Source: a virus. Taken from it: a stretch of DNA of 64,000 nt. A program made the position numbers and the translations under genes. Location: IMG/VR virus record IMGVR_UViG_3300049855_000609, positions 1 through 64,000 of that record; one strand, 5' to 3'. Of the stretch, positions 1-64,000 are shown one piece after another (the stretch's first letter is position 1; each line of letters starts with the position of its first letter). Under the pieces are notes generated by a model. The model was not told where the DNA came from. It saw nothing but the letters and a program-made list of their open reading frames with translations, and did no database searches.

Positions 1-293
1 GCAGGGATATCCAGTACTGTGCCCACTGCCGGAGGTGTTGCCGCTTTCCCCTCTGCATCCACCATATCCTGGTAGAAGTAGCGGAATGTCGGGATATTAT
101 CCGTGGTGGTGCCTAACCCGGCAGGCAATACCTTCACCTTCTTCTCCCAATGCACGATGGCAATGGTGTACTGTGGTGTTTGGCTGGTTTTCGCGTCAGC
201 TTGCGCTCTTGGAGTTGTTACTTTAACAACCTCAAAAGGGATGGTAGTTCCGTTCATAAGTATGAATGTCCAGTATTCGAGGGGGGGTTTCAT
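1..293 (-). CDS. Unknown leftward protein, cut by the window edge
   Basis: The minus strand is open from an ATG at 291-293 to base 1, giving about 97 residues with the stop outside the window. The protein begins MKPPLEYWTFILMNGTTIPF; the second ATG (residue 13, at MNGTTIPF) is an alternative start. Codon choice and amino-acid composition look coding, unlike the overlapping plus-strand frames, which are Pro/Cys/Trp-rich. I recognise no domain. It faces the rightward block across a 489-bp control region, so it should be the first gene of a divergent, probably early or replication-related, operon. That role is inferred from position only. Confidence 0.7.
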   Translation of the reverse strand, partial: MKPPLEYWTFILMNGTTIPFEVVKVTTPRAQADAKTSQTPQYTIAIVHWEKKVKVLPAGLGTTTDNIPTFRYFYQDMVDAEGKAATPPAVGTVLDIP

Positions 294-350
294 GTTACAC
301 TCTGGTCCCTCCCCCCACTGCCCTGTACCACACCCCTGTCCAGTACCATA

Positions 351-370
351 CACCACACCCACACCACACC
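351..370. repeat. CACC/CACACC low-complexity tract
   Basis: The plus strand reads as alternating CACC and CACACC units inside a longer region almost free of G. The minus strand is correspondingly GGTG-rich and could form two-tetrad G-quadruplexes. It lies just upstream of the leftward gene start. Confidence 0.6.
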
Positions 371-576
371 AGGCACAGCACCGTACCCAGTACACATCCC
401 TACCCTAACCAGCTTCCTTCCTCCTCCCTCCCCTACACCATCCTATGATATAGTTTTCCCCCAGGAAATTCGAAGATACTTTACATACCCGGGGGGAGTT
501 TGTACTTTTCAAAATTAGGGGCCACTGATCTAAGGACACTCACTCTTTCGTAAACCCTTTCATAAACCTCACAAGC

Positions 577-614
577 CCCCAAAATTTTTCCCCAAATTTT
601 TTGTGGAAAATTTT
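577..614. repeat. Three tandem iteron-like units
   Basis: The units are CCCCAAAATTTTT (577-589), CCCCAAATTTTTT (590-602) and GTGGAAAATTTT (603-614). They are 13, 13 and 12 bp long and directly abutting. Each has a G/C head and an A/T-only tail with partial self-complementarity. Such repeats occur at replication origins and at multi-site operators; which applies here is not visible from sequence. Confidence 0.6.
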
Positions 615-622
615 AAGATAGG

Positions 623-642
623 AATGAACCTACCTATTCATT
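623..642. repeat. Inverted repeat AATGAA / TTCATT
   Basis: Six-base arms (623-628 and 637-642) separated by 8 bases, lying between the iteron-like units and a -7-like element. It could be an operator half-site pair. Confidence 0.4.
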
Positions 643-649
643 TTAATCT

Positions 650-657
650 TAATTTTG
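650..657 (+). promoter_or_regulatory. Possible Bacteroidota -7 element
   Basis: TAATTTTG matches the Bacteroidetes primary sigma -7 consensus TAnnTTTG exactly. No good TTG -33 element sits at the usual distance, and the element is about 125 bp upstream of the first rightward gene, so this may be chance. Confidence 0.3.
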
Positions 658-683
658 TTTCAGATTCAGATACAAATGATAAA

Positions 684-703
684 AGGTATTTTACTTAGGT
701 ATT
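684..703 (+). repeat. Direct repeat AGGTATT, 13-bp period
   Basis: Two copies of AGGTATT (684-690 and 697-703) lie about 80 bp upstream of the first rightward gene. The 13-bp spacing matches the unit length of the repeat at 577-614 but not its sequence. Confidence 0.35.
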
Positions 704-782
704 ATAAAGCAGGGGGGGATGGTGGCGTTAACGGGGTAGTTCTGTCCTGTTGGTTAGGTGGTGAGAATAAAGTGGGGGATCT

Positions 783-1121
783 ATGATATTAAGGAAGCAG
801 TTAAGGTTAAAGCGGCAGGGGTACTATGAGGTGCACTTGCAGCTGGTAAACGCGTTGTTGCCGGTAAAGCTGACACCCAAGGAGGTGGAGGTATTGGCGG
901 CATTCATGTCTTTGGATGGGGATATAGGGAGAGACAGGTTTGGTACTACGGCGAGGAAGATGATCAAGGAGAAGCTGGGGTTGAGTGATGGTGGGTTGGG
1001 GAATTATTTGAAGGCGTTGAAGGAGAAGGGATTTGTGAAGGATGGGGAGGTGAATAAGTTGTTGGGTGCAGATGAGAAGGAGCAGGTATATATTTTCAAA
1101 CTGGTAAATTTAGAACCATGA
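783..1121 (+). CDS. Probable winged-helix DNA-binding protein
   Basis: A basic 112-residue protein and the first gene of the rightward block. Residues about 30-95 read as a winged-helix unit: LTPKEVEVLAAFM as first helix, a middle segment ending in KEKLGLSDGGLGNYLKALKE that looks like helix-turn-recognition helix, then GFVKDGEV as wing. This arrangement is typical of MarR-like or replication-control wHTH proteins. The ATG follows a G-rich GGGGG stretch that could act as a ribosome site. Its position right after the control region suggests an early regulator. The DNA target and partners are unknown. Confidence 0.75.
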   Translation: MILRKQLRLKRQGYYEVHLQLVNALLPVKLTPKEVEVLAAFMSLDGDIGRDRFGTTARKMIKEKLGLSDGGLGNYLKALKEKGFVKDGEVNKLLGADEKEQVYIFKLVNLEP

Positions 1122-1396
1122 TACAGGATCAAATGATCAAAAATTACCTTAAGGTAAGGGCCAAGCTGAAAGAGTCCTGTAACCGGGGTTTGAATACCTG
1201 GGACTTTAAGATGAACGGGGAGAGCAAAAGTGTTTTATCACAGTGGATAGAGTTTTATGTAGAAAGGCTGGAGGACTTGCCAAAGTATATTGATACGAAC
1301 TATATTGGAGAGTATACGATAAGCTGGCGGGATATAGAGGAGGATCAAAATTCTTTTTCAAGGAGTCCATATCATCCAGGGAGGGTACAGTCATGA
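1118..1396 (+). CDS. Hypothetical protein
   Basis: A 92-residue protein whose ATG overlaps the previous stop (ATGA), so translation is probably coupled. It is mixed helical, Tyr- and Trp-rich in the C-terminal half (FYVERLEDLPKYIDTNYIG), and has no recognisable domain. It ends by overlapping the next small ORF, again through ATGA. Confidence 0.7.
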   Translation: MIQDQMIKNYLKVRAKLKESCNRGLNTWDFKMNGESKSVLSQWIEFYVERLEDLPKYIDTNYIGEYTISWRDIEEDQNSFSRSPYHPGRVQS

Positions 1397-1572
1397 CAGA
1401 TAAGCCTGGAACAGACTCTCAGTTTTTTAAATTACACTTTGACAAAGATTATGGTCAGCTGGACTGTATTCTGTCCCAGAAAGTGAAGGTGATCTCAGAA
1501 CCAAAGAGGGGGGTGGAAGCTGATTTTCCAGTATCTGAGTTTTGGCCTGTACAAAGCTCCTTGGGATTATAA
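1393..1572 (+). CDS. Small hypothetical protein (59 aa)
   Basis: It starts MTDKPGTDSQFFKLHFDKDY at an ATG that overlaps the TGA of the gene before it, and ends LGL-TAA. It fills the otherwise empty gap between two genes and keeps the ATGA coupling seen along this operon, which supports it as a real gene. No domain is recognised. Confidence 0.6.
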   Translation: MTDKPGTDSQFFKLHFDKDYGQLDCILSQKVKVISEPKRGVEADFPVSEFWPVQSSLGL

Positions 1573-1596
1573 GGTAGAATTGATAAAAGATAAGAT

Positions 1597-1995
1597 ATGA
1601 CAGAGCAGCAGTATTTTACACCGGAGCCTGAGGACTTCAGGATAGGTTTTGAGTTTGAAGCTCAGGATGAGGATAAAAAAGACTGGACAAAAACCAGGAT
1701 TAAATTTCAATCTGAGCTTTACAACTGGTTAGCTTTTAGTGATATACTGAAGTTCCGGGTTCCATATCTCACCCGGGAGCAGATAGAAGCTGAGGGTTGG
1801 ATTTTTGATGCACAGGTAACAAAAGCCAGTTCCAGATTTTATAAAGGTCTGCATGGAATATTCTTTAATCAAGAAACTTACAGGCTTCGTGTATGGGGAA
1901 AATGTACAGAACCTCAGATACAGATCTTTGATGGTACTTGCAGGTGCATAAATGATTTCAGATTAATTTCAAAGCTACTAAATTTGAATGTATGA
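1597..1995 (+). CDS. Hypothetical protein
   Basis: A 132-residue protein, acidic at the N-terminus (PEPEDFRIGFEFEAQDEDKK), with a mixed alpha/beta pattern and no motif I can name. It overlaps the next gene by ATGA. It belongs to the string of small proteins that often precedes the packaging genes in crAss-like genomes. Confidence 0.75.
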   Translation: MTEQQYFTPEPEDFRIGFEFEAQDEDKKDWTKTRIKFQSELYNWLAFSDILKFRVPYLTREQIEAEGWIFDAQVTKASSRFYKGLHGIFFNQETYRLRVWGKCTEPQIQIFDGTCRCINDFRLISKLLNLNV

Positions 1996-2270
1996 CAGAG
2001 TTTGATTTCACCCGCGATGATGTAGGCTTTATGAGGAGGTCTATGACGGATCCTTTTTTGATAAGGAGGGATATCCCGATCTGGAAGAAGGCTTTTGATT
2101 ACTACAATGGGGTGATGCTGGAAAAAGATCCGGAGGTAAAGCCCCTCTCATTAAAGTGCCGGCCTTGTTATGGGAAGGTATTACAGTTTATAGCAGAGCA
2201 AGAGAGACAGCAGTATTTATTAACCATTAAAAACAAAGAAGATGATAGAGATCAGGAAGTCGGAGGATGA
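1992..2270 (+). CDS. Small crAss-type protein with CRPCY motif
   Basis: A 92-residue protein containing LSLKCRPCYGKVLQFIAEQE near residues 52-72. A Cys-x-x-Cys pair before a helix ending in basic and aromatic residues is a recurring feature of small proteins upstream of the terminase in crAss-like phages (from memory). The cysteines may bind zinc with a partner, but only one pair is present. It is translationally coupled at both ends: ATGA at its start and a 29-bp overlap with the next gene. Confidence 0.75.
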   Translation: MTEFDFTRDDVGFMRRSMTDPFLIRRDIPIWKKAFDYYNGVMLEKDPEVKPLSLKCRPCYGKVLQFIAEQERQQYLLTIKNKEDDRDQEVGG

Positions 2271-2511
2271 TCAGTTCTATGCTGTGCATCTTGGGGACAA
2301 TGGGGAGCCTTTGGCTACTTCGGAGACGGTAGTAAAAAAGCAGAGTATCTGGAAGAACATTCTGGCCCAGGCTAAGGGGTTTGGGAAGCATTCTTGTTTT
2401 ACGGTGAGGGATGTTACCGGTAAGAGGATCCAGTTGTGGCTGGTAAAAAGTAAAAAGGCAGAGTGGGTAAGGACTTTGCTTCCTGCAAAAACTAAAATCA
2501 CCAAATTATGA
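2242..2511 (+). CDS. YegP/DUF1508-like small protein
   Basis: 89 residues. The N-terminal half, IRKSEDDQFYAVHLGDNGEP followed by LATSETVVKK, resembles the DUF1508 (YegP) pattern of a beta hairpin reading 'phe-tyr ... asn-gly-glu ... ser-glu'. The usual second half of that repeat (asn-gly-ile then a Val-Lys strand) is only weakly matched by IWKNILAQAKGFGK. Family membership is therefore tentative and the biochemical role unknown. It ends with a four-base overlap with the following gene. Confidence 0.65.
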   Translation: MIEIRKSEDDQFYAVHLGDNGEPLATSETVVKKQSIWKNILAQAKGFGKHSCFTVRDVTGKRIQLWLVKSKKAEWVRTLLPAKTKITKL

Positions 2512-2840
2512 TAGAAGTACACAAGACACCGCCGGTGGAGCTGATACAGAGGTATCTGTTCATTAACCTGTTCTACCACACTACCCCGGATGAGATCAAG
2601 AGGGTATTGGCTGAGAACAAGTTGTTTGGGAAATCGGATATGTTTTTGAGCTGGGAGACGGAGGATGGCAAGGAGACGGGGTTGGATTTTGAGTGGTTGT
2701 TGTTTGAGGCTCCGTTTGTACAGTTGAAGAACATTGCCAGTGCTATTCTGCATGACAAGGAGGCTATGAACTCGGAGTTGAAGGTGGCCCTGGATCTGAC
2801 AAGGGAAAAAGAAAAGGAAAAAGAAGGAGAGTCTTTATGA
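2508..2840 (+). CDS. Hypothetical protein
   Basis: 110 residues beginning MIEVHKTPPVELIQRYLFIN and ending in a charged Lys/Glu tail (TREKEKEKEGES). The central part is rich in Trp, Phe and Leu. No motif is recognised. It is coupled by short overlaps to both neighbours, so it belongs to one operon with them. Confidence 0.75.
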   Translation: MIEVHKTPPVELIQRYLFINLFYHTTPDEIKRVLAENKLFGKSDMFLSWETEDGKETGLDFEWLLFEAPFVQLKNIASAILHDKEAMNSELKVALDLTREKEKEKEGESL

Positions 2841-3217
2841 TGGACAGTGAGGATCTGATCCGTGAGTATTGGGACAGCATAAAGGAGAAGTATCCTGAGC
2901 TAAGTTATGAGGAGGTGAAAGAGATATGCCACAGTCCTTTTGTTTTTCTGAAGGATATGATGCAGAGGGAGGATCTCCCGGAGGTGAGGATGAAGTATTT
3001 AGGGGTTTTCCGCGTATATTTGAACCGGGCAAAGTATATTTTGGATCAGTTGGAGCAGAGGAAGACCAGTGGTTCAGTAGGACAGAGGATGAGTGATCAG
3101 AGAAGGGAGAGGTTCAGGGTTTCGGTAGAGAAATTTATAATTAAAACTGAAAACGATGAAAAGGGAGGTGACACCGGCCAACATCCTGGCCTACCTGCAG
3201 GGGAACCTGAGGTATAG
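2837..3217 (+). CDS. Conserved crAss-type helical protein
   Basis: 126 residues. The segment ICHSPFVFLKDMMQREDLPE then VRMKYLGVFRVYLNRAKY (residues about 32-70) is a pattern I recall from a small protein near the terminase in crAss-like genomes (serine-proline-phenylalanine motif, then Leu-Gly-Phe/Val before a basic helix). Function unknown; the family may be a packaging or head accessory protein. The last 62 bp overlap the next gene, an unusually long overlap here, and the Gly/Pro-rich tail read in this frame may have little function. Confidence 0.75.
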   Translation: MMDSEDLIREYWDSIKEKYPELSYEEVKEICHSPFVFLKDMMQREDLPEVRMKYLGVFRVYLNRAKYILDQLEQRKTSGSVGQRMSDQRRERFRVSVEKFIIKTENDEKGGDTGQHPGLPAGEPEV

Positions 3218-3551
3218 GATCTACTACAGTCAGTGGTTTGGCTTTCTGATGAGAAGGCATATACGCCGGCAGATCAGGTTTCGGATAAATTTTATGGATA
3301 AGGACTGTTATGATGATGGGAGTTGTCGTATATGTGGGTGCAGTACTACGGCACTGCAGATGGCAAACAAGCCTTGTGATGGGGAGTGTTATCCGGAGAT
3401 GATGGATAAGGAGAGGTGGACAAAGTTCAGTCATGGTTATAAGACCAGGGATGAGCAGGGGTGGTGGGAGTGGATAAATCCAGCTACGGTGAAGCTGTTG
3501 AAGGAGAACGGGACAGTAAAAATGTTGAATTATGTGGCAAGAGACATCTAA
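3156..3551 (+). CDS. Cys-rich putative zinc-binding phage protein
   Basis: 131 residues. Residues 48-78 contain CYDDGSCRICGCSTTALQMA and then CDGECYPEM: seven cysteines in a spacing that fits one or two zinc sites. The N-terminal part is Arg/Tyr-rich (RYRIYYSQWFGFLMRRHIRR), suggesting nucleic-acid or membrane contact. Proteins of this type recur near the terminase in crAss-like phages. It overlaps both neighbours, by 62 bp upstream and 20 bp downstream. Confidence 0.75.
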   Translation: MKREVTPANILAYLQGNLRYRIYYSQWFGFLMRRHIRRQIRFRINFMDKDCYDDGSCRICGCSTTALQMANKPCDGECYPEMMDKERWTKFSHGYKTRDEQGWWEWINPATVKLLKENGTVKMLNYVARDI

Positions 3552-3852
3552 GAACATAGGAAAGGTAAAGCAGAATTCCAAAGCGGATATACTTTTTAAG
3601 TACCTGGGAGAGAAGAGGGTGGCCAGGGACCCGGTGCACCGTGGGTGGAGGATAACCACGAGTTGTGGCTGCAGTTCTGCGAAGTGGGATCCACAGAAAG
3701 GGGAGTTGACGGTGAGTTATGGCTCCGGGGAGATACCCAAGCATCTGACGATGAAGGGGCAGACCAGTTATACTACGATCAAATATATCACGGTGAACTG
3801 GGAGGATGGCACTTCAGACAAGCTGAGCTTTACAGTGGAGGTTACAAAATAA
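3532..3852 (+). CDS. DUF1573-like protein
   Basis: 106 residues. The stretch FKYLG then WRITTSCGCSSAKWDPQKGE followed by LTVSYGS matches the DUF1573 hallmark: a beta-sandwich strand, a conserved SCGCT/S turn, then a Trp/Pro strand. DUF1573 proteins are common in Bacteroidota and are usually exported; here there is no clear signal peptide, only a short MWQETSKNIGK N-terminus. The gene precedes the M15 peptidase by 32 bp, so a surface or lysis-linked role is possible but unproven. Confidence 0.7.
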   Translation: MWQETSKNIGKVKQNSKADILFKYLGEKRVARDPVHRGWRITTSCGCSSAKWDPQKGELTVSYGSGEIPKHLTMKGQTSYTTIKYITVNWEDGTSDKLSFTVEVTK

Positions 3853-3884
3853 AGGTTATATTTAAATCGTAAAATACATAAGTC

Positions 3885-4355
3885 ATGGCACTGATAACAA
3901 CTGAAGAATTGATAAAGAGGTATGGCAAGCCCACACAGACAGGGTCTCCCTATCTTGTTTCCCTGAAGCTTCCTTATCCGATGAGGCTGGCCTGGGATAC
4001 AAACACGAAGGTGAACAGCATCCGGTGTCACAAGCTGGTAGCAGACAGCCTGGGTAAGGTATTCGCGGAAATACTGGTAACCTATGGCCTTCCCAAGATA
4101 CAGGAACTGGGTATTGATCTGTTTGGTGGTTGTTTCAATTACCGGCAAATGAGGGGTGGCAGTGACTGGAGCCGGCATGCGTGGGGGGTAGCAGTTGACC
4201 TGGATCCGGAGAGGAACCAGCTGAAGGAGACCTCGGCTACGGCCAGGTTTGCGAGGCCGGAGTATAAAGCGATGATCGATATTTTTTACAAGTATGGTTT
4301 TATTTCCCTGGGCCGGGAGAAGAACTATGACTGGATGCACTTTCAGGTAAAATAG
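3885..4355 (+). CDS. M15 family D-Ala/L-Ala endopeptidase (endolysin candidate)
   Basis: 156 residues matching the M15 peptidase core (peptidase_M15_4/VanY type). The zinc ligands are visible: H98 and D105 in SRHAWGVAVDLDP (S-x-H-x-x-G-x-A-x-D) and H152 in DWMHFQ near the C-terminus. These zinc peptidases cut peptide cross-links of peptidoglycan, so this is the likely endolysin. It has no signal peptide and would need a holin to cross the membrane; a holin-like gene lies 20 kb downstream and a tiny membrane protein immediately follows. The length is complete for a single-domain M15 enzyme. The stop is TAG. Confidence 0.92.
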   Translation: MALITTEELIKRYGKPTQTGSPYLVSLKLPYPMRLAWDTNTKVNSIRCHKLVADSLGKVFAEILVTYGLPKIQELGIDLFGGCFNYRQMRGGSDWSRHAWGVAVDLDPERNQLKETSATARFARPEYKAMIDIFYKYGFISLGREKNYDWMHFQVK

Positions 4356-4361
4356 TAAACT

Positions 4362-4457
4362 ATGTGGTGGATGCTGATGTGGTGTTTCATACTGTTCTTT
4401 CTTATTTTCCTGATCACGGTGAACAAGAATAAGGAGACGGATTACGATAAAGACTGA
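4362..4457 (+). CDS. Tiny single-span membrane protein (31 aa)
   Basis: MWWMLMWCFILFFLIFLITV followed by NKNKETDYDKD-TGA: one strongly hydrophobic helix with a charged C-terminal tail. It lies 6 bp after the M15 peptidase stop and 2 bp before the next gene. Such proteins next to an endolysin are candidates for small holins, antiholins or holin regulators, but composition alone cannot tell. The start is the first ATG of the hydrophobic stretch. Confidence 0.6.
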   Translation: MWWMLMWCFILFFLIFLITVNKNKETDYDKD

Positions 4458-4459
4458 AT

Positions 4460-5017
4460 ATGGTAGAGTTATTCGAAGTGAGAGAGGAAGGAGTTGTGCC
4501 AACCAAAGAGGCACTGCTCATTTCTCCGTTTAAGGAGATATGGGAGAGAGACCCTTCTCCAAGGCATGATGTGGCTATGCAGGAGTTTGCCTACATAGAG
4601 TTCATGGTATCCCCCCGTAAGAGTAATCCCTTCCGGGACTATCCCATAGCAGTAAAATCTGACAAGATCATTCCCAGAGTGTTCCGGAATCAGCTGGACT
4701 GGTCCCCGGATGGATTAGTGGTCAGGGGGATAGAGGTGTATAATGAGTTCATGCATGAGGCTTCCGTGTCTATGGAATTCCTGGATGCAGCCCTGGGGGC
4801 TGCGGATACGGTGATAGAGTTCCTGAAGAACTTTGACCTGAATGAGAGGACAAGGTCAGGGATGCCGGTATATAAACCCAAGGATATAACCAGTGCACTC
4901 TCGGATGCAAGGGATGTGATCAAGACCCTGGAAGGGCTGAAAGCGGATGTGAACCAGGAATTATATGACAAGGCTAAAACGAAGAAGGATAGGGAGATTA
5001 ATGAATTTGAAAGATAG
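4460..5017 (+). CDS. Conserved crAss-type protein upstream of terminase (TerS candidate)
   Basis: 185 residues. The N-terminal half carries LLISPFKEIWERDPSPRHDV and AYIEFMVSPRKSNPF, strongly reminiscent of a conserved gene sitting immediately before the large terminase in crAss-like genomes. The C-terminal half (residues about 90-185) is predicted helical with heptad-like spacing and ends with a basic segment (KAKTKKDREINEFER). Position, size and helical content would fit a small terminase subunit, but I see no clear DNA-binding motif. It ends 2 bp before the terminase start. Confidence 0.75.
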   Translation: MVELFEVREEGVVPTKEALLISPFKEIWERDPSPRHDVAMQEFAYIEFMVSPRKSNPFRDYPIAVKSDKIIPRVFRNQLDWSPDGLVVRGIEVYNEFMHEASVSMEFLDAALGAADTVIEFLKNFDLNERTRSGMPVYKPKDITSALSDARDVIKTLEGLKADVNQELYDKAKTKKDREINEFER

Positions 5018-5019
5018 GT

Positions 5020-7161
5020 ATGCAGGTAGGAGCAGTAAGAAACCCGGATGGATACTTCATCAACACTGAATGCTTCCGTGAAGAAGCTAAGCACTTTATA
5101 AAGAATAAGAGGTACTGTGATGATCCCAGGGGGTCTCCGGCCTGGAGGGAATACTGGCAGGAGCAGTTGAAGAGGTGCACGGAAGGGTACTCTTCAGGAG
5201 GTGCCAGGATCACCGGCCATCATTATAACTACCTGAACTTTGCCCCTATACAGGTGGCTGAGGAGCTGTCGGAGAAGGTGGCCAGGAAGATACAGACCCT
5301 GCCTGACTTCTGGGATGGGGACTACAACTACTTCTGGGCGTTGGATATTGCCAGGTATGGGATCCTGGATACAGGCATTGTTTCTGATACGGAAAAGCTG
5401 AGGATAACCACTCTTCCCACAGAAGAGAAGGCCAGGGAGATGAAGAGATACTTTGAATCCCTTGGTTTGGAGATCAGGGTGGAGGCTGATCACCTGACAG
5501 GTGGCTTCCATGTGATAGTAGGAAAATCAAGACGGAAAGGTTACTCTTATAAGAATGGCGCCATCTGTGCCAATACCTATAATACGCGGAGAAATTCCCT
5601 GACCATCATCGGGGCCTTTGACAAGAAGTACCTGTATCCTAAGGGTACTATGGGTATGGCTTCTGACTACCTGAATTTCTACAATCAGTATACCGGGTGG
5701 GGAAAATCCCGGGAGTATGTAGATCAGATATCGCATAAGAAGGCATCTTTCAAGGAGGACTCTATTGAAAAGGGGTATCAGTCTGAGATCATGGCCATCA
5801 CCTTTAAGGATAATCCGGATGCTGCCCGGGGTAAGGATGCCACTTATGTACTGCTGGAGGAAGCCGGTAAGTTTCCCAACCTGGAGGCCAGCTACAATGC
5901 TACGGAGCCTGGCCTGACTGCCGGTAAGTACATGACAGGACAGATCATCATCTTCGGCACCGGTGGGGATATGGAGGATGGCACTGTGGACTTTGCCAAT
6001 ATGTTCTACAATCCCCTGTCCTTTAACCTGTTTCCGGTCACTAATATCTGGGATGAGAACGCGGAGAACACCAAATGTGGTTTTTTCCATCCGGTATACA
6101 TGAACATGGAAGGCTTCTATGACAGCAACGGGAATTCGGATAAGGAAGGGGCTGCAGCTTATGAGCAGAGTGTAAGAGACAAGATCATCAAAAGCTCTCC
6201 CAACTCTTCTGTGGCCATACAAAGAAGGGTGCAGGAGTATTGTAACAAGCCATCAGAGGCTTTCCTCACCGTGAACTTCAACAACCTTCCCATAGTGGAG
6301 CTTCGAAACAGGCTCAACATGATAGTGAGGGAGAACATACATCTGATCAAAGGACAGCCATGCTGGCTACTGAAAGGGGAAGACGGCATAGTGAGGGCTA
6401 AGCCGGATTTGAAAGGGGAGCTGACACCTATCTGGTTTCACCGGCCTAAGACCCAGGACACCACCGGTGCTGTGGTTGTATATGAGAACCCGGTGGAGAA
6501 TGCACCAAGGGGGCTTTACAAGATAGGCTATGACCCTTACCGGCAGGACCTGGGAACTTCCCTGGCCAGCATCATTGTGTATAAAGGGTTTCATAAATAC
6601 TCCCATTCCCGCAACAAGATCGTGGCAGAGTACATAGGGAGGCCGGGAGATCCTGATGATGTGAACAGGATAGCCGAGCAGTTAGCGGAGATGTACAATA
6701 CCCAGGTGATGTATGAGAATGAGGTGACGCATGTGAAAACTTATTTTCAGAGGAGAAAGAAACTGCACCTGCTGGCAGAACAGCCGGACAGAGTGATCAG
6801 CAAGAACATTAAGGAGAGTAAGGTGGCCCGGGTATATGGTTGTCACATGACAGACCAGCTCAAAGATGCCGGAGAGAAATACATCAAAACCTGGCTGTTA
6901 ACGGAGACGGATGTGGATGAGAATGGGGATACCCACACCATTATCGATACTTTAGAATCTCCGGGGTTAATAGAAGACTTGATTTTGTTTAATAGAAAAG
7001 GTAACTTTGACAGGACTATGTCTCTGATGATGGTCATGTTTCAGATAGAAGAGGAAGAACTGGGCAAGCAATATGGATCCAGGGAAGACTCCGGGAAGCT
7101 GAAAGAGAGTATCTTATTGTTAGAGCAGCAGCAGTTCAGAAAAAACACCAGTTTCAGATGA
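5020..7161 (+). CDS. terL: Terminase large subunit
   Basis: 713 residues, the usual size for crAss-like TerL. The ATPase half shows a deviant Walker A, GKSRRKGYS (G168-K169-S170 onward), with the Arg-rich pattern of this group, and a Walker B, YVLLEEAG with E280/E281. The C-terminal nuclease half has an acidic residue in YKIGYDPYRQDLGTS (D505) and another in VMYENEVTH (E566), as expected for an RNase H-like headful nuclease. It packages DNA through the portal encoded 31 bp downstream. The start follows an AAAGATAGG stretch. Confidence 0.95.
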   Translation: MQVGAVRNPDGYFINTECFREEAKHFIKNKRYCDDPRGSPAWREYWQEQLKRCTEGYSSGGARITGHHYNYLNFAPIQVAEELSEKVARKIQTLPDFWDGDYNYFWALDIARYGILDTGIVSDTEKLRITTLPTEEKAREMKRYFESLGLEIRVEADHLTGGFHVIVGKSRRKGYSYKNGAICANTYNTRRNSLTIIGAFDKKYLYPKGTMGMASDYLNFYNQYTGWGKSREYVDQISHKKASFKEDSIEKGYQSEIMAITFKDNPDAARGKDATYVLLEEAGKFPNLEASYNATEPGLTAGKYMTGQIIIFGTGGDMEDGTVDFANMFYNPLSFNLFPVTNIWDENAENTKCGFFHPVYMNMEGFYDSNGNSDKEGAAAYEQSVRDKIIKSSPNSSVAIQRRVQEYCNKPSEAFLTVNFNNLPIVELRNRLNMIVRENIHLIKGQPCWLLKGEDGIVRAKPDLKGELTPIWFHRPKTQDTTGAVVVYENPVENAPRGLYKIGYDPYRQDLGTSLASIIVYKGFHKYSHSRNKIVAEYIGRPGDPDDVNRIAEQLAEMYNTQVMYENEVTHVKTYFQRRKKLHLLAEQPDRVISKNIKESKVARVYGCHMTDQLKDAGEKYIKTWLLTETDVDENGDTHTIIDTLESPGLIEDLILFNRKGNFDRTMSLMMVMFQIEEEELGKQYGSREDSGKLKESILLLEQQQFRKNTSFR

Positions 7162-7192
7162 TGATATTTCCTAATTTCTCAAACACTAAAAC

Positions 7193-9610
7193 ATGAACAC
7201 TCTCATTTCCCTGGAGAAGACCAAACGTCTTACACAGCATCAGAAAGAACAAAATGATTTCGAATGGTACAAGTATCATTTGGATATGCTCGATGCCCGG
7301 GGCCTGAACTCCGGAAATGCTTTTAGTTTTGAGAACCCTGTAGATGATGAGTATGCCAATATGAAGGTCAACTATGACCTGGTGAACAACATCATCAACC
7401 TCCGCGACTTTGAATATGTGTGTAAGCCTTATGGTGCAAAAAGCGGGGAACTGCCGGCACAGCTCACCAACAGGGATATAATTTCCGGGAAGATAAAGGT
7501 GCTCTTAGGCATGGAAGCCAAGAGACCCTTTGGATGGAAAGTAGTAGCCGTGAATGAGGAAGCTACTACCCGAAAGGAGCAGGAGAAATTTGGAAGGATC
7601 AAGCAGTTTACCCTGGACCAGATCATGATGCCTATCCGGCAAAGGATAGAGCAGCAGGCCATGGAGCAGACCAAAGGCAGACAACTGACAGAGCAGGAAC
7701 AGCAGCAACTGCAACAGCAAATAGAACAGCAGGTGTCTTCACAGACCCCGGAGGAAGTGATGAACTATATGAAAAGGGATCACCAGGATCCGGCAGAGGC
7801 ACTGGCACACCAGCTATTGGAATACCTGGTCCAGAAGGAGAATATCCGCAACAAGTTCAACAAAGGGTGGAAGCACTACCTTGTAGGAGGAAAGGAGATA
7901 TACTGGTGTGGTATTATCCGGGATGAGCCCGTATTGAAAGTGATCAACCCACTGAGGTTTGCACATGACAAGGCCCCGGACCTGGATTACATTGAAGATG
8001 GCATGTGGGCTATGGCAGAGTACAGGCTGACACCGGCAGATGTGACCAGGATATTTGATCTGACAGATACGGAAGTGGAAGACCTGATGGGGGACTATCC
8101 TTTTGGTGGTGATCCACAAAGAATGCAGAGCTTTACTTTTACGGACAACTCCGAAGATGAAGGATACACTATCCGGGTGATACATGGGGAGTGGATCTCT
8201 GAAAGGAAGATAGGCTGGCTGAGTTACATGGATCCCGAAACAGGAAAGCCGGAAACTATGCCGGTACCGGAACAGTATAAGCTGAACAAGGAACATGGGG
8301 ATATATCGATTGAGTGGACCTGGATCCCGGAGAAGCATGAAGGATATAAGATAGGGAGGGACCTGTATAAAGAGATGAGGCCGGTTCCCTGGCAGCATAC
8401 AGATCCATCCAAGCTTTATGATACCAAGCTTTCCTATATGGGGGCCTGCTGTGACAATATCAATTCCCGGACCACCTCTCCTGTGGACAGGATGAAAGCC
8501 TATCAGTATTTCTACAACATCCTGATGTACCGCATAGAGTTGCTCATAGCCTCAGATAAAGGAAGGCACCTGGCTGTGAATTTGAACATGATACCTACCA
8601 GTGCCGGCATAGATGTCAACAAGTTCATGTACTTTATGGAAGCTAACAAGCTGATCTTCCTGAACCCGAATGAGGAAGGTAACAGGTCAGGATCAGACAT
8701 TTCCACGGCCACCAAAGAGATAGACATGTCCCTGGCTTCCGATATAGCAAACTACATCAAGCTCGCGGAGTATATACAGATGCAGTGTGGCAATTCTGTA
8801 GGCATCACCCAGCAGATGGAAGGGCAGATAGGCCCTAATGATGCCGTGAACAACACCCGGCAGTCACTGATGCAGTCTTCCCACATCCTGGAGCCTTACT
8901 TCGAACAGCATAACATAGTAAAAAGAAATGTGCTCACCCAGTTGCTGGAAGTAGCTAAAGTGGCCTATTCGAAGAACAAGACCAAAGCACTCTCTTATGT
9001 GCTCGATGATCTGAGCATGCAGATGCTAAACCTGGATTCGGAGTTGCTTTCAAATTCTACCTATGGATTATTCGTAAGTGATTCCACCCGGGCATTTGAA
9101 ACCAAGCAGATGATAGAGCAGCTGGCACAGGCTGCCATGCAGAACCAGGCTATTGACCTTTCTGCTGTCATCAAGGTACTCCGGTCAGAGAATGTACAGC
9201 AGGCTGAGGAGATGCTGGAAGTGGCTGAAGACAAAAAAGCCCAACAGAACCAGCAGGCTGAAGCACAAAGACAGCAAGCACAAAAAGAAATGCAGGCAGA
9301 GATGATAGCCCACGAGAAAGAGAAGTGGAACCACGAGAAGGATATGATTATCACAAAAGAAGCAGAGAGAAGGGAGACCGAGCTTCAGAAGCAGGCTATG
9401 CTGTCTGTAGGGTTTAATGAGAATAAGGATGCCGATGATGATGGCCAGCTGGATGTGATAGAGATCTACAAGGAAGGAGAGAAGGCTAAACTGGATGTCC
9501 GGAAGCAGGCTTTGGAGGAACAAAAGTTTCAACACCAGCAGAAAGTTGACCAGGAACAGCTTAAATTGAAGGAAAAAGAGATCAAAGTAAAGGGCAAAAG
9601 TAAGAAATAG
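7193..9610 (+). CDS. Portal protein
   Basis: 805 residues directly after TerL. The crAss portal pattern is visible around residues 255-290 (VINPLRFAHDKAPDLDYIED and AMAEYRLTPADVTRIFDL), with a long helical C-terminal domain. A Gln-rich insertion (residues about 165-185) and a Gln/Glu/Lys-rich coiled coil (about 670-805) stand out; the latter likely forms the portal barrel or reaches into the head. Twelve copies would form the DNA channel at the vertex. The ATG is preceded by an A-rich leader (CACTAAAAC), not a Shine-Dalgarno sequence. Ends in TAG. Confidence 0.93.
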   Translation: MNTLISLEKTKRLTQHQKEQNDFEWYKYHLDMLDARGLNSGNAFSFENPVDDEYANMKVNYDLVNNIINLRDFEYVCKPYGAKSGELPAQLTNRDIISGKIKVLLGMEAKRPFGWKVVAVNEEATTRKEQEKFGRIKQFTLDQIMMPIRQRIEQQAMEQTKGRQLTEQEQQQLQQQIEQQVSSQTPEEVMNYMKRDHQDPAEALAHQLLEYLVQKENIRNKFNKGWKHYLVGGKEIYWCGIIRDEPVLKVINPLRFAHDKAPDLDYIEDGMWAMAEYRLTPADVTRIFDLTDTEVEDLMGDYPFGGDPQRMQSFTFTDNSEDEGYTIRVIHGEWISERKIGWLSYMDPETGKPETMPVPEQYKLNKEHGDISIEWTWIPEKHEGYKIGRDLYKEMRPVPWQHTDPSKLYDTKLSYMGACCDNINSRTTSPVDRMKAYQYFYNILMYRIELLIASDKGRHLAVNLNMIPTSAGIDVNKFMYFMEANKLIFLNPNEEGNRSGSDISTATKEIDMSLASDIANYIKLAEYIQMQCGNSVGITQQMEGQIGPNDAVNNTRQSLMQSSHILEPYFEQHNIVKRNVLTQLLEVAKVAYSKNKTKALSYVLDDLSMQMLNLDSELLSNSTYGLFVSDSTRAFETKQMIEQLAQAAMQNQAIDLSAVIKVLRSENVQQAEEMLEVAEDKKAQQNQQAEAQRQQAQKEMQAEMIAHEKEKWNHEKDMIITKEAERRETELQKQAMLSVGFNENKDADDDGQLDVIEIYKEGEKAKLDVRKQALEEQKFQHQQKVDQEQLKLKEKEIKVKGKSKK

Positions 9611-9646
9611 CTATTAGCTCCAAAGTTAGAGATTAAAGAAAAAACC

Positions 9647-9678
9647 TTGAAGATTATTAATTTTAAAACTTAAATTTG
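9647..9678 (+). promoter_or_regulatory. Possible promoter ahead of the scaffold gene
   Basis: TTG at 9647-9649 and TAAATTTG at 9671-9678 (exact TAnnTTTG) are separated by 21 bp, close to the Bacteroidota -33/-7 layout, in a 75-bp gap. The downstream ATG is only 8 bp beyond the -7 element, so transcripts from here would be nearly leaderless. Confidence 0.35.
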
Positions 9679-9685
9679 TTTAAGC

Positions 9686-10882
9686 ATGAGTAACAGTGAT
9701 GCGAAGCCGGAAACACTATCTTTAGCGGATGGGTTCTGGGAAGAAGATCAGGATTTCTTCGGTATCGGAGAAACCAAACAAAAAGAAGAAAGCCCGGAAG
9801 GCATTCTGGAGGAGATAAAAAGAGAAGATCTCCCAGCTGTTGAAAAAACAGAGAAGCCAGAAAAACCGGAGAAGAAAAAATCGGAAGAGAAAAAGCCGGA
9901 GGAAAAGGAAGAGGAAGAAGAAGAGGAAGAAGAGGAAGAAGAAGAGGACTTCTTCGATCAGAAAGGAGAAACAGACCAGAAACCCGCTGATAAACCGCAG
10001 GGTCCTGATCTGGGAACAGAGACAAAACCAGAGTTCTTTAAAAGTTTAGCCTTAGATCTGAAAGATCGTGGTGTGTTCTCCAATGTGGAGATACCGGAGG
10101 AGGTGGAAGCAGAGACTCTTGTAGAGCTGTATGAGAAGGAAATGGAAAGCCGTATTGACGAGACTTTCCAGGGATTCTTCGAAGAGCTTCCCGATGACGG
10201 AGTAGCCTTCCTTAAATTCCTTAAAGCAGGAGGAGACTCCCGGGTATTCTTCCAGGCATGGGGATCTTCCCGGGAATTGCCAACAGCAGACCTGGAATCT
10301 GAAGAGGGCCAGAAAGCTGTACTGGAACACTACTACCGCAACATTGAAGGACTGGATGCAGAAGATACAGAGTCTCGAATTGAGTGGGCTGTAGAGAACA
10401 GGAAGTTGGAAAAGTTCGCGCAGAAATACCATACCACGATCCAGGAGGCTGAAAAAGAGAAAAGAGATGTCCTGCTTCGTCAGCAGATGGAAACTCAGAA
10501 AGCAGCTGAAGATCAGAAGAAAGCTTTTGAGTCTGAGCTGACAGCAGCACTGGAGAAGACAGATGAGGTAAAAGGGATACCCTTTACCCCGGAGTCTAAG
10601 AAGAACCTGATCCCGTTCATGACCAAGCCTACTGTAAAGATAGGCAAGAACAGGTACATCACAGGGCTTCAGGCTTGGGTACAGAAGATATTCTCAGACC
10701 CTGACCGGTCAAGATTACTTCTGCTGGCACACATGGGACAAACAGACTTTAACATGAAGCCGGTAGAAAAGAAAGGCAGAACAGAAGCTACCCTAAGAGT
10801 AAAGGATGCAATACTCCGGGGTAAGGATAAAAAAGACATAACAACAGGGACAGGATCAAGATCGATAGCAGACTATTTTTAA
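9686..10882 (+). CDS. Acidic head scaffold-like protein
   Basis: 398 residues between portal and capsid genes, the usual scaffold position. It is strongly acidic, with an almost pure Glu run at residues about 72-90 preceded by Lys/Glu/Pro repeats. Residues about 225-300 form a long charged helical region (QEAEKEKRDVLLRQQMETQK). The C-terminal part contains PFTPESKKNLIPFM and a basic tail, which in scaffolds binds the capsid protein. No protease motif is evident. Function is inferred from position and composition. Confidence 0.75.
   Translation: MSNSDAKPETLSLADGFWEEDQDFFGIGETKQKEESPEGILEEIKREDLPAVEKTEKPEKPEKKKSEEKKPEEKEEEEEEEEEEEEEDFFDQKGETDQKPADKPQGPDLGTETKPEFFKSLALDLKDRGVFSNVEIPEEVEAETLVELYEKEMESRIDETFQGFFEELPDDGVAFLKFLKAGGDSRVFFQAWGSSRELPTADLESEEGQKAVLEHYYRNIEGLDAEDTESRIEWAVENRKLEKFAQKYHTTIQEAEKEKRDVLLRQQMETQKAAEDQKKAFESELTAALEKTDEVKGIPFTPESKKNLIPFMTKPTVKIGKNRYITGLQAWVQKIFSDPDRSRLLLLAHMGQTDFNMKPVEKKGRTEATLRVKDAILRGKDKKDITTGTGSRSIADYF
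9899..9953 (+). repeat. GAA/GAG low-complexity run
   Basis: A purine-only trinucleotide stretch inside the scaffold-like gene that encodes the poly-Glu segment. Length variation between strains is likely at such a run. Confidence 0.7.
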
Positions 10883-10917
10883 CTAACAATATTCACTAAC
10901 AACTAAATTAAGACAAA

Positions 10918-12366
10918 ATGGCAAAGGTAGAAAGTAAGCTGGTCACCAAAAGAATGCCCTGGCATGCGAACATGACAGAGCTGAATCACTTGGGTGCAGC
11001 ATTAATCGCAAAACCGGAAGTATTCGAAAGCAAATTCAATAAGCTGTTCACGGCTTACCAGTACTCCGACAACCCACTGACATCAGTGTTGACCTCGTTC
11101 ACCGCCGGTGAGCGTAACAGTACCACCACTTCCTGGGAGTGGCCCCTGAAAGGAGCAAACACCAGGCCGCTGGTTTCCATGGGAAACATCAACGCTTCCC
11201 AGACTCCGGGAGCTGGCCGGAATACTTTCATCCTGAAACTGGATGAGAACTGGTTCGTAGAAGGGGATATACTCCACCCGGGTACCTCCAACAAACGCTA
11301 CCAGGTGCGTGTTCAGGCTGATCCTGCACGTCATGGCTCCGGCTGGGCTTACACTGTCCGTCTGATGGATGATACCTTCACCGCTGCTATGCCTTTGGCA
11401 TACCTGGCCTCCGGTCAGAAATGGGCTAAGCTCTTCTCTCAATACGGGGAAGGTGGCCAGAAATCCGGTTCTACCCAGTACAGCCTGCCTATCACCCTGC
11501 AAAACAGGATGAGCCGTTTCCGTAAGGAATATATGGTGACCGGTGACGCGGCCAATGAAGTGCTGGCAGTTAAAATTGCTGACAGTAATGGCAAGATGCA
11601 CAACAGCTGGATCAAGTATGCTGAAGTGGAATACTGGCAACAATGGTACAAAGAGATCGAAAGAGGTCATTTCTATAGCCGCAGCACAGACACGGTGATC
11701 GGTGAAAATGGCCGTCCTATCTACTCTGGCCCCGGTATCCAGGAGCAACTGGAGGATTCTCATATCCACCGTTACTCCCACCTGACAGCTACCCTGATCG
11801 AAGAATACCTGATGGACATCTTCTATTCCCGTGTGAGACCTGGCTCTGGCCGTAAGATCAAAGCCTTCACCGGTGAGTATGGTATGCTGATGTTCCACCG
11901 CGCTATCCAGGCATGGGCTGACAAATCCGGCTTCATCAAAAACGTAGAGATCTTCACCGACAAGGTAGGCTCTCCGTATAATGCCAATGCACTGGCTGCC
12001 GGCTACCAGTATGTGAAATACCGGATGGCTAACGGAGCTGAAATGGAGCTGATCCACTGCCCGTTGTACGATGACCGCGAGATCAACTTCGAAATTGACC
12101 CGGTAACAGGGTTCCCAACGGAGAGCATGCGGTATACCTTCCTGGATTTCTCCAATGAAAATGCAGGCAATATTCAGATCGTAAACAAGACCAATGGTAT
12201 GGCACTCGGCTATGTAGCCGGCCTTCAAACCCCATTTGGCCCTACTACCGGAAACAAGGCTATGGCACACTCCGGTGACTATTACGAGATGCACGTTAAA
12301 AAACAATGTGGTATCCACATCGAAGATGTGAGCCGCTGTGGTGAGCTGATCCTTTCCAGGAACTAA
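10918..12366 (+). CDS. Major capsid protein
   Basis: 482 residues, the usual size of crAss-like HK97-fold capsid proteins, placed after portal and scaffold. The N-terminal region (MAKVESKLVTKRMPWHANMT) leads to a beta-rich body with segments such as NRMSRFRKEYMVTGDAANEV and VRPGSGRKIKAFTGEYGMLM that I recall from crAss capsid proteins. Codon use is more C/G-biased than its neighbours, as expected for a highly expressed gene. The leader is A-rich with no Shine-Dalgarno (TTAAGACAAAATGG). A stable hairpin follows the stop. Confidence 0.92.
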   Translation: MAKVESKLVTKRMPWHANMTELNHLGAALIAKPEVFESKFNKLFTAYQYSDNPLTSVLTSFTAGERNSTTTSWEWPLKGANTRPLVSMGNINASQTPGAGRNTFILKLDENWFVEGDILHPGTSNKRYQVRVQADPARHGSGWAYTVRLMDDTFTAAMPLAYLASGQKWAKLFSQYGEGGQKSGSTQYSLPITLQNRMSRFRKEYMVTGDAANEVLAVKIADSNGKMHNSWIKYAEVEYWQQWYKEIERGHFYSRSTDTVIGENGRPIYSGPGIQEQLEDSHIHRYSHLTATLIEEYLMDIFYSRVRPGSGRKIKAFTGEYGMLMFHRAIQAWADKSGFIKNVEIFTDKVGSPYNANALAAGYQYVKYRMANGAEMELIHCPLYDDREINFEIDPVTGFPTESMRYTFLDFSNENAGNIQIVNKTNGMALGYVAGLQTPFGPTTGNKAMAHSGDYYEMHVKKQCGIHIEDVSRCGELILSRN

Positions 12367-12385
12367 TCATCAAAAATATCTGATA

Positions 12386-12409
12386 AGGGAGGGGCTGATG
12401 CTCCTCCCT
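12386..12409 (+). terminator. Stem-loop after the capsid gene
   Basis: A 10-bp stem (AGGGAGGGGC pairing with GCTCCTCCCT, one G-U pair) closes a TGAT loop. No T run follows, so it is more likely an mRNA-stabilising or partial termination element than a full intrinsic terminator. It would set capsid mRNA apart from downstream genes. Confidence 0.65.
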
Positions 12410-12449
12410 ATTCAGAAAAAGGTTTATATTTACTGCAAAAATTTATTTT

Positions 12450-13247
12450 ATGTTAGTAGAAGTAAGACCAATCGACAGACAAAAGTGGCATGGCAAGAAA
12501 GGCAAAGAAGCCTTCGGACAAGCCCAGACCATTGAAGTTCTTTATGATTCCCAGACGGGACAGTATGCAACAGGATTGACTCCGGAAGATGCAGAGAAGT
12601 ACGGTAAGATATTGGGACAGGACCTGTCACCTATATTTGACCCGAACAAGCCTCACCCCTTCTGGTGTTCACAGGCAGCCAGGATCAAACTGCCTATTCA
12701 CACCCTGATGCTGGACACAGACCGGCCCTCAGACTTTGTCAAGGTAGCCAACCTGAAAGCCAGCAAGTTTGTGGCCAACTCCTATGATGAGTGGCAGAAG
12801 GGAATGTTCCCGGAAGCTACCCACATCATCTTCTCGGAAGAGGATGAAGTAGCCATCAAGGCCAGTAAGAGTGAGAAACGCGATGCCTGTGTTACATTGA
12901 AGGTCAACATGAACAAGGAAGACAAGATCAACCTGATCACGATCCTCGGTGAATCCAATACCAGTGCCCGGGGAAAAAGTGACAACTTTGTTAATGTGGA
13001 AATTGACAAGATCATTGACAGCAAGCCTGATGAATTTATCCGGCATGCAAACATGGACAAAACAAAACTGTATGTAAGAGCAGCAGTACTGGAAGCCATC
13101 CACAAAAATATTCTCACCAAGGAAGGAACCGCGGTGTACTATTTAGGGGATAAACTGGGATCCAGTGTAGACGATGCAGTAGCATACTTTGAAGACCCGC
13201 AGAATCAGCAATTAAAGATCAGAATTTTAGAACAGTTAACCAAGTAA
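12450..13247 (+). CDS. crAss-type conserved head protein downstream of the capsid gene
   Basis: 265 residues with patterns conserved right after the capsid gene in crAss-like phages: KWHGKKGKEAFGQAQTIEVL, then YATGLTPEDAEKYGKILGQD, then PHPFWCSQAARIKL, and KASKFVANSYDEW with EATHIIFSEEDEV. It is regarded as a structural protein of the head or neck. A helical middle region (about 140-200) resembles regulatory or assembly modules rather than an enzyme. It starts 84 bp after the capsid stop, beyond the hairpin. Confidence 0.82.
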   Translation: MLVEVRPIDRQKWHGKKGKEAFGQAQTIEVLYDSQTGQYATGLTPEDAEKYGKILGQDLSPIFDPNKPHPFWCSQAARIKLPIHTLMLDTDRPSDFVKVANLKASKFVANSYDEWQKGMFPEATHIIFSEEDEVAIKASKSEKRDACVTLKVNMNKEDKINLITILGESNTSARGKSDNFVNVEIDKIIDSKPDEFIRHANMDKTKLYVRAAVLEAIHKNILTKEGTAVYYLGDKLGSSVDDAVAYFEDPQNQQLKIRILEQLTK

Positions 13248-13250
13248 GCG

Positions 13251-13976
13251 GTGAACATAAGGGAGATGCACTATGACCTGAAGCAGAAGCTGAACAAGGT
13301 GGACAGTCAGAAATACCGGAATCTCAGGATCCCGGAAATAGACTGGAAGCTGAATGAGGCCCAGGGCATTATCATCAGGACAGTAGCAGAGCCGCGGTTT
13401 AAGAACTTGCTTGGTTTTGAAATAAATCAGAGATCCACGGATGATATCCGGACAGTGGTGGTGAACCAGGATACACTGGCAGGAATGACCCCTGTGTTGT
13501 TTGACTCAAAATCTTACACCATAGCCCTTCCTACAGATTACTGGTACCTGCTCAGCATAGACAAGATGCTGGCAAGTAAGGGAAACTGCAAATCTGTTGA
13601 AATGGAGAGTTATCACATCATCCAGCACGATGATGAGAATGAGATAAGCCCGTTTGACAGAAGCAGTTTTGAGTGGAGAGAGATAAACTGCCGGGTGAAC
13701 AGTGCCGGATTGAGGGCCTATGTAGATGGCAGCTTTTCCATAGATAAAGTATGGATCAGCTACATCCGCAGACCAAAGTTCATGCACAATGCCGCTGACT
13801 ACACTTCCGGGACCTACAACACCCTGGATGGAACAGCGCTGACAGGAACACAGGACTCTGAACTGCCGGATACCATTCACCCGGCTGTGGTAGACCTCGC
13901 AGTGCTGTTGATCTCCATGGACTATGACATGCAGAACGTAGAAAGGAAGCAAGTAAAAATTAAACTGACCGAATAA
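13251..13976 (+). CDS. crAss-type neck/ring structural protein
   Basis: 241 residues starting at GTG (13251), giving MNIREMHYDLKQKLNKVDSQ. This N-terminal pattern plus RIPEIDWKLNEAQGIIIRTV and EPRF is one I recall from a conserved crAss virion protein thought to belong to the head-tail neck. The internal ATG (residue 6) would remove conserved residues, so GTG is preferred. A middle beta-rich part (SISYIRRPKF-like strands) and an HPAVVDLAVLLISMDY helix fit a connector protein. It sits 3 bp after the previous gene. Confidence 0.78.
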   Translation: MNIREMHYDLKQKLNKVDSQKYRNLRIPEIDWKLNEAQGIIIRTVAEPRFKNLLGFEINQRSTDDIRTVVVNQDTLAGMTPVLFDSKSYTIALPTDYWYLLSIDKMLASKGNCKSVEMESYHIIQHDDENEISPFDRSSFEWREINCRVNSAGLRAYVDGSFSIDKVWISYIRRPKFMHNAADYTSGTYNTLDGTALTGTQDSELPDTIHPAVVDLAVLLISMDYDMQNVERKQVKIKLTE

Positions 13977-14005
13977 ATTGATTAACTTTTTAAAACCAAA
14001 ACAAG

Positions 14006-15442
14006 ATGAGCAAGAATAACGATGTCTTCAGAGTCCTGGTAGCCTCAGGTGCCCAGGGCTTATTAGCCGATGGTGGGGCTGTTACCACCTTAGCTCCCGG
14101 ACAGGTGGGGGTATTTAACGCGGAAACAGGCCTTTCTGTTGACACCACTCAGACAGTGGCTGAAATGGGCAGGGAGATCTACCTGGCAGTAGGTGTAGAC
14201 CGTGATGGTGACACTGTTCTGGATGATGTAGTCCGGACACCAAACATCCAGGCTGGCTCTGTCCGTTACTTGAATGCCCTGTGTTATCAGCCTGCTCAGT
14301 CACAGATCGTATCCATTACGGATTTCGCTGCCAAGTGTGACACTGAATACGCGATCAAAGTGGGTGTGGAAAACCCGGAAGCTTATGCCAATTACGGCTA
14401 CAATTTCCCTTTCAAGACCTTTACAGCCAAGACCAGCTGTTGCACCACAGAATGTGGTGGATGCCCGGAAGGAAGCTGTACAGAGCTGGCAAGCCTGCTG
14501 ATAGCCTCTGTCAATGCTGATGAAGAGAACATCTTTACAGCCAGTGGCTTCACTCACCAGGGTATGCTCGAGATCACTGCTGGCACTGTTGGTGGTGATG
14601 CTGGTACAGTGACTGTGGATATCGGCACTGAAACCCATGCTATTGAACTACTGGATGAGAATACCGATGTTCAGGTGGCAGCCACTATTGCTGCGGCCAT
14701 CAATGCCTCTACTACCACAGCTTATGTGGCTGTTGCATCTGATGAGTATGTACTCATCTTCCCGAAGGTGGTTACTGACACGATCTCCGCTACCATTACC
14801 TTTACAGATACAGACACTACCTCAGCTGCGGCCACAGAAACCCAGTTTGTGAAAGTCTCTGTTCCGGACATCGATGCTTTTGCAGAAGCAGCTCCGGGAG
14901 CTTGTGTAGGTATTCTGATCGAAACCAATGCCATTGGCCTGGAATCTTACTGCAAGGTGAACCTGAAATATGAGTTCCCGCGGAGCACTAAGATCACGGT
15001 TATCCTGGCTGAAGGTTTTGCCTGCAATGGTACTACTGCTGTTTTACAGGAACTGGCTTACGAGCAAGGCTCTGGCTATGACATCGCGCACCTGGAATAT
15101 CAATCCGGTGGCTGGACAGGAAAACCGGGTCCATACCGTCAGTCTACCCTGGTAGGGGAGTCCATTGGAACCTTTGACAGCTTTGCCGTTAAATCCGGCA
15201 AGTACTCTGTCCTCCACATGGCTTCTGACAATAACATCACTGCCGGCTGGAACCAGTATCAGAATCCTCTTGCGGTGACAGTGGCTGTTCCTTGCGGTGA
15301 AGATGCCTTGATCATTGCCCTGATCGATGTACTGGAGAAATTCACCAGCCTGGCTATTGGTTCCGGTGTGGATAACTGCAGTTGCAGTGATCCTGCAAGT
15401 GGGTTGCCGGAAAATCCATGGGGTGCTCCAACAGTAGGATAA
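14006..15442 (+). CDS. Structural protein with Cys-rich hinge and inserted beta domain
   Basis: 478 residues. The N-terminal segment (FRVLVASGAQGLLADGGAVT, LAPGQVGVFNAETG) is typical of abundant virion proteins of Bacteroidota phages. Residues about 146-160 hold a dense cysteine hinge (CCTTECGGCPEGSC). After it comes a Thr/Ala-rich beta domain with TVTVDIGTETHAIELLDENT, resembling an Ig-like or fibre insertion. The C-terminus resumes with structural sequence and another Cys motif (VDNCSCSDP). The exact role (tail or head-surface protein) is uncertain. It ends at a strong terminator, so it is the last gene of the head operon. Confidence 0.72.
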   Translation: MSKNNDVFRVLVASGAQGLLADGGAVTTLAPGQVGVFNAETGLSVDTTQTVAEMGREIYLAVGVDRDGDTVLDDVVRTPNIQAGSVRYLNALCYQPAQSQIVSITDFAAKCDTEYAIKVGVENPEAYANYGYNFPFKTFTAKTSCCTTECGGCPEGSCTELASLLIASVNADEENIFTASGFTHQGMLEITAGTVGGDAGTVTVDIGTETHAIELLDENTDVQVAATIAAAINASTTTAYVAVASDEYVLIFPKVVTDTISATITFTDTDTTSAAATETQFVKVSVPDIDAFAEAAPGACVGILIETNAIGLESYCKVNLKYEFPRSTKITVILAEGFACNGTTAVLQELAYEQGSGYDIAHLEYQSGGWTGKPGPYRQSTLVGESIGTFDSFAVKSGKYSVLHMASDNNITAGWNQYQNPLAVTVAVPCGEDALIIALIDVLEKFTSLAIGSGVDNCSCSDPASGLPENPWGAPTVG

Positions 15443-15467
15443 CTCTCTTCTTCTTTTTCATAACCGA

Positions 15468-15501
15468 AGGGCAGGTAGTAATTAACTGCCTGCCCTTTTT
15501 T
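15468..15501 (+). terminator. Intrinsic terminator
   Basis: A 12-bp stem (AGGGCAGGTAGT with ACTGCCTGCCCT, a single T-G pair) and a 5-base loop are followed by six T residues. This is the best intrinsic terminator in the rightward block and lies 25 bp after the preceding stop. It marks the end of the head-gene transcript. Confidence 0.88.
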
Positions 15502-15512
15502 AAATCTGCAGC

Positions 15513-16358
15513 ATGATCCTTTCCAACGTAAATTGTAATTTTATCAGGATACAATCAGACCTGGTTACAGCATTGCTTGCAGATCCGGACTCCTATGTAT
15601 CCATGAAAGCAGAAGTGATCAAGAACTGCTGCTCCAACCTTACCTATAATACCCAGCTGGATATCGGCGCCATGGCTACCTGGAACCTGGAGTTGTGGAC
15701 TACAGCCGAAGAAGGAGATGCTATAGTAGTCAACAAAATTTACTTCAAGAACCTGATCACCGGTATAGAATCAGAGACCGGCCTCAGTTTCGAATATAAT
15801 GCCCAGAACTGTACTTTAGGGTTTGCCACCTTGCAAACTGATCTGAATACTTTCTTTGGGACACTGGCTCTGCCTCCGCCTACTGCTACCGGTACTGTCA
15901 TAGATGGCACCTGCTATCTTCAATTAGAGGAAGTTCCCTATCCTTATGTAATGACAAAAGCCTCCTATACTGACGGAGGAAATGATTATCCATTACTATT
16001 TACCTATGGCGCGGAGACAGGCCTTTTTGGTTCAGGTGGCAACCTGTACCTCAGCCCCCAGGTAATGGGACTGGATGCTTTCACAGATGGGATCTACACC
16101 ATTAAGATCACCCTGACAGAGCCTAATGGAGCTTATGAGGAAGAGACCTCCTGTTTCTTCATGGATTGTACCATCAAGTGTAAGGTGGCTGAAAAGCTCA
16201 GTACTCTGACCACGGACTCCCTGGTGCACATCATGTACCAGGCCCTGCTGGATGCCAACAACTGTGCCTGCCAGTGTGAGGAGATGTGCAAGCTGTATGA
16301 AAAACTCCTGGTTGAACTTGGAATTGTTTCTCTCACCTCTAATTGTGGTTGTAGCTAA
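15513..16358 (+). CDS. Cys-rich virion protein
   Basis: 281 residues. It starts just after the terminator T run. It is largely beta in character, with Cys pairs throughout (VIKNCCSNL; SCFFMDCTIKCKVAEKL) and a C-terminal cluster NNCACQCEEMCKLYEKLL followed by SNCGCS. Similar C-terminal Cys/Leu patterns appear in tail-adjacent proteins of Bacteroidota phages. I infer a tail or baseplate-like structural component held by disulfides or zinc. It ends TAATG, overlapping the start of the next gene. Confidence 0.7.
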   Translation: MILSNVNCNFIRIQSDLVTALLADPDSYVSMKAEVIKNCCSNLTYNTQLDIGAMATWNLELWTTAEEGDAIVVNKIYFKNLITGIESETGLSFEYNAQNCTLGFATLQTDLNTFFGTLALPPPTATGTVIDGTCYLQLEEVPYPYVMTKASYTDGGNDYPLLFTYGAETGLFGSGGNLYLSPQVMGLDAFTDGIYTIKITLTEPNGAYEEETSCFFMDCTIKCKVAEKLSTLTTDSLVHIMYQALLDANNCACQCEEMCKLYEKLLVELGIVSLTSNCGCS

Positions 16359-16882
16359 TGGACAGGAGTTATCTTTCTGGAAAGAAAACAGGCAACCAAA
16401 TTTGGGGAGGACAGGGCCAATGGGCAGGTCCTATCAACAGCTTTTTGGGAGACAGTACCTTTTTTTTGGAACTGGATGCTTATGGTATCCCCCTGGAAGG
16501 AGATGGCTTTCCTTCAGAGATGGAATTACCACCTACTGTAGAAGTAGACGGTAAAACTGTTTTAGATACCAGGAACTACAAGTGTACAGTTCTGGACATC
16601 ATTCCTTCTCTGATCACAGTAGAAGAGCTGGACCTGAACTGCAATACTACATATCGGAAAGCTTACCAGGACTATTACATGAGAAAACTGGGATGCTTGC
16701 CGGTGAATGCTGCTTGTTATAAAGAGGCATTTTGTGACACAAAAATAGAGACCAATGTGGTCTGTACTTTGTGTATATTTGAATTGGATAACCCTTGCAA
16801 TCCTTGTCTGTATCCATTGGATGAAGGAGCAAATTACATAAGTCGAATAACCAAAAATATAAGCTCGCCATGTCAAACATAG
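16358..16882 (+). CDS. Cys-rich hypothetical virion protein
   Basis: 174 residues. It starts at the ATG overlapping the preceding TAA. The N-terminus is Gly/Trp-rich (SGKKTGNQIWGGQGQWAG). The C-terminal half has many cysteines (GCLPVNAACYKEAFCDTK, NVVCTLCIFELDNPCNPC). No family is recognised. It shares the Cys-rich character and tight overlaps (13 bp with the next gene) of its neighbours, so they probably assemble together. Confidence 0.7.
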   Translation: MDRSYLSGKKTGNQIWGGQGQWAGPINSFLGDSTFFLELDAYGIPLEGDGFPSEMELPPTVEVDGKTVLDTRNYKCTVLDIIPSLITVEELDLNCNTTYRKAYQDYYMRKLGCLPVNAACYKEAFCDTKIETNVVCTLCIFELDNPCNPCLYPLDEGANYISRITKNISSPCQT

Positions 16883-17934
16883 TCTACTTTACCGATAACG
16901 AAGGCAATGGAGTACAACTCTCCACTACCGCGCTGGATGTATTCCAGGATTCCACCAAGCTGGTGGAAAGGGCCTTTCTCTGCCTGGCCGGCAATAATGG
17001 GATCCTCTGCGGGGTCACGGAAACTGCCCCGAATTCCGGGGTATGGACAGAGGGGGTCCTGATCTTCAACAATGAACTGTTCTGGTTCCCGGGTGGAACC
17101 TACAAGCCTTACATTACCGCAGTGGAGGAAACAACCAAGTGTACCTTCTGTTCCGGGGACAGGTTTGACATATTCACCATCCGTACTGCAGCTTTTTCTG
17201 ATGATGCCGGAGATACTTTCATTGCAGTAGACGAAGACCTGACTGAGCTTTACCGACCTACTTATACCTTCTTTACCCTGGATGCCCGGGTAGTTACTAT
17301 AAATGGATTGATCACTACTATTCAGGGAGATATTATCACCATTCAGGAGGATATCACCACTCTGGATACAAGAACTACCACTTTGGAAGAAACAGTAGAA
17401 CTCCAGCAAAATCAGATTGATTATCTGGTTTCTATAATTCAAAATCTGGAAGCCCGGGTCACTTACATTGAGGACAATTGCTGTTCTGATGCAATAGATC
17501 CTCCAGCCAGTAACTTTACATTCACTAATGGCACAGTAGATGAGATCTGTGTATTCCAGGCAGGATCCTTTCAGGGTAAACTGAGCATTGACAATTTCAA
17601 TCCGACAGCAACAGGTTTGGATATTGCTTCTGTACAAGGGGTAGTAGCTGTAAGGCTGGAAGTGGATGGCAACTATCAGTTCATCAATGTAGCTCCTACA
17701 GATGCTCTTCCATACAGTACGGTATCTAATATTAATATGAGTAGTGCCATCACTACTGCTTTAAAAGCCGGTATTGCAGGTACTATCTATATTGATGTCC
17801 GGTTTACAGATACTAATACAATAGAGCATATTGCAACCTTTGATATGGTTCTGCAAAGCTGGACTGGTGGATTACCTGATCCGAATTGTGAAGCCACTGT
17901 TACAGTAAATGGGCCGGCTATTGATGAGATATAA
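16870..17934 (+). CDS. Tail/fibre-like protein with coiled coil
   Basis: 354 residues. A globular N-terminal domain (YFTDNEGNGVQLSTTALDVF) has a Cys pair at TTKCTFCSGDRFD. Residues about 135-200 form a trimeric-type coiled coil with Ile/Thr/Leu heptads (INGLITTIQGDIITIQEDIT, then LETVELQQNQIDYLVSI). A C-terminal beta domain follows an NCCSD hinge. This head-stalk-tip design is typical of phage fibre or baseplate proteins. The role in receptor contact is inferred. Confidence 0.72.
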   Translation: MSNIVYFTDNEGNGVQLSTTALDVFQDSTKLVERAFLCLAGNNGILCGVTETAPNSGVWTEGVLIFNNELFWFPGGTYKPYITAVEETTKCTFCSGDRFDIFTIRTAAFSDDAGDTFIAVDEDLTELYRPTYTFFTLDARVVTINGLITTIQGDIITIQEDITTLDTRTTTLEETVELQQNQIDYLVSIIQNLEARVTYIEDNCCSDAIDPPASNFTFTNGTVDEICVFQAGSFQGKLSIDNFNPTATGLDIASVQGVVAVRLEVDGNYQFINVAPTDALPYSTVSNINMSSAITTALKAGIAGTIYIDVRFTDTNTIEHIATFDMVLQSWTGGLPDPNCEATVTVNGPAIDEI

Positions 17935-17944
17935 GATCTAAACC

Positions 17945-18508
17945 ATGCCAGAAGTAACCAATGCTAAAATAAAAATTGACAAGTCTTTCCTAAGGGCATT
18001 CTATTCTAATACCCAGATCATGCAATTTTTAAATGCTATTGAAAAAGGGCTATTGAAAGTGGATGCCAGGGATGTTAATTTGATAGAAGAGGATCCCATC
18101 TTCCAGGCATGGCTGGCAGGACCACCCAATTTATCAGAGTTTTTTGATGATATTGGAGCCTCAACTACAGGGGATACCTATACTTCAGGAGGCTCTATTG
18201 GAGGACAAAGATTAGTAATGGTATCCGGTGGGAAAGTAGTGTACTTTGACCAGAGTGTGGAGGCCAATTACGGGAAAGCCATAGGCTTCACCCAGACAGC
18301 CTCTGTACTGGATGACCCTGTCCAGGTACAGCATAGCGGGATCCTCTCTGGCTTTGGTGGCCTGGTAGCAGATACCCTGTACTATGCCGCGGATACAGGG
18401 CTGATCACAGCCACTCCTCCGTTAACAGGAATGGTGATACCGGTAGGGGTAGCCCTGAGTGCCACAGAGCTGGCAATATCCATAGTAAACGAATTCATAA
18501 CCATATAA
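17945..18508 (+). CDS. Small structural/decoration protein
   Basis: 187 residues. The first 60 are helical (KIDKSFLRAFYSNTQIMQFL). The rest is a Gly/Ser/Thr beta domain with VSGGKVVYFDQSVEANYGKA and a C-terminal ALSATELAIS strand, similar to capsid-decoration or fibre-tip domains. The same closing pattern (SATEL) appears in the next gene, so the two may share a fold. Confidence 0.65.
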   Translation: MPEVTNAKIKIDKSFLRAFYSNTQIMQFLNAIEKGLLKVDARDVNLIEEDPIFQAWLAGPPNLSEFFDDIGASTTGDTYTSGGSIGGQRLVMVSGGKVVYFDQSVEANYGKAIGFTQTASVLDDPVQVQHSGILSGFGGLVADTLYYAADTGLITATPPLTGMVIPVGVALSATELAISIVNEFITI

Positions 18509-18518
18509 AACAACAGCA

Positions 18519-19034
18519 ATGGCAGGAAACAAGTACATAGCAAACAGCAGTGGTAAGCTCAAAGAGGTAGCCGCCATACAAAGCTCCACAGGGGCACCGG
18601 ATGCTGATAAGATACCGGCTCTGAATTCCAGCGGGGTCTTTGATATCTCCTTTATGCCTCCGGGAGTAGGGGCAGAGGTGGTCATCGCAGCCTCCTCGGA
18701 GAACCTGGTGGCAGGAAACTTTGTGAACCTCCACAATAATGGAGGGACTATCAATGTCCGCAAAGCTGATGCCACAACAAATGCCAAGCCGGCAGACGGG
18801 TTTGTACTGGCTAACGTGACAAGCCCGGCAAATGCCACCGTCTACCTGATCTCCGCACAGAACACCGCAGTATCAGGTCTGACAGTAGGGGCAGACTACT
18901 GGCTGAGCACCACGGCAGGGGCTGTGACTGCCACTGCTCCCAGTACTGCAGGAAACATCGTGCAGCGTTTGGGGAAAGCAAAGTCAGCAACGGAGTTGGT
19001 ATTTGAGAATCAGGATTATTATGAATTAGCATAA
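18519..19034 (+). CDS. Head-fibre/decoration-like protein
   Basis: 171 residues. It starts MAGNKYIANSSGKLKEVAAI; the N-x-S-G-K-(L/I)-K-E motif recurs in the next gene. The C-terminal 100 residues (LVAGNFVNLHNNGGTINVRK then ADYWLSTTAGAVTATAP and KSATELVFEN) match the beta-barrel repeats seen in phage head-fibre and decoration proteins. Overlaps the next gene by one base (TAATG). Confidence 0.7.
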   Translation: MAGNKYIANSSGKLKEVAAIQSSTGAPDADKIPALNSSGVFDISFMPPGVGAEVVIAASSENLVAGNFVNLHNNGGTINVRKADATTNAKPADGFVLANVTSPANATVYLISAQNTAVSGLTVGADYWLSTTAGAVTATAPSTAGNIVQRLGKAKSATELVFENQDYYELA

Positions 19035-19249
19035 TGGCAGAGAGAAGGCCACTGGTGAATGTGAGTGGGAAGATCAAGGAGCTTCCGGCAGGGGATACCC
19101 TCCCCGGAGCCAGTGGCTCTGACCCCAGCTACTCTCCGGGAACTTATACGGTGAGCACGGAGACATCAAAAACAGTGGGAGCAAGGATAAAATTAACAGG
19201 AACGCAAAAGATAACCATTGAAGGTACAGGAAGATTAATTATCTTGTAA
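19034..19249 (+). CDS. Short fibre-collar protein (71 aa)
   Basis: MAERRPLVNVSGKIKELPAG followed by DTLPGASG is a very common start of phage tail-fibre and tail-accessory proteins. Here it forms a small separate protein ending in a beta-rich segment (KITIEGTGRLIIL). It probably attaches a fibre or caps its base. The start overlaps the previous stop. Confidence 0.72.
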   Translation: MAERRPLVNVSGKIKELPAGDTLPGASGSDPSYSPGTYTVSTETSKTVGARIKLTGTQKITIEGTGRLIIL

Positions 19250-19250
19250 T

Positions 19251-19898
19251 ATGGCAGAATTACAATTAGCAACCCAATCAGCCCCTGCTACTCCGTCAGC
19301 AGGAAATGTTCTTTGTTTCTTTGATACATATTTAAAAACATTGTGTACAAAAGATGATGCCGGCGTTGTTCATGCCCGTTCAGGTAATGCAGCTATCGCG
19401 GCACAGGGAGCAGGCTTTGCTTCTGATACCTATGTGACCAACTCTGACCTGATTATCCCTACATTTTCCATGCAGGCAAAGACTACTTTTCTTTGGAAGA
19501 TATCAGCCTCCAAGACAGCAGCCGGTGTGGCAACTCCCATATACAATATCCGTATAGGTTCTGCAAGGACAACCTCAGATACGGCAAGGCTTACCCTGAC
19601 AGGCCCTGCTCAAACAGCTATTGCTGATATTGGAACTCTTTATGTAATGGTTACAGTAAGGACTGTTGGTGGTTCAGGGGTAATTCAGGGAACAGCATGG
19701 TGGGAACATCGTGGTACAGCAGCTAACACTACTACATCAGGTACAGGTTTTGCCAATGATACCACAGGCCATGTGGAAGGGACTTCGGCAGGTTTTGATA
19801 ATTCAAATCTCGGGGGCAACTATGTGGGGCTTTCAATAAATGGCGGGGCATCGGCAGCATGGACTGTAACACAGGTACAGGTAGAAGCAGATTGGTAA
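19251..19898 (+). CDS. Tail-fibre/tip beta protein
   Basis: 215 residues. The N-terminus MAELQLATQSAPATPSAGNV then LCFFDTYLKTLCTKDDAGVV is typical of fibre proteins that bind to a preceding collar. The body is a low-complexity Gly/Ala/Thr beta jelly-roll (residues about 55-215) ending AWTVTQVQVEADW. Likely a surface-exposed fibre or capsid spike component. It starts one base after the preceding stop. Confidence 0.7.
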   Translation: MAELQLATQSAPATPSAGNVLCFFDTYLKTLCTKDDAGVVHARSGNAAIAAQGAGFASDTYVTNSDLIIPTFSMQAKTTFLWKISASKTAAGVATPIYNIRIGSARTTSDTARLTLTGPAQTAIADIGTLYVMVTVRTVGGSGVIQGTAWWEHRGTAANTTTSGTGFANDTTGHVEGTSAGFDNSNLGGNYVGLSINGGASAAWTVTQVQVEADW

Positions 19899-19916
19899 AC
19901 AAATAAATTTAAAACT

Positions 19917-20666
19917 ATGAACTTTCAAACTACTTTAAACAACGTCTCTATTATAAACTGGTTAACCACTAATGTTAAGTGGCTCTTAGGTCAAAGGTAC
20001 ATCAAAGACGTAATTGCCGGAGACAATATTAGTATTGACAAGCGCAATCCTAATACTCCTGTTATACATGGAACAGCAGGCAGTCTTGTACAAGATTTTG
20101 TATTTATCAGTGAAGCGACTATGGTTGACAATTATGCAACATTAACTCTTCCTGAGACTTACAATTCATTTGTTGTATATATGTCAAATATATCAACAGG
20201 CATAGGGCTTGGAGAAGACGGCACATCTCTTTTGTTAGGAGCGCAGGTATACTATAATGATGGAGTTAATGATGTGATTATTACTGAGTATAATGGAATT
20301 TATACTGTTTCTCAATTTACAAGTGTAGACCCTACTGTTGGTTCATTAGCTGAATCTTTAGGTTCCTTTACTTCATTAGTATCTGCCACAATAGTTTCAA
20401 ATAACTTAACGCCAGTAACTCCAAATTTAGGGAGAAATTCTGGAATGCTTCATATATACAACGCAAAAACCCCATCTGGAACTTTTGCGAGAGGATTGAA
20501 ATCAGAATGTGTTGGTAGCAGAATATTTGAAAATGTTTTAACAGGAACAGTCTACGAAACTTGTGAGTGTTCAGCCTATGTGGAATCAGAACCACTTACT
20601 AAGATAAGATTTGGACTCAACGGAACTGCTCCTACTGGAACTTTTAGATTATATGGAATAAAATAA
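19917..20666 (+). CDS. Fibre protein with NVxII-WLT docking motif, AT-rich
   Basis: 249 residues. The N-terminus contains NNVSIINWLTTNVKWLL, closely matching the start of the next, much larger fibre gene, so both probably dock to the same virion site. The rest is beta-rich with no family I can name. The gene looks clearly more AT-rich than both neighbours, suggesting recent acquisition of its receptor-binding part. A receptor-binding role is inferred. Confidence 0.7.
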   Translation: MNFQTTLNNVSIINWLTTNVKWLLGQRYIKDVIAGDNISIDKRNPNTPVIHGTAGSLVQDFVFISEATMVDNYATLTLPETYNSFVVYMSNISTGIGLGEDGTSLLLGAQVYYNDGVNDVIITEYNGIYTVSQFTSVDPTVGSLAESLGSFTSLVSATIVSNNLTPVTPNLGRNSGMLHIYNAKTPSGTFARGLKSECVGSRIFENVLTGTVYETCECSAYVESEPLTKIRFGLNGTAPTGTFRLYGIK

Positions 20667-20675
20667 AAACACACA

Positions 20676-23618
20676 ATGGGACTCTTTAGTAGGAACGATA
20701 AAACATTTGACAATGTACCCATCATAGCCTGGTTAACCCGGGAAATGAAAAGGCTTTTGTGTGAATGGGATAAACTGGTTGCGCGTGTTACAGAGATCGA
20801 GGAAAATGGTGGAGGTGGTGGAAGCTGTTCTAATGACCCTACCCAGTTTGTCTATGCCGGCCCTGATGGAAACTGTACCGGGGACCCTCTGGCTACCAGG
20901 GTGGAGGCTACCGGGGAAAGCCACATCAAAAGAGAGATCGTTGTACCACAGGAGTATTACACTTTTACCAATGGAGTATACCTGGGCCTGGAAGTGGTTA
21001 CCGGAGCCTTTAATGTCGGAGATACTATTCAGGGAGATACCTCCCTGGCAGAAGGTGTCATCACAGAGATGGTAAGCAATGGCCCCGGAGAATTTCTTGT
21101 TATCATAGAGACGACAGTAGGATCTTTTGTCGGAGCAGTAGAAACCTATACTAACCTGACTGTCCCCGGAACCGGGTTTGGGACAGTAGGGGACAATACT
21201 GCCTGGAATACAGGAGACACATTTTCTGTATATGACATAAATGACCTTGGAGCAGGGGCTATTGGCACAGGAACGATAATAGAGATAAACGGGGATATCA
21301 TATCAGCCACCAGCTCCGTCCCCATCTTATCAGAATACCTGATAGTAAATAGTCCGATCCTGGCTACTTCCATATCCGGGGCTATAGATGCACAGGCCGT
21401 CATTGAAAACCAGGTCTTCGTTGCCGGGTTTGAATTGAATGAGATCACTATAGCCGGCAAGACCATGGATGGGAGCTTCCACATGATATCCAATGGAGAT
21501 ATCACGGTTTATACCGGGGCTGCTGTGGTATATGGCATAGGATATGACTACCCGCAGAAGATAACCGTTGTAATAGACGACAGCTCAAACCTGAGTTCTA
21601 CTTCCACCCAAACAAAAGATGCCATAGCAGAAGTGGTAGAAGACCCTGGTACCGGTGACTATGCTTCCAGGACAATACTGGCCAACCTGTACAAGGCCGG
21701 AGTTTTAGATCATGGCTTTGGTTCACAGAGATCCGGGGCGGATACTGCTGTATTCTGGTATTCACCTACGGATCTGTTTATATTACCGGTGGATGTGCCC
21801 AATGTCGGAGATAACCTCTTTGTTGACAGCGTAGCCCCGGGGGAAGTTGTATTAAAGTGGGGTGCCGGCAGAAGTGTCACCACCTATGATTTTGCGGATT
21901 TCGTTACTGCAGCTAATGCAGGATCCCTGACACCGGGAGCTGCTATCCTGGTCACAGACTGGTATAGTGTATCTTTAGGAATTGATGTATACTTAATGGT
22001 CAATGACACAGGAGATGGTGTTACCGGCCCCGGTATAGCCAGGCTCCCCAATTTTGACTATGAGAACATAGGAAACAATGTAGCCCTGGAAGACCTGTAT
22101 TCTGACATATTCTCTGTGACCGGGGTTAACCCTTTAATAAACAGGGGGCAATATACAGCTGATGTATTTGCCATAACCATAACCCTGCTGACACCATTTA
22201 CTGATTATGGCAGCATAAGCCAGGAGCTGGTCAGCCTGGCCAATGGGGCTACAGGGAAGATCGTGGACATCAGTGATGACGGCCTTACCCTGACTGTGCT
22301 GCAGACCTCAGAGCTGCTGAATTTTATGGCAGGACATACAGTAGAGGATCCACTCAACGCGAACAGCGCTAATATAGATACCGTCACCTATCCTGCAAAC
22401 CCCGACAGCATATCACAGGGAGACCTGTTCTTCTATAATGGTTTTGTTTACCAGTTGCTGGTGAACTTTGCTTCTGCAAAGAATATACCCGGGTTAGCGG
22501 GAACTGTATGGTCTTCAGGTATGAACCCCTCACAAGGTAATGTAGGGTTCAGGCATGTCTGGGATGAGGTGGTGGCAAAGAATATATCCTCTTATGGATA
22601 TCCTTTTCCGCTGGAAGACTTCGGCATCGTAGAGAGGCATGACAGAAGGAACAATGTCCATGTGATAAATGACCTTACAGTAGCCATGAATACGGGGTTC
22701 TTTGGAGACCCGAACATAACTAATTTGTACCTTTGCGGTGGTGGGAATACCTTTACTAACTTCGAGATCAAGAATAATACGGGATATATCTCCGGCAGGT
22801 TTGAAGGTGGGATGACTGATTACTTCCTTATAGAAAATAATTCGGAGACCATCAACCTGGATGCCGGCAGCAGTTACAGCACCAGTGTGACTATCACCGG
22901 AGTTATGCCATCCTCCCTGACAGGAAACCAGATAAATGCCACTCTCAGGGGCTTATCCTCTTTATCCATCAGTCTTGTCAGGAAGAAGATCATAGCCGTG
23001 TCTCTTATAAATTCAGGATTTATCACCCAGCTTCACAGCGGGAATGTATATGCCACTTTCGTGAACTCCCAGGTGAGCCTGATAGGATTTGCAAACTCTG
23101 CGCCTGGTGTGATAAACACAGGTGTGGACAACTGTACATTCAGGGGTGTGGATATCCGCAACATCATATCTTCCTCCGGGGCCTTTGTGCAGGACTGCCA
23201 CTTTGAGAATAATGCCGCGGCTTTAACCATAGAGCTTTCTAAAAGCTATACGGGGAGGACCCTGGGTCAGTTTGACAGTGGCTTTGACTATGAATATGCC
23301 ATTGATGGCCTCACCACACTGGATCTGACGGATTTAGATAAGGCTTTCTGTTCTATATTCAAGCTCACCAGTGCCAATGCAACAGAAACTATTGATGAGA
23401 TCCTGGGGGGAGGGTTGATCACTACTATCAGGCTTTATCCGGAGAGTGGCTTGGCTGTAACTTTAACCGGTACCGCCATTGGTGTAGCTGCAGCCGGGGA
23501 TATTGTTATGCCGGTGGCCAGTCTGGCTATAGATGGAACTACCTTTGACAGTGCTACTTTTGCCACTCAGGCAGTCACACCTTTTCAATTATTAATTGAC
23601 TCAAATAATTACATCTGA
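20676..23618 (+). CDS. Large tail fibre/tailspike protein
   Basis: 980 residues. The N-terminus has the docking motif NVPIIAWLTREMKRLL (residues about 13-28) followed by a short coiled coil and a Gly hinge (EENGGGGGS). Residues about 90-180 contain a phage-tail repeat (FNVGDTIQGDTSLAEGVIT), with a second copy of the same type around 500-560. The segment from about 640 to 860 (NNTGYISGRFEGG, NSQVSLIGF, NCTFRGVDIRNIISSSGAF) reads like a right-handed beta-helix, as in polysaccharide-binding or degrading spikes. The last 100 residues look like a trimerisation tip. Confidence 0.8.
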   Translation: MGLFSRNDKTFDNVPIIAWLTREMKRLLCEWDKLVARVTEIEENGGGGGSCSNDPTQFVYAGPDGNCTGDPLATRVEATGESHIKREIVVPQEYYTFTNGVYLGLEVVTGAFNVGDTIQGDTSLAEGVITEMVSNGPGEFLVIIETTVGSFVGAVETYTNLTVPGTGFGTVGDNTAWNTGDTFSVYDINDLGAGAIGTGTIIEINGDIISATSSVPILSEYLIVNSPILATSISGAIDAQAVIENQVFVAGFELNEITIAGKTMDGSFHMISNGDITVYTGAAVVYGIGYDYPQKITVVIDDSSNLSSTSTQTKDAIAEVVEDPGTGDYASRTILANLYKAGVLDHGFGSQRSGADTAVFWYSPTDLFILPVDVPNVGDNLFVDSVAPGEVVLKWGAGRSVTTYDFADFVTAANAGSLTPGAAILVTDWYSVSLGIDVYLMVNDTGDGVTGPGIARLPNFDYENIGNNVALEDLYSDIFSVTGVNPLINRGQYTADVFAITITLLTPFTDYGSISQELVSLANGATGKIVDISDDGLTLTVLQTSELLNFMAGHTVEDPLNANSANIDTVTYPANPDSISQGDLFFYNGFVYQLLVNFASAKNIPGLAGTVWSSGMNPSQGNVGFRHVWDEVVAKNISSYGYPFPLEDFGIVERHDRRNNVHVINDLTVAMNTGFFGDPNITNLYLCGGGNTFTNFEIKNNTGYISGRFEGGMTDYFLIENNSETINLDAGSSYSTSVTITGVMPSSLTGNQINATLRGLSSLSISLVRKKIIAVSLINSGFITQLHSGNVYATFVNSQVSLIGFANSAPGVINTGVDNCTFRGVDIRNIISSSGAFVQDCHFENNAAALTIELSKSYTGRTLGQFDSGFDYEYAIDGLTTLDLTDLDKAFCSIFKLTSANATETIDEILGGGLITTIRLYPESGLAVTLTGTAIGVAAAGDIVMPVASLAIDGTTFDSATFATQAVTPFQLLIDSNNYI

Positions 23619-24013
23619 TGGGGATAAGTAAAAATATAGCAAATGATGGTGTTGCTGACTACGGTATAGGTGGTGGCCTCACCTTTACTTTTGACAATGC
23701 AACCACGGCCTCTGATCCCGGAACTGGAAAGTTAAGATATGATAGTGCTACTCCGGCTTCTATTACAAATCTGTATATAAGTGATACTTCAGTAGAAGGA
23801 TTGAATATAACCTCCACTTTACTGCTTCTTGCTGCATCACAGCAGATACTTATCAGGCAATTAAGCCAGGCAAATAAAGCCATATTAGTGTCTGTATCAG
23901 GGGCTGTAACAGATAATGGTTCCTGGTTTACCATCCCGGTAACTTTTGTCTCTGTCGGTAGTGGGGGATTACACACTAATAATAAAAATATTATCGCATC
24001 TAAAATAGTATAG
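23618..24013 (+). CDS. Short fibre-associated protein
   Basis: 131 residues. It overlaps the spike stop by one base. The pattern DPGTGKLRYDSATPASITNL then LYISDTSVEGLNITSTLLLL is common in small phage fibre-tip or tail-accessory proteins. A hydrophobic strand-rich core and a free Asn/Gly C-terminus suggest it packs against the fibre. Confidence 0.68.
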   Translation: MGISKNIANDGVADYGIGGGLTFTFDNATTASDPGTGKLRYDSATPASITNLYISDTSVEGLNITSTLLLLAASQQILIRQLSQANKAILVSVSGAVTDNGSWFTIPVTFVSVGSGGLHTNNKNIIASKIV

Positions 24014-24015
24014 TC

Positions 24016-24165
24016 ATGACAAAGCCAAAAGTAGTGATCAAGTCCGAGCATCTGGAAAAGATCATTGATGCTATCAAAAAAACAACCGATAAACTCAGGG
24101 AGGAAAAGCTGGAGGTGATAAACAAGAACTCCCTTAACCTGCCACCACCGGTGAGACCTGAATAA
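24016..24165 (+). CDS. Small Lys-rich helical protein (49 aa)
   Basis: It begins MTKPKVVIKSEHLEKIIDAI and continues as a charged amphipathic helix (KKTTDKLREEKLEV), ending PPPVRPE-TAA. It starts 2 bp after the preceding stop and is followed by the holin, so it belongs to the same transcript. No family recognised. Confidence 0.6.
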   Translation: MTKPKVVIKSEHLEKIIDAIKKTTDKLREEKLEVINKNSLNLPPPVRPE

Positions 24166-24183
24166 AATTAAATACAATTTTAA

Positions 24184-24780
24184 ATGTACTTTAAACAAGA
24201 CAGAGATATGATAGTCAACTTCCTCATTAAGATAGGATGGATCCTGGAGCAGGGTTCCTTGTCAGTTAAGCTCCTAATATCCTTTATCCTGAGTATCATC
24301 AGCTCTCCGGTAGTACTTACTGTAATCCCTTACCTGGATTATGTTACCCCTAAAGGAGATTTTGTCATTATCATATTCTGGGCCATTATAGCAGACTGGA
24401 TCACCGGCATGTATAAGTGGTGGTTGAGGCACAAGTTTGATTTCAAGGCCATGGCAGTAGGGCTGATTACCAAGGTATTCATAGCCTATATTGGCATGAT
24501 GCTGTTTCAGAGTATGGGTATGATAGATGAGCTGGAACACCATGCCGACATTCAAAGCTACCTGCTCCTGATAGGAAAGATGACAGTATTCTTTTATGTG
24601 GCTGGTTCCGCGTTCAACAACCTATACTATATCAGTGGTGGCAAGTTTCCTCCTATTGGCTGGATGAAAAGGATGAAGGCTTTTGAGGAAAGCGCTGACA
24701 CCTCTGTATTCACCTCCGGGGCTAAAGAAAATCCTGCTCCTTCTGATATTCCTCCAATTAAGGATGATATTGTAAACTAA
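24184..24780 (+). CDS. Holin-like membrane protein
   Basis: 198 residues with four hydrophobic segments: about 30-50 (LLISFILSIISSPVVLTVIP), 60-78 (FVIIIFWAIIADWITGMYKW), 88-110 (AMAVGLITKVFIAYIGMMLF) and 128-150 (YLLLIGKMTVFFYVAGSAFN). The ADWITGMY motif after the second span is typical of a Bacteroidota/Firmicutes phage holin family. A soluble C-terminal tail follows. It should let the M15 endolysin reach the wall. MIVNFLIK at 24208 is an alternative start. The spanin-like genes follow at once, so this is a lysis cassette. Confidence 0.82.
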   Translation: MYFKQDRDMIVNFLIKIGWILEQGSLSVKLLISFILSIISSPVVLTVIPYLDYVTPKGDFVIIIFWAIIADWITGMYKWWLRHKFDFKAMAVGLITKVFIAYIGMMLFQSMGMIDELEHHADIQSYLLLIGKMTVFFYVAGSAFNNLYYISGGKFPPIGWMKRMKAFEESADTSVFTSGAKENPAPSDIPPIKDDIVN

Positions 24781-24790
24781 AACTGACCCT

Positions 24791-25240
24791 ATGAAAAAGA
24801 AAATGAAAACCCTTAAAACCATAGGTATGAAAAAATTCACAGAAATAAGCTGGAAAGAGTTCAAGGACAAGTGGTTTCATACCATTCTGTTTGTAATAGC
24901 CCTGCTGGGTTTGTTCTACCTGATGTGGCAAAGTGGTCGGGGAGATACTTTATTGAAGAACATGCAGAAAGACTTTGACAAAGTCATTCAGAAAAAAGAG
25001 GACTCCTTACAAAATCTGCTTCAGCAGGAGCAGGCTCTTCGGGATACTATTCAGCTTTTAATGGAATATACAGACCAGCAGGCAGAAACCTTTAAGAAAG
25101 AGTTGAAAGCCGCTAAAAAGAAAAATAAAGATATTTATGAAAAGAGCATCAGTAATATTGATTCTGCTTCTGTCGATGATAACATGCAACAGTTTCGGAC
25201 AAACTTTTCCGAAGCTGTGCCTTCACCAGATCAAAGGTGA
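24791..25240 (+). CDS. Inner-membrane spanin-like protein
   Basis: 149 residues. A positively charged N-terminus precedes a single membrane span (residues about 28-46, WFHTILFVIALLGLFYLMW), followed by a long charged coiled coil (about 55-125), the layout of Rz-type i-spanins. It is downstream of the holin, and its last 104 bp are overlapped in another frame by a secreted protein, as in Rz/Rz1 pairs. The start chosen gives the longest basic N-terminus; ATGs at residues 5 and 13 are alternatives. No sequence homology to Rz is claimed; the call rests on architecture. Confidence 0.68.
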   Translation: MKKKMKTLKTIGMKKFTEISWKEFKDKWFHTILFVIALLGLFYLMWQSGRGDTLLKNMQKDFDKVIQKKEDSLQNLLQQEQALRDTIQLLMEYTDQQAETFKKELKAAKKKNKDIYEKSISNIDSASVDDNMQQFRTNFSEAVPSPDQR

Positions 25241-25598
25241 TACCATAGTTGACATCAAATACCGGGAGTTGGTCAATGCCAATAAGACCAAAGAATATTC
25301 CAAGTACCTGGAAAAGGAGCTGGATATTTATAAGGGCTATGTGGATTCCCTGGCACTGGTGATCACCGGCAAAGACCTGGTCATATTCAAACAGCAGAAA
25401 CTCTCTGAGCATCAAGCCAAGGAGCTGGCCCAGAGTATGGAGATAGGAGGAGATTACGAACAACAGCTTGAAGATGAGAGGAAAATACACAATAAGGATG
25501 CCAGGAGAAGGTTCTGGAAGGGATTTGGTATAGGATTAGGAGCAGGACTATTCACCGGGGCTTTGGCCACTACCGGAGTTGTGCTGGCAGTTAAATAA
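25137..25598 (+). CDS. Overlapping secreted spanin-partner-like protein
   Basis: 153 residues, starting inside the preceding gene. The N-terminus is a signal peptide (MKRASVILILLLSMITCNSF, cleavage likely after SFG). The Cys in MITC is not a canonical lipobox, so lipidation is doubtful. A charged coiled coil fills residues about 40-125. The C-terminus is a Gly-rich hydrophobic segment (FGIGLGAGLFTGALATTGVV), a second possible membrane anchor. With the overlapping i-spanin-like gene it could bridge inner and outer membranes; with two anchors it might even act alone. Confidence 0.65.
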   Translation: MKRASVILILLLSMITCNSFGQTFPKLCLHQIKGDTIVDIKYRELVNANKTKEYSKYLEKELDIYKGYVDSLALVITGKDLVIFKQQKLSEHQAKELAQSMEIGGDYEQQLEDERKIHNKDARRRFWKGFGIGLGAGLFTGALATTGVVLAVK

Positions 25599-25603
25599 AG
25601 AAA

Positions 25604-26425
25604 ATGAAGGAATTGTACGATATAGACCTGGAAAACAGAAAGTTCTTTGAGGCGTTGACCTTTATTGAAAGACCACATATCTATACCCTGGATGGAGTAA
25701 AGCTCCAGTCTGTTACCCGAATCATCAAGAATTTCCAGGAGCAGGTGGACTGGGTGGAGAAAGCAAAAGCCGTGGCCAGGAAGGAAACCGCACAGACAAA
25801 AAAGGTAGTGACACCAAGGATGGTACTGGATAAGTGGAAAGGAAAATCCGAGCTTGCAGGAAAGAATGGACAAGCCATACACAGCTTCGCGGAAGAAGAG
25901 CAGTATTACAGATCCCCCCAGCAGAAAAAGGAGGAAGCTGTTTTGAAATTCTTTGAAGGATTGAATACAGGGCCCAATAGGGGGAGGTATCAGACCATCT
26001 CCCGGGAGCTTAGAATGTATCATAAGGTGCACAAGTTTTCCGGAACCCTGGATCTTATCATCTACGACAGCTGGGAGGATCATGACATCATGCCTGATTA
26101 CAAGACTAATGAGGACCTGTTTCGAAACTTCCAGGGAAAAGAACTTTTATATCCATTCAGTGACCTGTTAGATAATCCCTTCAACTTATACCAAATTCAG
26201 TTAAATTTGTATGAGATCATGTATGAGCAGACAGGCAGAAGGGTAGGAGAGAAGTGGATAATCTGGTTGCAAGAGAGTGGAGAGTATGAGCTTTTAAAAG
26301 TAGGAAATTACAAAGACAGGCTCCGGACCTGGTTAACAGATAAAACTTTTGACAATGAACACGATCAGAGAAGCCATACAGAGAGTCCAGTCCTTATACT
26401 CAAAGGGAGTCCAGTCCAGAAGTAG
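25604..26425 (+). CDS. PD-(D/E)XK nuclease of the RecB/Cas4 type
   Basis: 273 residues. Motifs are in the expected order: GQAIHSFAEEE (RecB-type His), SRELRMYH (E135), FSGTLDLII (D150), MPDYKTN (D165, K167) and YQIQLNLYEIM (the Gln/Tyr motif). These residues bind Mg2+ and cut DNA in the PD-(D/E)XK fold. A nuclease of this type lies beside the neck genes in many crAss-like phages; its job there is not established but packaging or host-DNA degradation is possible. It overlaps the next gene by 71 bp. Confidence 0.88.
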   Translation: MKELYDIDLENRKFFEALTFIERPHIYTLDGVKLQSVTRIIKNFQEQVDWVEKAKAVARKETAQTKKVVTPRMVLDKWKGKSELAGKNGQAIHSFAEEEQYYRSPQQKKEEAVLKFFEGLNTGPNRGRYQTISRELRMYHKVHKFSGTLDLIIYDSWEDHDIMPDYKTNEDLFRNFQGKELLYPFSDLLDNPFNLYQIQLNLYEIMYEQTGRRVGEKWIIWLQESGEYELLKVGNYKDRLRTWLTDKTFDNEHDQRSHTESPVLILKGSPVQK

Positions 26426-27050
26426 CCGGCTTAGCAGGAGGCATATCTTCAACAAGCTGAGAACAGTGAGAGGGAGGCTGCTTGCCCAGCAGGTGAAAAA
26501 GAATCAGATGCTGTCCCAGTGGACCTATCAGACTATTCCTTGTATAGAGATGAAAGAAGTTCCTGTTATCCTGTGCCCCTGTGTCCCCCCTGTAGGATGT
26601 ACCACGCTGAGAAGCAAGCATAAGATACCACCTGTGATCTCCGGGGATGATGCCCACCAGTTCCAGTCTGTGACCACCCTGGACGGAGGCAAGAAGCTGG
26701 ATGAGGTCAAATGGCACACCAGTAAATATGGAAAAGGAGCCAAGTACACCTCCGGGTTCCTAAGCTACTACATATATGATGGCTACATGTTTGTGACCAC
26801 CAAAAAGAAACCGGCTATCCTGACAGCAACAGCCCTGTTTGAAGATATAGAAGCCGCTTACAAATATCCTTCCTGCTGTGATGATGGCCGGGAATGCATG
26901 AATATCCTGGATCAGCCTTTTCCCCTGGAAGGAGAGTTGTTTGAAGCTGCCATAGAGCTGTCAGCACAGGAGCTGATAGACTGGTTCAACAAGAACAGGG
27001 AAGATAAGACCAATGATTCCTCAGACAACCCATCCAATGAGTCAAAGTAA
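26355..27050 (+). CDS. crAss-type neck/tail ring protein
   Basis: 231 residues from ATG (26355); a TTG two codons upstream would add only two residues. The N-terminal pattern MNTIREAIQRVQSLYSKGVQ followed by SSRLSRRHIFNKLRTVRGRL, then MLSQWTYQTIPCIEM and VILCPCVPPVGCTTLRSKHK, recurs in a structural protein between the nuclease and IHF-like genes of crAss-like phages, thought to be a ring of the neck. The C-terminal third (SAQELIDWFNKNREDKTNDS) is acidic and disordered. Cys pairs may stabilise the ring. Confidence 0.78.
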   Translation: MNTIREAIQRVQSLYSKGVQSRSSRLSRRHIFNKLRTVRGRLLAQQVKKNQMLSQWTYQTIPCIEMKEVPVILCPCVPPVGCTTLRSKHKIPPVISGDDAHQFQSVTTLDGGKKLDEVKWHTSKYGKGAKYTSGFLSYYIYDGYMFVTTKKKPAILTATALFEDIEAAYKYPSCCDDGRECMNILDQPFPLEGELFEAAIELSAQELIDWFNKNREDKTNDSSDNPSNESK

Positions 27051-27516
27051 AAGGACACATAAGAACCTGAGTGATGCTTTTGCCAGCTACAAAAAGACTG
27101 CAGAGAAGCCTTTGCAGGATGTGAAAGTGTACCTGGACATCGTCTATGGGTACCTGAAGCTGTTGATGATAAAGATCATAGAAGGGGAGGATGTCAGGTT
27201 GCCGTCCAGGACAGGGGCTTTGAAGATCCGCGGTAACAGGCAGAAAATAAGTTTTGAAGGGGACCAGGTAAAGGGACTCTCTCCGGACTGGCAAAAAACC
27301 AAGGAGCTGTGGTCTACCTGTGAGGAGTGTCGGGAAAAGAAGCAGATGGTCTACCATCTCAATGAGCACACAGGAGGGATCCGGTATAAACTGCTGTGGT
27401 CAAAACATGGTATGCTGGTAGAAAATAAAAACTTATATTCGTTTCAGCTGGCGAGGACCAATAAAAGGATGATCAGCTCAGCTGTGAAAGGAGGAAAAGA
27501 ATATTACTCAAACTAA
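27037..27516 (+). CDS. HU/IHF-like conserved crAss protein
   Basis: 159 residues from the ATG at 27037 (overlap of 14 bp); an ATG at 27013 would add eight residues. The segment VYLDIVYGYLKLLMIKIIEG then EDVRLPSRTGALKIRGNRQK resembles the helix-helix-beta pattern of HU/IHF (a helix followed by 'gly-x-x-val-x-leu-pro ... gly'). A gene in this position is known in crAss-like phages as an IHF-type subunit. It may bind DNA in the virion or serve as a small structural part. The C-terminal half (YRLLWSKHGMLVENKNLYSF-type strands) is not HU-like. Confidence 0.72.
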   Translation: MSQSKRTHKNLSDAFASYKKTAEKPLQDVKVYLDIVYGYLKLLMIKIIEGEDVRLPSRTGALKIRGNRQKISFEGDQVKGLSPDWQKTKELWSTCEECREKKQMVYHLNEHTGGIRYKLLWSKHGMLVENKNLYSFQLARTNKRMISSAVKGGKEYYSN

Positions 27517-27526
27517 AAATAAAGCC

Positions 27527-27802
27527 ATGAGTGCAAACAAGCTTACCAAAGTGTCCAAAGACCTGAAACAGCTTCCTTCCGGGGCAAAGGTTCTATCTAA
27601 GGAAACCAGTATCTGGGTAGAAGAAATTGAAAACGGGTTTCTGATCACCAAAAGCACAGAGATCAAACATGAAAGACCCTCAACGGATAAGAACTCCAGC
27701 CCATATACTGACTGGACCACTATCACCAAGAAGTGGTTTTCCAAAGAAGACCCTTTCATAGACATGGATGATGTACCCCTGGCCGAATCATTTAAAGAAT
27801 AA
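27527..27802 (+). CDS. Small conserved phage protein
   Basis: 91 residues. IWVEEIENGFLITKSTEIKH followed by YTDWTTITKKWFSKEDPF is a pattern I recall from a small crAss-like protein between neck genes. It is mixed alpha/beta with no enzyme motif; probably a structural accessory. It sits 10 bp after the previous gene and 3 bp before the next. Confidence 0.7.
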   Translation: MSANKLTKVSKDLKQLPSGAKVLSKETSIWVEEIENGFLITKSTEIKHERPSTDKNSSPYTDWTTITKKWFSKEDPFIDMDDVPLAESFKE

Positions 27803-27805
27803 AAT

Positions 27806-28789
27806 ATGCAAAACATTCCTTATACTTCCATAGACCGGATATTCAACAAGTTTGACCGGGATATAGGCATGTCCTTCAATGAAGGGGATGCTATTGAATG
27901 GACAGCAGAGGCCCTGGAAGCCATTGGCGCCGTCAGGCAGTATGAGGAAGCCATAGCTTTCATCGAAGTACGGAACCATCAGTGCACTTTACCCTCCGGG
28001 TTTCATGCCATCATCCAGATAGCCAGGAACAACTGCTTTTCTGAAGAGGAAAACCTGGGGATCTGCGCGGCAGATATTGTGGCAGATGAGCAGGAACAAA
28101 CCCCTCCAGGGGAAGAGCCAGCCTCAGTACCTATAGCTATAGACTGTGATGGGCAACCCATTGAAGGATATGAGCTGGTCTATTACCGGCCTTACTTCGA
28201 CACCATATATGAGTTTGGTGGCTGGATAGGGTCTCCCAGGTACAGGACCTGCTTTGTTCCTGTAAGGCTGGCAGATCACTCTTTTTTCAACTCCATAGTC
28301 TGTGCTGAAAGAGATGACTCCCTGTATGATCCTGATACCTGTACGGATGAGTATACCATTATTGCCGGCAGTACCCTGAGGTTCAGCTTTGAGAAGGGAC
28401 AGATAGCCCTTTCTTACCTGAGACAGGTGCTGGATCCTGAAACCGGATATCCTATGGTTCCTGACCACTACAGCTATACTACTGCCCTGACCTCTTATTT
28501 GATCTACAAGATGATGCTCCGGGAATTCTATGCCGGCAGGGAAGGCAGCAGTACCCGGCTGCAAAAGGCTGAAGCTGACTGGCATTGGTACTGTAAACAG
28601 GCCGGCAACTACTCTAAGATGATCCGGGGAATAGATGAGCATCAGAACTTCCTGGAACAGAGGAGCTACCTGATACCTCACCAAAATCGATACTACGGCT
28701 TCTTTGGGAAGCTTTCCAGGCCGGAGAGCAGGAGATTCAATGATCCAAATAATACTACCCAGCACAGCTCTTACTTCAGAGGATTATGA
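27806..28789 (+). CDS. crAss-type tail-tubular/ring protein
   Basis: 327 residues. The N-terminus (SIDRIFNKFDRDIGMSFNEG then DAIEWTAEALEAIGAVRQYE) matches the pattern of a conserved neck protein in crAss-like phages, comparable in position to tail-tubular proteins of podoviruses. A middle strand-rich part contains RFSFEKGQIALSYLRQVLDP then GYPMVPDHYSYTTALTSYLI, followed by a helical C-terminus (LQKAEADWHWYCKQAGNYSK). The stop overlaps the start of the muzzle gene (ATGA). Confidence 0.78.
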   Translation: MQNIPYTSIDRIFNKFDRDIGMSFNEGDAIEWTAEALEAIGAVRQYEEAIAFIEVRNHQCTLPSGFHAIIQIARNNCFSEEENLGICAADIVADEQEQTPPGEEPASVPIAIDCDGQPIEGYELVYYRPYFDTIYEFGGWIGSPRYRTCFVPVRLADHSFFNSIVCAERDDSLYDPDTCTDEYTIIAGSTLRFSFEKGQIALSYLRQVLDPETGYPMVPDHYSYTTALTSYLIYKMMLREFYAGREGSSTRLQKAEADWHWYCKQAGNYSKMIRGIDEHQNFLEQRSYLIPHQNRYYGFFGKLSRPESRRFNDPNNTTQHSSYFRGL

Positions 28790-31700
28790 TAGACAAGAAC
28801 ACCGATATAAATAAACCCCTCATAGGTCTTTCCACAGACACACATCCTGGGGAACAGCCTAAGCATACATACAGGTATGCCCTGAATGCTGTGGACCAGG
28901 CAGAAAATGGAAACAGCCGGGATCTGTCCAATGAGAACGGTTTTGATCTGTGTGGAACTATTACCTCCGGGTACTACCCTATAGGAAAGGTGTACATGAA
29001 TGATGATACCCTGGTGATCTTCTCTGCCAATCCTACTATTGATGGCTCTGAGATAGGGATACTGGATAAGAATTGCAACTATACTGCTGTGGTCAATACC
29101 CGTTACCGGGAAGTAGTGGTTGATGAAGTGACCACAGTGCTGGAAACCAACTGCCTGAACTTCAGCATAGAGTATCAGATAGATGTGCAATACCGGCTCC
29201 GCAGAGGTTGTGAACATACTGTGTATTTTGCCAATGGTAAACATAACCCGGTGAGGTATTTCAACTTTTCCCGGCTTTCAGATTTTCAAACTGAAGACTA
29301 TAATACCTGGGTAGCCGGTGGCTCCATAGGAGCTGCTCCGGATCAGAGATGGGACTGTGCTAAGTTCAGGCTATATCCGGAATACAGCATTCCTTCCATG
29401 GACTCCGTAGAGCAGATCACCGGAGGTGCTATTCCCAGCTGTACTTTAAACTTCAGTATTCGTTACCTGGATGCTGACTTCAATCCTACTCCCTGGATAT
29501 ACTCCTCTATGCTGGTAGACGTTTACCGCGATAATCAGAACTCCGGATTTGAAAATATATTGGGATCTTCCAACCTGGCTGCAGATGAGCTGGCAGGAAG
29601 CCCTCCTACCAATAAAGCAGTAAAGTTGTTTTTAAGTGATCTGGATACCCGGTATCCGTATTACCAGATAGCCGTAGCTGTAGCCAAAGACTCCAATGGC
29701 CTGGTCAGCAAGGTTTATCAGAGCCCTTATCAGAACATAGACCGTGAGGAATTTGTCTTTGATGGTTTGCTGGAAGGATATTCAGAGATACCACGCGAGG
29801 ATCTTCTGGTAAAAAGGATAGACTACGATTTTGCAGATCATATTGAGCAGATGGAAAACAGGCTGTTACTACTGTCCATGTATGGCCGGCAGGTGAATTG
29901 GTGTTCTTTTCAGCAGTATGCCTCTAAGATAGCCACCAAGTACATCATTGAAACGGTGCCTTCCCGGGATCAGTTTTCTGCAGGAAACCCTAAATGTCCG
30001 GACACCTATTTTGTAAAAGAAGGGTATATGGGAGATGAGGTATATGCCATGGGCATAGTTTATGTTTTCCGGGATGGTTTTGAGTCTCCGGCTTTCCATA
30101 TTCCTGGCAGGCCCCTGAATAAATACCCGATCCTTGTAGATAATGATGTGACCTGTGAAGATCTTCCTGATGATGATGAGGAAGAATTATTGTGGTCAGA
30201 AGACCTGATACCCTGGTTTGAGGATGAGACGGCCTATAATAATGATGGCCCTATTCCTTTTTGGAAAGTATTTGACAGCTCTTACAGGACAAGTGGCAGT
30301 GCCTCCGGTGATGCCACCGGTGCCATGCAGTACCATGAGAATGAGAATTTTGTATATCCTCCAAGAACAGATTGTGAAGGCAGTGACTTCTGGGGTGTAG
30401 ACTTCTGTGGAAATCCCCTGGCCGGAGAAAAGGTCAGGCATCATAAGTTTCCTTCCCGGGCCAAGGAACCTCATATATCCGGTACCACGACCACTACCAG
30501 TGACATGGGAGTGTTTATCAACATCGCGTTGAAAGAAGATGTAGCCTGGGGAGATGTGGGAGCTGCTTCCGTAGTGTGGACAGTGAACTTTGAACAGCCT
30601 ATAGGAGTACCTCAGTCCATAGACATTACCATATTCGAAAATGGTGCTGCCCTTCCTGGAACAGCTGTACCTCCTGATAAGGAAAGCAATGAGCCTGTCA
30701 ATGAGCTGATGATATACAGCTTCACCGGAGATCTTTTGGATATACAACTGGATGCCAGCACCGGGGATCTGATAAGTACCTACTCTCAATATTTTGATTT
30801 TTACATAGACATCCGGCCATTGAATGAAGCCCATACTGATAACATCAGCCTGAGACCTTTAGGCATACAGTTCATGGGAGTAGAATATCCTCATCCTGAT
30901 ATTGTAGGACATTACTTTGTCCGGGCAGAGAGAACAGAGGGACAGAGAACTATACTTGACAAAGGCATCTTTGGAAGGCTCCGGGAAGAGGCTACAGCTT
31001 GTAGTGCCAACTACCATACCTTCAGCTATTTCACGAAAGGCAATGATGATGAAAGTAATGCCTATCTGTTCTCTCCCAAATTCATGTTCAATAAAGAGGT
31101 AGCTAAACCGGATTACATAAAGAATGAATGTAAGTTTGACATAGACCATATAAATCATTCCGGTAAGAATGTTGATGATCCTGACCATAAAAGGGCCTGG
31201 GGTAATGAAACGGACATGATCATAGAAGTCCGGGGACAGGTTTACAGTGGAGTAACGGCTTCAGATGACGGACATAACTATGCCGTAGACAAAATAGTAG
31301 TATTGGATGGCTTGTCCAATGATGAGGTTATCATTCCCGGGGATGAGGTATATAATTTGAGCTGGACACAGAGAATGCAAATGCTTAAAATGATGACCGG
31401 TGTCACTGTACCTTACAACAGTGATGATATTTATTATGCTTCCTTAAAGGTAAACAGAGATGTCTACGGTGTACTGGATAATATCAAATACTACCGGATA
31501 CATAACTCTCTCTTTAAAAGGGATGAAGGAACAGATATACCGGAGCAGATTGCTCCTGTAGTGTATGGGGGAGATACCTTTATCTCTGAACTTGATCTTT
31601 CTAACTCTTTGTGGAGAAATCAGAAGAAGGGAATAGGAATGAAGATCTGGCTGATCATAGGTTCTGTGGTATTAGCTGTAGCTTCTGTATTTACCGGTGG

Positions 31701-33651
31701 AGCTGTAGTAGGATTAGTAGGTCCTATTTTAGCCGCGGTAATATCTACCACAGCCTTAACTGCTCTTGCTGCCAGTGCAGCTACCATAATAGCTGCAACA
31801 GTAGAATTGGTACTAAAGAAGTATGATGAGAATTGCCTGGATGAAATGGTGACAGACACTGATCTGGCAAGCATACACAATCTTCGAAAATGGAATGGTT
31901 ATATAAACTTTGCCAATGAGTACCTGAAAGGTATCTATGTTGAAAATGAGATCAATATAGCCCTTCGGCAGGAACAGGGATATGAGTGTGGACAATTCTA
32001 TAAAGGCGGGTTATTAAAAGCTACTACTTTTTTCCGTGATCGGTGGTTATATGACAGGGATCACAACGGAGAGTACAGGAAAAGAGGGGTCCCTTGTCCG
32101 GAAGTATATCAGTATAACAAGGACTTTTCCCGGATGAACAAGGAGTCTGAATACTATGCCCTTCCGCAGACCTATGATTGCTGTTCAGAATGCCTGGAGG
32201 AACATCCTCACAGGGCCATGTACTCGGAGCAGTCTTTTCAGGAAGAGCTGATAGACAACTACAAGATCTTCAAACCCATGAACTACCGGGATATAGAAGG
32301 GGAGCATGGTAAGATCACCGGGGTATTCAGAATGGGAGAGAAGCTGATGATACTCACAGAAGAGATGCTCTGGGAGATGGTGGCCTCTTTCCAGGAAAAG
32401 GTCATTGGAAGCATAGTATCCTATGTGGGAACCGGGGATTTCTTCTCCATTCCTCCACGCAAGATGATCGATGACAAGCTCGGCGCCATAGGCACACAGC
32501 ATAAATGGGGAGTGATAAAGACCCGGCATGGTACCCTGATCCCTTCAGAAAGGGAGAGTAAGATGATCCTGCTTTCAGATACCCTGCATGATCTGGGAAG
32601 GGAGGGGGAAATAGTAAACGATCTGGAGCTATTGTTGCATGATTACCTGTCCAATCAGATGCTGACACTGGTAGGTATTCCATTCCCTTTTACCAACAAC
32701 CCGGCTAACCCTTATGGAGTAGGTATACATTCAGCTTATGATGTAAGGCACAACAGGCTCATTATCACTAAAAAGGATTACCTGATCATTGAAGACAATT
32801 ACTCCCAGGAACCTCTGGAAGGATCTATGACCTGGCTTCCGCTGGGCCATCCTTATGGGGTTCTCTTCCCGGAAGGAAATGTCTTCATTACAGTAGCCAA
32901 TAGCCAGGTTCTGACAGTGGCCCTGGGAGATCCTGACTTCTTTGAGAATAAGAGCTGGACCATGAGCTACTCTTTCAACACCAACCGGTGGAGGAGCTAC
33001 CACAGCTATATCCCGAACTTCTATGCTTTTACTCCCAATAACCTGTATTCTTTCATAGACAGCAATGTATGGAAGCATAATATTCCGGGTATCTACCAGA
33101 CTTACTATGGTGTTACTTATCCATATATCATAGAGCCGGTGCTTACTCTTTCTGGTGTACAGACTGCATTCTGGGAAGACCTGTCCATGCAGACCCTGGC
33201 ATTTAAGATCTTGGACAACAACCATCCTGTAGAGCAGAGGTTTGTGACCTTCAACAAGATCATAGCCTATAACTCCCGGCAGTCAACAGGACTGAAAACC
33301 ATTACTCCCAAAGACAATGAGACCGCGGCAGACTTCCTGGAAAACCAGATTCTGGACCGGCAAGGGGATATGCTGGCAGAGAGAAGGGAGAGGGATTGGA
33401 GCATCAATGACCTCCGGGACCATGTGATCGATTATGATCTACCTCTGTTTTTGAAGAGCTGGGATGACATCAAGGCCCAGTTTCCTATAGATAAGGTACC
33501 CAATGCCTTGTCAACAGATGTGGATAAGGAGTGGTATGAGCTGGAGATCCTGAGAGATAAATTCCTGACAGTCCGTTTTATTTTTGATAATTTTAATGAT
33601 GTTCAGTTACTTGTGAAATATATTACCTCAGAGCCTCAAATATCAGAGTGA
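28786..33651 (+). CDS. Muzzle/tail-stabilisation protein
   Basis: 1621 residues. It starts MIDKNTDINKPLIGLSTDTH, followed by TYRYALNAVDQAENGNSRDL; this N-terminal pattern marks the crAss muzzle (P22 gp10-like tail stabilisation) protein, which caps the tail tube and is rich in beta-propeller structure. The body is consistent with that: long, Tyr/Asp-rich and strand-rich. An unusual hydrophobic stretch at residues about 949-1010 (WLIIGSVVLAVASVFTGGAV, then PILAAVISTTALTALAAS) could insert into membrane. The C-terminal 500 residues are again propeller-like. It overlaps both neighbours by a few bases. Confidence 0.85.
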   Translation: MIDKNTDINKPLIGLSTDTHPGEQPKHTYRYALNAVDQAENGNSRDLSNENGFDLCGTITSGYYPIGKVYMNDDTLVIFSANPTIDGSEIGILDKNCNYTAVVNTRYREVVVDEVTTVLETNCLNFSIEYQIDVQYRLRRGCEHTVYFANGKHNPVRYFNFSRLSDFQTEDYNTWVAGGSIGAAPDQRWDCAKFRLYPEYSIPSMDSVEQITGGAIPSCTLNFSIRYLDADFNPTPWIYSSMLVDVYRDNQNSGFENILGSSNLAADELAGSPPTNKAVKLFLSDLDTRYPYYQIAVAVAKDSNGLVSKVYQSPYQNIDREEFVFDGLLEGYSEIPREDLLVKRIDYDFADHIEQMENRLLLLSMYGRQVNWCSFQQYASKIATKYIIETVPSRDQFSAGNPKCPDTYFVKEGYMGDEVYAMGIVYVFRDGFESPAFHIPGRPLNKYPILVDNDVTCEDLPDDDEEELLWSEDLIPWFEDETAYNNDGPIPFWKVFDSSYRTSGSASGDATGAMQYHENENFVYPPRTDCEGSDFWGVDFCGNPLAGEKVRHHKFPSRAKEPHISGTTTTTSDMGVFINIALKEDVAWGDVGAASVVWTVNFEQPIGVPQSIDITIFENGAALPGTAVPPDKESNEPVNELMIYSFTGDLLDIQLDASTGDLISTYSQYFDFYIDIRPLNEAHTDNISLRPLGIQFMGVEYPHPDIVGHYFVRAERTEGQRTILDKGIFGRLREEATACSANYHTFSYFTKGNDDESNAYLFSPKFMFNKEVAKPDYIKNECKFDIDHINHSGKNVDDPDHKRAWGNETDMIIEVRGQVYSGVTASDDGHNYAVDKIVVLDGLSNDEVIIPGDEVYNLSWTQRMQMLKMMTGVTVPYNSDDIYYASLKVNRDVYGVLDNIKYYRIHNSLFKRDEGTDIPEQIAPVVYGGDTFISELDLSNSLWRNQKKGIGMKIWLIIGSVVLAVASVFTGGAVVGLVGPILAAVISTTALTALAASAATIIAATVELVLKKYDENCLDEMVTDTDLASIHNLRKWNGYINFANEYLKGIYVENEINIALRQEQGYECGQFYKGGLLKATTFFRDRWLYDRDHNGEYRKRGVPCPEVYQYNKDFSRMNKESEYYALPQTYDCCSECLEEHPHRAMYSEQSFQEELIDNYKIFKPMNYRDIEGEHGKITGVFRMGEKLMILTEEMLWEMVASFQEKVIGSIVSYVGTGDFFSIPPRKMIDDKLGAIGTQHKWGVIKTRHGTLIPSERESKMILLSDTLHDLGREGEIVNDLELLLHDYLSNQMLTLVGIPFPFTNNPANPYGVGIHSAYDVRHNRLIITKKDYLIIEDNYSQEPLEGSMTWLPLGHPYGVLFPEGNVFITVANSQVLTVALGDPDFFENKSWTMSYSFNTNRWRSYHSYIPNFYAFTPNNLYSFIDSNVWKHNIPGIYQTYYGVTYPYIIEPVLTLSGVQTAFWEDLSMQTLAFKILDNNHPVEQRFVTFNKIIAYNSRQSTGLKTITPKDNETAADFLENQILDRQGDMLAERRERDWSINDLRDHVIDYDLPLFLKSWDDIKAQFPIDKVPNALSTDVDKEWYELEILRDKFLTVRFIFDNFNDVQLLVKYITSEPQISE

Positions 33652-35885
33652 TGGCAAAAATACTTAAAAACCAAATAAAAATAACCTCTCCAAATTTGTC
33701 TCCTCAGCAACAAGCAGAAGTGGGCAGAGAAATGCAGGCATATTCAGAACTGGATGAGATCCTGAGACCTTATGCAGATCAATTTGACCAGGCAGATATT
33801 GCTTACAAAAAAGGAATGAGTGTGGCTGATAAAGAGTATTATTTGGATAAAGATGCTTTGACTTTAAGTGCTGGTAAATTGAGGGGGGCTAAGGTACCAA
33901 AGCAGATGATATTAGATGCTATTGCAGCTGCAGATGCTAATGGAGTTGATAGGGCTGATATGCTGGCTCTTTTAGCCCGGGAGTCTACTTTTACACAAAG
34001 AGATTTTGAAAACGAAAAAGGAACTTACACTAAAGCCAGGGATTCCGTTTCAGGCTGGAATTTAGATGAAGCCTACAGACCTTATCAATTAACCCGTTTT
34101 TTAGCAGATAAAAAAGTACCTGGAGTAGCTTTTAAAAAATCTCCTCATGGCTATTTATATCATTTGGAAGAACCTATTAAAGTACTGGAATATTTAAAAG
34201 CTAATCCTAATTTGCTTTCTCAGTATGGAGAAAAAATTAAAAGTTATTCTGGAATACCAAAAGGCTTTAGTTTTTATGATGCAGCAGCAAAACAGTTAAA
34301 AACTAAAGGGGTACAAAGTTATAATCCGGGAGACAAGAACTATGTCAATGATTTTAATGCAAGCCGGACAGAAATAGTGTCTGATCCTATTCTACAAGAG
34401 TATTTAAATAATAAACAAGACTGGCCTATAAAAAGAGAGAAAGGTGTTGTATCTCCCTGGAAAGCTAATTTTCAGCCTCCACAAAAAGGATTTGGAACAG
34501 GAGGAACAACAGGAAAAAGATCCATAGATCAGTTCCTTCTTTCAAAACAGGAAGCACAGCAGATACTCAGTGATCCGGAGATACAGGCCCTGGGAGTAAC
34601 TAAGATCAAACACTCTAAAAGATACCAGGGGGTTGTACCTATTCTCTCTCGCGGAAACATGCACTTAGTAGAGGTAGATGACGAAGAAGATATTCCACAA
34701 TATGGTTTTGGAGATTGGTTAGAAAAAACAACAGGTAAAGTAAAAACAGCTATAAAATCTGCTGCTAATACTATGGTAAAACCTGCAGAAGAAGCTAATA
34801 CAGCTCCAGAACCAAAAGTTAATTTTCATCCTTGGGGGGTAGTTCCTAAAAATCCTCAAAATGTAAACAGTTCTCCCAATGATACTGTCTATTTGGATAT
34901 GCGTACTGGTAGTCTTGAATATGAAAAGCAATTTGAAAAAGCAAAGAAAAATGGACAGTATCCGGATTACATAATCCAAAATATGCATTCTTCTCATACA
35001 CCAACAATTCCGGTAAAAAAGAATGGAATATGGGACTATATAGATGCAGGATTATCAGCTCCTCAAAGAGCTATGGTGTGGGCTTTAACCGGACAATATG
35101 AAGATCCTTCAGAAGCTTTAGGTATAGAAAACAAGTGGGCAAAATTAGCTGCAGATATTGTGTTAGATCCGCTGAACCTGTTAGGTGTTGGCTTTGCTAC
35201 AAAAACTTTGAAGGGGTTGAAAGGAGTAGATACAGCAAAAGACATAACAAAAGGGTTAGATACTGCCGGGGACCTTGGAAAAGGAGTAGGAGGATTTACT
35301 GATTTTAGTAAGTACATGAAGGGAGCTCAATTTGAAAAGTATTTAAAACCACAGGATTTTAATAAAATACCAGAGTTTAAAAACATACTGAAAGAGTCTA
35401 TACCTACTTATGAAAAAGTGATAAAACTGGATAAAGCAGGGGCTTCTGCAGCTTTGATTAATGATATTATAAAACAAGATCCTGGTGCCAGCGGAGATTA
35501 TTATTTCTGGAGAACTTTCAGACCACATTACTCTGATAGTAAAATTGATTCCGGAGAGCAAAAACAATCTGGAACTAATTTAAAATACACAAAAGAAATT
35601 TCAGTGAAAGAAGATCTGAATACAAATAAAAAGAAAGGCATAAAGCCTACACCCTTTGACCTGGAACCGGAAGCAGGAAGAATAGATTTGATATTAGGAA
35701 GAGCAAAAGTTCCTCCTTTAGGATACACTTTTAAAAGAACACCGAAAGGGTATGACAATGTCTATTTAAAAGGAAAGTTGGTTGGGTACTCTATAGATGG
35801 GAAAAACATGATTCCCGGAGAACCACCTGAGGATATTAAAGTGGATCCGAAGACAGGAAAAAAGCTGTATCTTGTAAAACATTAA
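33648..35885 (+). CDS. Virion protein with lytic-transglycosylase-like N-terminal domain
   Basis: 745 residues, more AT-rich than the muzzle gene. Residues about 85-240 resemble a lysozyme/transglycosylase domain: DRADMLALLARESTF (candidate catalytic E112) and, further on, DAAAKQLKTKGVQSYNPGDK then YVNDF, as in wall-degrading virion proteins of Bacteroidota phages. The middle is low in recognisable structure. Near residue 480-510 is APQRAMVWALTGQYEDPSEA, then DIVLDPLNLLG, a motif shared by large crAss virion proteins. The C-terminus is basic. It may locally digest peptidoglycan during DNA entry. Confidence 0.7.
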   Translation: MMAKILKNQIKITSPNLSPQQQAEVGREMQAYSELDEILRPYADQFDQADIAYKKGMSVADKEYYLDKDALTLSAGKLRGAKVPKQMILDAIAAADANGVDRADMLALLARESTFTQRDFENEKGTYTKARDSVSGWNLDEAYRPYQLTRFLADKKVPGVAFKKSPHGYLYHLEEPIKVLEYLKANPNLLSQYGEKIKSYSGIPKGFSFYDAAAKQLKTKGVQSYNPGDKNYVNDFNASRTEIVSDPILQEYLNNKQDWPIKREKGVVSPWKANFQPPQKGFGTGGTTGKRSIDQFLLSKQEAQQILSDPEIQALGVTKIKHSKRYQGVVPILSRGNMHLVEVDDEEDIPQYGFGDWLEKTTGKVKTAIKSAANTMVKPAEEANTAPEPKVNFHPWGVVPKNPQNVNSSPNDTVYLDMRTGSLEYEKQFEKAKKNGQYPDYIIQNMHSSHTPTIPVKKNGIWDYIDAGLSAPQRAMVWALTGQYEDPSEALGIENKWAKLAADIVLDPLNLLGVGFATKTLKGLKGVDTAKDITKGLDTAGDLGKGVGGFTDFSKYMKGAQFEKYLKPQDFNKIPEFKNILKESIPTYEKVIKLDKAGASAALINDIIKQDPGASGDYYFWRTFRPHYSDSKIDSGEQKQSGTNLKYTKEISVKEDLNTNKKKGIKPTPFDLEPEAGRIDLILGRAKVPPLGYTFKRTPKGYDNVYLKGKLVGYSIDGKNMIPGEPPEDIKVDPKTGKKLYLVKH

Positions 35886-35895
35886 ACTCTGTAGT

Positions 35896-37965
35896 ATGGC
35901 AAAGAAACTAAAATGGGTAACAGAAGAGGAACTTCAGCAAATGAATGGGGATCCTTCTTTTGGCTTAGGGGGTAAAATGACCCCGGAAATGGCCAATAAC
36001 CTTTCAGGAGTAAACTCCATGATCTCCGGGATGAGTACTTCTTTGTTTACAACAGAGCTGGCCAGCTTGTTTGATACCTTACAAAACCGCGGTAAAAATG
36101 ATTATGCCATCAATACCAACTCTAACCGGGTGATGGGTATGGGAGGAGAGACAGATGCCAATGCCATTGTGGAAAGTGGGGAGATGATCCAGCTTCCTGA
36201 TGGGAATGTGGGTGAAATTCCTAAAGAAGCTGGCATCCATGGAAATCAAAAGCAAGGCCAGGGAGCTTATAATTTCCCGGAAGGGACCCAGATATTTTCT
36301 GATCGGATATCCATAGGTGGGGAAAAGATCTCAGATATTAAAAAGAAAACCGCGGCTTATACAGCCAGGATCCACAAGACCCTGGATTCCCGGCCTACAG
36401 ATGCAATAGCTTTATATGGTGCAAAAAGGGCTGCTAAACAGGAAGTGGCCCAGGATAAGATCCTTTTGGAAACACAGAAAAAGGTAACTGAAAAAGCCAA
36501 TATGATCAAACAGAATAAAAAGATGCAGAATGCAGTTGCTTTAATGGAGATGCTGAAAGGAGCACCACAGTTTGGTGGTGGAGGAAAAATCCCTTCCTAT
36601 GGCTTAGGAACTGTTTTATCCAATGGCATAGATGTTTCTACAACAGGCCCTAAGGATCTGAAAGAGTTGCTCTACAGTAATAAAGCTATAACAAAAGAGG
36701 ATATGGCAATTATTGATGCAGAGCTAAAAAGAACAGATCCGGCTTATGCTGCTTTAGTTGCTAAAACTACTGTTCCGGCTACTAATATAACAGACCCTTC
36801 TGAAGTGCCTGTTTTATCGGGGAATCTTTCTGGTGTTACTTATGGCTCTGCATTAAAATCTTATCCGGAAGAAGAAATGCTATCTGGAGAACAAGATTTG
36901 ATAGATGCTTATTTAGATGGAAGTTATAATAAAGCTCCGGAAGTATTAAATACTTCTGATCCAAATAGCTTTCTTTTTGCAACTACCACAACTCCTTCAG
37001 CAACAACTACTGTTTCTACAGCTCCGCCTAAAGCTGTTGTAGGAAAAATGCCACCTTCTTTCTGGTCCAATTCCCAGCAAGGAGATCCTGAAGACTGGGT
37101 TGATCCTGTTACCGGTTTAAATGTTAATCCTTTACCTGTAACAGCAAAAAGAGGAGGTAATGGAATCAATGCTTCCAAAGCTGAAGGAACTGTGATACCC
37201 CCTAAATTTAAGGTACTCCCTTCTATCGGAGAAAAAGACGGAAAGATGGGTGCAGAAGAGGATCCTATGATACCTCTTACTTTAGGAGATAAAATGGGTC
37301 TGGCTGGCACTGGAGTAAATCTTATGGGGGGATTTGCTACTACCATGGCCAATGCCGCGAAGACCAAAGTGCCTGTAAATCCGGCACTGGGAAAATTTGA
37401 TGATGCTAAAAGAAGGATGAGTGATGCCTGGGGTTTCTTAGCCGGTCAGCAAGACCTGGCTAATGCCGATATCCTTCTTCAGGAAGCCGGAGATAATGCC
37501 AAGAACCTGGGCCGGGGATATTCCCAGGTAAGAGCAGGACAGATGGCAAACAGTATGATAGCCAACCAGGCTCGGGGAAAAGTGGCTGGTACTTATGATG
37601 CCATGAGAGCACAGCAATTGACAGGAGAAGCTCAATTCCTGGAAGGAATAGGCAGGGCTATGATGGCCGGAGACCAATGGCAACAGGATGCTGAACAGGC
37701 TAACATAGACAACCTTTATTCCAATCTGTCACAGAACCTGGTATCAGGAGGAAAGACATTGCAGGAAGGTGGTGCAGCTTTAAATACCAAAAAGTTGGCT
37801 GATGAGTCCATAGCCTGGGCTTCTCAAATAGGTAAGTATGTGGGTATAGATTCTTCAAGAAAGTCAAAACTCAAAGGTTTTACTCCGGGAAGTACACAAA
37901 CTCCTATGCCGAATACTGGAAAAAAAGAAGACTGGTTGAAATGGATAGAAGAAAATATGAGCTAA
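35896..37965 (+). CDS. Large crAss-type virion protein
   Basis: 689 residues. Residues about 90-138 show a recurring Bacteroidota-phage pattern: IVESGEMIQLPDGNVGEIPK, then NFPEGTQIFSDRISIGGEKI. After it comes a helical charged region (about 150-220), a Gly hinge (APQFGGGGKIP), a Thr/Pro-rich linker (about 350-400) and a C-terminal helical domain (about 490-690) with regular repeats of Ala/Met. It is likely a packaged internal or tail protein ejected with the DNA. No catalytic motif is seen. Confidence 0.72.
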   Translation: MAKKLKWVTEEELQQMNGDPSFGLGGKMTPEMANNLSGVNSMISGMSTSLFTTELASLFDTLQNRGKNDYAINTNSNRVMGMGGETDANAIVESGEMIQLPDGNVGEIPKEAGIHGNQKQGQGAYNFPEGTQIFSDRISIGGEKISDIKKKTAAYTARIHKTLDSRPTDAIALYGAKRAAKQEVAQDKILLETQKKVTEKANMIKQNKKMQNAVALMEMLKGAPQFGGGGKIPSYGLGTVLSNGIDVSTTGPKDLKELLYSNKAITKEDMAIIDAELKRTDPAYAALVAKTTVPATNITDPSEVPVLSGNLSGVTYGSALKSYPEEEMLSGEQDLIDAYLDGSYNKAPEVLNTSDPNSFLFATTTTPSATTTVSTAPPKAVVGKMPPSFWSNSQQGDPEDWVDPVTGLNVNPLPVTAKRGGNGINASKAEGTVIPPKFKVLPSIGEKDGKMGAEEDPMIPLTLGDKMGLAGTGVNLMGGFATTMANAAKTKVPVNPALGKFDDAKRRMSDAWGFLAGQQDLANADILLQEAGDNAKNLGRGYSQVRAGQMANSMIANQARGKVAGTYDAMRAQQLTGEAQFLEGIGRAMMAGDQWQQDAEQANIDNLYSNLSQNLVSGGKTLQEGGAALNTKKLADESIAWASQIGKYVGIDSSRKSKLKGFTPGSTQTPMPNTGKKEDWLKWIEENMS

Positions 37966-37966
37966 T

Positions 37967-40378
37967 ATGGGAAGATTTTATAAAACCGCGATACCTGCTG
38001 ATACCATAGACTTTATGTATCAGCCTCCACTGGCCCTGGCTATGAAAGCCCAGGAATATAATGATCAGCAGATAGAAGAGCAGTACAAACAGCAACAGCT
38101 GATGAATGAGCACCTCATTCAGATCAAAAATCTTGCCCAGGATGATGAAATAGCAAAAGCAGAAATAGAAAAGTGGCAGAAAGGAATTGAGGCTTTGGCC
38201 GGGAATCTGAATAAAGATCCCCTGAACTGGAGAAAACAGAGTCCGATAATGGATACTGTTTCCAAGCAACTGGAGTATGATCTGACAAAAGGAAAGCTGG
38301 CCAGCATACAGGCTCAGTATGATACCCGCATGAATTTTGAAAAGAAGATGGATGAGGGTGTAAAGCTGTGGATGGAAGATCCAAAACATGAAAAGGGGAT
38401 TTCCCCGGAACAGAAAACCCACATGCTCAATTACTTTGATCAGCAGTACAAGCAAAAGGGGGGATTCAAATGGGACGACACCAAAAAGACAACTCTGAAT
38501 ACCTATCAGACAGAAGATCCTACAGCTTACATGGACATCAATAAAGTTCTCTCTGAGGCAGTAAAAGATTATAAACCTGATGAGTGGGAAAAAACCAGGG
38601 ATATTGAAACGGGAAAATGGATATACCGCAATAAAGTAAGCAATGAAAGTATTGAAGAAGAAAAGCTTTGGCTGACAGGATTGCAGTATGCTCAGTCAGA
38701 TCCTGCTTTTATGGCTTATCTGAAACAAGGCAGTAAAGTAGGATATGCACCAGGGTATTTTTATCCGGATGACTATGGAAAGGATGAAACAGATCCGGTT
38801 AAAAAAGCTGAAATGGAAAAGCTGGCCGGCACCATGATCAATCCGGTAAAAGTGGTGGAGACAGAAGTAGAGGATCCAAATGATCCTACTAAAAAGGTCA
38901 AGGTACAAAGCCTGGAACTCAACTACGAAACTCCCATGGCTAAAGCCTTATCTGCCATGTCTGACAGGGTAGGATACACTAAGACTGTAGACGATGTTAC
39001 CATACAACGGGCAAATGATTATGGCCTTGCCGGATATAACAGCAGTCTTAGAAAGTCTGAAAAACAGTTTGAACATGATCTGAAGATGCAGGAGCAGGAA
39101 GCAGAAGCTAAAGCAAAAGCTGAATTGGAAGCACAAACAGCTGCTGGTGATACTACAGGTACAGGATTAAGTCCCAATGTTTTAAGTCCTTCGGGTTATT
39201 CTTCTTCTTTAATGATAGGAGAGAAGTCGGTTCCTTTGGACAAAGAAGAACTGGATAAGCTGGAGGAGAACCTGGCAGTTGTAAATGGTATTTTGAAAAA
39301 AAATCCAAACAACCTGAATGCCAAATTCTTACAGGCCAGGTATATAACCCTGAAAGAGAACCTTAATGTGGCAGTATCTGAACAGATGAACCCTTCAGAA
39401 AGGAACTTATTTAACATGTATCAGAAAGAAGTTCTGAATCCCGGAATCCTGAAAACCTTTGGGAAGCCTACAGATACCAAGAACTACAATCCAAAGATAT
39501 GGAAGCCGGTAAACCTGGCTGTAGGAACAGTATGGGACCTTACAGATCTGGGAGAACAGTTACAAGATGTCGCGGAAAAATATGAGGACATTAAAAAAGA
39601 TGTAATAAAGAAAGAGAAAGAGAGCACCTATAACCAGAAAGTCTTTAACTTAGGGGATGATGAAGTTTCCACAAAAATGAAAACAGAGATCATGGCCCAG
39701 ATAGAGACTCCGGGAGATGTTGTTTTCATCAACTCTAAAGGAAAGCAGACCACTTTGAAACTGGATGCTAAAAAATGGGGAGGAGGAGAAACTAAAGATC
39801 TCAGTCTGATCACACCTTATCTGGTTCCTCAGACCTATTCTCCCCAAGCCGGAGAGCAGGCTTATGTATATTTGAAGTTTGATAAAAGCCTGGTACCTGA
39901 TGGAACCCGTATTGAAGATGCTGATGGGAATGACCTTAAAGACGGAGAGACATTTAAAGTGGAAGTAAACAGAAAAAATCTGAATCAAAAAATGATGAGC
40001 ATTTTAGGACCTGATGCTACTCCGGCACAAAAAGCTATATTTTACAGGACAGATCCTATCTTTAATAAGGCAGAGTATTTCGTTCACCAGGCTTTAGAAG
40101 AGAATCTGGGGAAAGAAGATCTTTCTGCACCAAAGGTAGCAGAAATAGTCCCAGGAGAGTTTGAGGTTTATATAAAAAATCTCAACGAACAGGGAGTTAC
40201 TTATGCCATATATGATATGACAACCGGGCAGTTTACTGATGAACAGACTGAAGTTACTACAACAGATGCCAATGGAAATATGTACAAAGCTAAGGATAAG
40301 TTCTCTGCTAAAATTACAGAGCTTTTATACAATGGTATTGAAGCCCATAAAGCTGTAGCAGCGAAAAAGAACAAGTAA
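37967..40378 (+). CDS. Large helical virion (cargo) protein
   Basis: 803 residues starting MGRFYKTAIPADTIDFMYQP, PPLALAMKAQEY, with a long Gln-rich coiled coil (residues about 25-130) and an overall charged helical profile. Residues about 375-400 are an Ala/Glu helix (MQEQEAEAKAKAELEAQTAA). The C-terminal half (about 530-790) is mixed alpha/beta. The N-terminal pattern and the position before the polymerase fit crAss cargo proteins that travel in the capsid and tail. Function beyond that is unknown. Confidence 0.72.
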   Translation: MGRFYKTAIPADTIDFMYQPPLALAMKAQEYNDQQIEEQYKQQQLMNEHLIQIKNLAQDDEIAKAEIEKWQKGIEALAGNLNKDPLNWRKQSPIMDTVSKQLEYDLTKGKLASIQAQYDTRMNFEKKMDEGVKLWMEDPKHEKGISPEQKTHMLNYFDQQYKQKGGFKWDDTKKTTLNTYQTEDPTAYMDINKVLSEAVKDYKPDEWEKTRDIETGKWIYRNKVSNESIEEEKLWLTGLQYAQSDPAFMAYLKQGSKVGYAPGYFYPDDYGKDETDPVKKAEMEKLAGTMINPVKVVETEVEDPNDPTKKVKVQSLELNYETPMAKALSAMSDRVGYTKTVDDVTIQRANDYGLAGYNSSLRKSEKQFEHDLKMQEQEAEAKAKAELEAQTAAGDTTGTGLSPNVLSPSGYSSSLMIGEKSVPLDKEELDKLEENLAVVNGILKKNPNNLNAKFLQARYITLKENLNVAVSEQMNPSERNLFNMYQKEVLNPGILKTFGKPTDTKNYNPKIWKPVNLAVGTVWDLTDLGEQLQDVAEKYEDIKKDVIKKEKESTYNQKVFNLGDDEVSTKMKTEIMAQIETPGDVVFINSKGKQTTLKLDAKKWGGGETKDLSLITPYLVPQTYSPQAGEQAYVYLKFDKSLVPDGTRIEDADGNDLKDGETFKVEVNRKNLNQKMMSILGPDATPAQKAIFYRTDPIFNKAEYFVHQALEENLGKEDLSAPKVAEIVPGEFEVYIKNLNEQGVTYAIYDMTTGQFTDEQTEVTTTDANGNMYKAKDKFSAKITELLYNGIEAHKAVAAKKNK

Positions 40379-40405
40379 AAAAAGATAAGATATTAAAAAT
40401 TTTAT

Positions 40406-43400
40406 ATGGCTGGTACTAAATCAGAAGTTGTAACCGAAAAAGGTCAGAAGACTGCAGTAGAGGTCATGAATGATCTGATGAAAGGGACTGCAGATACTCC
40501 AAAACCTGTAGTTAAAACAACAGAGCCTCCTGTACTAAGTGCAGTGGATGTAATGAATAAGCTGATGCGCGGAGAATCTGTAGAAGTAAAATCTCCGGCT
40601 ACTTCCGGTTTTCTTTCTGCTGATGCCCCGGTATCTACGTCTTCCACAGGGCATACTCCTGATCTCCAAAAGAAACTGGAGGAAGGAATGGATATCAGTA
40701 ACGACATAGACAACTACTACATAAATAAAGCCCATGACCAGTCTTTTGTAGAGCAGTCTTTACTGACTACGGGAAGAATGGTATCTAATTTTTTGTATGG
40801 AGCTGTATCAGCAGCAGGAAGTACTTTAGATATGATCGATACTCCTATGATGCTTACTGGGGTGATCAAAGAGTATGGTAATATCCTGGGAGATGCTGCT
40901 AAATCAGCACAAGAATGGGAAGAGGAGAAATATCCTATTTACAAAAAAGATCCAAATACAACCATCTTATCCGGAGGGTTACTGGATCCGGGATGGTGGG
41001 GAAATATTATGGTAGGGGTATCACACTCTGCCGGTATATGGGGAGAATCTGTGGCTGCAACTTTAGGTGCTGGAGCTTTGACTGGCCCTACAGGATATCT
41101 GGCCGGCATAGGAGCTGGAATAAAAGCTATGAAATCTGCAAAAGGGTTGAGTAATATCTTGAAAGTAGCCAAGAACAGTGACCAGATCCGGAGATCAATC
41201 ATGCTCTCTACTGCCCTTCGTGGTATGAATGAGCTTCAAATGGAAGGTGTGGACAGTTATCACCAGGTATATAAAGGGATGATAGATAAAGGCATGTCCC
41301 ATGAGGAAGCTGTCAAATATGCTTCTGTGGCTGCTGCTAATACTGCCAGGCTTAACTTGCCTAAGGTAGCTTTGGATCTATTGCAAGCCAAGCTCCTTTT
41401 GGTGAATCCCATGTCAGGATCCACAGAAGGACTTTTAGAAAGTTTTCTTGGCAAACTACCAACAAAAATAGGAACTCCAACAAAGTGGATTGCAAATATG
41501 GGTGGAGAGTCTTTTGAAGAATATTACCAGGCTATAGCTCAGAATGAAAGTGTGTATAAAGCAGAGATGATGGCCGGCTTAACTCCTAAAACCACTTTGG
41601 GAGAGAGACTTAAAAAATATAACCGGGATGGTAATACCTGGGATGCTGCTTTCAGTGGCGCCGTAGGTGGCCTGGTATTAGGTAAACTGCAACAGAGTTT
41701 CCAGAAATGGGGAGAAGGTAAAGGAATCAAGGATCTTCGTTCTGAGCAAGAGAAGTTTGTACAGAATATGTCTGCCGGCATGACCCTGGAAATGGTGGAA
41801 AAAATAAGCCAGGCTGTACAGGAAGGGAAGCCGGAGAAAGCAAAAGCCCTTTTAAGAGATCTTTCAGAACATAAGGCTATCACTGCTACACATCTGGATG
41901 CCCTCACGGATAGGGATACTGCCTTCAACTCTTATATGACCTACCTGGATAAGACCATAGAGGCCGCGGAAAAAGGGGATATGGATGCTTTAGAAGGGTT
42001 GATTGTACCAGGAATGGATCTGCAGGATGTAAAGGAAAGATTTAAGGTCTACCGGGAAGATGCTCTTGCAATCAAAGAGTTATACGACAACAATACAGAA
42101 AAACATTCCCGGGAAGCAGTAGTACCTATAACCCGGCTGGAGTATGACATTAAACGCCTGGGGGAAGAGCAAAAGACTTTTCCTGCAAGACTGGCTGCTG
42201 AAAAAGCCAATATAGCCGATTATGACAGCCTTTCTACTATTGGCAAGCAACTGTATGACCTGCATGCAGAAAGGGCAGCTAAGAGTGTAAAGGGGCTTCC
42301 TGTGGAAGATCTGACCCAAGCTATCAATACTTTAACCCAAACACTCACTCCTGAGCAAAAGGCCCAGGACCAGAAGATCCTCAATTCCATTTCCTGGAAT
42401 AATGGATATACCAGAACAGTAGATGCCCAGATAGCCAATCAAAAGGCTTTGGATAACAAAAGGGAAAACCTGATCCTGTGGAAAGACAGCAAGTACCAGG
42501 AGATGTCTGTGGAGCAGAAAGATGAAAAGCTTATCCGGGATGCAAAAAGTTTGAAAGAGCTGGATGCCATAAGAATAGCCTTGGCTACTCAAAAGAGGCT
42601 TACCCAGAATAAAAGGAATATGATAGGAGAGAAAAGGAAAAACCTTTTATTGGAAGAAAAAGACAAGCCTGCCAGTTTAACAGCTTCTCCTACGGTGCCG
42701 GCTTTTGTAGCAAACCCAGCTACCATTACTCCTTTGGCCCCTGATGCTTTTGATACAGCTAATACCACGAACTCTATCCCCTCTGTTGAAGATACTACGA
42801 CAACAGCTACAGCAATACCTTCTCCGTCACCGGCAAATACCTCCATGACACAACCTACTGTGGAAGAGTTAAGCGCCATATTGAACCAGGCTATTGAACA
42901 GGGAGTACAGGAAGAAGATGAAGATAGTGATGACATCTTTGATACTGATGCCATTCCTGAAAAGGAGTTCCGCGACAAAATGAAAACCCTGGTGAAAAAA
43001 AGGGTGGAGGAATTGACAGCAGAACTGGGACACAGACCAAGTTTCACGGAATTCTTCCAGGACTTTGTAGACAAGACCTCTGAGCAAAAAGGGGATCAGC
43101 ACTTTGAGGCTTTAAAAACTGCCTGGCTGGACAATGGATACCCTAAGGTCAACTTTGATGCTATCAGGAATGCCATATCCCGGTCCAAAGTCACTTTCAG
43201 TGAGTTGTTGGGAACACTGGATCAGCAATCAGGAGAAGTAGTACAACAGCCGGCTTCTCAGGAAGCTGCCGGAGTAGAGTCTGTGTTATATGATACCAAG
43301 CTTTATCCACTTCCGGAGGGCCACAAGAACAGGTACAAGATAGACGATTTTACAAAATATAAACCGGGGACTAAGTTGTCCATGGAAATGATGGAAGATC

Positions 43401-46400
43401 CGGGAGAAACCATCACTATCTGGGACCAGGAACAGCCACGGGAAGTATCCCTGGCTAAATGGGTAGCAGAGAGTGGGGGATCTACACAGGATTATGTGGA
43501 TGATGTTCCTATTTTGGTGAAAGATGAGTCCGGTGAACCTGTTGCCACCATTCCTCAGGTATCTTTTTTTAAACGAGAATCCTGGGGAAGGGATTTACCT
43601 GAATCCATCCGGGAAGCAAAAAGACAGGATGCCATAAACAATGTCCGCAAACTTCGAACAGAGTTATATGGTGCTCCCTATAAAAAGGTCAGCATAGAGA
43701 TCACAGAAAGGAATTACGGCACTATGCTTACTTTCCCCGGGAAGGAGAAAAGACAAGTAAGTAAAGCAGATCCTACAGCTCCTATAGGGGTGAAAAACTC
43801 CGGCCCCAGTTTCACTACTACAGAGGGGATCATATCCACAGACCAGATATATAATCCGGGCAACACCCTGAAAATATCAGATGGTCACAAATATGAGTTT
43901 CGTAAAATGGGGGAGAAAAATGGTAAACCATTCTATTGGGCACAAAGGGTGCACTATGGCAATATCAGCCAGCAGGAAGCCCAGTCTGTTTACTATGCCT
44001 GTGCTTCTTATATCTTCCAGGATATCAGCGCGGAGCAAAACCCTAAGGCCAAGGAATTGTCTCACAAAATAAAAGACAAAGTAAAAGCTGCAGGAGGAGA
44101 TGCCGGTATGAATATCCACTGGGTATCTAACCTGGAGACTTACATTTCCCAGTTTGTGGATCTGTCTAATTTGAGTATTGCAGATGATGAGGCTCTTTTG
44201 ATAGCTTTACATTCTACTGCAGATCCCAGCCTTTTTAAAACAGAAGAAGAAAAAGAACAAGCTAAAGCAAGAATAGGAAAACCTTATATCATCACCCAGC
44301 ATGGAACTATTTTATTTGGAAGGCTTGGACAACAGATACAGGTAGAACAGTATGATAGCAATGGAGTGAAAAAATGGGTTACTCTTTCTTACCTGGAGAA
44401 TAACATGAAACTGTTTAAGGTAAGGTCACAGGATACTGCCATACAGGTAAAGAACAAAGGCTTATTGCTGGAAGCTTTGCAGAGACTGTTAAATGATACT
44501 ACGGAAAACGGGTTTAAGCAGGGAATGACCAAAAAGGAAAACCATCTGAAATCAAAGATACCTGTTTCCCTGATATCCCGTTCTGCGAATAATGTGGTGG
44601 ATGTTACTACTTATACCGGAACTGATGGTAAAAGTGATTATGCTTCTTATCTGAAGGACACCATGTATACAGTACTGGATGCTGTCAATGTGGGAACAAA
44701 GGAAGAACCCCGGTTTGTCAGCATGGTGAATAATGAGATCAAATTCAAGGCTTTTGTTCCTGAGGAAGCCCGGTTAAAAGCTGTACAAAAAACAGAACAG
44801 GTGATTGCGGAAGAGGTAAAAACCCCTGAGGGTGTAGCAGACATGTTCACAGAGCAGTACATGAGGGACCATGGTTACTCTGAAGAAGCTATCAGAAAAT
44901 TTTTAAGCGGGGATAACTTATATGATGTAGACCTGGAGAACTACAAAAGGGTGACAGATGAGATGATGCAACGGGTCAAAAAAAGAATGACCTCCATATC
45001 TGATCTGGACTCTTCTGACCGGCAGGAGTTAATCAACTATATTTCTCGTCAGATAGAACAGCGCTTAGATGGAAAAAACAAAGAGGTGATCTCCCGGGAA
45101 GATACCATAGGAGAAGTCACCCACTCTTTTGAGAATATCATACAGCCTAAAATGGATTTCTGGAGATCGGAGGTCAAGAAGCTGAAAGAGATCCTGGCAG
45201 CTAACCCGGCTTCCACCAGACTTCAATACCTCATTGATGATATGGAGTTAAACATCCATAATGTCATGATGGTCAGAAAGCATTGGAAATCCCTGATGGA
45301 AGACGTAGAACTGGAGCTGGAAAGGAATATTAATCTGAAGATAAAGGATTTCTCCGAGGAGTCTTACTCTAAAACAGCCATGGAAAGAGATCCGAAAAGC
45401 TCTGTCAGGCTGATGGTAAAACGTTTTCTTTCCCGGATCCCAAGATATGAGAACGGATACCGGAAAATAGGCTTCCTTGGTGTAGAGTCTTATCCCGGAT
45501 TTGACTATTACTTTGATCTCTTGGGAGAAGTGCTTAGTCCTCAGGCTGCAGAACAAGAAGGCAAAGCTACCAATATCAGTGTCCGGGCAGAGTGGGATGA
45601 TATTATTGCGCGGTTAAAACAGAACCAGGAGAGGTATCCCTGGATAAAATATCTGTTGGAACAGCTGGAAACAGCTCCCCAGCAGTTGAAAATACAGTTT
45701 ACTGTGGGCCTTGCCGGTAAACACAATATCCACCCGGAGTTTGTAATGATCAGCAAACACGGAACTGGAGTGTATCTCAGAAGCTGGGAAACCAACTACT
45801 CAGATAAGGTAAAGGTAATACGCCGGCAGTGGGAAAGCAACTCCAAAGACATTGATCTGTTCACCTATTCTGATGGAGAATACCGTATTAACATTGACCA
45901 TGCCAAATATCTTTTGGGTCAATACCAGATGTTCCTGAAAAGAGGACTTCATAAACTGAAAGAAGCTCAGGAGTGGCTGTCAGAGTTTGGTATAAACCTG
46001 TCCATGGATGCCATGGAATTCCTTAAAACAGATGGGTACACTTTATTTGATGGGAGTACCCGGATGAGGATCAAGGACCTGTTCCCGCAAGCAGAAACAG
46101 AAAAGAATAAAACAGCTTTTTCCGAGACAAACAATATCTTTAAAAAGCTGGCCTCTGTGCTTACCCTGGCTATAGCAGCTAATGAAGCTAATCCGACAAG
46201 GGCACTTTCCATAAGAGAAAGAAAGGACCTGGACCCTTTTGCCGCGGCACATGGCCTCATAGGAAGGCTGGCTTCTGTAGAAGCAAGGTTTTCCCTGGTA
46301 GTATCACCAAATGCTTACAGGGACTCTGGAAAGAATATTTATGCCATTACCCAGAACAAACTGGCTTGTCAGCAGGTAGAAGATCTTATCCGTAATGATG

Positions 46401-49400
46401 AAAGTGGAAAGGCACTGATAGACAGTAAACTGGAGCAGGTATTTGATGGAAAATCCATGATCCTGAAGCTGATGAAGGAGTCTCCGGAATTTGCTAAAAG
46501 CTTCCAGATAAGCCACATCAGCCTGGAGGCCCTGAAAGAAGAAAGACGGGATTCTCCTTTTAACATGGAAGTCACCCGGTTATCAGATGCAGATAAGCAC
46601 ATGATGACTATGGGCTTCATGCAAAGCACTACCCAGGGTTCTATTATGGTCTCCGATGAGATGAAGAAGATCTTCATGGGTATCCCTGTAAGAATGGCCA
46701 GGATGCTTCTTCCTACTATGTCAGACAAAGAACTGATGCTGGAGGTGCTTACTGCTATTTTAGCTCCTAATTCCAATAATTTCCGGGATTTAGAAGGAAA
46801 TACAGGACTCAGTGATAACCTTCTTCGGCTAATGTACTCCCAAATGGTAGAGCCGGAGCTGGATAGGATCATAGACTATCATATCCGCAAGGCCAGGGGA
46901 GAACAGTTCAATCAAAAAGACTACGATAAAGCTGCCCAGATATTTCATTTTATCCCGGAAATGAATAATGTTACCCGGATGGTACATGGGCAAGAGGTCA
47001 GGGTGATAGAATATTTGCAGGCCAATGCACACAATATGACTGCAGAGGAGATAGCAAGGGAAAAACAGAGATTGCAAATAGCCTCTTACAGGAAGATGGA
47101 AGATGTAGTTACTGATGAGGTGACCAATGTAGTGCACAACTGGTTCAAATGGGGCTTTGCCGTACAGGAGAAAAATGGATCTGTTTCTTTCCCTTATATG
47201 GACAAGAACTATGTGAATGATGCCGGGTGGAAAGGTACCTCAGAGGAGAAGCTGATGCACTTTGCCTATGACTATGTGGTAAATAACATGCTGACCAATG
47301 CCAACCACTTCATGATGTTTGCCGGTGATGTAGCCAATTTTGGAAAGGCAAATGCCTTTAGCACCAAAGATTTCGAAGACGGGAATCCCACCAGGCCCTT
47401 AGGTGATGGCTCTGTTTACAGGATGAACAGTGAGAATATTATTGGCAGAAACGTAGGAAAAAGGTTGGCCATGCTGATTGCCCCCGGGGATCCCCTGTTC
47501 AACAGTGAAAATGACAATTACATACAACTGTTCCTGGAGGATGCTAAAGTAGTGGCCCCTAATGCAGAGTACATGATCGATCTGCACTATGAAGGTAAAA
47601 GGACAGATAAAGTAAACGAGCTTTTATACCAGGCCAGAAATGAAGATGACAAGAAAAAAAGTGCCGTGGAAACCTTGTCAAAAATGTTTCCGGACATAGC
47701 CAGTTTTTTCAGCATAGAAAATACAGACAGCCAGGAAATGATGACTGCCGGAGAAGCTTTGAATGTGGCTTACCGGAGAGGCAATCTTTCAGAAGAAAAA
47801 TATAAAGAGCTGAAAGGAAAGATAAGAAGACAAAGAGCTGCAGAAAAGGAAGGAAAACCTATAGCAAAAGCTGATTTCATTTCCCATGAGGATATCAACC
47901 TGGTATTCCAGCCACAGAAGCCGGTTTATACAGGATATAAAATGGAAAATGGCAGGACCCGGATGGTATACATCAAAACCTCTGCTATCTCTTTACTTCC
48001 CCAGTTGACCGGCGCTGATACCCAGCTGTATGGTCTCCGTAGAAAAATGGAGGAAATAGAGGACAGTTCAGGGAGAAATGTAAGGGCTGTTTATGTTTCC
48101 GGGGCCAAGATAGGTTCTCCACAGAAAGCCTTCTCTGTCTGGAAAGCAAATGGGGATTTTAAAGAAGATGCCATCAATGTGCAAAGTGTGGTAGACAACC
48201 TCAATAGTGGAAATCCGGACTCCGCACTTATTTTACCAAGAAAGTTTTTCCGCATACAACAAGATATACCATTTAAATCCCACTATAAAGAAGAAGACCT
48301 GACCAAGCTGGGTACACAGATGATGAAGACCATCTTCGGTAACGGAGTTTCAAAAATAAAAGAAAAAGTCTTCAGCTATAAAGGTGAGATGCTTTCAGGA
48401 GAAGAACTCTACAAGGAGTATAATAGCCTGATCGATACCTGGATAAAAACAGAAAAGACAAAACTTTACCGGGAACTGGGGGTAGATGAACTTACCGGAA
48501 AGCCAAAGAACATGAGAAAATTCTCTGAGAAGCTTCATTCTATGTTGTTGAAAGAGGCCCGGAAAAGAGATTATCCTTTACAGGATCAGCAGGCCCTGGG
48601 ACTGGATATAAAAAGAGATGACCTTACCGGAGAAGTTTTAGATGTCCGGTTTACCATTCCTTTGTGGCTGACACCTAACTCCAACAGATATGAGTCCCTG
48701 CTAAACTCTATTGTAGGCAACAGGATGCTGAACCTGGAACTCCCCGGGGTTGGTTTGGTTACAGCTTCCAGTCAGGGGTTTAAGTGGAAAGCTACTGATG
48801 ATCTTACAGATGTTCAGAATTTCTCCGACATCATCTGGAGGAAAACCCGGTTCAATGGAGAATTGAGGGCCTTTGATACTGATGCCGGCACTAAGGCACA
48901 GATACTGGTACCTTCTAAATTTCGTGGCAGAGATGGTAAGCTGATAGATCTTCTGGATCCAAAAAACGGATACTTTTATGAGGAAGGAGGAAGGAAATTT
49001 CTAAATGAAGACCGGATAAAGGCAGAGCTGCTGGAGTCTACCTCTTTCCGTATCCCTACTTCAGGACATGTGTCTATTGCTTCTGTAGAGATAGTCGGAT
49101 TTCTGCCTCCACAGAATGGGGATATTATGGTGGTGCCTCCTAACTTTCTTCCTCAAAAGGGACTTGACTTTGACGTAGATAAGGAATACCTGTACAACTT
49201 ATGGCATGCCCTGGATGAAGAGGACAATATTGTTTCCCTGGAAGACGGTATAAAGATGACCTACCAGGAAATAGAAATGCTGGAAAAGAACATCAATGAT
49301 CAGATAGAATCCATGCGGGACTATTACAAGGACAACCAGGAAATGCTCAATGAGATAGATGAATTGAAAACAGATCTGGAAGTCAGGAAGACCCTAAGCT

Positions 49401-52400
49401 TTGATGGAAAAGAGTCCAAGAAAGCTGTCCGGGAAATACACACCAAGATAAAAGAGCTGAAAGAAGAATTGCTTGTATTTGGCAATGAGGTATTGGATGA
49501 AAAAGTAGGTGGAAAATACTGGGAAGTAAATGATAACCTGAAAAAAGAGATCAAGAAAGCTTTGACCAAGCTGGCAGAAATGGAAGATTATAAAACCCAA
49601 TTTCTGCAAAATGACCTGGTTAGAGTATACAGCTCTGTTATGTCTACAAAGGACAAAAGAGTTCAAAGAAAGATAAACAAGGTGCTGTCTATGGATTTTG
49701 TCCGTGACCAGGCTTCTTATATTGAGCAGACAGCTACCGGGAAAAAGACCCAGTTCTCTATGCTGACTCCCGGATTTCAAACAGAAAAAATGAAACAGGG
49801 AGCTGCAGGAAACGGAACCATAGGTGTGTACTCCAACTTCCTGGTAGTACACGGCCTGTCTCAGCAGACAGAAGCTCCTTTGAGGCTGATGACCAAGATA
49901 TGGAATGAGGAAAAAGAGAAAATGGAAACGGTCCCTTACAGTCTTGTTATAGGAAAGTTCAAATCTGATGGTTACCTGGGCAGAGGTCTTACCCTGGATG
50001 GTGCAAGAGATGTCTCTTCTGTTTATGAAGAAAGACAACAGACCTCATTGGATAATGAGAATGAAGGTATTCTGGGCCGGGTAGGGGTAAGTATGAGTAC
50101 GATCAATGTAGACTGCATCCTGGTAGGACAAGGATATGACAGGGATACTTTTGAAATAGGGGACCTGACAGATGTGAATGTTCAGAAAGAGATCCAGAGT
50201 AATCCTTTTGGGGTAATTGAGAAAAATGGAAAAGCTTACAGAGAGGTCAGTATTCCTTACTTGCTTTTATCTCAGCCACTGGTTAAAAAATATATTCAGG
50301 AGGTACAGGATTCAAACTCCATTACCCGGGGATATGAAAAAAATAAAAAGAGAAAGATACTGGAAAAGCTGATAGAAGAGTATGGTGGACTGGAAAACTT
50401 CGAGCTGGCAAAAGAGGATCATATCCGGAGAATGCTTACCGGTGAGAACCTGGCCAGGAACCTGGAAGGGCTTACAGATAATATGGTACAGCTTTCCGCG
50501 CTGGGGATAGTGGAGGAAATAGAAAGACTGTTCTCCAGTTCTATGACCTCTTTACAGCAAAGATTGAATATACAGGGGAATGAGCTGGGTATTTCTAATC
50601 TGGAAGCCAGGCAGAAATACAAGAATCTCTTCAAGTTCAACAGCAACTTTCCTATCCAAAATGCTTCTAAGCTGGTAGGAGATTATCTGTCTAAAAAGAA
50701 AGCTGCCCAGTTACTTTCTACTGAAGCGGGTAAAGAGCTGATAAGAAAAAATGGATTTATCATCCTGGAGTCTCCTGTTCCTGGAGAAAGAGAGGTGGTA
50801 ATGAGGCCAACTTCATTCTCCGGTTCCCTGATGGTATATGCACCAATAGCCAACAAAGAGCTTTGGGATAATTTCTTTCCTTATAAGAGTGCTGTAGTGG
50901 AGGAGTCTGTTACTGCCCTGCTGAATATTTTCGGTGGTGTGAAAAAAGGATCAGACATCAGTGATAAATCCATACTGGATACCACTTACCTCATCATGGA
51001 AGAGATGAAAAAATACCTCAACTCCAGTGAGGATCTGGGTACTTTCTCCGGAGATCCACAAATGCAAAGGGCCAGGCTTACCATATCGGATGAGAATAAT
51101 GTCTCTTTACCTAAATACATGCGGGAATTATTCAGCATGAACAAAGAGGGCCTCTCCGTAGAAGAATCCAAGGGCCTTGACATGGTAAAAAACAATAAGG
51201 TCACCTCCCGGCTATTCTACAATTTTGATAAGGGAGCTCCTTCTACCCTGAAATTTGATAATAACCGCGGGGAAGACTCCAATGAGTCTTATAAATACCA
51301 GGCTATAGTGGAATTGCTGGAGAAGAATTTACCACTGCCGGCTTGGAATAAACAGCCTTATACTACCCGGCAGCTGGGCATAGACCTGATCAGCTATGCT
51401 TACCTGGAAGGAGGAGTGCAGAAAGCTATCCAGTACATCAAATACATTTCTATACCTGTTCTGGAAGAGATCGGGTATGCTACCACTTCCCGGAAATGGC
51501 AGGAAGCCATAGTCTATGGAGATGAGCATGTCATAGAAGGTCTTTTTGGTGGCCAGGGATATTACTCCAATCTGGCAAAGCAGGTGGTACAGCATAACCC
51601 CGGAAAGGTAAAATACCAGCTGACCAAAGAACAGATCACAAATACAAAGGATGTGGAAGGTAAACCTTCTGTGATCCTTGGAAATACAAACAGTTTTGTT
51701 CCGGAAGAGTTTTCCTTCATTGAAGATGATATGGTAGAACCTTATGCTACCATATACAATGAGCTGGGTACTGGCCGGGATAAGCTGATGCTCTTTCAAT
51801 GGGATATGGAAAACAGCCGGTATACCAGGATCCCTACTTTCAACTACTTTGGGATGAGCCAGTATTCCATGAAGACAAACCATGTGACTCCACTGACTGA
51901 AGTCAGATGGACACCGGTGAAGCCTTCTTCAGGACAGGTGCTGCCTACAGAAGATAATACAGATCGGTCTTCTTTATTTGAACTGGGTACCGGGGATGCT
52001 ATTAAGATCCTGGATGCCATTGCTAAAGCTGATTTTGGGACCACCTCTTTTCTGGCTTCTTATACGGCAGGTTTTGTAGACAAGACCCTCAAAATAGATA
52101 TAGTAGATGAGACTAAAGAGGGAGATACTCCTTTCAGAGCTGTCTACAATCCAAGCAGTAACACCCTCAGGATAAGCCGTAAATTCCTCAATAACCATAA
52201 ATATTCCCCGGAGGAAATAGCTTACACGATAATGGAGGAGATGCTCCACTCTGTTATGAGCAGGGAGTTGATCAAGTACTTTGATGCAAAAGGAAAACTC
52301 CTGGTCCCGGAACAGTATCTTCCTCCACATATACTCCGGTTACACCGGCTTTTACTGGAAACACAATCTTTCTTTGAAAAGATGCCACAGGAGCAAAGAG

Positions 52401-54859
52401 ATGCCCTTTTTGGAGATGATATTTCGAAGGAAACCCGGGATATGCATGAAAGAGAGCTGTTTGTTTACACGCTGGGTAACATACATGAGTTTGTAGCCAA
52501 GATCCTGGCTAAGCCTCATATTCGGGAAGCCATGTCAAAAGTGCCCTATAAGAAGACAAATATGAGCCTTTTGGAGAGGTTCTACCAGATCTTCCAGGAG
52601 TTCTTAGAGAAAGCCGGCATGAAGTTCGACAAGGATACAGTGGCTTTCCATGCTGTAGCAGAGATATTTTCCTGGCTGGAGCAGAACAATGGAGATACTG
52701 TACAAAGTAATTCTATACAGGAACAGGTAAAAACTGCTCTCAGTAACAGCATCCTGACAGTAGAACAGGAGCTGGAAAACCGGAGATTAGAAGCAGAAGA
52801 GTTCCGCAAGAGCCTGAAAGGGGCACAGCCTACAGTAAGACAGAAAAAGGAATTCATCGTTTCCAAGCTGGAAAATGGAGAGGAGATCTTAGGGACTATT
52901 CAGCAGGGGTTCAATGGAGGATATGATTTCGTGGACAAGAAAGGCTCCCGGGTAAGGTTCTATAATCACTCCGGGAATATTACCCAGGAAGATTACAATA
53001 AGACTGTGAGATTGGTACTGGCCCCTGAAGTGAAAGCTGAAGACGGGAAAGTTTTCCGTGATGTGATACAAGTATGGGCAGGGGATAAATTCTTTGGCAA
53101 TGTACAGGAAACAGACTGGAAAGAAACTCCTGCTGTTGATCTGCTTAAAAAAATAGATCTGATTGAAACCCGCATAGCTAATGGAACAGCTGATCCCCAG
53201 GAGTATAAGGATCTGGATGAATACCGGAAACAATTGGGTATGGCTCCCAGATATGGGATAACAGGAGCTAATTTTGAAACTCAAAGAGAGCAATTACCAA
53301 AAGATCCTACCGACAAACTAATCTATGTATTTGAAAAGCTGGGGAAGAAAAATGTAGATAAGATTCTGGAAGGCAGAGATGAAGATGGAAATGCTGATTA
53401 TTTGGTAGCTTATATTCCGGATAACATGACCAAAGAAGAATTTGAAAATACGGATCTTGATGAGTTTGAATTTGAAGATGCTACTTATGATACAATTATG
53501 CGTCTTTTAAAAGGAGTAAAAAAGTTTAACGGAACTGCAAGCTTTTATATAGAAGAGGCTATTTCTGACCCTGATAATTATAGGTCTATTGCTGCAGAAA
53601 ATTTTCTTTTACAGATAGCAGATAAAATAAATGAGATCAACCCAACCATACTAAACCCTGATCAAGGGAGTTTATTTGACCGGGCTTTACCTGAAAAAAG
53701 GGATGATTTCCTTTTTGATGTGGATATGCCTGAAATGGGGGCTGCCTTGGAGATCGTTTATGGTCAGTGGCCTGGATTGGAACAAGAACTCCCTAAAGAA
53801 AAGTATATGGAATGGGTTAACACTATCTGGCCGGACTCCTATGTGAAAAGGGTGGTCTATCATGGAACAGGTTCAGATATAGAAAAACTGGAACCTTCTC
53901 CTAATTCCGGGCTTATCTTCTTCGCGGCTAATCATGAATACAGTGCTGTTTACGCTGAGTGGAGAAAACAGAATTTGGAGCATGAAAAGTCTTGGAGGAA
54001 AGAAACTGCTAAAGTATATGACTTTTGGAATAAAGCTTTATTCCGGACAGATGTAGATGCTATTCCTGCACAAATGCTGGTGGATGAGACTATTGATGTT
54101 TTACTGAAATACAAGAAAGAAACTCCTGAACGGATATTCAAGGGCCTTTTTGGTGATCTTCCTTCTAATTTAGTTGAGTTACAAAAAGAGATCATAGAGA
54201 ACTACAATGAAAAGCAATTTATATGGGATAACGGGGATGAAGATGTTGCAGACTATGAGGACTATGTAGAGATGCAGGAAAGACAAAACTGGACAGAAGA
54301 ACAGTGGCAGGCTTCTTATATAGCAGAACAAAAAGAACTGGAAAAAGAGGCTTTTGTTTATCAAAGGGATAAGGAAGAAGTATACAGACTGATGAGAAAG
54401 AATTTCTATAAATTAGAAAATCAGATCAATGGCCCGGCATACAAGAAGGTAAAAAAATATTTTGAGGTTCCGGCAAAAGCTAAGGTGCTTCCTGTACTTT
54501 TAAATGTAAAAAACCCACAAATAATTGATGAAGAGATCACCACTTACAACATAACAAGTGGTATTATCCCTATAGATCCTGCAGCAGATGCCATAATAGG
54601 AAAGGATGCTCCTTTATATGCAGACTCTTTTACCGGCAAGGATTGGAAAGAAGAAGAGGTTTTTGTGATCAAGAACCCGGATCAGATATATTACTTAGGA
54701 TCCCCGGAGGATATAGCCATGGCCAAGCAGTTTGCTAATGGCAATAAATACATCTCCGTAAATGACCCTACTCTGTTCTCTGATAATGTGGAAGATGTGG
54801 CTGAAGAGGAAAAATTAAGCTGGAAAGACCGGGAAAATAAAACAGATTGTCCGTTTTAA
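40406..54859 (+). CDS. Giant virion RNA polymerase polyprotein with C-terminal ART domain
   Basis: 4817 residues in one frame. Residues 1-450 resemble an ejected internal protein with hydrophobic runs (AATLGAGALTGPTGYLAGIG near 215-240); 753-820 is a Pro/Thr linker. The RNA polymerase core centres on RIPTSGHVSIASVEIVGF (about 2882) and KGLDFDVDKEYLY, where D2921, D2923 and D2925 match the Mg-binding DxDxD of two-barrel polymerases. MKQGAAGNGTIGVYSNF (about 3130), YEERQQTSLDNENEG (about 3207) and LSQPLVKKY (about 3288) follow, as in crAss polymerases. Around 3944-3948 is a zincin-like helix, EEMLH. Residues about 4470-4790 are ADP-ribosyltransferase-like (VYHGT with H4486; LLNVKNPQIID; VFVIKNPDQI). 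Virion-carried polymerase for early transcription is the family role. Confidence 0.88.
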   Translation: MAGTKSEVVTEKGQKTAVEVMNDLMKGTADTPKPVVKTTEPPVLSAVDVMNKLMRGESVEVKSPATSGFLSADAPVSTSSTGHTPDLQKKLEEGMDISNDIDNYYINKAHDQSFVEQSLLTTGRMVSNFLYGAVSAAGSTLDMIDTPMMLTGVIKEYGNILGDAAKSAQEWEEEKYPIYKKDPNTTILSGGLLDPGWWGNIMVGVSHSAGIWGESVAATLGAGALTGPTGYLAGIGAGIKAMKSAKGLSNILKVAKNSDQIRRSIMLSTALRGMNELQMEGVDSYHQVYKGMIDKGMSHEEAVKYASVAAANTARLNLPKVALDLLQAKLLLVNPMSGSTEGLLESFLGKLPTKIGTPTKWIANMGGESFEEYYQAIAQNESVYKAEMMAGLTPKTTLGERLKKYNRDGNTWDAAFSGAVGGLVLGKLQQSFQKWGEGKGIKDLRSEQEKFVQNMSAGMTLEMVEKISQAVQEGKPEKAKALLRDLSEHKAITATHLDALTDRDTAFNSYMTYLDKTIEAAEKGDMDALEGLIVPGMDLQDVKERFKVYREDALAIKELYDNNTEKHSREAVVPITRLEYDIKRLGEEQKTFPARLAAEKANIADYDSLSTIGKQLYDLHAERAAKSVKGLPVEDLTQAINTLTQTLTPEQKAQDQKILNSISWNNGYTRTVDAQIANQKALDNKRENLILWKDSKYQEMSVEQKDEKLIRDAKSLKELDAIRIALATQKRLTQNKRNMIGEKRKNLLLEEKDKPASLTASPTVPAFVANPATITPLAPDAFDTANTTNSIPSVEDTTTTATAIPSPSPANTSMTQPTVEELSAILNQAIEQGVQEEDEDSDDIFDTDAIPEKEFRDKMKTLVKKRVEELTAELGHRPSFTEFFQDFVDKTSEQKGDQHFEALKTAWLDNGYPKVNFDAIRNAISRSKVTFSELLGTLDQQSGEVVQQPASQEAAGVESVLYDTKLYPLPEGHKNRYKIDDFTKYKPGTKLSMEMMEDPGETITIWDQEQPREVSLAKWVAESGGSTQDYVDDVPILVKDESGEPVATIPQVSFFKRESWGRDLPESIREAKRQDAINNVRKLRTELYGAPYKKVSIEITERNYGTMLTFPGKEKRQVSKADPTAPIGVKNSGPSFTTTEGIISTDQIYNPGNTLKISDGHKYEFRKMGEKNGKPFYWAQRVHYGNISQQEAQSVYYACASYIFQDISAEQNPKAKELSHKIKDKVKAAGGDAGMNIHWVSNLETYISQFVDLSNLSIADDEALLIALHSTADPSLFKTEEEKEQAKARIGKPYIITQHGTILFGRLGQQIQVEQYDSNGVKKWVTLSYLENNMKLFKVRSQDTAIQVKNKGLLLEALQRLLNDTTENGFKQGMTKKENHLKSKIPVSLISRSANNVVDVTTYTGTDGKSDYASYLKDTMYTVLDAVNVGTKEEPRFVSMVNNEIKFKAFVPEEARLKAVQKTEQVIAEEVKTPEGVADMFTEQYMRDHGYSEEAIRKFLSGDNLYDVDLENYKRVTDEMMQRVKKRMTSISDLDSSDRQELINYISRQIEQRLDGKNKEVISREDTIGEVTHSFENIIQPKMDFWRSEVKKLKEILAANPASTRLQYLIDDMELNIHNVMMVRKHWKSLMEDVELELERNINLKIKDFSEESYSKTAMERDPKSSVRLMVKRFLSRIPRYENGYRKIGFLGVESYPGFDYYFDLLGEVLSPQAAEQEGKATNISVRAEWDDIIARLKQNQERYPWIKYLLEQLETAPQQLKIQFTVGLAGKHNIHPEFVMISKHGTGVYLRSWETNYSDKVKVIRRQWESNSKDIDLFTYSDGEYRINIDHAKYLLGQYQMFLKRGLHKLKEAQEWLSEFGINLSMDAMEFLKTDGYTLFDGSTRMRIKDLFPQAETEKNKTAFSETNNIFKKLASVLTLAIAANEANPTRALSIRERKDLDPFAAAHGLIGRLASVEARFSLVVSPNAYRDSGKNIYAITQNKLACQQVEDLIRNDESGKALIDSKLEQVFDGKSMILKLMKESPEFAKSFQISHISLEALKEERRDSPFNMEVTRLSDADKHMMTMGFMQSTTQGSIMVSDEMKKIFMGIPVRMARMLLPTMSDKELMLEVLTAILAPNSNNFRDLEGNTGLSDNLLRLMYSQMVEPELDRIIDYHIRKARGEQFNQKDYDKAAQIFHFIPEMNNVTRMVHGQEVRVIEYLQANAHNMTAEEIAREKQRLQIASYRKMEDVVTDEVTNVVHNWFKWGFAVQEKNGSVSFPYMDKNYVNDAGWKGTSEEKLMHFAYDYVVNNMLTNANHFMMFAGDVANFGKANAFSTKDFEDGNPTRPLGDGSVYRMNSENIIGRNVGKRLAMLIAPGDPLFNSENDNYIQLFLEDAKVVAPNAEYMIDLHYEGKRTDKVNELLYQARNEDDKKKSAVETLSKMFPDIASFFSIENTDSQEMMTAGEALNVAYRRGNLSEEKYKELKGKIRRQRAAEKEGKPIAKADFISHEDINLVFQPQKPVYTGYKMENGRTRMVYIKTSAISLLPQLTGADTQLYGLRRKMEEIEDSSGRNVRAVYVSGAKIGSPQKAFSVWKANGDFKEDAINVQSVVDNLNSGNPDSALILPRKFFRIQQDIPFKSHYKEEDLTKLGTQMMKTIFGNGVSKIKEKVFSYKGEMLSGEELYKEYNSLIDTWIKTEKTKLYRELGVDELTGKPKNMRKFSEKLHSMLLKEARKRDYPLQDQQALGLDIKRDDLTGEVLDVRFTIPLWLTPNSNRYESLLNSIVGNRMLNLELPGVGLVTASSQGFKWKATDDLTDVQNFSDIIWRKTRFNGELRAFDTDAGTKAQILVPSKFRGRDGKLIDLLDPKNGYFYEEGGRKFLNEDRIKAELLESTSFRIPTSGHVSIASVEIVGFLPPQNGDIMVVPPNFLPQKGLDFDVDKEYLYNLWHALDEEDNIVSLEDGIKMTYQEIEMLEKNINDQIESMRDYYKDNQEMLNEIDELKTDLEVRKTLSFDGKESKKAVREIHTKIKELKEELLVFGNEVLDEKVGGKYWEVNDNLKKEIKKALTKLAEMEDYKTQFLQNDLVRVYSSVMSTKDKRVQRKINKVLSMDFVRDQASYIEQTATGKKTQFSMLTPGFQTEKMKQGAAGNGTIGVYSNFLVVHGLSQQTEAPLRLMTKIWNEEKEKMETVPYSLVIGKFKSDGYLGRGLTLDGARDVSSVYEERQQTSLDNENEGILGRVGVSMSTINVDCILVGQGYDRDTFEIGDLTDVNVQKEIQSNPFGVIEKNGKAYREVSIPYLLLSQPLVKKYIQEVQDSNSITRGYEKNKKRKILEKLIEEYGGLENFELAKEDHIRRMLTGENLARNLEGLTDNMVQLSALGIVEEIERLFSSSMTSLQQRLNIQGNELGISNLEARQKYKNLFKFNSNFPIQNASKLVGDYLSKKKAAQLLSTEAGKELIRKNGFIILESPVPGEREVVMRPTSFSGSLMVYAPIANKELWDNFFPYKSAVVEESVTALLNIFGGVKKGSDISDKSILDTTYLIMEEMKKYLNSSEDLGTFSGDPQMQRARLTISDENNVSLPKYMRELFSMNKEGLSVEESKGLDMVKNNKVTSRLFYNFDKGAPSTLKFDNNRGEDSNESYKYQAIVELLEKNLPLPAWNKQPYTTRQLGIDLISYAYLEGGVQKAIQYIKYISIPVLEEIGYATTSRKWQEAIVYGDEHVIEGLFGGQGYYSNLAKQVVQHNPGKVKYQLTKEQITNTKDVEGKPSVILGNTNSFVPEEFSFIEDDMVEPYATIYNELGTGRDKLMLFQWDMENSRYTRIPTFNYFGMSQYSMKTNHVTPLTEVRWTPVKPSSGQVLPTEDNTDRSSLFELGTGDAIKILDAIAKADFGTTSFLASYTAGFVDKTLKIDIVDETKEGDTPFRAVYNPSSNTLRISRKFLNNHKYSPEEIAYTIMEEMLHSVMSRELIKYFDAKGKLLVPEQYLPPHILRLHRLLLETQSFFEKMPQEQRDALFGDDISKETRDMHERELFVYTLGNIHEFVAKILAKPHIREAMSKVPYKKTNMSLLERFYQIFQEFLEKAGMKFDKDTVAFHAVAEIFSWLEQNNGDTVQSNSIQEQVKTALSNSILTVEQELENRRLEAEEFRKSLKGAQPTVRQKKEFIVSKLENGEEILGTIQQGFNGGYDFVDKKGSRVRFYNHSGNITQEDYNKTVRLVLAPEVKAEDGKVFRDVIQVWAGDKFFGNVQETDWKETPAVDLLKKIDLIETRIANGTADPQEYKDLDEYRKQLGMAPRYGITGANFETQREQLPKDPTDKLIYVFEKLGKKNVDKILEGRDEDGNADYLVAYIPDNMTKEEFENTDLDEFEFEDATYDTIMRLLKGVKKFNGTASFYIEEAISDPDNYRSIAAENFLLQIADKINEINPTILNPDQGSLFDRALPEKRDDFLFDVDMPEMGAALEIVYGQWPGLEQELPKEKYMEWVNTIWPDSYVKRVVYHGTGSDIEKLEPSPNSGLIFFAANHEYSAVYAEWRKQNLEHEKSWRKETAKVYDFWNKALFRTDVDAIPAQMLVDETIDVLLKYKKETPERIFKGLFGDLPSNLVELQKEIIENYNEKQFIWDNGDEDVADYEDYVEMQERQNWTEEQWQASYIAEQKELEKEAFVYQRDKEEVYRLMRKNFYKLENQINGPAYKKVKKYFEVPAKAKVLPVLLNVKNPQIIDEEITTYNITSGIIPIDPAADAIIGKDAPLYADSFTGKDWKEEEVFVIKNPDQIYYLGSPEDIAMAKQFANGNKYISVNDPTLFSDNVEDVAEEEKLSWKDRENKTDCPF

Positions 54860-54875
54860 CCATTAAATTTGAACC

Positions 54876-57800
54876 ATGAGTACAGATTGCGGAGGAAGAA
54901 AATTACCCTTTAAAACAGCAGAAGCTAATGCTAAATCCTGGATGAGATCCGAGGGTTTTATCAATAATTTTTTGGAGATCACAGCAGCCCCGGAGGAAAA
55001 AGAAAAGGAGTTTTTCCGGATAGCAGAGAGCCTTAAAAAACAAGGGATTCAGAAGTATGGCATTCTGACAGACTGGGTATACATGGCCGGCCAGGGGAAG
55101 ATAACTGTAAACCGCGAGGCTTTTAAAGCTGCAGATGTACTCAATGGGGTTATCTATAATAACGAAGTAGATCCTTCTAAATACCTGGATTCCCGCAAAG
55201 ATCAGAACCTCTATGATGTGGATGATGAGAACTTTTTTCAGGCCCAGGATACTCCCCAGGATGACTTTGATATAGAAAGTACCACAGACACCAATATCAG
55301 GGCCAGCCTTCCCCGGTTATTACAGTTAAAGGAAAAGCTTGCTGCTATAATAAGAAGGGAAATAGCTGAGATGAACAGCATCATGGAGAATTTCAAGGAA
55401 GACAAGGAGGTTTATACCAAAGCTTTGAAGAGAAGAGGAGAGCTTCAAAAGAAGCTGGATGGGACTGTTATTGTAAACTCCCTGGGAATAGATCCGGTGA
55501 TAGAAAAGGGTTTGCTCAAAGAAATAGAAGAACTGAAAGCCTGGAACAGCCATGATCCGGCAATGTTTGGGCCCATGATAGAGTCTGAACTGCACAGGCT
55601 GGAAAAGATCATGGAACATGACCTGGACTCTTCCGAGAAAATAGAAGAAGCCAACCTGATCATTGATTTTGTTCTTGCCATGAATAACTTTGACCGGCAG
55701 TTTGTGGAGAAGGATAACCATCCTATCTATCATGCCGGAGAATTGTATGTAGGGGAAACCCTGGTGCTGACAGATACTGACCGGGAATACTATGCCAGGT
55801 GGGCTGTAAGGGCTTATGAAGCCAAGAGTAAACTATTCAGTGCGGAAAAGAGAGAAATAGAAAGAAGGGTGAACTCTGATGTAAATGTCCAAAAGATGTT
55901 TGACGGAAAGCAGTTTACTTTTGAAGAGATCACAGAACTGAAAGATGGGTTAAAAGATATAGACTGGATATCCAGTGCCGTGCTGGATATCACTTCCGGG
56001 TATATGACCCATAATGGTATGCTGCCCCATGTAATGCTGAAAATGCTCTCTGATGCCCTGGCAGATGCCCAGATAGAGCAGAGGGCTTTGGAAGAAACCC
56101 TGGACCAGACAGTAGAAAAGGCACAGGAAGTGCTTTCCAGTAAGAAATTTGAAGGAGGAAAGTATCGATTAGCTTCCCTGGGTATCATTGGAATAAAAGG
56201 GGTTTCCTGGAGCCTGTACTGGCAAGAAGGAGAAAATGGCCTGCGGACAGGTTTTCTGGTAAACAAACTTTCATCCAAATGGATGAACCTTCAGGAAGAA
56301 ATAGAAAAGAAATACAGGAAGATGACCTATGGTCCAAAGACAAAAGCAGAGCTGGACCTGGCTAATAAAAAGAGAAATGACTGGCTGACAGAAAACGCCA
56401 AGCTCATCCAGTCTTCTTTGCTCCCGGAGATCAGGGATGAAGTATTCAAAGTCCCTCCTGCCGGCCAGGAAAATCCCCTGGCTGTTCTTCAGAAATATTT
56501 TCAGGCACCGGATAACCAGCAAAAAGCAACCCAGCATAAAGCAGAGCTGATATCCATTATAGGAGAAGAATATTATAAGGAAAGAGTAGAAAAACAAAAA
56601 GAATTACTCTTGGAATTTGTCACCCAGAGGGAGATCTTCATAGAAAGTAAGCTAAAAGAATATGCTATTCCAGCAGGGGCCACAGAACAGGACCTGAGAA
56701 ATCTTTATCCGGATCTGGACAAAGCCATCAATTTCTGGGAAGCAAAATATGATCCTTTTATTGCAGAAGAGTACTCTAAGACAGGATATCCTTCCAGTAA
56801 GGCTGCCGGACAAAACCACTCTTTCCACTCTTATTATACCTATAACCAGCATATTCCTCTCCGGCATAAGCCGGATGCCTCAGGAAGTATGGTGGAAACA
56901 GGTTTTTACGATAATAACTTTGAGCTGATAGAAAATAATCAAGCTCTGCTGGATTTTTACCGGGTAGCCAGAAAGTGGGCCACTACTATGAGAAATAACT
57001 TTGGCCTGGGTATCAAAAAGATGTTGCCGGAAGGCTTTATCCCTTTTATGGAAAGGACCCTGGGAGAGCAGATATGGAACTCCGGAGAGGTATCTGAAAT
57101 GCTCACTCTGGCAGGAAAAATAAAAGCAATCTATACCCATGTATTTGATTATTTGAAAATGGGTATGGGAGTGAGGGAAGAAGATACTTTTGACTATGCG
57201 GAGAGAGATCCGTTGACGGGAAAGAAAACTTACAAAATAAACGACACCTTTATAAAACAAAGCCGGAAGAAAACAGAAAATGCCTTTGCTTTGAACCAGG
57301 CTGTTTTTGTAAAGAATTATAAAGGACTACGCGGAAGAGATTATCTGGGGCTTATAAAAAGGAACTCAAAAAGAATGGTTTACATAGACCATCCGGATCC
57401 TAAATTCAATAATGCGGATGCCATGGCACAGCTTATCTCTCCTTACCTGGGACTGGAGACTCCTCTTACGGGGAAAGAGCTGATAGAAAGATATGGGGTA
57501 CTGGAAGACAGGGATAGGTCAGGAGCCATGAAAGCTACTATACCCTTAGGAGAGATCCTTTATGATTTTTCCCAGCACCAGGTAGTACAGGAACAGTCTT
57601 TTGATTTACCGAAGATCATCCGTTTTTATGGTAAAGCAGCTGCAGATTATAAAGCCCGGACAACAGTGTTACCCACTCTGGCCTTTATGAAAAGGTATTA
57701 TGAAGAGATCAATGATATTGAGACCACGAATACCGGGGAGCAGAAAAAAGGGAATTTCCGGGGAAGAGAAAAGCCTATTACCCGGGGTTTCAGAAAAAAT

Positions 57801-59876
57801 GCCATAGCCCAGCTGGAAAGCTGGTTCAACATGCGTGTTTTAGGAGATGAAAGTATAGACCATTTTGGTACAACAACCCCTTCTGAGAAAAACATCAATG
57901 ATGAGGCCAGTGTTGTAAAGAGGACTCTAAAGGGTTTTGGCATAGGAAAGAAAATGATGACTGCCCGGGAGGTAGAACTCAGCAAACAGATAGATGAGCT
58001 CCTTCTTACAGAGAAAAATGTAGAAAGAATTGAAACTCTGAATACTATTAAAAAAGGCTTGGGAAGGGTAGTTGCAGTTTCTGCTATCCTGGAATCCATA
58101 GGTACTTTTCTGAGAACAAAAGGTTTGGCAGTAAACCTGAATTCAGCAACTACCAACTTGGTAGAAGGACAGCTGGCCAATGGCCTGATGGCAGAGACCT
58201 GGGATGATCCGGATTCCATAAACACGGTTACCCTGTCTGAGATAGTGGCTTCAGATCTGAGGAAAAAAGTAGGGGCAAATGGGATAGAAAAAGTGCTTAT
58301 TGTACAGCACATGCAGGATTTCTGGAACTTGCTTCAGGACTCTTCCAATGACCTGCAACGGTCTACTATAAAATCCTCTCTGTCAAAAATAGACAAATAT
58401 GGTATCTATTATCCGCAAAGAAAAACAGAGAGTTATAACCAGATACCTCTGATAGCTGCAAAGCTGAAGCAGTTCAAGATAAAAGATAAAGACGGAAACG
58501 AAGCTCCTATACTGGATGCCACCGGGGAAAACTCCGCTATGGAATGGAATTTTGAAGAAGGCCGGCCAAGGTTAAAAGCTGCTTTTCGTACAAAGGAGAA
58601 TATCGATAACTGGGAGCATGCCAATGGAAAGCAGTTCAAGGACTTTCAATCGGAGACCAGAACACTTATCCGGAGAACACACGGGGATTTTGACCCTATA
58701 ACAGGACAAAGGATCAAAAGGAATGTCTTTGGTAAGCTGGCCATGATGTTTAAAACCTGGCTTCCTATGGAGGTCTGGAAGCGTATTGCAGCAGAGCATG
58801 TGGATATTATGGGTGGTACCAGATTCAAAGGCCGGTGGAGAAGCCATACCATGATCACGGCTTCCCTGATGGGGGCCATAGGTGTGGCTCCATTTTTAGG
58901 CATTCTTCCCGGGGCTATAACTGCAGGAACCATAGGCGCCATAGCAGGAAGGGCAGTAGGTAAAAAACCCTCTATTGGAGTTCTTAAAGAGTTGTTATAT
59001 GTTACAAAGATACAAATCCGGAAGCTGATCGGATTACCTGTCAATTACACCAGCCGGATATTTGTCAAAAAAGATATTTTAGGGACAAGGCTTACTAAAA
59101 AGGAGTTTGCCAAAATGCAAAATGAAGCCAAAAAGCAAGGCTTCGATGAGCTGGATTTTAAGAACTGGCAGTCCAATATGCAGGAGATCTCCAATATGCT
59201 GGTGTTTTTAGCACTTATTCTGTTTGTCAAAGGGCTTACCTGGGATGATGATGATGATGAAGAAGATCCGCGGAGATACACCCACAACATGCTGATCAAC
59301 ATGCTCATCAATTTTGCCGGCAATCAGTACAGCTTTATTAACCCGGCTACCTTATACAAAGACCATGTAGCCGGAGTAGCCATAGTGCGGTTTATTGGAG
59401 ATATTGAAAAAACCCTGAGGTTAGTAGAGCCTTACCTCAATGATGAGGACTATGAAACAAAAGGCATTCACCGGGGAGAGCACCGGTTTCCAAGGCAGTT
59501 AAGAAAAACTTTCCTCCCTTCTTTGTTCAGAGAACCATGGACCCTTGGCTTTGGTACTTTGATGGAAGACCAGTTCACTCCTTTGCCAATGGATAAGATG
59601 TTCTATTCCGAAGACAAAAAAGACAAAACCTGGGTAATGCAGCAAAGGGCAAAATATGATCTGATGTTGGAAAAAGAAATGGGTATCACAGATGAGGCAA
59701 AGAGAAAGAAGATGCTGGATTATGTCTTTAAAAAGAAACAGGACAAGAAAAAAGACATCAATGAAAGCTATACAGATGTCAAAAACAGGACAGAGAATGT
59801 AGAAGAGGAACAACTTCTGGAAGGGCTGATGATCCTGGACAAGCAAGGTAAATTCGAAAAGAAAAAGAAAAAATAA
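54876..59876 (+). CDS. Giant virion/ejection protein with C-terminal membrane segments
   Basis: 1666 residues. It starts MSTDCGGRKLPFKTAEANAK and is mostly charged helix with several coiled coils (residues about 145-280, 320-480). From about 1270 there is KLAMMFKTWLPMEVWKRIAA, then GGTRFKGRWR, followed by a hydrophobic stretch (about 1324-1362, MITASLMGAIGVAPFLGILP onward) and another at about 1440-1455 (MLVFLALILFVKGLTW) flanked by an Asp/Glu run. This resembles the last large cargo protein of crAss-like phages, which may form a channel across the cell envelope. It ends at the convergent terminator. Confidence 0.75.
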   Translation: MSTDCGGRKLPFKTAEANAKSWMRSEGFINNFLEITAAPEEKEKEFFRIAESLKKQGIQKYGILTDWVYMAGQGKITVNREAFKAADVLNGVIYNNEVDPSKYLDSRKDQNLYDVDDENFFQAQDTPQDDFDIESTTDTNIRASLPRLLQLKEKLAAIIRREIAEMNSIMENFKEDKEVYTKALKRRGELQKKLDGTVIVNSLGIDPVIEKGLLKEIEELKAWNSHDPAMFGPMIESELHRLEKIMEHDLDSSEKIEEANLIIDFVLAMNNFDRQFVEKDNHPIYHAGELYVGETLVLTDTDREYYARWAVRAYEAKSKLFSAEKREIERRVNSDVNVQKMFDGKQFTFEEITELKDGLKDIDWISSAVLDITSGYMTHNGMLPHVMLKMLSDALADAQIEQRALEETLDQTVEKAQEVLSSKKFEGGKYRLASLGIIGIKGVSWSLYWQEGENGLRTGFLVNKLSSKWMNLQEEIEKKYRKMTYGPKTKAELDLANKKRNDWLTENAKLIQSSLLPEIRDEVFKVPPAGQENPLAVLQKYFQAPDNQQKATQHKAELISIIGEEYYKERVEKQKELLLEFVTQREIFIESKLKEYAIPAGATEQDLRNLYPDLDKAINFWEAKYDPFIAEEYSKTGYPSSKAAGQNHSFHSYYTYNQHIPLRHKPDASGSMVETGFYDNNFELIENNQALLDFYRVARKWATTMRNNFGLGIKKMLPEGFIPFMERTLGEQIWNSGEVSEMLTLAGKIKAIYTHVFDYLKMGMGVREEDTFDYAERDPLTGKKTYKINDTFIKQSRKKTENAFALNQAVFVKNYKGLRGRDYLGLIKRNSKRMVYIDHPDPKFNNADAMAQLISPYLGLETPLTGKELIERYGVLEDRDRSGAMKATIPLGEILYDFSQHQVVQEQSFDLPKIIRFYGKAAADYKARTTVLPTLAFMKRYYEEINDIETTNTGEQKKGNFRGREKPITRGFRKNAIAQLESWFNMRVLGDESIDHFGTTTPSEKNINDEASVVKRTLKGFGIGKKMMTAREVELSKQIDELLLTEKNVERIETLNTIKKGLGRVVAVSAILESIGTFLRTKGLAVNLNSATTNLVEGQLANGLMAETWDDPDSINTVTLSEIVASDLRKKVGANGIEKVLIVQHMQDFWNLLQDSSNDLQRSTIKSSLSKIDKYGIYYPQRKTESYNQIPLIAAKLKQFKIKDKDGNEAPILDATGENSAMEWNFEEGRPRLKAAFRTKENIDNWEHANGKQFKDFQSETRTLIRRTHGDFDPITGQRIKRNVFGKLAMMFKTWLPMEVWKRIAAEHVDIMGGTRFKGRWRSHTMITASLMGAIGVAPFLGILPGAITAGTIGAIAGRAVGKKPSIGVLKELLYVTKIQIRKLIGLPVNYTSRIFVKKDILGTRLTKKEFAKMQNEAKKQGFDELDFKNWQSNMQEISNMLVFLALILFVKGLTWDDDDDEEDPRRYTHNMLINMLINFAGNQYSFINPATLYKDHVAGVAIVRFIGDIEKTLRLVEPYLNDEDYETKGIHRGEHRFPRQLRKTFLPSLFREPWTLGFGTLMEDQFTPLPMDKMFYSEDKKDKTWVMQQRAKYDLMLEKEMGITDEAKRKKMLDYVFKKKQDKKKDINESYTDVKNRTENVEEEQLLEGLMILDKQGKFEKKKKK

Positions 59877-59903
59877 CAGGACACCTGCTGGCATCCTGTT
59901 ATT
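59872..59903. terminator. Convergent bidirectional terminator
   Basis: Perfect 10-bp inverted repeat (AATAACAGGA / TCCTGTTATT) around a 12-base loop, between two convergent stops 32 bp apart. On the minus strand the stem is followed by a long T-rich run, so it is a good intrinsic terminator for the leftward block; the plus-strand tail is only ATTAAAT, so readthrough from the giant-protein genes may be higher. Confidence 0.85.
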
Positions 59904-59908
59904 AAATC

Positions 59909-60193
59909 CTATACTATGGTAAGAATGTCTTTGAGGGCATCCAGGGTTCCTCCATTTACGAAGTACCGGATATTTTTCCCTTCTCTTTCCGTGGTCACCA
60001 GGTCAGATCTTCGAAGCTGGGCCAGGAACTGGGAACAGACAGACTGCTCCAGTTTAAGGGTCTTGTACAGGTCTGTGACTATGGTTCCTGGCTTGTTATC
60101 CAGGTAAACCAGGATCTTCTGGTTGGTGGGATGCAGGGCTGCTCTGACCAGCAGTTGCAGTTCCCGGAGTTTAAGTTGATTTGGCAGTTTCAT
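59909..60193 (-). CDS. ArsR-like winged-helix transcription factor
   Basis: 94 residues with the ArsR-type HTH layout: LHPTNQKILVYLDNKPGTIV (helix and turn), DLYKTLKLEQSVCSQFLAQL (positioning and recognition helices) and RRSDLVTTEREGKNIRYFVN (beta wing). The metal-site motif of ArsR/SmtB (ELCVCDL) is absent, so it probably senses something else or nothing. It is the last gene of the leftward operon, its start overlapping the preceding stop (ATGA). The target is unknown; the palindromes at 63764-63872 are one possibility. Confidence 0.82.
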   Translation of the reverse strand: MKLPNQLKLRELQLLVRAALHPTNQKILVYLDNKPGTIVTDLYKTLKLEQSVCSQFLAQLRRSDLVTTEREGKNIRYFVNGGTLDALKDILTIV

Positions 60194-60531
60194 TTGATAT
60201 TTGTTAGTGGATACGCGTTAAGAATAGATTGTTTTGAAACGGTGATAACCTGAAAAGTACAGTCTCCGTGTCCGTAGCTGTTGTTTTTGATACAGTCTTT
60301 TTCTTCTTTGGAGGATGCAGTCCCATCCTGGGTTTCATAGGTACCATACCCGGACTCTTCCAGGATCTTGGCTTTTTCACTGGCTTCTTTAAGGGCATCT
60401 TGCACACAAAGCTTGGCAAACTCTGCCATCATTTCTATTTCTTGATCTATAGTCAAGGAGCCTGTATATCTTTTCCCTATTCTGTATCTGTAATTAAAAT
60501 TCGCCTCTTCTGCTGTTGGTAGTCTACTCAT
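60190..60531 (-). CDS. Hypothetical phage protein
   Basis: 113 residues from the ATG giving MSRLPTAEEANFNYRYRIGK; an upstream in-frame ATG exists but lies inside the preceding gene. It is mixed helical (DQEIEMMAEFAKLCVQDALK), with a Gly/Thr/Tyr-rich linker and a Cys-containing tail (SYGHGDCTFQVITVSK). No domain is recognised. Its stop overlaps the ArsR-like start, so it is translationally coupled to it. Confidence 0.72.
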   Translation of the reverse strand: MSRLPTAEEANFNYRYRIGKRYTGSLTIDQEIEMMAEFAKLCVQDALKEASEKAKILEESGYGTYETQDGTASSKEEKDCIKNNSYGHGDCTFQVITVSKQSILNAYPLTNIK

Positions 60532-60535
60532 GTTA

Positions 60536-60781
60536 TTATTTTGTAGTGAGTAATTGGTATAAAGTTTCAAACGTAAGGCAGTTATAAGCCGGAGCTGCAT
60601 AGTATAAGACACCATCCATTCCCAGCCTGTAAACTCCTCCTGATATTTTATAAAGACTGTTTCTCAAACCATTGTTGACAGCAAACCCATGGATATCTTT
60701 AGCTGTTCTTACCTGGTCATTAGGCTTCACCTTTCTTGGCCGGCCATTGGTGCAAGAGCCTGTCCACTGCACATCATTCAT
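60536..60781 (-). CDS. Small hypothetical protein
   Basis: 81 residues, beginning MNDVQWTGSCTNGRPRKVKP. Basic, with a Gly/Tyr-rich C-terminal half (GGVYRLGMDGVLYYAAPAYN). It could be nucleic-acid binding by composition only. It overlaps the stop of the preceding leftward gene. Confidence 0.65.
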   Translation of the reverse strand: MNDVQWTGSCTNGRPRKVKPNDQVRTAKDIHGFAVNNGLRNSLYKISGGVYRLGMDGVLYYAAPAYNCLTFETLYQLLTTK

Positions 60782-61182
60782 GGTACTTCTTTTTTGATTC
60801 TCTCAATTGTTTGAGCAACTTTGATGGCTTCCTGCAAACCTTTTAGCAAAGCTTCAGGTCTGGAATTGACCATTGGCCCAGTTGAAAACTCACAAGCTTC
60901 TCCTCTTGTACTGGTTACAGCAATATCCCATTTATTTACAGCATACCTTAAAGATTCCACAGACAGGTCATACTTTTCCAGAATAAACCAAAAAGCCTGC
61001 TGCCATAGTGGAGCTGGCAGACACCAATCATGTTCAAAGGGCCTGCCTAAAATAAGAATAGGACTTTTGAAAACATGATCCATATTATAGTAGGCAAAAC
61101 AGTGTGCAGTAAACCCCAGTTGCTTTAGAGCCTGTGCCTCTTCCTGAGGCACAAACTCATCTTTTGGTTCTCTTCCTTTCAT
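60778..61182 (-). CDS. Conserved Bacteroidota-phage protein
   Basis: 134 residues. The pattern of 'gln-ala-leu-lys-gln-leu-gly-phe', then LPAPLWQQAFWFILEKYDL, then EALLKGLQEAIKVAQTI matches a small protein found in many Bacteroidota phages and prophages (a start helix, an APLWQQAFxW motif, then a closing helix). The function is unknown. It is coupled to the next gene by a four-base overlap. Confidence 0.75.
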   Translation of the reverse strand: MKGREPKDEFVPQEEAQALKQLGFTAHCFAYYNMDHVFKSPILILGRPFEHDWCLPAPLWQQAFWFILEKYDLSVESLRYAVNKWDIAVTSTRGEACEFSTGPMVNSRPEALLKGLQEAIKVAQTIERIKKEVP

Positions 61183-61206
61183 CTTTAAATTTTTACTGGT
61201 TTACAA

Positions 61207-61875
61207 TCAGGATTCTGCGGTGATCAGGCTCTCATATTCCTCCGGACTTAAATGCCTGTCATGAGAGTTATCAGGCAATTTGGGATCTATCTTCTTGACC
61301 AGAATACAGTCTCCTTGTCTAAGTATCCTTTCTATATTTCCTTTGGGTACCGGGGTAGTGATGGTCCAGGCTATGGCTTCCCGGGCTGTAATAGGTCTTA
61401 CCCGGTCATTGTATGGCCTCATGGACATAATGGAATTAGGAGAGATCCAGATACGGTATATCCTGTCTGTGGAGGTGTCCTTACAGCTGATAAAATAGGC
61501 ATCCTCGGCATATTTATCTTCCGGGAACAGGATTTCCTTAGAAACTTTGAACAGCTCATAGGTATCCTCATAATCCCGGCTTTCCAGCCCTCCCTGTTCA
61601 TTTACCCAGGTGGTGAATTTGTAATAGGTCACACTGTCTGCCAGCTCAGCCCCGGACTCTGCTATGAATTTCTCCATATCATAATACAGGAAAGCCACCC
61701 GGCGGTGTTCCACATTCTCTATTTTGGCTATCTCGGCAAAGGTCAGAGGCTGTACTTCACTCCAGATACTCTGGGCCTCAGTTTCAGGAAAAGGACAGTG
61801 GTCTCCGAATTTCGTTTTGGCTATGCGAAGCCCGGTGTTAAAATCCATTTCTACATTCTGTATGATCGTTTTCAT
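61207..61875 (-). CDS. Hypothetical protein
   Basis: 222 residues, acidic. It starts MKTIIQNVEMDFNTGLRIAK and contains a beta-rich middle (IYRIWISPNSIMSMRPYNDR) and a C-terminal DNSHDRHLSPEEYESL segment. No family recognised. It lies 24 bp upstream of the following leftward gene and 19 bp downstream of the preceding one. Confidence 0.7.
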   Translation of the reverse strand: MKTIIQNVEMDFNTGLRIAKTKFGDHCPFPETEAQSIWSEVQPLTFAEIAKIENVEHRRVAFLYYDMEKFIAESGAELADSVTYYKFTTWVNEQGGLESRDYEDTYELFKVSKEILFPEDKYAEDAYFISCKDTSTDRIYRIWISPNSIMSMRPYNDRVRPITAREAIAWTITTPVPKGNIERILRQGDCILVKKIDPKLPDNSHDRHLSPEEYESLITAES

Positions 61876-61894
61876 GATGATGTTGGTTTAATGA

Positions 61895-62617
61895 TTATTC
61901 GGAATCTCTGTATATTCTTCCGGAGTAGCTGACAGAAAGTTTAAGCCATGGATCTCCATTGGTTTCACTGATAATAAGAGGGGTTATCTCATTCCACTCT
62001 CCACCGGTGCTGATGTTTCTTAGTTCCACATCTTCCATTTCCTCATTCACTACTATGGGATTATCAGACAGGTCATCCATGAGCCTGTGCAGTTTACCTT
62101 CCAAAGAGGTTACTACTTTTTCCTCTTCATCTGTAAGGATGCAATCCCCTTTGTAAACAAACAGGACCACTCCAGAATTCCCGGATATGGATAACATTTT
62201 ATCAGTAAGGAACCGGCATTCTTTCTCATCCAGGCAGATACCAGTCTCACAGATCTCAGATTCATTGTATTCTGCTTTGGCATCTTTGTAAAACTGTAGT
62301 TGTTTAGGCTCTTCATTATCACTCAGGGTAACAGTAACAGTGCCGGCTTCTCCCTGGTAGTAGCCATCTGAGTTGACGTAGAACTCCACTTTATCAAAGA
62401 CAAGGTCATCCAATAAAAGTCCCAGGTCCTCATTTTCAATTTCTTCCTCCTCTTCTGTACCAAAGTGGTCTCCGTAGAATTTCCACTCCATGTTTCCCAT
62501 GGAGTCCCCTCCACAGTCAAAAGTCAGGATGGCCCTGGTGATGCCGGTCTTTTCCCAAATGGATATGATCTCCTGTTCCTCTTCATCCATTTTCTTTTTT
62601 TTCTCTAAAACTGTCAT
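61895..62617 (-). CDS. Acidic hypothetical protein (possible DUF6878-like)
   Basis: 240 residues with net negative charge. The stretch FDCGGDSMGNMEWKFYGDHF (about 33-53) is similar to the 'gly-gly-asp-ser-gly' turn of DUF6878-type phage proteins, with a Glu run after it. The C-terminus (VSYSGRIYRDSE) is beta. The similarity is from memory and weak. It ends 19 bp before the next leftward gene and starts 2 bp after the DUF6915-like stop. Confidence 0.65.
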   Translation of the reverse strand: MTVLEKKKKMDEEEQEIISIWEKTGITRAILTFDCGGDSMGNMEWKFYGDHFGTEEEEEIENEDLGLLLDDLVFDKVEFYVNSDGYYQGEAGTVTVTLSDNEEPKQLQFYKDAKAEYNESEICETGICLDEKECRFLTDKMLSISGNSGVVLFVYKGDCILTDEEEKVVTSLEGKLHRLMDDLSDNPIVVNEEMEDVELRNISTGGEWNEITPLIISETNGDPWLKLSVSYSGRIYRDSE

Positions 62618-62619
62618 GA

Positions 62620-63015
62620 TTATAATTTTTGCATAAGTTCTTTAAATTTCTCTTCTCCTTCAGGCTGCGGGTTATCTACTGGCTTCACTCCATTGTTCAT
62701 CCAGGGTTGTACCTCCATGTGTTTCAGGTAATCCTGTGGTGTAGGAATGAACTTCATCCTAAAGTCTTCTGCCACATGAAGCATGGCTATATCCACGGTG
62801 TCCACACTCCGGCCATCAGAATTAGTGATGTTGTAACCAAAGATGCGCGGGATGATATGATAACAGAACCAGGTATTGTGGGTAAGTGTCCTGGCTGTGT
62901 TGTTGTTCATGGACTCCTTAGGGCTGTCTATTAAAATGTGTATATCTATGTAGTCGCTGATTTTACCACCCCAGCGCTTGACAGAACTGCGGGCATGAAT
63001 TTCCGGATTAGCCAT
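62620..63015 (-). CDS. DUF6915-like protein
   Basis: 131 residues. The DUF6915 pattern is well matched: IHARSSVKRWGGKISDYIDI, IHILIDSPKESM, ARTLTHNTWFCYHIIPRIFG and NSDGRSVDTVDIAMLHVAED. A conserved His/Asp layout and an 'RTLTHNT' helix suggest an enzyme or nucleotide-binding fold, but no function is known. Its ATG overlaps the last codons of the HNH gene by 8 bp. A truncated relative lies on the far side of the HNH gene. Confidence 0.78.
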   Translation of the reverse strand: MANPEIHARSSVKRWGGKISDYIDIHILIDSPKESMNNNTARTLTHNTWFCYHIIPRIFGYNITNSDGRSVDTVDIAMLHVAEDFRMKFIPTPQDYLKHMEVQPWMNNGVKPVDNPQPEGEEKFKELMQKL

Positions 63016-63622
63016 CTTGTTTTCTTTTTATTTTGTAATTGTATATTTTTTCAATTTGACTTAGAAAAGCCGAATACTCCTGAGACATTTTCATTCTGTT
63101 ACATATCTCACAACAGGATACTGAATTACTGTTAGTATATCCTATTTTATTATCAACTCTATCAACACCATTATAGACAATAGGTATTCCAGCTCTCGTC
63201 TCCCCTGTTTTAGAGTTTTTGATATTATAAATGCTGGAAGGACTACTATTACAATAATGACAATTTCCTGCTATAAGCATTTTAAACCCCTCTATTGTTA
63301 GGACAAAAGATAAGCCTCTATTTTGTGCACCTCTTTTATATGCATTAAATAAACCTTTGTACGAAGTCTCTATACTTCTTCTTCCCTTATTTGAGGGAAT
63401 CTTACAGGTGCCAATTCCACAACAGACAGAATGTCCAGCAGCAATATTATTATATTGAACAACTTTTTTATTACCACAATTACAAAGAACCTCTATGAGT
63501 CTACGAACAGTCTTTCCGTATTTCTTGTACTCAGCATCTTTGATAAATATAAAGCTGGTCTCTTTGCCCGAATTTGTAAATAGTCGTTGGCCTTCTTGCA
63601 GTATGTGTCTCACTCTTTTCAT
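63008..63622 (-). CDS. HNH homing endonuclease
   Basis: 204 residues from the ATG at 63622 (MKRVRHILQEG...); a longer frame to 63697 runs through the remains of another gene and is not favoured. The N-terminal domain has cysteines C47, C49, C67, C68 and C73 (LCNCGNKK...SVCCGIGTC), a zinc-ribbon-like module common in phage homing enzymes. The HNH/treble-clef domain has C121-x-x-C124, GVDRVDN (152-158) and C171-x-x-C174. It would make a site-specific nick or break. The gene looks more AT-rich than its surroundings, a sign of transfer. Its last 8 bp overlap the next gene. Confidence 0.88.
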   Translation of the reverse strand: MKRVRHILQEGQRLFTNSGKETSFIFIKDAEYKKYGKTVRRLIEVLCNCGNKKVVQYNNIAAGHSVCCGIGTCKIPSNKGRRSIETSYKGLFNAYKRGAQNRGLSFVLTIEGFKMLIAGNCHYCNSSPSSIYNIKNSKTGETRAGIPIVYNGVDRVDNKIGYTNSNSVSCCEICNRMKMSQEYSAFLSQIEKIYNYKIKRKQDG

Positions 63623-63651
63623 GACACAATATACAAAGATTACTTCAGTTT

Positions 63652-63738
63652 TTAATAATAAAAGATAGGGAGGTAGTCTTCCACCTTGCCTCCCCACCTT
63701 TTTACTGAACTCTTTGAATGGATCATAGGATTAGCCAT
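63652..63738 (-). pseudogene. Truncated DUF6915-like fragment (28 codons)
   Basis: The frame starts ATG at 63738 and reads MANPMIHSKSSVKRWGGKVE then DYLPIFYY and stop. The first 25 residues align with the N-terminus of the intact DUF6915-like gene at 62620-63015 (MANPEIHARSSVKRWGGKIS). The nucleotide sequences differ at many positions, so it is a diverged relative, not a recent duplicate. It is cut just before the HNH gene. It is the first reading frame after the control region, so its stub may still be translated. Confidence 0.72.
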
Positions 63739-63763
63739 ACATTTATTTTTTTTTAGTTTGAGA

Positions 63764-63777
63764 TACTACCAGGTAGC
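63764..63777. promoter_or_regulatory. Palindromic operator candidate, copy 1
   Basis: TACTACCAGGTAGC contains the 11-bp palindrome CTACC-A-GGTAG. It is 26 bp from the first leftward start codon, where a bound repressor would block transcription. Confidence 0.6.
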
Positions 63778-63782
63778 AATAC

Positions 63783-63795
63783 CACTTTCAAAGTG
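63783..63795. promoter_or_regulatory. Second palindrome CACTTTCAAAGTG
   Basis: Six-base arms CACTTT/AAAGTG around a single C, five bases from operator copy 1. A binding site for a different dimeric regulator is possible. Confidence 0.45.
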
Positions 63796-63858
63796 CTTTC
63801 GTGTCTGTTCATACGAGGATGAAGTGGTTCAGAAATTTTATCACTACTTTGCACAATG

Positions 63859-63872
63859 TACTACCTGGTAGC
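63859..63872. promoter_or_regulatory. Palindromic operator candidate, copy 2
   Basis: TACTACCTGGTAGC differs from copy 1 only at the centre base. The 95-bp spacing equals about nine helical turns, suitable for looping by a dimer or tetramer of a regulator. Confidence 0.6.
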
Positions 63873-63885
63873 GTCAACAAACTAA

Positions 63886-64000
63886 TTAGTCCCAGATTTG
63901 AGTGATCTCCCTTTTAAAAGGATTGTATTCCACCTGTTTTCCCAGGCTCCAGTTCCCCGGCAGTACCTGTAAAGGCTGGTGCTCATTGGAGAACTGGCCG
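63886..64000 (-). CDS. C-terminal end of an unknown leftward protein
   Basis: Only the last 37 codons are inside the window: it reads QFSNEHQPLQVLPGNWSLGK then QVEYNPFKREITQIWD and TAA. The frame is open to the window edge and has good codon content. No family can be assigned from this fragment. Confidence 0.65.
   Translation of the reverse strand, partial: GQFSNEHQPLQVLPGNWSLGKQVEYNPFKREITQIWD

Follow-up and report, generated by a model that had tools for sequence, protein, structure and literature searches.

Phages must pass folded enzymes of several hundred kDa through a narrow tail in the proper order, by means that are still debated. In the 64,000-nucleotide stretch of viral DNA analyzed here (the window, taken from a 92.6-kb virus record), a sequence-only reading had described one gene as an uninterrupted frame of 4817 codons in which a crAss-like virion RNA polymerase (RNAP) is fused to other effector-like domains. 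Inspection of the frame agrees: the ORF at 40406-54859 (+) starts with ATG and runs for 4817 codons without interruption (Table 1). Some relatives encode equivalent parts as separate ORFs, as would be expected if an assembly artefact had fused separate genes. However, independent metagenome contigs yield about 30 complete relatives (4027-5388 aa) with the fused frame, and the window ORF is colinear with gp33 (4401 aa) of the cultured Flavobacterium phage Fpv1. Because independent contigs and cultured Fpv phages alike carry an equivalent giant gene, the assembly error that the earlier reading had allowed for is excluded, its probability being negligible. A family for the giant ORF already exists as phrog_16227 (PHROGs, 'virion structural protein', 4401 residues). 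DNA-level searches and single-sequence pattern scans recovered few or no relatives, and a single-sequence phmmer search of the giant protein against the PDB gave no significant match, so that profile and fold searches were needed. A 6505-aa fused RNAP ORF (L079:476-19990; L numbers denote loci), with a single Cys as its penultimate residue, sits in a MAG binned as Neisseriaceae and probably belongs to a misbinned phage contig.

Table 1. Coordinates of the features discussed for the window; residue numbers refer to the encoded protein.
Feature	Positions	Strand	Basis
Crassvirus muzzle protein	28786..33651	+	PF25731, 76.2 bits vs cut-off 27
Cargo-type protein (Fpv1 gp31-like), no Cys	35896..37965	+	Similarity to Fpv1
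Cargo-type protein (Fpv1 gp32-like), no Cys	37967..40378	+	Similarity to Fpv1
Giant fused cargo protein AB, 4817 aa	40406..54859	+	gp47-like A protein, catalytic virion RNAP (B) and accessory domains at the C-terminus
A-type N-terminal cargo domain, aa 102-560	40709..42085	+	hhalign to Intestiviridae A protein (p-crAss gp45 82-586), prob 99.5, E 5e-23
crAss-type single-chain RNA polymerase, aa 1654-3828	45365..51889	+	hhalign to phi14:2/crAss001 RNAP 220-2107, prob 100, E 2e-85
Probable first (beta-like) double-psi beta-barrel segment, aa 2503-2575 (KPVYTG...VYIK...GAKIG)	47912..48130	+	Conserved positions
RIPTSGHVS element and DFDVD catalytic triad, aa 2882-2925	49049..49180	+	Sequence
SprT-like zincin, aa 3909-4086	52130..52663	+	Profile comparison (hhalign); model pLDDT ~85
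Divergent ADP-ribosyltransferase-like (ART-PolyVal) domain, aa 4465-4782	53798..54751	+	Pfam PF18760 E 0.0026; ~160-aa insertion splits domain
Codon for Cys4815, third residue from C-terminus (...TDCPF)	54848..54850	+	AB has 4 Cys in all
Cargo protein C (gp49/gp076-like), 1666 aa	54876..59876	+	BLASTP to Fpv1 gp34, itself matching crAss001 gp49; C-family HMM
Codon for Cys5 of protein C (MSTDC...), sole Cys of protein C	54888..54890	+	Sequence

Profile comparison identifies the giant ORF as a fusion of an A protein (gp47-like, residues 1 to ~1480) with the catalytic virion RNAP, B (residues ~1480-3830). BLASTP searches with the giant protein match crAss001 gp50 and phi14:2 gp077, and an AlphaFold model of residues 2085-3275 (pLDDT 74) finds 6VR4 as its best Foldseek match (E 1e-29), followed by a weak second match to QDE-1 (E 0.003). 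The modeled fold matches the QDE-1-like two-barrel architecture of crAss-like virion RNAPs, and from these two matches residues 2503-2575 would probably be a segment of the first double-psi beta-barrel. The DxDxD motif of the beta-prime-like barrel is present as DFDVD at residue 2921 (nt 49166-49180), with RIPTSGHVS upstream at residue 2882 (nt 49049), and its catalytic aspartates are invariant across 17 relatives. The earlier identification of DFDVD with an upstream beta-prime-like element, and of a crAss-type virion RNAP inside a longer polypeptide, is therefore borne out; phi14:2 gp66, put there at about 2200 residues, has 2180 aa. Ahead of the polymerase, a 400-residue hydrophobic region of ejection type had been proposed. 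The hydrophobicity is only mild, with a mean hydropathy near 0 at residues 201-400 and no 19-residue window there above 1.4; a membrane-spanning N-terminal region was rejected, as no transmembrane segment was found. The ejection-cargo assignment held, since the region is homologous to the N-terminal domain of crAss A proteins. A further match, of residues 107-224 to phi14:2 gp078 (hhalign prob 93), is weaker than that to p-crAss gp45.

The domains that follow the polymerase do lie outside it, as had been claimed, for phi14:2 gp66 aligns only to residues 1654-3828 by hhalign. The first of them is a SprT-like zincin, a domain that other crassviruses carry within A (p-crAss gp45) or C (phi14:2 gp076). 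The HExxH zinc site of SprT-like peptidases reads EEMLH in the window copy, in which E4028 is kept. Because the first His, a zinc ligand, has been lost, the window zincin is probably inactive and not a protease. HExxH is present in 17 of 18 relatives and reads EELVH in L037, so Glu replaces the first His in two members, L037 and the window. Further downstream, the ART-like domain is homologous to the ART of L059 (BLASTP 1.5e-7, HMM 1.4e-16), and ART domains occupy an equivalent position in related phages. However, its match to ART-PolyVal (PF18760) scores 19.0 against a curated cut-off of 31.2 bits. The model of the C-terminal tail (pLDDT 55) gave no significant fold match and is too poor to use, so the ART assignment is drawn from sequence. 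In the gut crassvirus cr55_1 (Suoliviridae), by contrast, the C protein includes an ART-PolyVal domain that does clear the Pfam cut-off (L074:22134-28157; E 5.9e-10).

Past residue ~4093, most family members end within 58-95 aa, and some carry long tails: the ART-like domain in the window, an SF1 helicase in L030, L045 and L065, DUF7831 in L045, and an ART in L059 and L056. The SF1 helicase domains behind the polymerase consist of AAA_30 and UvrD_C_2. The zincin and ART are thus passengers that differ between lineages, and the position after the polymerase is a variable passenger site. Given the ART, helicase and DUF7831 tails, 'effector-like' is a fair description, yet the tails vary by lineage and the window ART is divergent.

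The sequence-only reading had gone further and suggested one injected single-chain machine for membrane passage, transcription and host modification. One ORF does join an A-domain, an RNAP and an ART-like tail, and ART, SF1 helicase and DUF7831 passengers recur among relatives. However, the part assigned to membrane passage contains no transmembrane segment, the tail varies by lineage and is absent from the closest cultured relatives, and the machine extends to a second cargo polypeptide, encoded at 54876-59876. Host modification fares little better: the window ART-like domain may modify host proteins and is homologous to ARTs in related phages, but it falls below the curated cut-off and carries a large insertion, and the zincin has lost a ligand. 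We therefore regard a single-chain machine of this kind as improbable.

The second polypeptide, protein C, belongs to a conserved setting. Window and Fpv1 share the gene order muzzle, cargo genes, giant ORF and 1666-aa ORF; the muzzle gene (28786-33651) encodes a muzzle protein with the crass fold that marks Crassvirales, and the terminase, portal and major head genes of the window strongly match PHROG families. The NCBI taxonomy lists the Fpv group as unplaced. Inspection of the two neighboring cargo proteins reveals that Cys4815 near the C-terminus of AB faces Cys5 of C, while no Cys occurs in the first 12 residues of AB or the last 12 of C. This conforms to a rule in which an upstream cargo polypeptide (A, B or C) ends in Cys and the next member begins with Cys; that is to say, junction ends carry Cys and free ends do not.

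We surveyed the rule at about 80 loci, a sample that takes in Steigviridae, Intestiviridae, Suoliviridae and the Fpv group. For scoring family membership, the terminal 40 residues were removed from both the query and the C-family profile, and two loci with visibly broken frames (L017 and L038) were excluded from the junction counts. Cys lies within 12 residues of the end at 57/57 junction N-ends and 57/57 junction C-ends, compared with 0/38 free C-ends (Fisher 2e-27) and 0/36 free N-ends; because the sequences are related, the Fisher values overstate independence, and changes on the tree are the fairer count. At a Cys frequency of 0.06%, 54 of the 66 distinct RNAP-block ORFs have a Cys among their last three residues. 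The sole Cys of Fpv1 gp33 (4401 aa) is its penultimate residue, that of phi14:2 gp078 its last, and that of crAss001 gp47 stands at -3. Apart from the Cys itself, the Cys-bearing ends have little sequence in common. Two predictions set beforehand, that the next polypeptide starts with Cys and that both ends of a split gain Cys, held, as did the rule in all four loci found later (L079-L082, genome_contigs).

A few proteins require comment. The apparent exception, crAss002 gp33 (L070:14088-26825), has its Cys at residue 35; an in-frame internal MSC start at residue 33 fits the rule, and the annotation has probably set the start 32 codons upstream of the true one. The distant L007 fits only if an internal start is likewise assumed. 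Two distant DFDVD RNAPs of 2109-2235 aa (L004:5747-12451 and L006:6023-12349) are Cys-rich and have no terminal Cys; no A or C neighbors were detected for either, and they are possibly not virion cargo. Separately, an Intestiviridae cargo protein that is C1-like by gene position carries a single near-C-terminal Cys (L069:2870-5443, L070:3393-5066, L071:2950-5223), and no matching N-terminal Cys was found in its neighbors. A literature search for terminal cysteines in crAss RNAPs returned nothing relevant; an earlier mention in the primary RNAP papers is possible, and the rule at polymerase-chain junctions is apparently unreported so far.

To understand whether the rule follows gene arrangement, we mapped fusions and splits onto a polymerase-core tree, which has at least seven arrangement changes. 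Two clades, both with full support, acquired the B-C fusion separately (Intestiviridae; L081/L048), and A-B fusion is found in two others (Suoliviridae, Fpv). With a slash for each junction, the rule holds for A/B/C (Steigviridae), A/BC (Intestiviridae, where BC has no Cys at its C-end), AB/C (Suoliviridae, Fpv group) and the split form Ab/b'/C. Among split relatives, ORF1 ends in ...KKC(D/E), ORF2 begins with M-A-C or M-S-C and ends in ...LLICGK, and C begins with MxxxC. Because this split clade falls within a group of fused relatives (L055, L045), each with a C-terminal Cys only, a new Cys pair was gained at the new junction, on new end segments of ~48 and ~56 aa. Descent alone would not explain such a pattern. 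The polymerase split falls between the two barrel halves, and a ferritin-like gene (157-166 aa) lies exactly in the split at 14/14 loci (L051, L052, L054, L056-L063, L065, L067, L068), with PF00210 at E 7e-17 in L065 (L065:11017-11517). A group I intron in the same ~490-nt gap was considered and rejected, with no Rfam match and the gap occupied by the ferritin-like gene. The rule is also obeyed in crAss001 and DAC15, where gene A is on the opposite strand. As it holds across strands and with a ferritin-like gene between the halves, it acts at the protein level, and translational coupling or overlapping stop and start codons are rejected as its source.

Mass spectrometry identified A, B and C of phi14:2 as virion proteins, and gp47, gp49 and gp50 of crAss001, all called RNAP-associated, were likewise found packaged (PMC10172136). 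Crassvirus virions contain inter-protein disulfides, including in tail proteins, and tail constrictions of <50 Å require partial unfolding of the cargo (PMC10172136). We propose, at a probability of about 0.58, that the window protein is an A+B virion RNAP that is packaged in the head, ejected N-terminus first, coupled head-to-tail by disulfide to C, and released by reduction in the host. AB would be the leading car of a two-car cargo train, entering A-domain first and transcribing early genes. Cys4815, on a tail predicted to be disordered (the last ~40 residues of the AB model have pLDDT <50), would pair with Cys5 of C. In the oxidizing virion, outside the cell, the cargo would form a single covalent chain, A~B~C, passing the narrow tail; the string would keep the order and make all parts follow, and the reducing host cytoplasm would cut the disulfides and free the parts. 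We infer the disulfide, the ejection order and the redox release from the rule itself; the scarcity of other cysteines fits avoidance of wrong bonds, and the chain agrees with the published proposal that crAss001 gp45 is ejected in the N-to-C direction (PMC10172136). Native chemical ligation is an unlikely means of joining the ends, because the Cys sits at position 3-6 and is not exposed by Met removal.

Several points speak against a disulfide chain. As virions assemble in reducing cytoplasm, the bonds would have to form late; the cargo is multi-copy, so wrong pairings such as A-A are possible; and there are additional cysteines in gut-family B and C proteins, besides the unpaired Cys of the Intestiviridae cargo protein. 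Two other readings of the cysteines were weighed. In one, the pairs would bond adjacent subunits of the folded RNAP holoenzyme or mark where these touch closely, with A, B and C assembling in the virion or after entry, and would have no role in ordered threading; this fits the position of the pairs exactly at subunit junctions, their loss upon fusion, and the RNAP-associated status of all three crAss001 proteins. This is unlikely, though less so than the single-chain machine: the Cys lies on a poorly modeled tail, and the enzyme works in host cytosol, which is reducing. Alternatively, each terminal Cys might separately anchor its protein to another virion component (portal, ring or scaffold), the N/C pairing being incidental. 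The dissimilar Cys-bearing ends, the disulfides of crassvirus tail proteins and the unpaired Cys of the C1-like protein would all suit separate anchors. Anchoring needs no complementary ends, however, and a new split gains Cys on both ends while free ends never have it, which makes this the most doubtful reading of the three. That free ends lack Cys is better accounted for by a disulfide chain than by either of these two readings.

Extended beyond the window, the disulfide chain would mean that all crassviruses deliver their RNAP cargo as one covalent chain, by peptide bond if fused and by disulfide where split, so ordering the threading until host reduction undoes it. We hold this extension tentatively, at slightly worse than even odds. 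Crassviruses are the dominant human gut viruses, and an invariant junction Cys pair that disappears when polypeptides fuse and returns when they split suggests a specific mechanism, a redox-released cargo train. The mechanism is testable with existing virions and possibly with existing data, as the crAss001 study analyzed both reduced and non-reduced virion samples by mass spectrometry (PMC10172136). The rule can also serve as a sequence signature when unannotated phages are searched for virion-cargo chains.

Comparison with known systems places the window closest to the Fpv phages. Fpv1 gp33 and its FpV relatives (Fipvunavirus; phrog_16227) have a colinear giant AB in an equivalent gene order, with a terminal Cys on AB (at -2 in Fpv1) and an N-terminal Cys on C (Cys3 in Fpv1). 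In contrast to the window protein, to which it is 28% identical, Fpv1 gp33 keeps an intact HExxH zincin and has no ART tail. The polymerase of phi14:2 (gp66, gp077 in KC821624; PDB 6VR4), with DFDID at 1361 and Cys at both ends, corresponds to the RNAP part of the window protein, but is a separate polypeptide, with A (gp078) and C (gp076) as separate genes. Bacteroides phage crAss001 likewise obeys the rule with its virion-packaged RNAP-block cargo gp47, gp50 and gp49, here as three polypeptides with A on the opposite strand. In p-crAssphage (Carjivirus), KP06_gp44/gp45 include a giant fused RNAP and an A protein with a zincin and a C-terminal Cys; the fusion is B+C rather than A+B, and GenBank labels KP06_gp44 'RNAP catalytic subunit fused to unknown RNAP subunit'. 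The virion RNAP of N4 is T7-like, unlike the window polymerase. The N4-type giant vRNAP and the tape-measure-fused RNAP of P23-45 resemble the window protein in being giant virion RNAPs that enter together with ejection or tail proteins, the latter differing from the window in its location in the tail tape measure (PMC12633501, PMC10770324). Giant crAss RNAPs are well documented, as are multidomain transcription blocks (PMC7886860, PMC10136315), with sizes up to ~6000 aa given in review (PMC10136315). In Suoliviridae, Intestiviridae and the Fpv group, A-B or B-C fusions of 4000-5400 aa are the norm. A giant fused crAss RNAP is thus already known by itself, and the surprise of this locus is the terminal-Cys rule.

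What the first reader, a model, noticed from the sequence alone, without database searches (positions are those of the whole stretch)
53800..54859. Candidate ADP-ribosyltransferase domain at the C-terminus of the virion polymerase
The sequence shows VYHGT (H4486), then IFFAANHEYSAVYAEW, then LPVLLNVKNPQIID and VFVIKNPDQI in the order and spacing typical of the ART-PolyVal family described in polyvalent proteins of phages and conjugative elements. T4 injects Alt to ADP-ribosylate host RNA polymerase; here an ART-like domain would be fused to the phage polymerase itself, so it could act on host RNA polymerase, on the phage enzyme, or on defence proteins. This part of the gene also looks more AT-rich than the polymerase core, suggesting a later addition.
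Basis: partly seen in the sequence, partly recalled or inferred. Interest (0 to 1): 0.82.

Follow-up and report, generated by a model that had tools for sequence, protein, structure and literature searches.

The report
ADP-ribosyltransferase fused to phage virion polymerase
A crAss-like phage carries, at the end of the giant RNA polymerase it probably injects into its host, a domain with the fold of enzymes that chemically tag proteins, and the same pairing has arisen several times in related phages.

Summary
The motifs are real. They lie at the C-terminus of a 4,817-aa ORF (window 40406-54859, +), a crAss-like two-barrel virion RNA polymerase (vRNAP). Its core profile matches the solved phi14:2 polymerase 6vr4 at E 8.6e-19.

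The tail (aa ~4465-4784) is a divergent ART-PolyVal-type ADP-ribosyltransferase domain, split by a ~165-aa helical insertion that keeps it under the Pfam cut-off. Support: a profile of 46 relatives built without the window scores it 73.6 bits (best of 2,000 shuffles 12.5); AlphaFold gives strands of the order expected for an ART core; Foldseek's top PDB hits are PARP catalytic domains, though weak (best E 0.028).

The fusion recurs: 12 other DFDxD polymerase ORFs examined carry the same ART subfamily, and the polymerase tree needs at least four gains or losses. The nearest cultured relatives (Flavobacterium FpV4 group) lack it. Fusion of ART to the unrelated N4-like vRNAP was known; I found no report for crAss-like vRNAPs.

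Catalysis is unproven. The histidine is invariant, but the family's usual acidic residue is replaced.

Noticed in passing: crAss-like cargo proteins are almost cysteine-free, yet 24/26 adjoining ends carry a terminal cysteine against 0/20 outer ends, as if linked head to tail.

The parts
40406..54859 (+). 4,817-aa crAss-like virion RNA polymerase ORF carrying the ART domain at its C-terminus
   Evidence: PHROG virion structural protein 7.7e-233; profile of core hits 6vr4 at 8.6e-19; FpV4 gp32 28% identity over aa 1374-4101
49166..49180 (+). DFDVD catalytic motif (aa 2921-2925) of the two-barrel polymerase
   Evidence: aligned with phi14:2, Kehishuvirus, cr130_1
52127..52735 (+). zincin-like domain region; EEMLH at aa 3944 (nt 52235) where relatives have HExxH
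52760..53200 (+). small domain aa 4119-4265 that recurs at another position in the ART-bearing vRNAP of record G016
   Evidence: blastp E 6e-8
53798..54757 (+). ART-PolyVal-type ADP-ribosyltransferase domain (aa ~4465-4784)
53855..53869 (+). VYHGT, strand 1 with H4486 (V, Y, H, G identical in 46/46 collected relatives; the collecting pattern itself required these letters)
53915..53962 (+). IFFAANHEYSAVYAEW, strand 2 and following helix; Y4516 (Y in 28, F in 8 of 46 relatives)
53981..54475 (+). ~165-aa helical insertion inside the ART domain (aa ~4526-4690); other relatives also carry variable insertions here
   Evidence: no homologue found
54488..54529 (+). LPVLLNVKNPQIID, strand 3/4 motif (N4700: N in 42, D in 4 of 46)
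54659..54700 (+). VFVIKNPDQIYYLG, strand 5/6 motif; P, Q, L invariant; E of FEPEQ (38/46) is N4757 here
54848..54850 (+). Cys4815, third from the C-terminus of the vRNAP
54876..59876 (+). next gene, 1,666-aa cargo-like protein with a single Cys at position 5

Best explanation
The tail of this crAss-like virion RNA polymerase is an ADP-ribosyltransferase domain of the ART-PolyVal type. SHOWN here: the fusion in one reading frame; homology to a large phage ART subfamily ('YLDTIFPDSKVKDIVYHG ... VFEPEQIHILGS'); a predicted ART-like core; recurrence on vRNAPs of several lineages at different positions; in one relative (G048) a separate ART protein between the vRNAP and the next cargo gene. INFERRED: the polypeptide is packaged and ejected with the DNA, as established for phi14:2 and crAss001 polymerase proteins; in the cytoplasm the ART uses NAD+ to modify host proteins in the first minutes. 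Likely targets are host RNA polymerase or other transcription/translation or defence proteins, so that host transcription is restrained while the vRNAP transcribes early genes. Fusion guarantees co-delivery in fixed ratio.
For: Motifs and profiles; 44 of 47 rows of the alignment (window included) hit PF18760 and one hits PARP PF00644 at 1.2e-6; AlphaFold with the 47-row alignment, pLDDT 74 overall and about 80-93 over most ART strands, strand order H-strand, FFA-strand, helices, PVLLNV, AIIGKD, VFVIKN, IYY; Foldseek PDB top hits are PARP4/PARP1/PARP2 ART domains (best prob 0.98, E 0.028) and BFVD hits are polyvalent phage proteins (best 1.3e-6), with cr130_1 ART-PolyVal and an N4-like vRNAP further down. 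Polymerase identity: 6vr4 E 8.6e-19, phrog_16227 7.7e-233. Recurrence: 12 further DFDxD polymerase ORFs with ART and G046; at least 4 changes on the polymerase tree; ART next to the vRNAP in Chuhaivirus cr130_1 (E 8e-24). Precedent for the logic: ART fused to N4-like vRNAP in Roseovarius Plymouth podovirus 1 (PMC5512222; re-detected). Packaging of crAss001 polymerase-associated proteins by mass spectrometry (PMC10172136).
Against: Below the Pfam gathering score even with the insertion removed (30.1 against 31.2). Foldseek PDB E-values are not below 0.001. The acidic residue conserved in 38/46 relatives (E of FEPEQ) is N4757, and the position that by motif corresponds to the PARP catalytic Glu is V4752 (E in only 13/46 relatives). 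The nearest cultured relatives (FpV4 group) lack the domain, so it is dispensable for a vRNAP of this clade. No experiment on any crAss-like ART is known to me.
Confidence: 0.68

Rival explanations
1. ART fold retained but catalytically dead or weak in this copy: it serves as a binding, folding or spacer module of the polymerase tail.
For: Catalytic acid positions are V4752 and N4757 instead of E; large insertion in the fold; the zincin motif in the same protein also lost its first His (EEMLH for HExxH), so decay of accessory enzymes in this protein is plausible.
Against: H4486, Y4516, KNP and NPxQI are kept; the third catalytic position is variable throughout the subfamily (E 13, T 7, V 6, N 5, Q 5 of 46), so a canonical acid there is not the rule; three Glu (4749-4751) directly precede the strand.
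Confidence: 0.25
2. The ART modifies the phage's own machinery (automodification of the vRNAP or neighbouring cargo proteins, or a nucleic acid) rather than host proteins, as a switch after delivery.
For: Physical fusion to the polymerase; the ART occurs before, after or beside the polymerase domain, so contact with phage proteins is the common factor.
Against: ART-PolyVal domains also occur in many polyvalent proteins without polymerase (PMC5512222), which fits host targets better; nothing in the sequence points to a self-target.
Confidence: 0.12
3. Counter-defence: the ART inactivates or masks a host defence protein at entry.
For: Patchy distribution across and within clades (9 of 42 records of the close clade), the pattern expected of accessory anti-defence genes; polyvalent proteins are interpreted as conflict effectors (PMC5512222).
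Against: Repeated placement in the vRNAP cassette argues for a role tied to transcription start; no defence target is known.
Confidence: 0.3
4. Chance resemblance; no ART domain.
For: Sub-threshold Pfam score.
Confidence: 0.02

Closest known systems
N4-like vRNAP-ART fusion of Roseovarius Plymouth podovirus 1 (CBX87992.1; Iyer et al. 2017, PMC5512222)
   Same: ART-PolyVal/Tox-ART-HYD2-type domain in a giant injected virion RNA polymerase with a metallopeptidase; re-detected here (PF18760 9.8e-9).
   Different: That polymerase is the single-subunit T7/N4 type; here it is the crAss-like two-barrel DFDxD type, an unrelated fold. There the ART lies upstream of the polymerase, here at the C-terminus with a large insertion.
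ART-PolyVal protein gp80 of Chuhaivirus cr130_1 (Crassvirales; YP_010113265.1, NC_055901.1)
   Same: ART-PolyVal domain (8e-24) in the transcription block, directly beside the vRNAP gene gp79, with a HELLH zincin.
   Different: Separate gene, ART near its N-terminus, no large insertion, TAG read as Q. UniProt already uses the name ART-PolyVal-like for proteins of cr130_1, cr116_1 and cr271_1.
Fipvunavirus FpV4 gp32 (YP_009594088.1)
   Same: Closest cultured vRNAP: 28% identity over aa 1374-4101, same gene order.
   Different: Ends just after the zincin domain; no ART found in the whole genome.
Cellulophaga phage phi14:2 gp66 vRNAP (PDB 6vr4)
   Same: Same polymerase family (E 8.6e-19).
   Different: No ART in this ORF; cargo split into gp67/gp66/gp65.
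T4 Alt
   Same: Functional analogy: an ADP-ribosyltransferase delivered with phage DNA (as described in PMC5512222).
   Different: Alt is of the R-S-E class and a separate protein; this is of the H-Y class and fused to a polymerase.

Membership tests
ART-PolyVal (PF18760) | Sequence homology / Pfam gathering score 31.2 | tested here: inconclusive
   19.3 bits raw, 30.1 without the insertion; 44 of 47 alignment rows match PF18760 at E <= 0.01, best 3.6e-16; window scores 73.6 bits on their profile. Membership rests on intermediates.
ART-PolyVal (PF18760) | Catalytic His in strand 1 | tested here: met
   H4486 in VYHGT; H in 46/46 (the collecting pattern required it)
ART-PolyVal (PF18760) | Tyr in strand 2 region | tested here: inconclusive
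   Y4516 follows strand 2 (Y 28, F 8 of 46); within the strand itself the residue is F
ART-PolyVal (PF18760) | Acidic residue in strand 5 (D in Iyer et al.) | tested here: not met
   V4752 and N4757 at the two candidate positions, E4751 adjacent. The first position is variable across relatives, so homology stands but canonical catalysis, and therefore full membership as an active enzyme, is not claimed.
ART-PolyVal (PF18760) | ART fold | tested here: met
   AlphaFold pLDDT 74, strands mostly 80-93; Foldseek top PDB hits PARP ART domains, prob up to 0.98 but E 0.028; BFVD best 1.3e-6
ART-PolyVal (PF18760) | NAD+-dependent transferase activity | not testable with these tools
   needs a biochemical assay
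crAss-like virion RNA polymerase | DxDxD catalytic motif and homology to 6vr4 | tested here: met
   GLDFDVD at aa 2919; 6vr4 E 8.6e-19 with profile A1
crAss-like virion RNA polymerase | Packaged in the virion and ejected | not testable with these tools
   inferred from phi14:2 (record annotation by MS) and crAss001
Polyvalent protein | Several unrelated enzymatic domains in one injected polypeptide, typically with a zincin-like metallopeptidase | tested here: inconclusive
   Polymerase + zincin-like region + ART in one ORF, but the zincin motif is EEMLH, probably inactive, and injection is inferred
T4 Alt/ModA/ModB family | R-S-E active site | tested here: not met
   H-Y type motifs instead

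The most novel reading that the evidence does not exclude
The ART is one exchangeable unit in a covalently linked train of ejected proteins. crAss-like cargo proteins are almost free of cysteine, yet the C-terminus of one protein and the N-terminus of the next each carry a Cys near the very end (24 of 26 adjoining ends against 0 of 20 outer ends), as if joined head to tail by disulfides so that polymerase, ART and partner protein are pulled through the tail as one thread. In record G048 the ART is a separate protein with a Cys at both ends placed between the vRNAP and the next protein; in G011 it is fused to the vRNAP.
Probability: 0.4. Interest if true: 0.88.

Novelty: new variant of a known kind. 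Interest (0 to 1): 0.64.

Why it matters
ART domains are here found attached, in several places of the crAss-like polymerase tree, to an RNA polymerase unrelated to the N4-like one for which the fusion was described. Joining a host-modifying enzyme to the polymerase that fires first therefore looks like a convergent infection strategy, and crAss-like phages are the dominant viruses of the human gut. It makes a testable prediction for cultured members: host proteins, possibly RNA polymerase, should be ADP-ribosylated in the first minutes before new phage protein is made. The terminal-cysteine pattern, if functional, would give a simple physical answer to how several very large proteins leave the virion in order.

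Tried and rejected
Single-sequence AlphaFold of the tail was useless (pLDDT 35). Direct searches for relatives of the whole tail in IMG/VR, phages and plasmids gave nothing useful because of the insertion; a DNA pattern on the strand-1 motif solved it. A sequence profile of the ART found no PDB chain, so the PARP link rests on fold comparison and one relative's Pfam hit. OmpH, KIX, Binary_toxB_3 and similar sub-threshold Pfam hits in the tail were dismissed as chance. AT-richness as proof of late acquisition was rejected: it also covers the stretch before the ART and, at third codon positions, the N-terminal 600 codons. The first three-row alignment A2 was misaligned by the insertion and discarded. 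Homology of the insertion to anything else was not found. No published description of an ART on a crAss-like vRNAP was found in the open library, which lacks most subscription papers, including the phi14:2 vRNAP paper.
Full report
WHAT IS THERE. The window is bases 1-64000 of a 92,563-base IMG/VR virus record. ORF 40406-54859 (+) encodes 4,817 aa. It is a crAss-like virion RNA polymerase: phrog_16227 'virion structural protein' 7.7e-233, GLDFDVD catalytic motif at aa 2919-2925, 28% identity to Flavobacterium phage FpV4 gp32 over aa 1374-4101, and a two-sequence profile of the core hits the solved phi14:2 polymerase 6vr4 at E 8.6e-19.

IS IT MORE THAN CHANCE. PF18760 (ART-PolyVal) is the only Pfam match of the full protein (E 0.026) and the best match of the tail (19.3 bits, E 0.0021), below the curated 31.2 bits. 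The reason is an insertion of about 165 residues, aa ~4526-4690, predicted all helical, between the Tyr motif and LPVLLNVKNP; without it the score is 30.1 bits, E 9.7e-7. A DNA pattern for the strand-1 motif found 96 stretches in IMG/VR; 80 of the fetched loci gave ORFs with a clear subfamily 'YSQYLDTIFPDSKVKDIVYHGT ... G(F)(Y)F(T/S) ... A..Y ... INxKNP ... VFEPEQIHILGSKQDIEGFKxF', which the window matches at both ends (YMEWVNTIWPDSYVKRVVYHGT; VIKNPDQIYYLGSPEDIAMAKQFA). A profile of 46 of these, built without the window, scores the window tail at 73.6 bits against 12.5 for the best of 2,000 shuffles. Because the relatives were chosen by a pattern resembling the window motif, I repeated the test with everything up to VYHG removed: 44.2 bits against 15.1 for the best of 5,000 shuffles. 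44 of the 47 alignment rows, window included, hit PF18760 and one hits the PARP catalytic domain PF00644 at 1.2e-6.

FOLD. AlphaFold with the 47-row alignment gave mean pLDDT 74, about 80-93 over most strands of the ART core; single-sequence folding had failed (pLDDT 35). Foldseek's best PDB matches are PARP4, PARP1 and PARP2 ART domains (best prob 0.98; E 0.028, so suggestive rather than decisive); in the viral library the best E is 1.3e-6, with polyvalent proteins among the leading hits and, further down, cr130_1 ART-PolyVal and an N4-like vRNAP.

ACTIVE SITE. V, Y, H and G of VYHGT are identical in 46/46 relatives (the collecting pattern required them). Y4516 is Y in 28 and F in 8. N4700 is N in 42 and D in 4. 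P4758, Q4760 and L4764 are invariant. The strand-5 acid is doubtful: the family's FEPEQ Glu (38/46) is N4757, and the position that by motif matches the PARP catalytic Glu (own knowledge) is V4752, where relatives have E 13, T 7, V 6, N 5, Q 5. Homology and fold are well supported; catalytic competence of this copy is open.

DISTRIBUTION AND ORIGIN. Twelve other DFDxD polymerase ORFs in my sample carry this ART in the same polypeptide (G010-G021), and G046 does too. On a tree of the polymerase core the ART-fused label needs four changes, all forced by well-supported branches: G019 pairs with phi14:2, G012 with Kehishuvirus, and window and G011 lie in the FpV4 clade, whose FpV4, L004, L005, L006 and L009 lack it. 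The sample is biased towards ART carriers, so this shows repeated gain or loss, not frequency. In an ART-independent sample of the close clade (pattern around the catalytic motif), 9 of 42 records have an ART-profile match somewhere. The ART can be C-terminal (window, G011, G013), N-terminal (G010) or central (G019). In Crassvirales cr130_1 it is the neighbouring gene (PF18760 8e-24). Published precedent was found only for N4-like vRNAP (PMC5512222), re-detected here; 'ART-PolyVal-like' already stands as an automatic name for some crAss-like proteins. I found no description of the fusion to a crAss-like vRNAP, within an open-access library only.

MECHANISM. Shown: fusion, homology, predicted fold, recurrence. 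Established elsewhere: crAss-like polymerase proteins are virion cargo delivered with the DNA (PMC10172136; PMC10136315). Inferred: the ART arrives with the polymerase and modifies host proteins in the first minutes; host RNA polymerase or a defence protein are the leading candidates. Rivals are given in the fields; their confidences overlap, because counter-defence is a choice of target within the main explanation.

AN UNEXPECTED PATTERN. While comparing C-termini I found that these giant proteins have almost no cysteine (window vRNAP 4 in 4,817; FpV4 1 in 4,287; three upstream proteins of 689-803 aa none), while terminase and the 1,621-aa virion protein of the same window have about 1.1%. 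The remaining Cys sit mostly at the ends. I predicted that phi14:2 gp67 should have only a C-terminal Cys; it has exactly one, residue 1797 of 1797. In ten phages (Steigviridae, Intestiviridae, Suoliviridae, Fipvunavirus, the window), 24 of 26 adjoining ends of consecutive cargo proteins have a Cys within the terminal six residues against 0 of 20 outer ends (Fisher p 4e-11). Ends within a phage are not independent and the phages are related, so the p-value is nominal. The two exceptions are a Cys at -9 in Kehishuvirus and, for crAss002 gp33, a start codon probably annotated too early (an MSC lies at residue 33). N4-like vRNAPs are known to be Cys-free (PMC3715699, PMC2784036). Where the proteins are fused into one ORF the Cys pair is not needed; in G048 the ART protein is separate with Cys at both ends, between vRNAP and next protein, whereas in G011 it is fused, the two sharing a C-terminal tail at 57% identity. 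I read this as a candidate head-to-tail disulfide linkage for ordered ejection; it is a hypothesis without experiment.

Noticed in passing
window 40406-54859 (C4815) and 54876-59876 (C5); phi14:2 gp67/gp66/gp65 (L198, L147, L146); L001, L002, L199, L201-L204, L148, L016: crAss-like cargo/vRNAP proteins are nearly cysteine-free, but adjoining ends of consecutive cargo proteins carry a terminal Cys (24/26) and outer ends never do (0/20; nominal Fisher p 4e-11). It suggests head-to-tail disulfide chaining of ejected proteins; no report found.
   Followed up: partly
window 33648-35885, 35896-37965, 37967-40378: Three large ORFs (745, 689, 803 aa) directly upstream of the vRNAP without a single cysteine, so possibly ejected cargo proteins too.
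   Followed up: partly
window 52235-52249 (aa 3944-3948): Zincin-like motif is EEMLH where FpV4-group relatives have HE(V/L/F)(I/L)H: the metallopeptidase of this vRNAP is probably inactive.
   Followed up: partly
L207 (G048:50000-57000) and L139+L140 (G011): ART protein is a separate 1,035-aa gene with a WHEFAH zincin-like motif and Cys at both ends in G048, but fused to the vRNAP in G011; the shared tail GIIK(S/T)KCD is kept.
   Followed up: yes
G011 vRNAP aa ~5960-6060; G054 ORF after its ART (L206); G048 vRNAP tail (L207): A RecD/PIF1-like helicase-looking segment (GRGGTGKTT, IIIIDECSMID) in some ART-bearing vRNAP polypeptides; seen by eye only.
   Followed up: no
G020 (L141) and G021 (L071) vRNAPs: Catalytic motif reads SDFDGD, like the bacterial beta-prime NADFDGD motif, instead of DFD(I/V)D.
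   Followed up: no
G012 (4 ART matches), G017 (3), G014, G016 and G019 (2 each): Several records have more than one ART-profile match; some pairs are pieces of one domain split by an insertion, others are separate genes.
   Followed up: no
window 52760-53200 (aa 4119-4265): Small domain between zincin region and ART that recurs before the polymerase in G016 (E 6e-8); unnamed.
   Followed up: no
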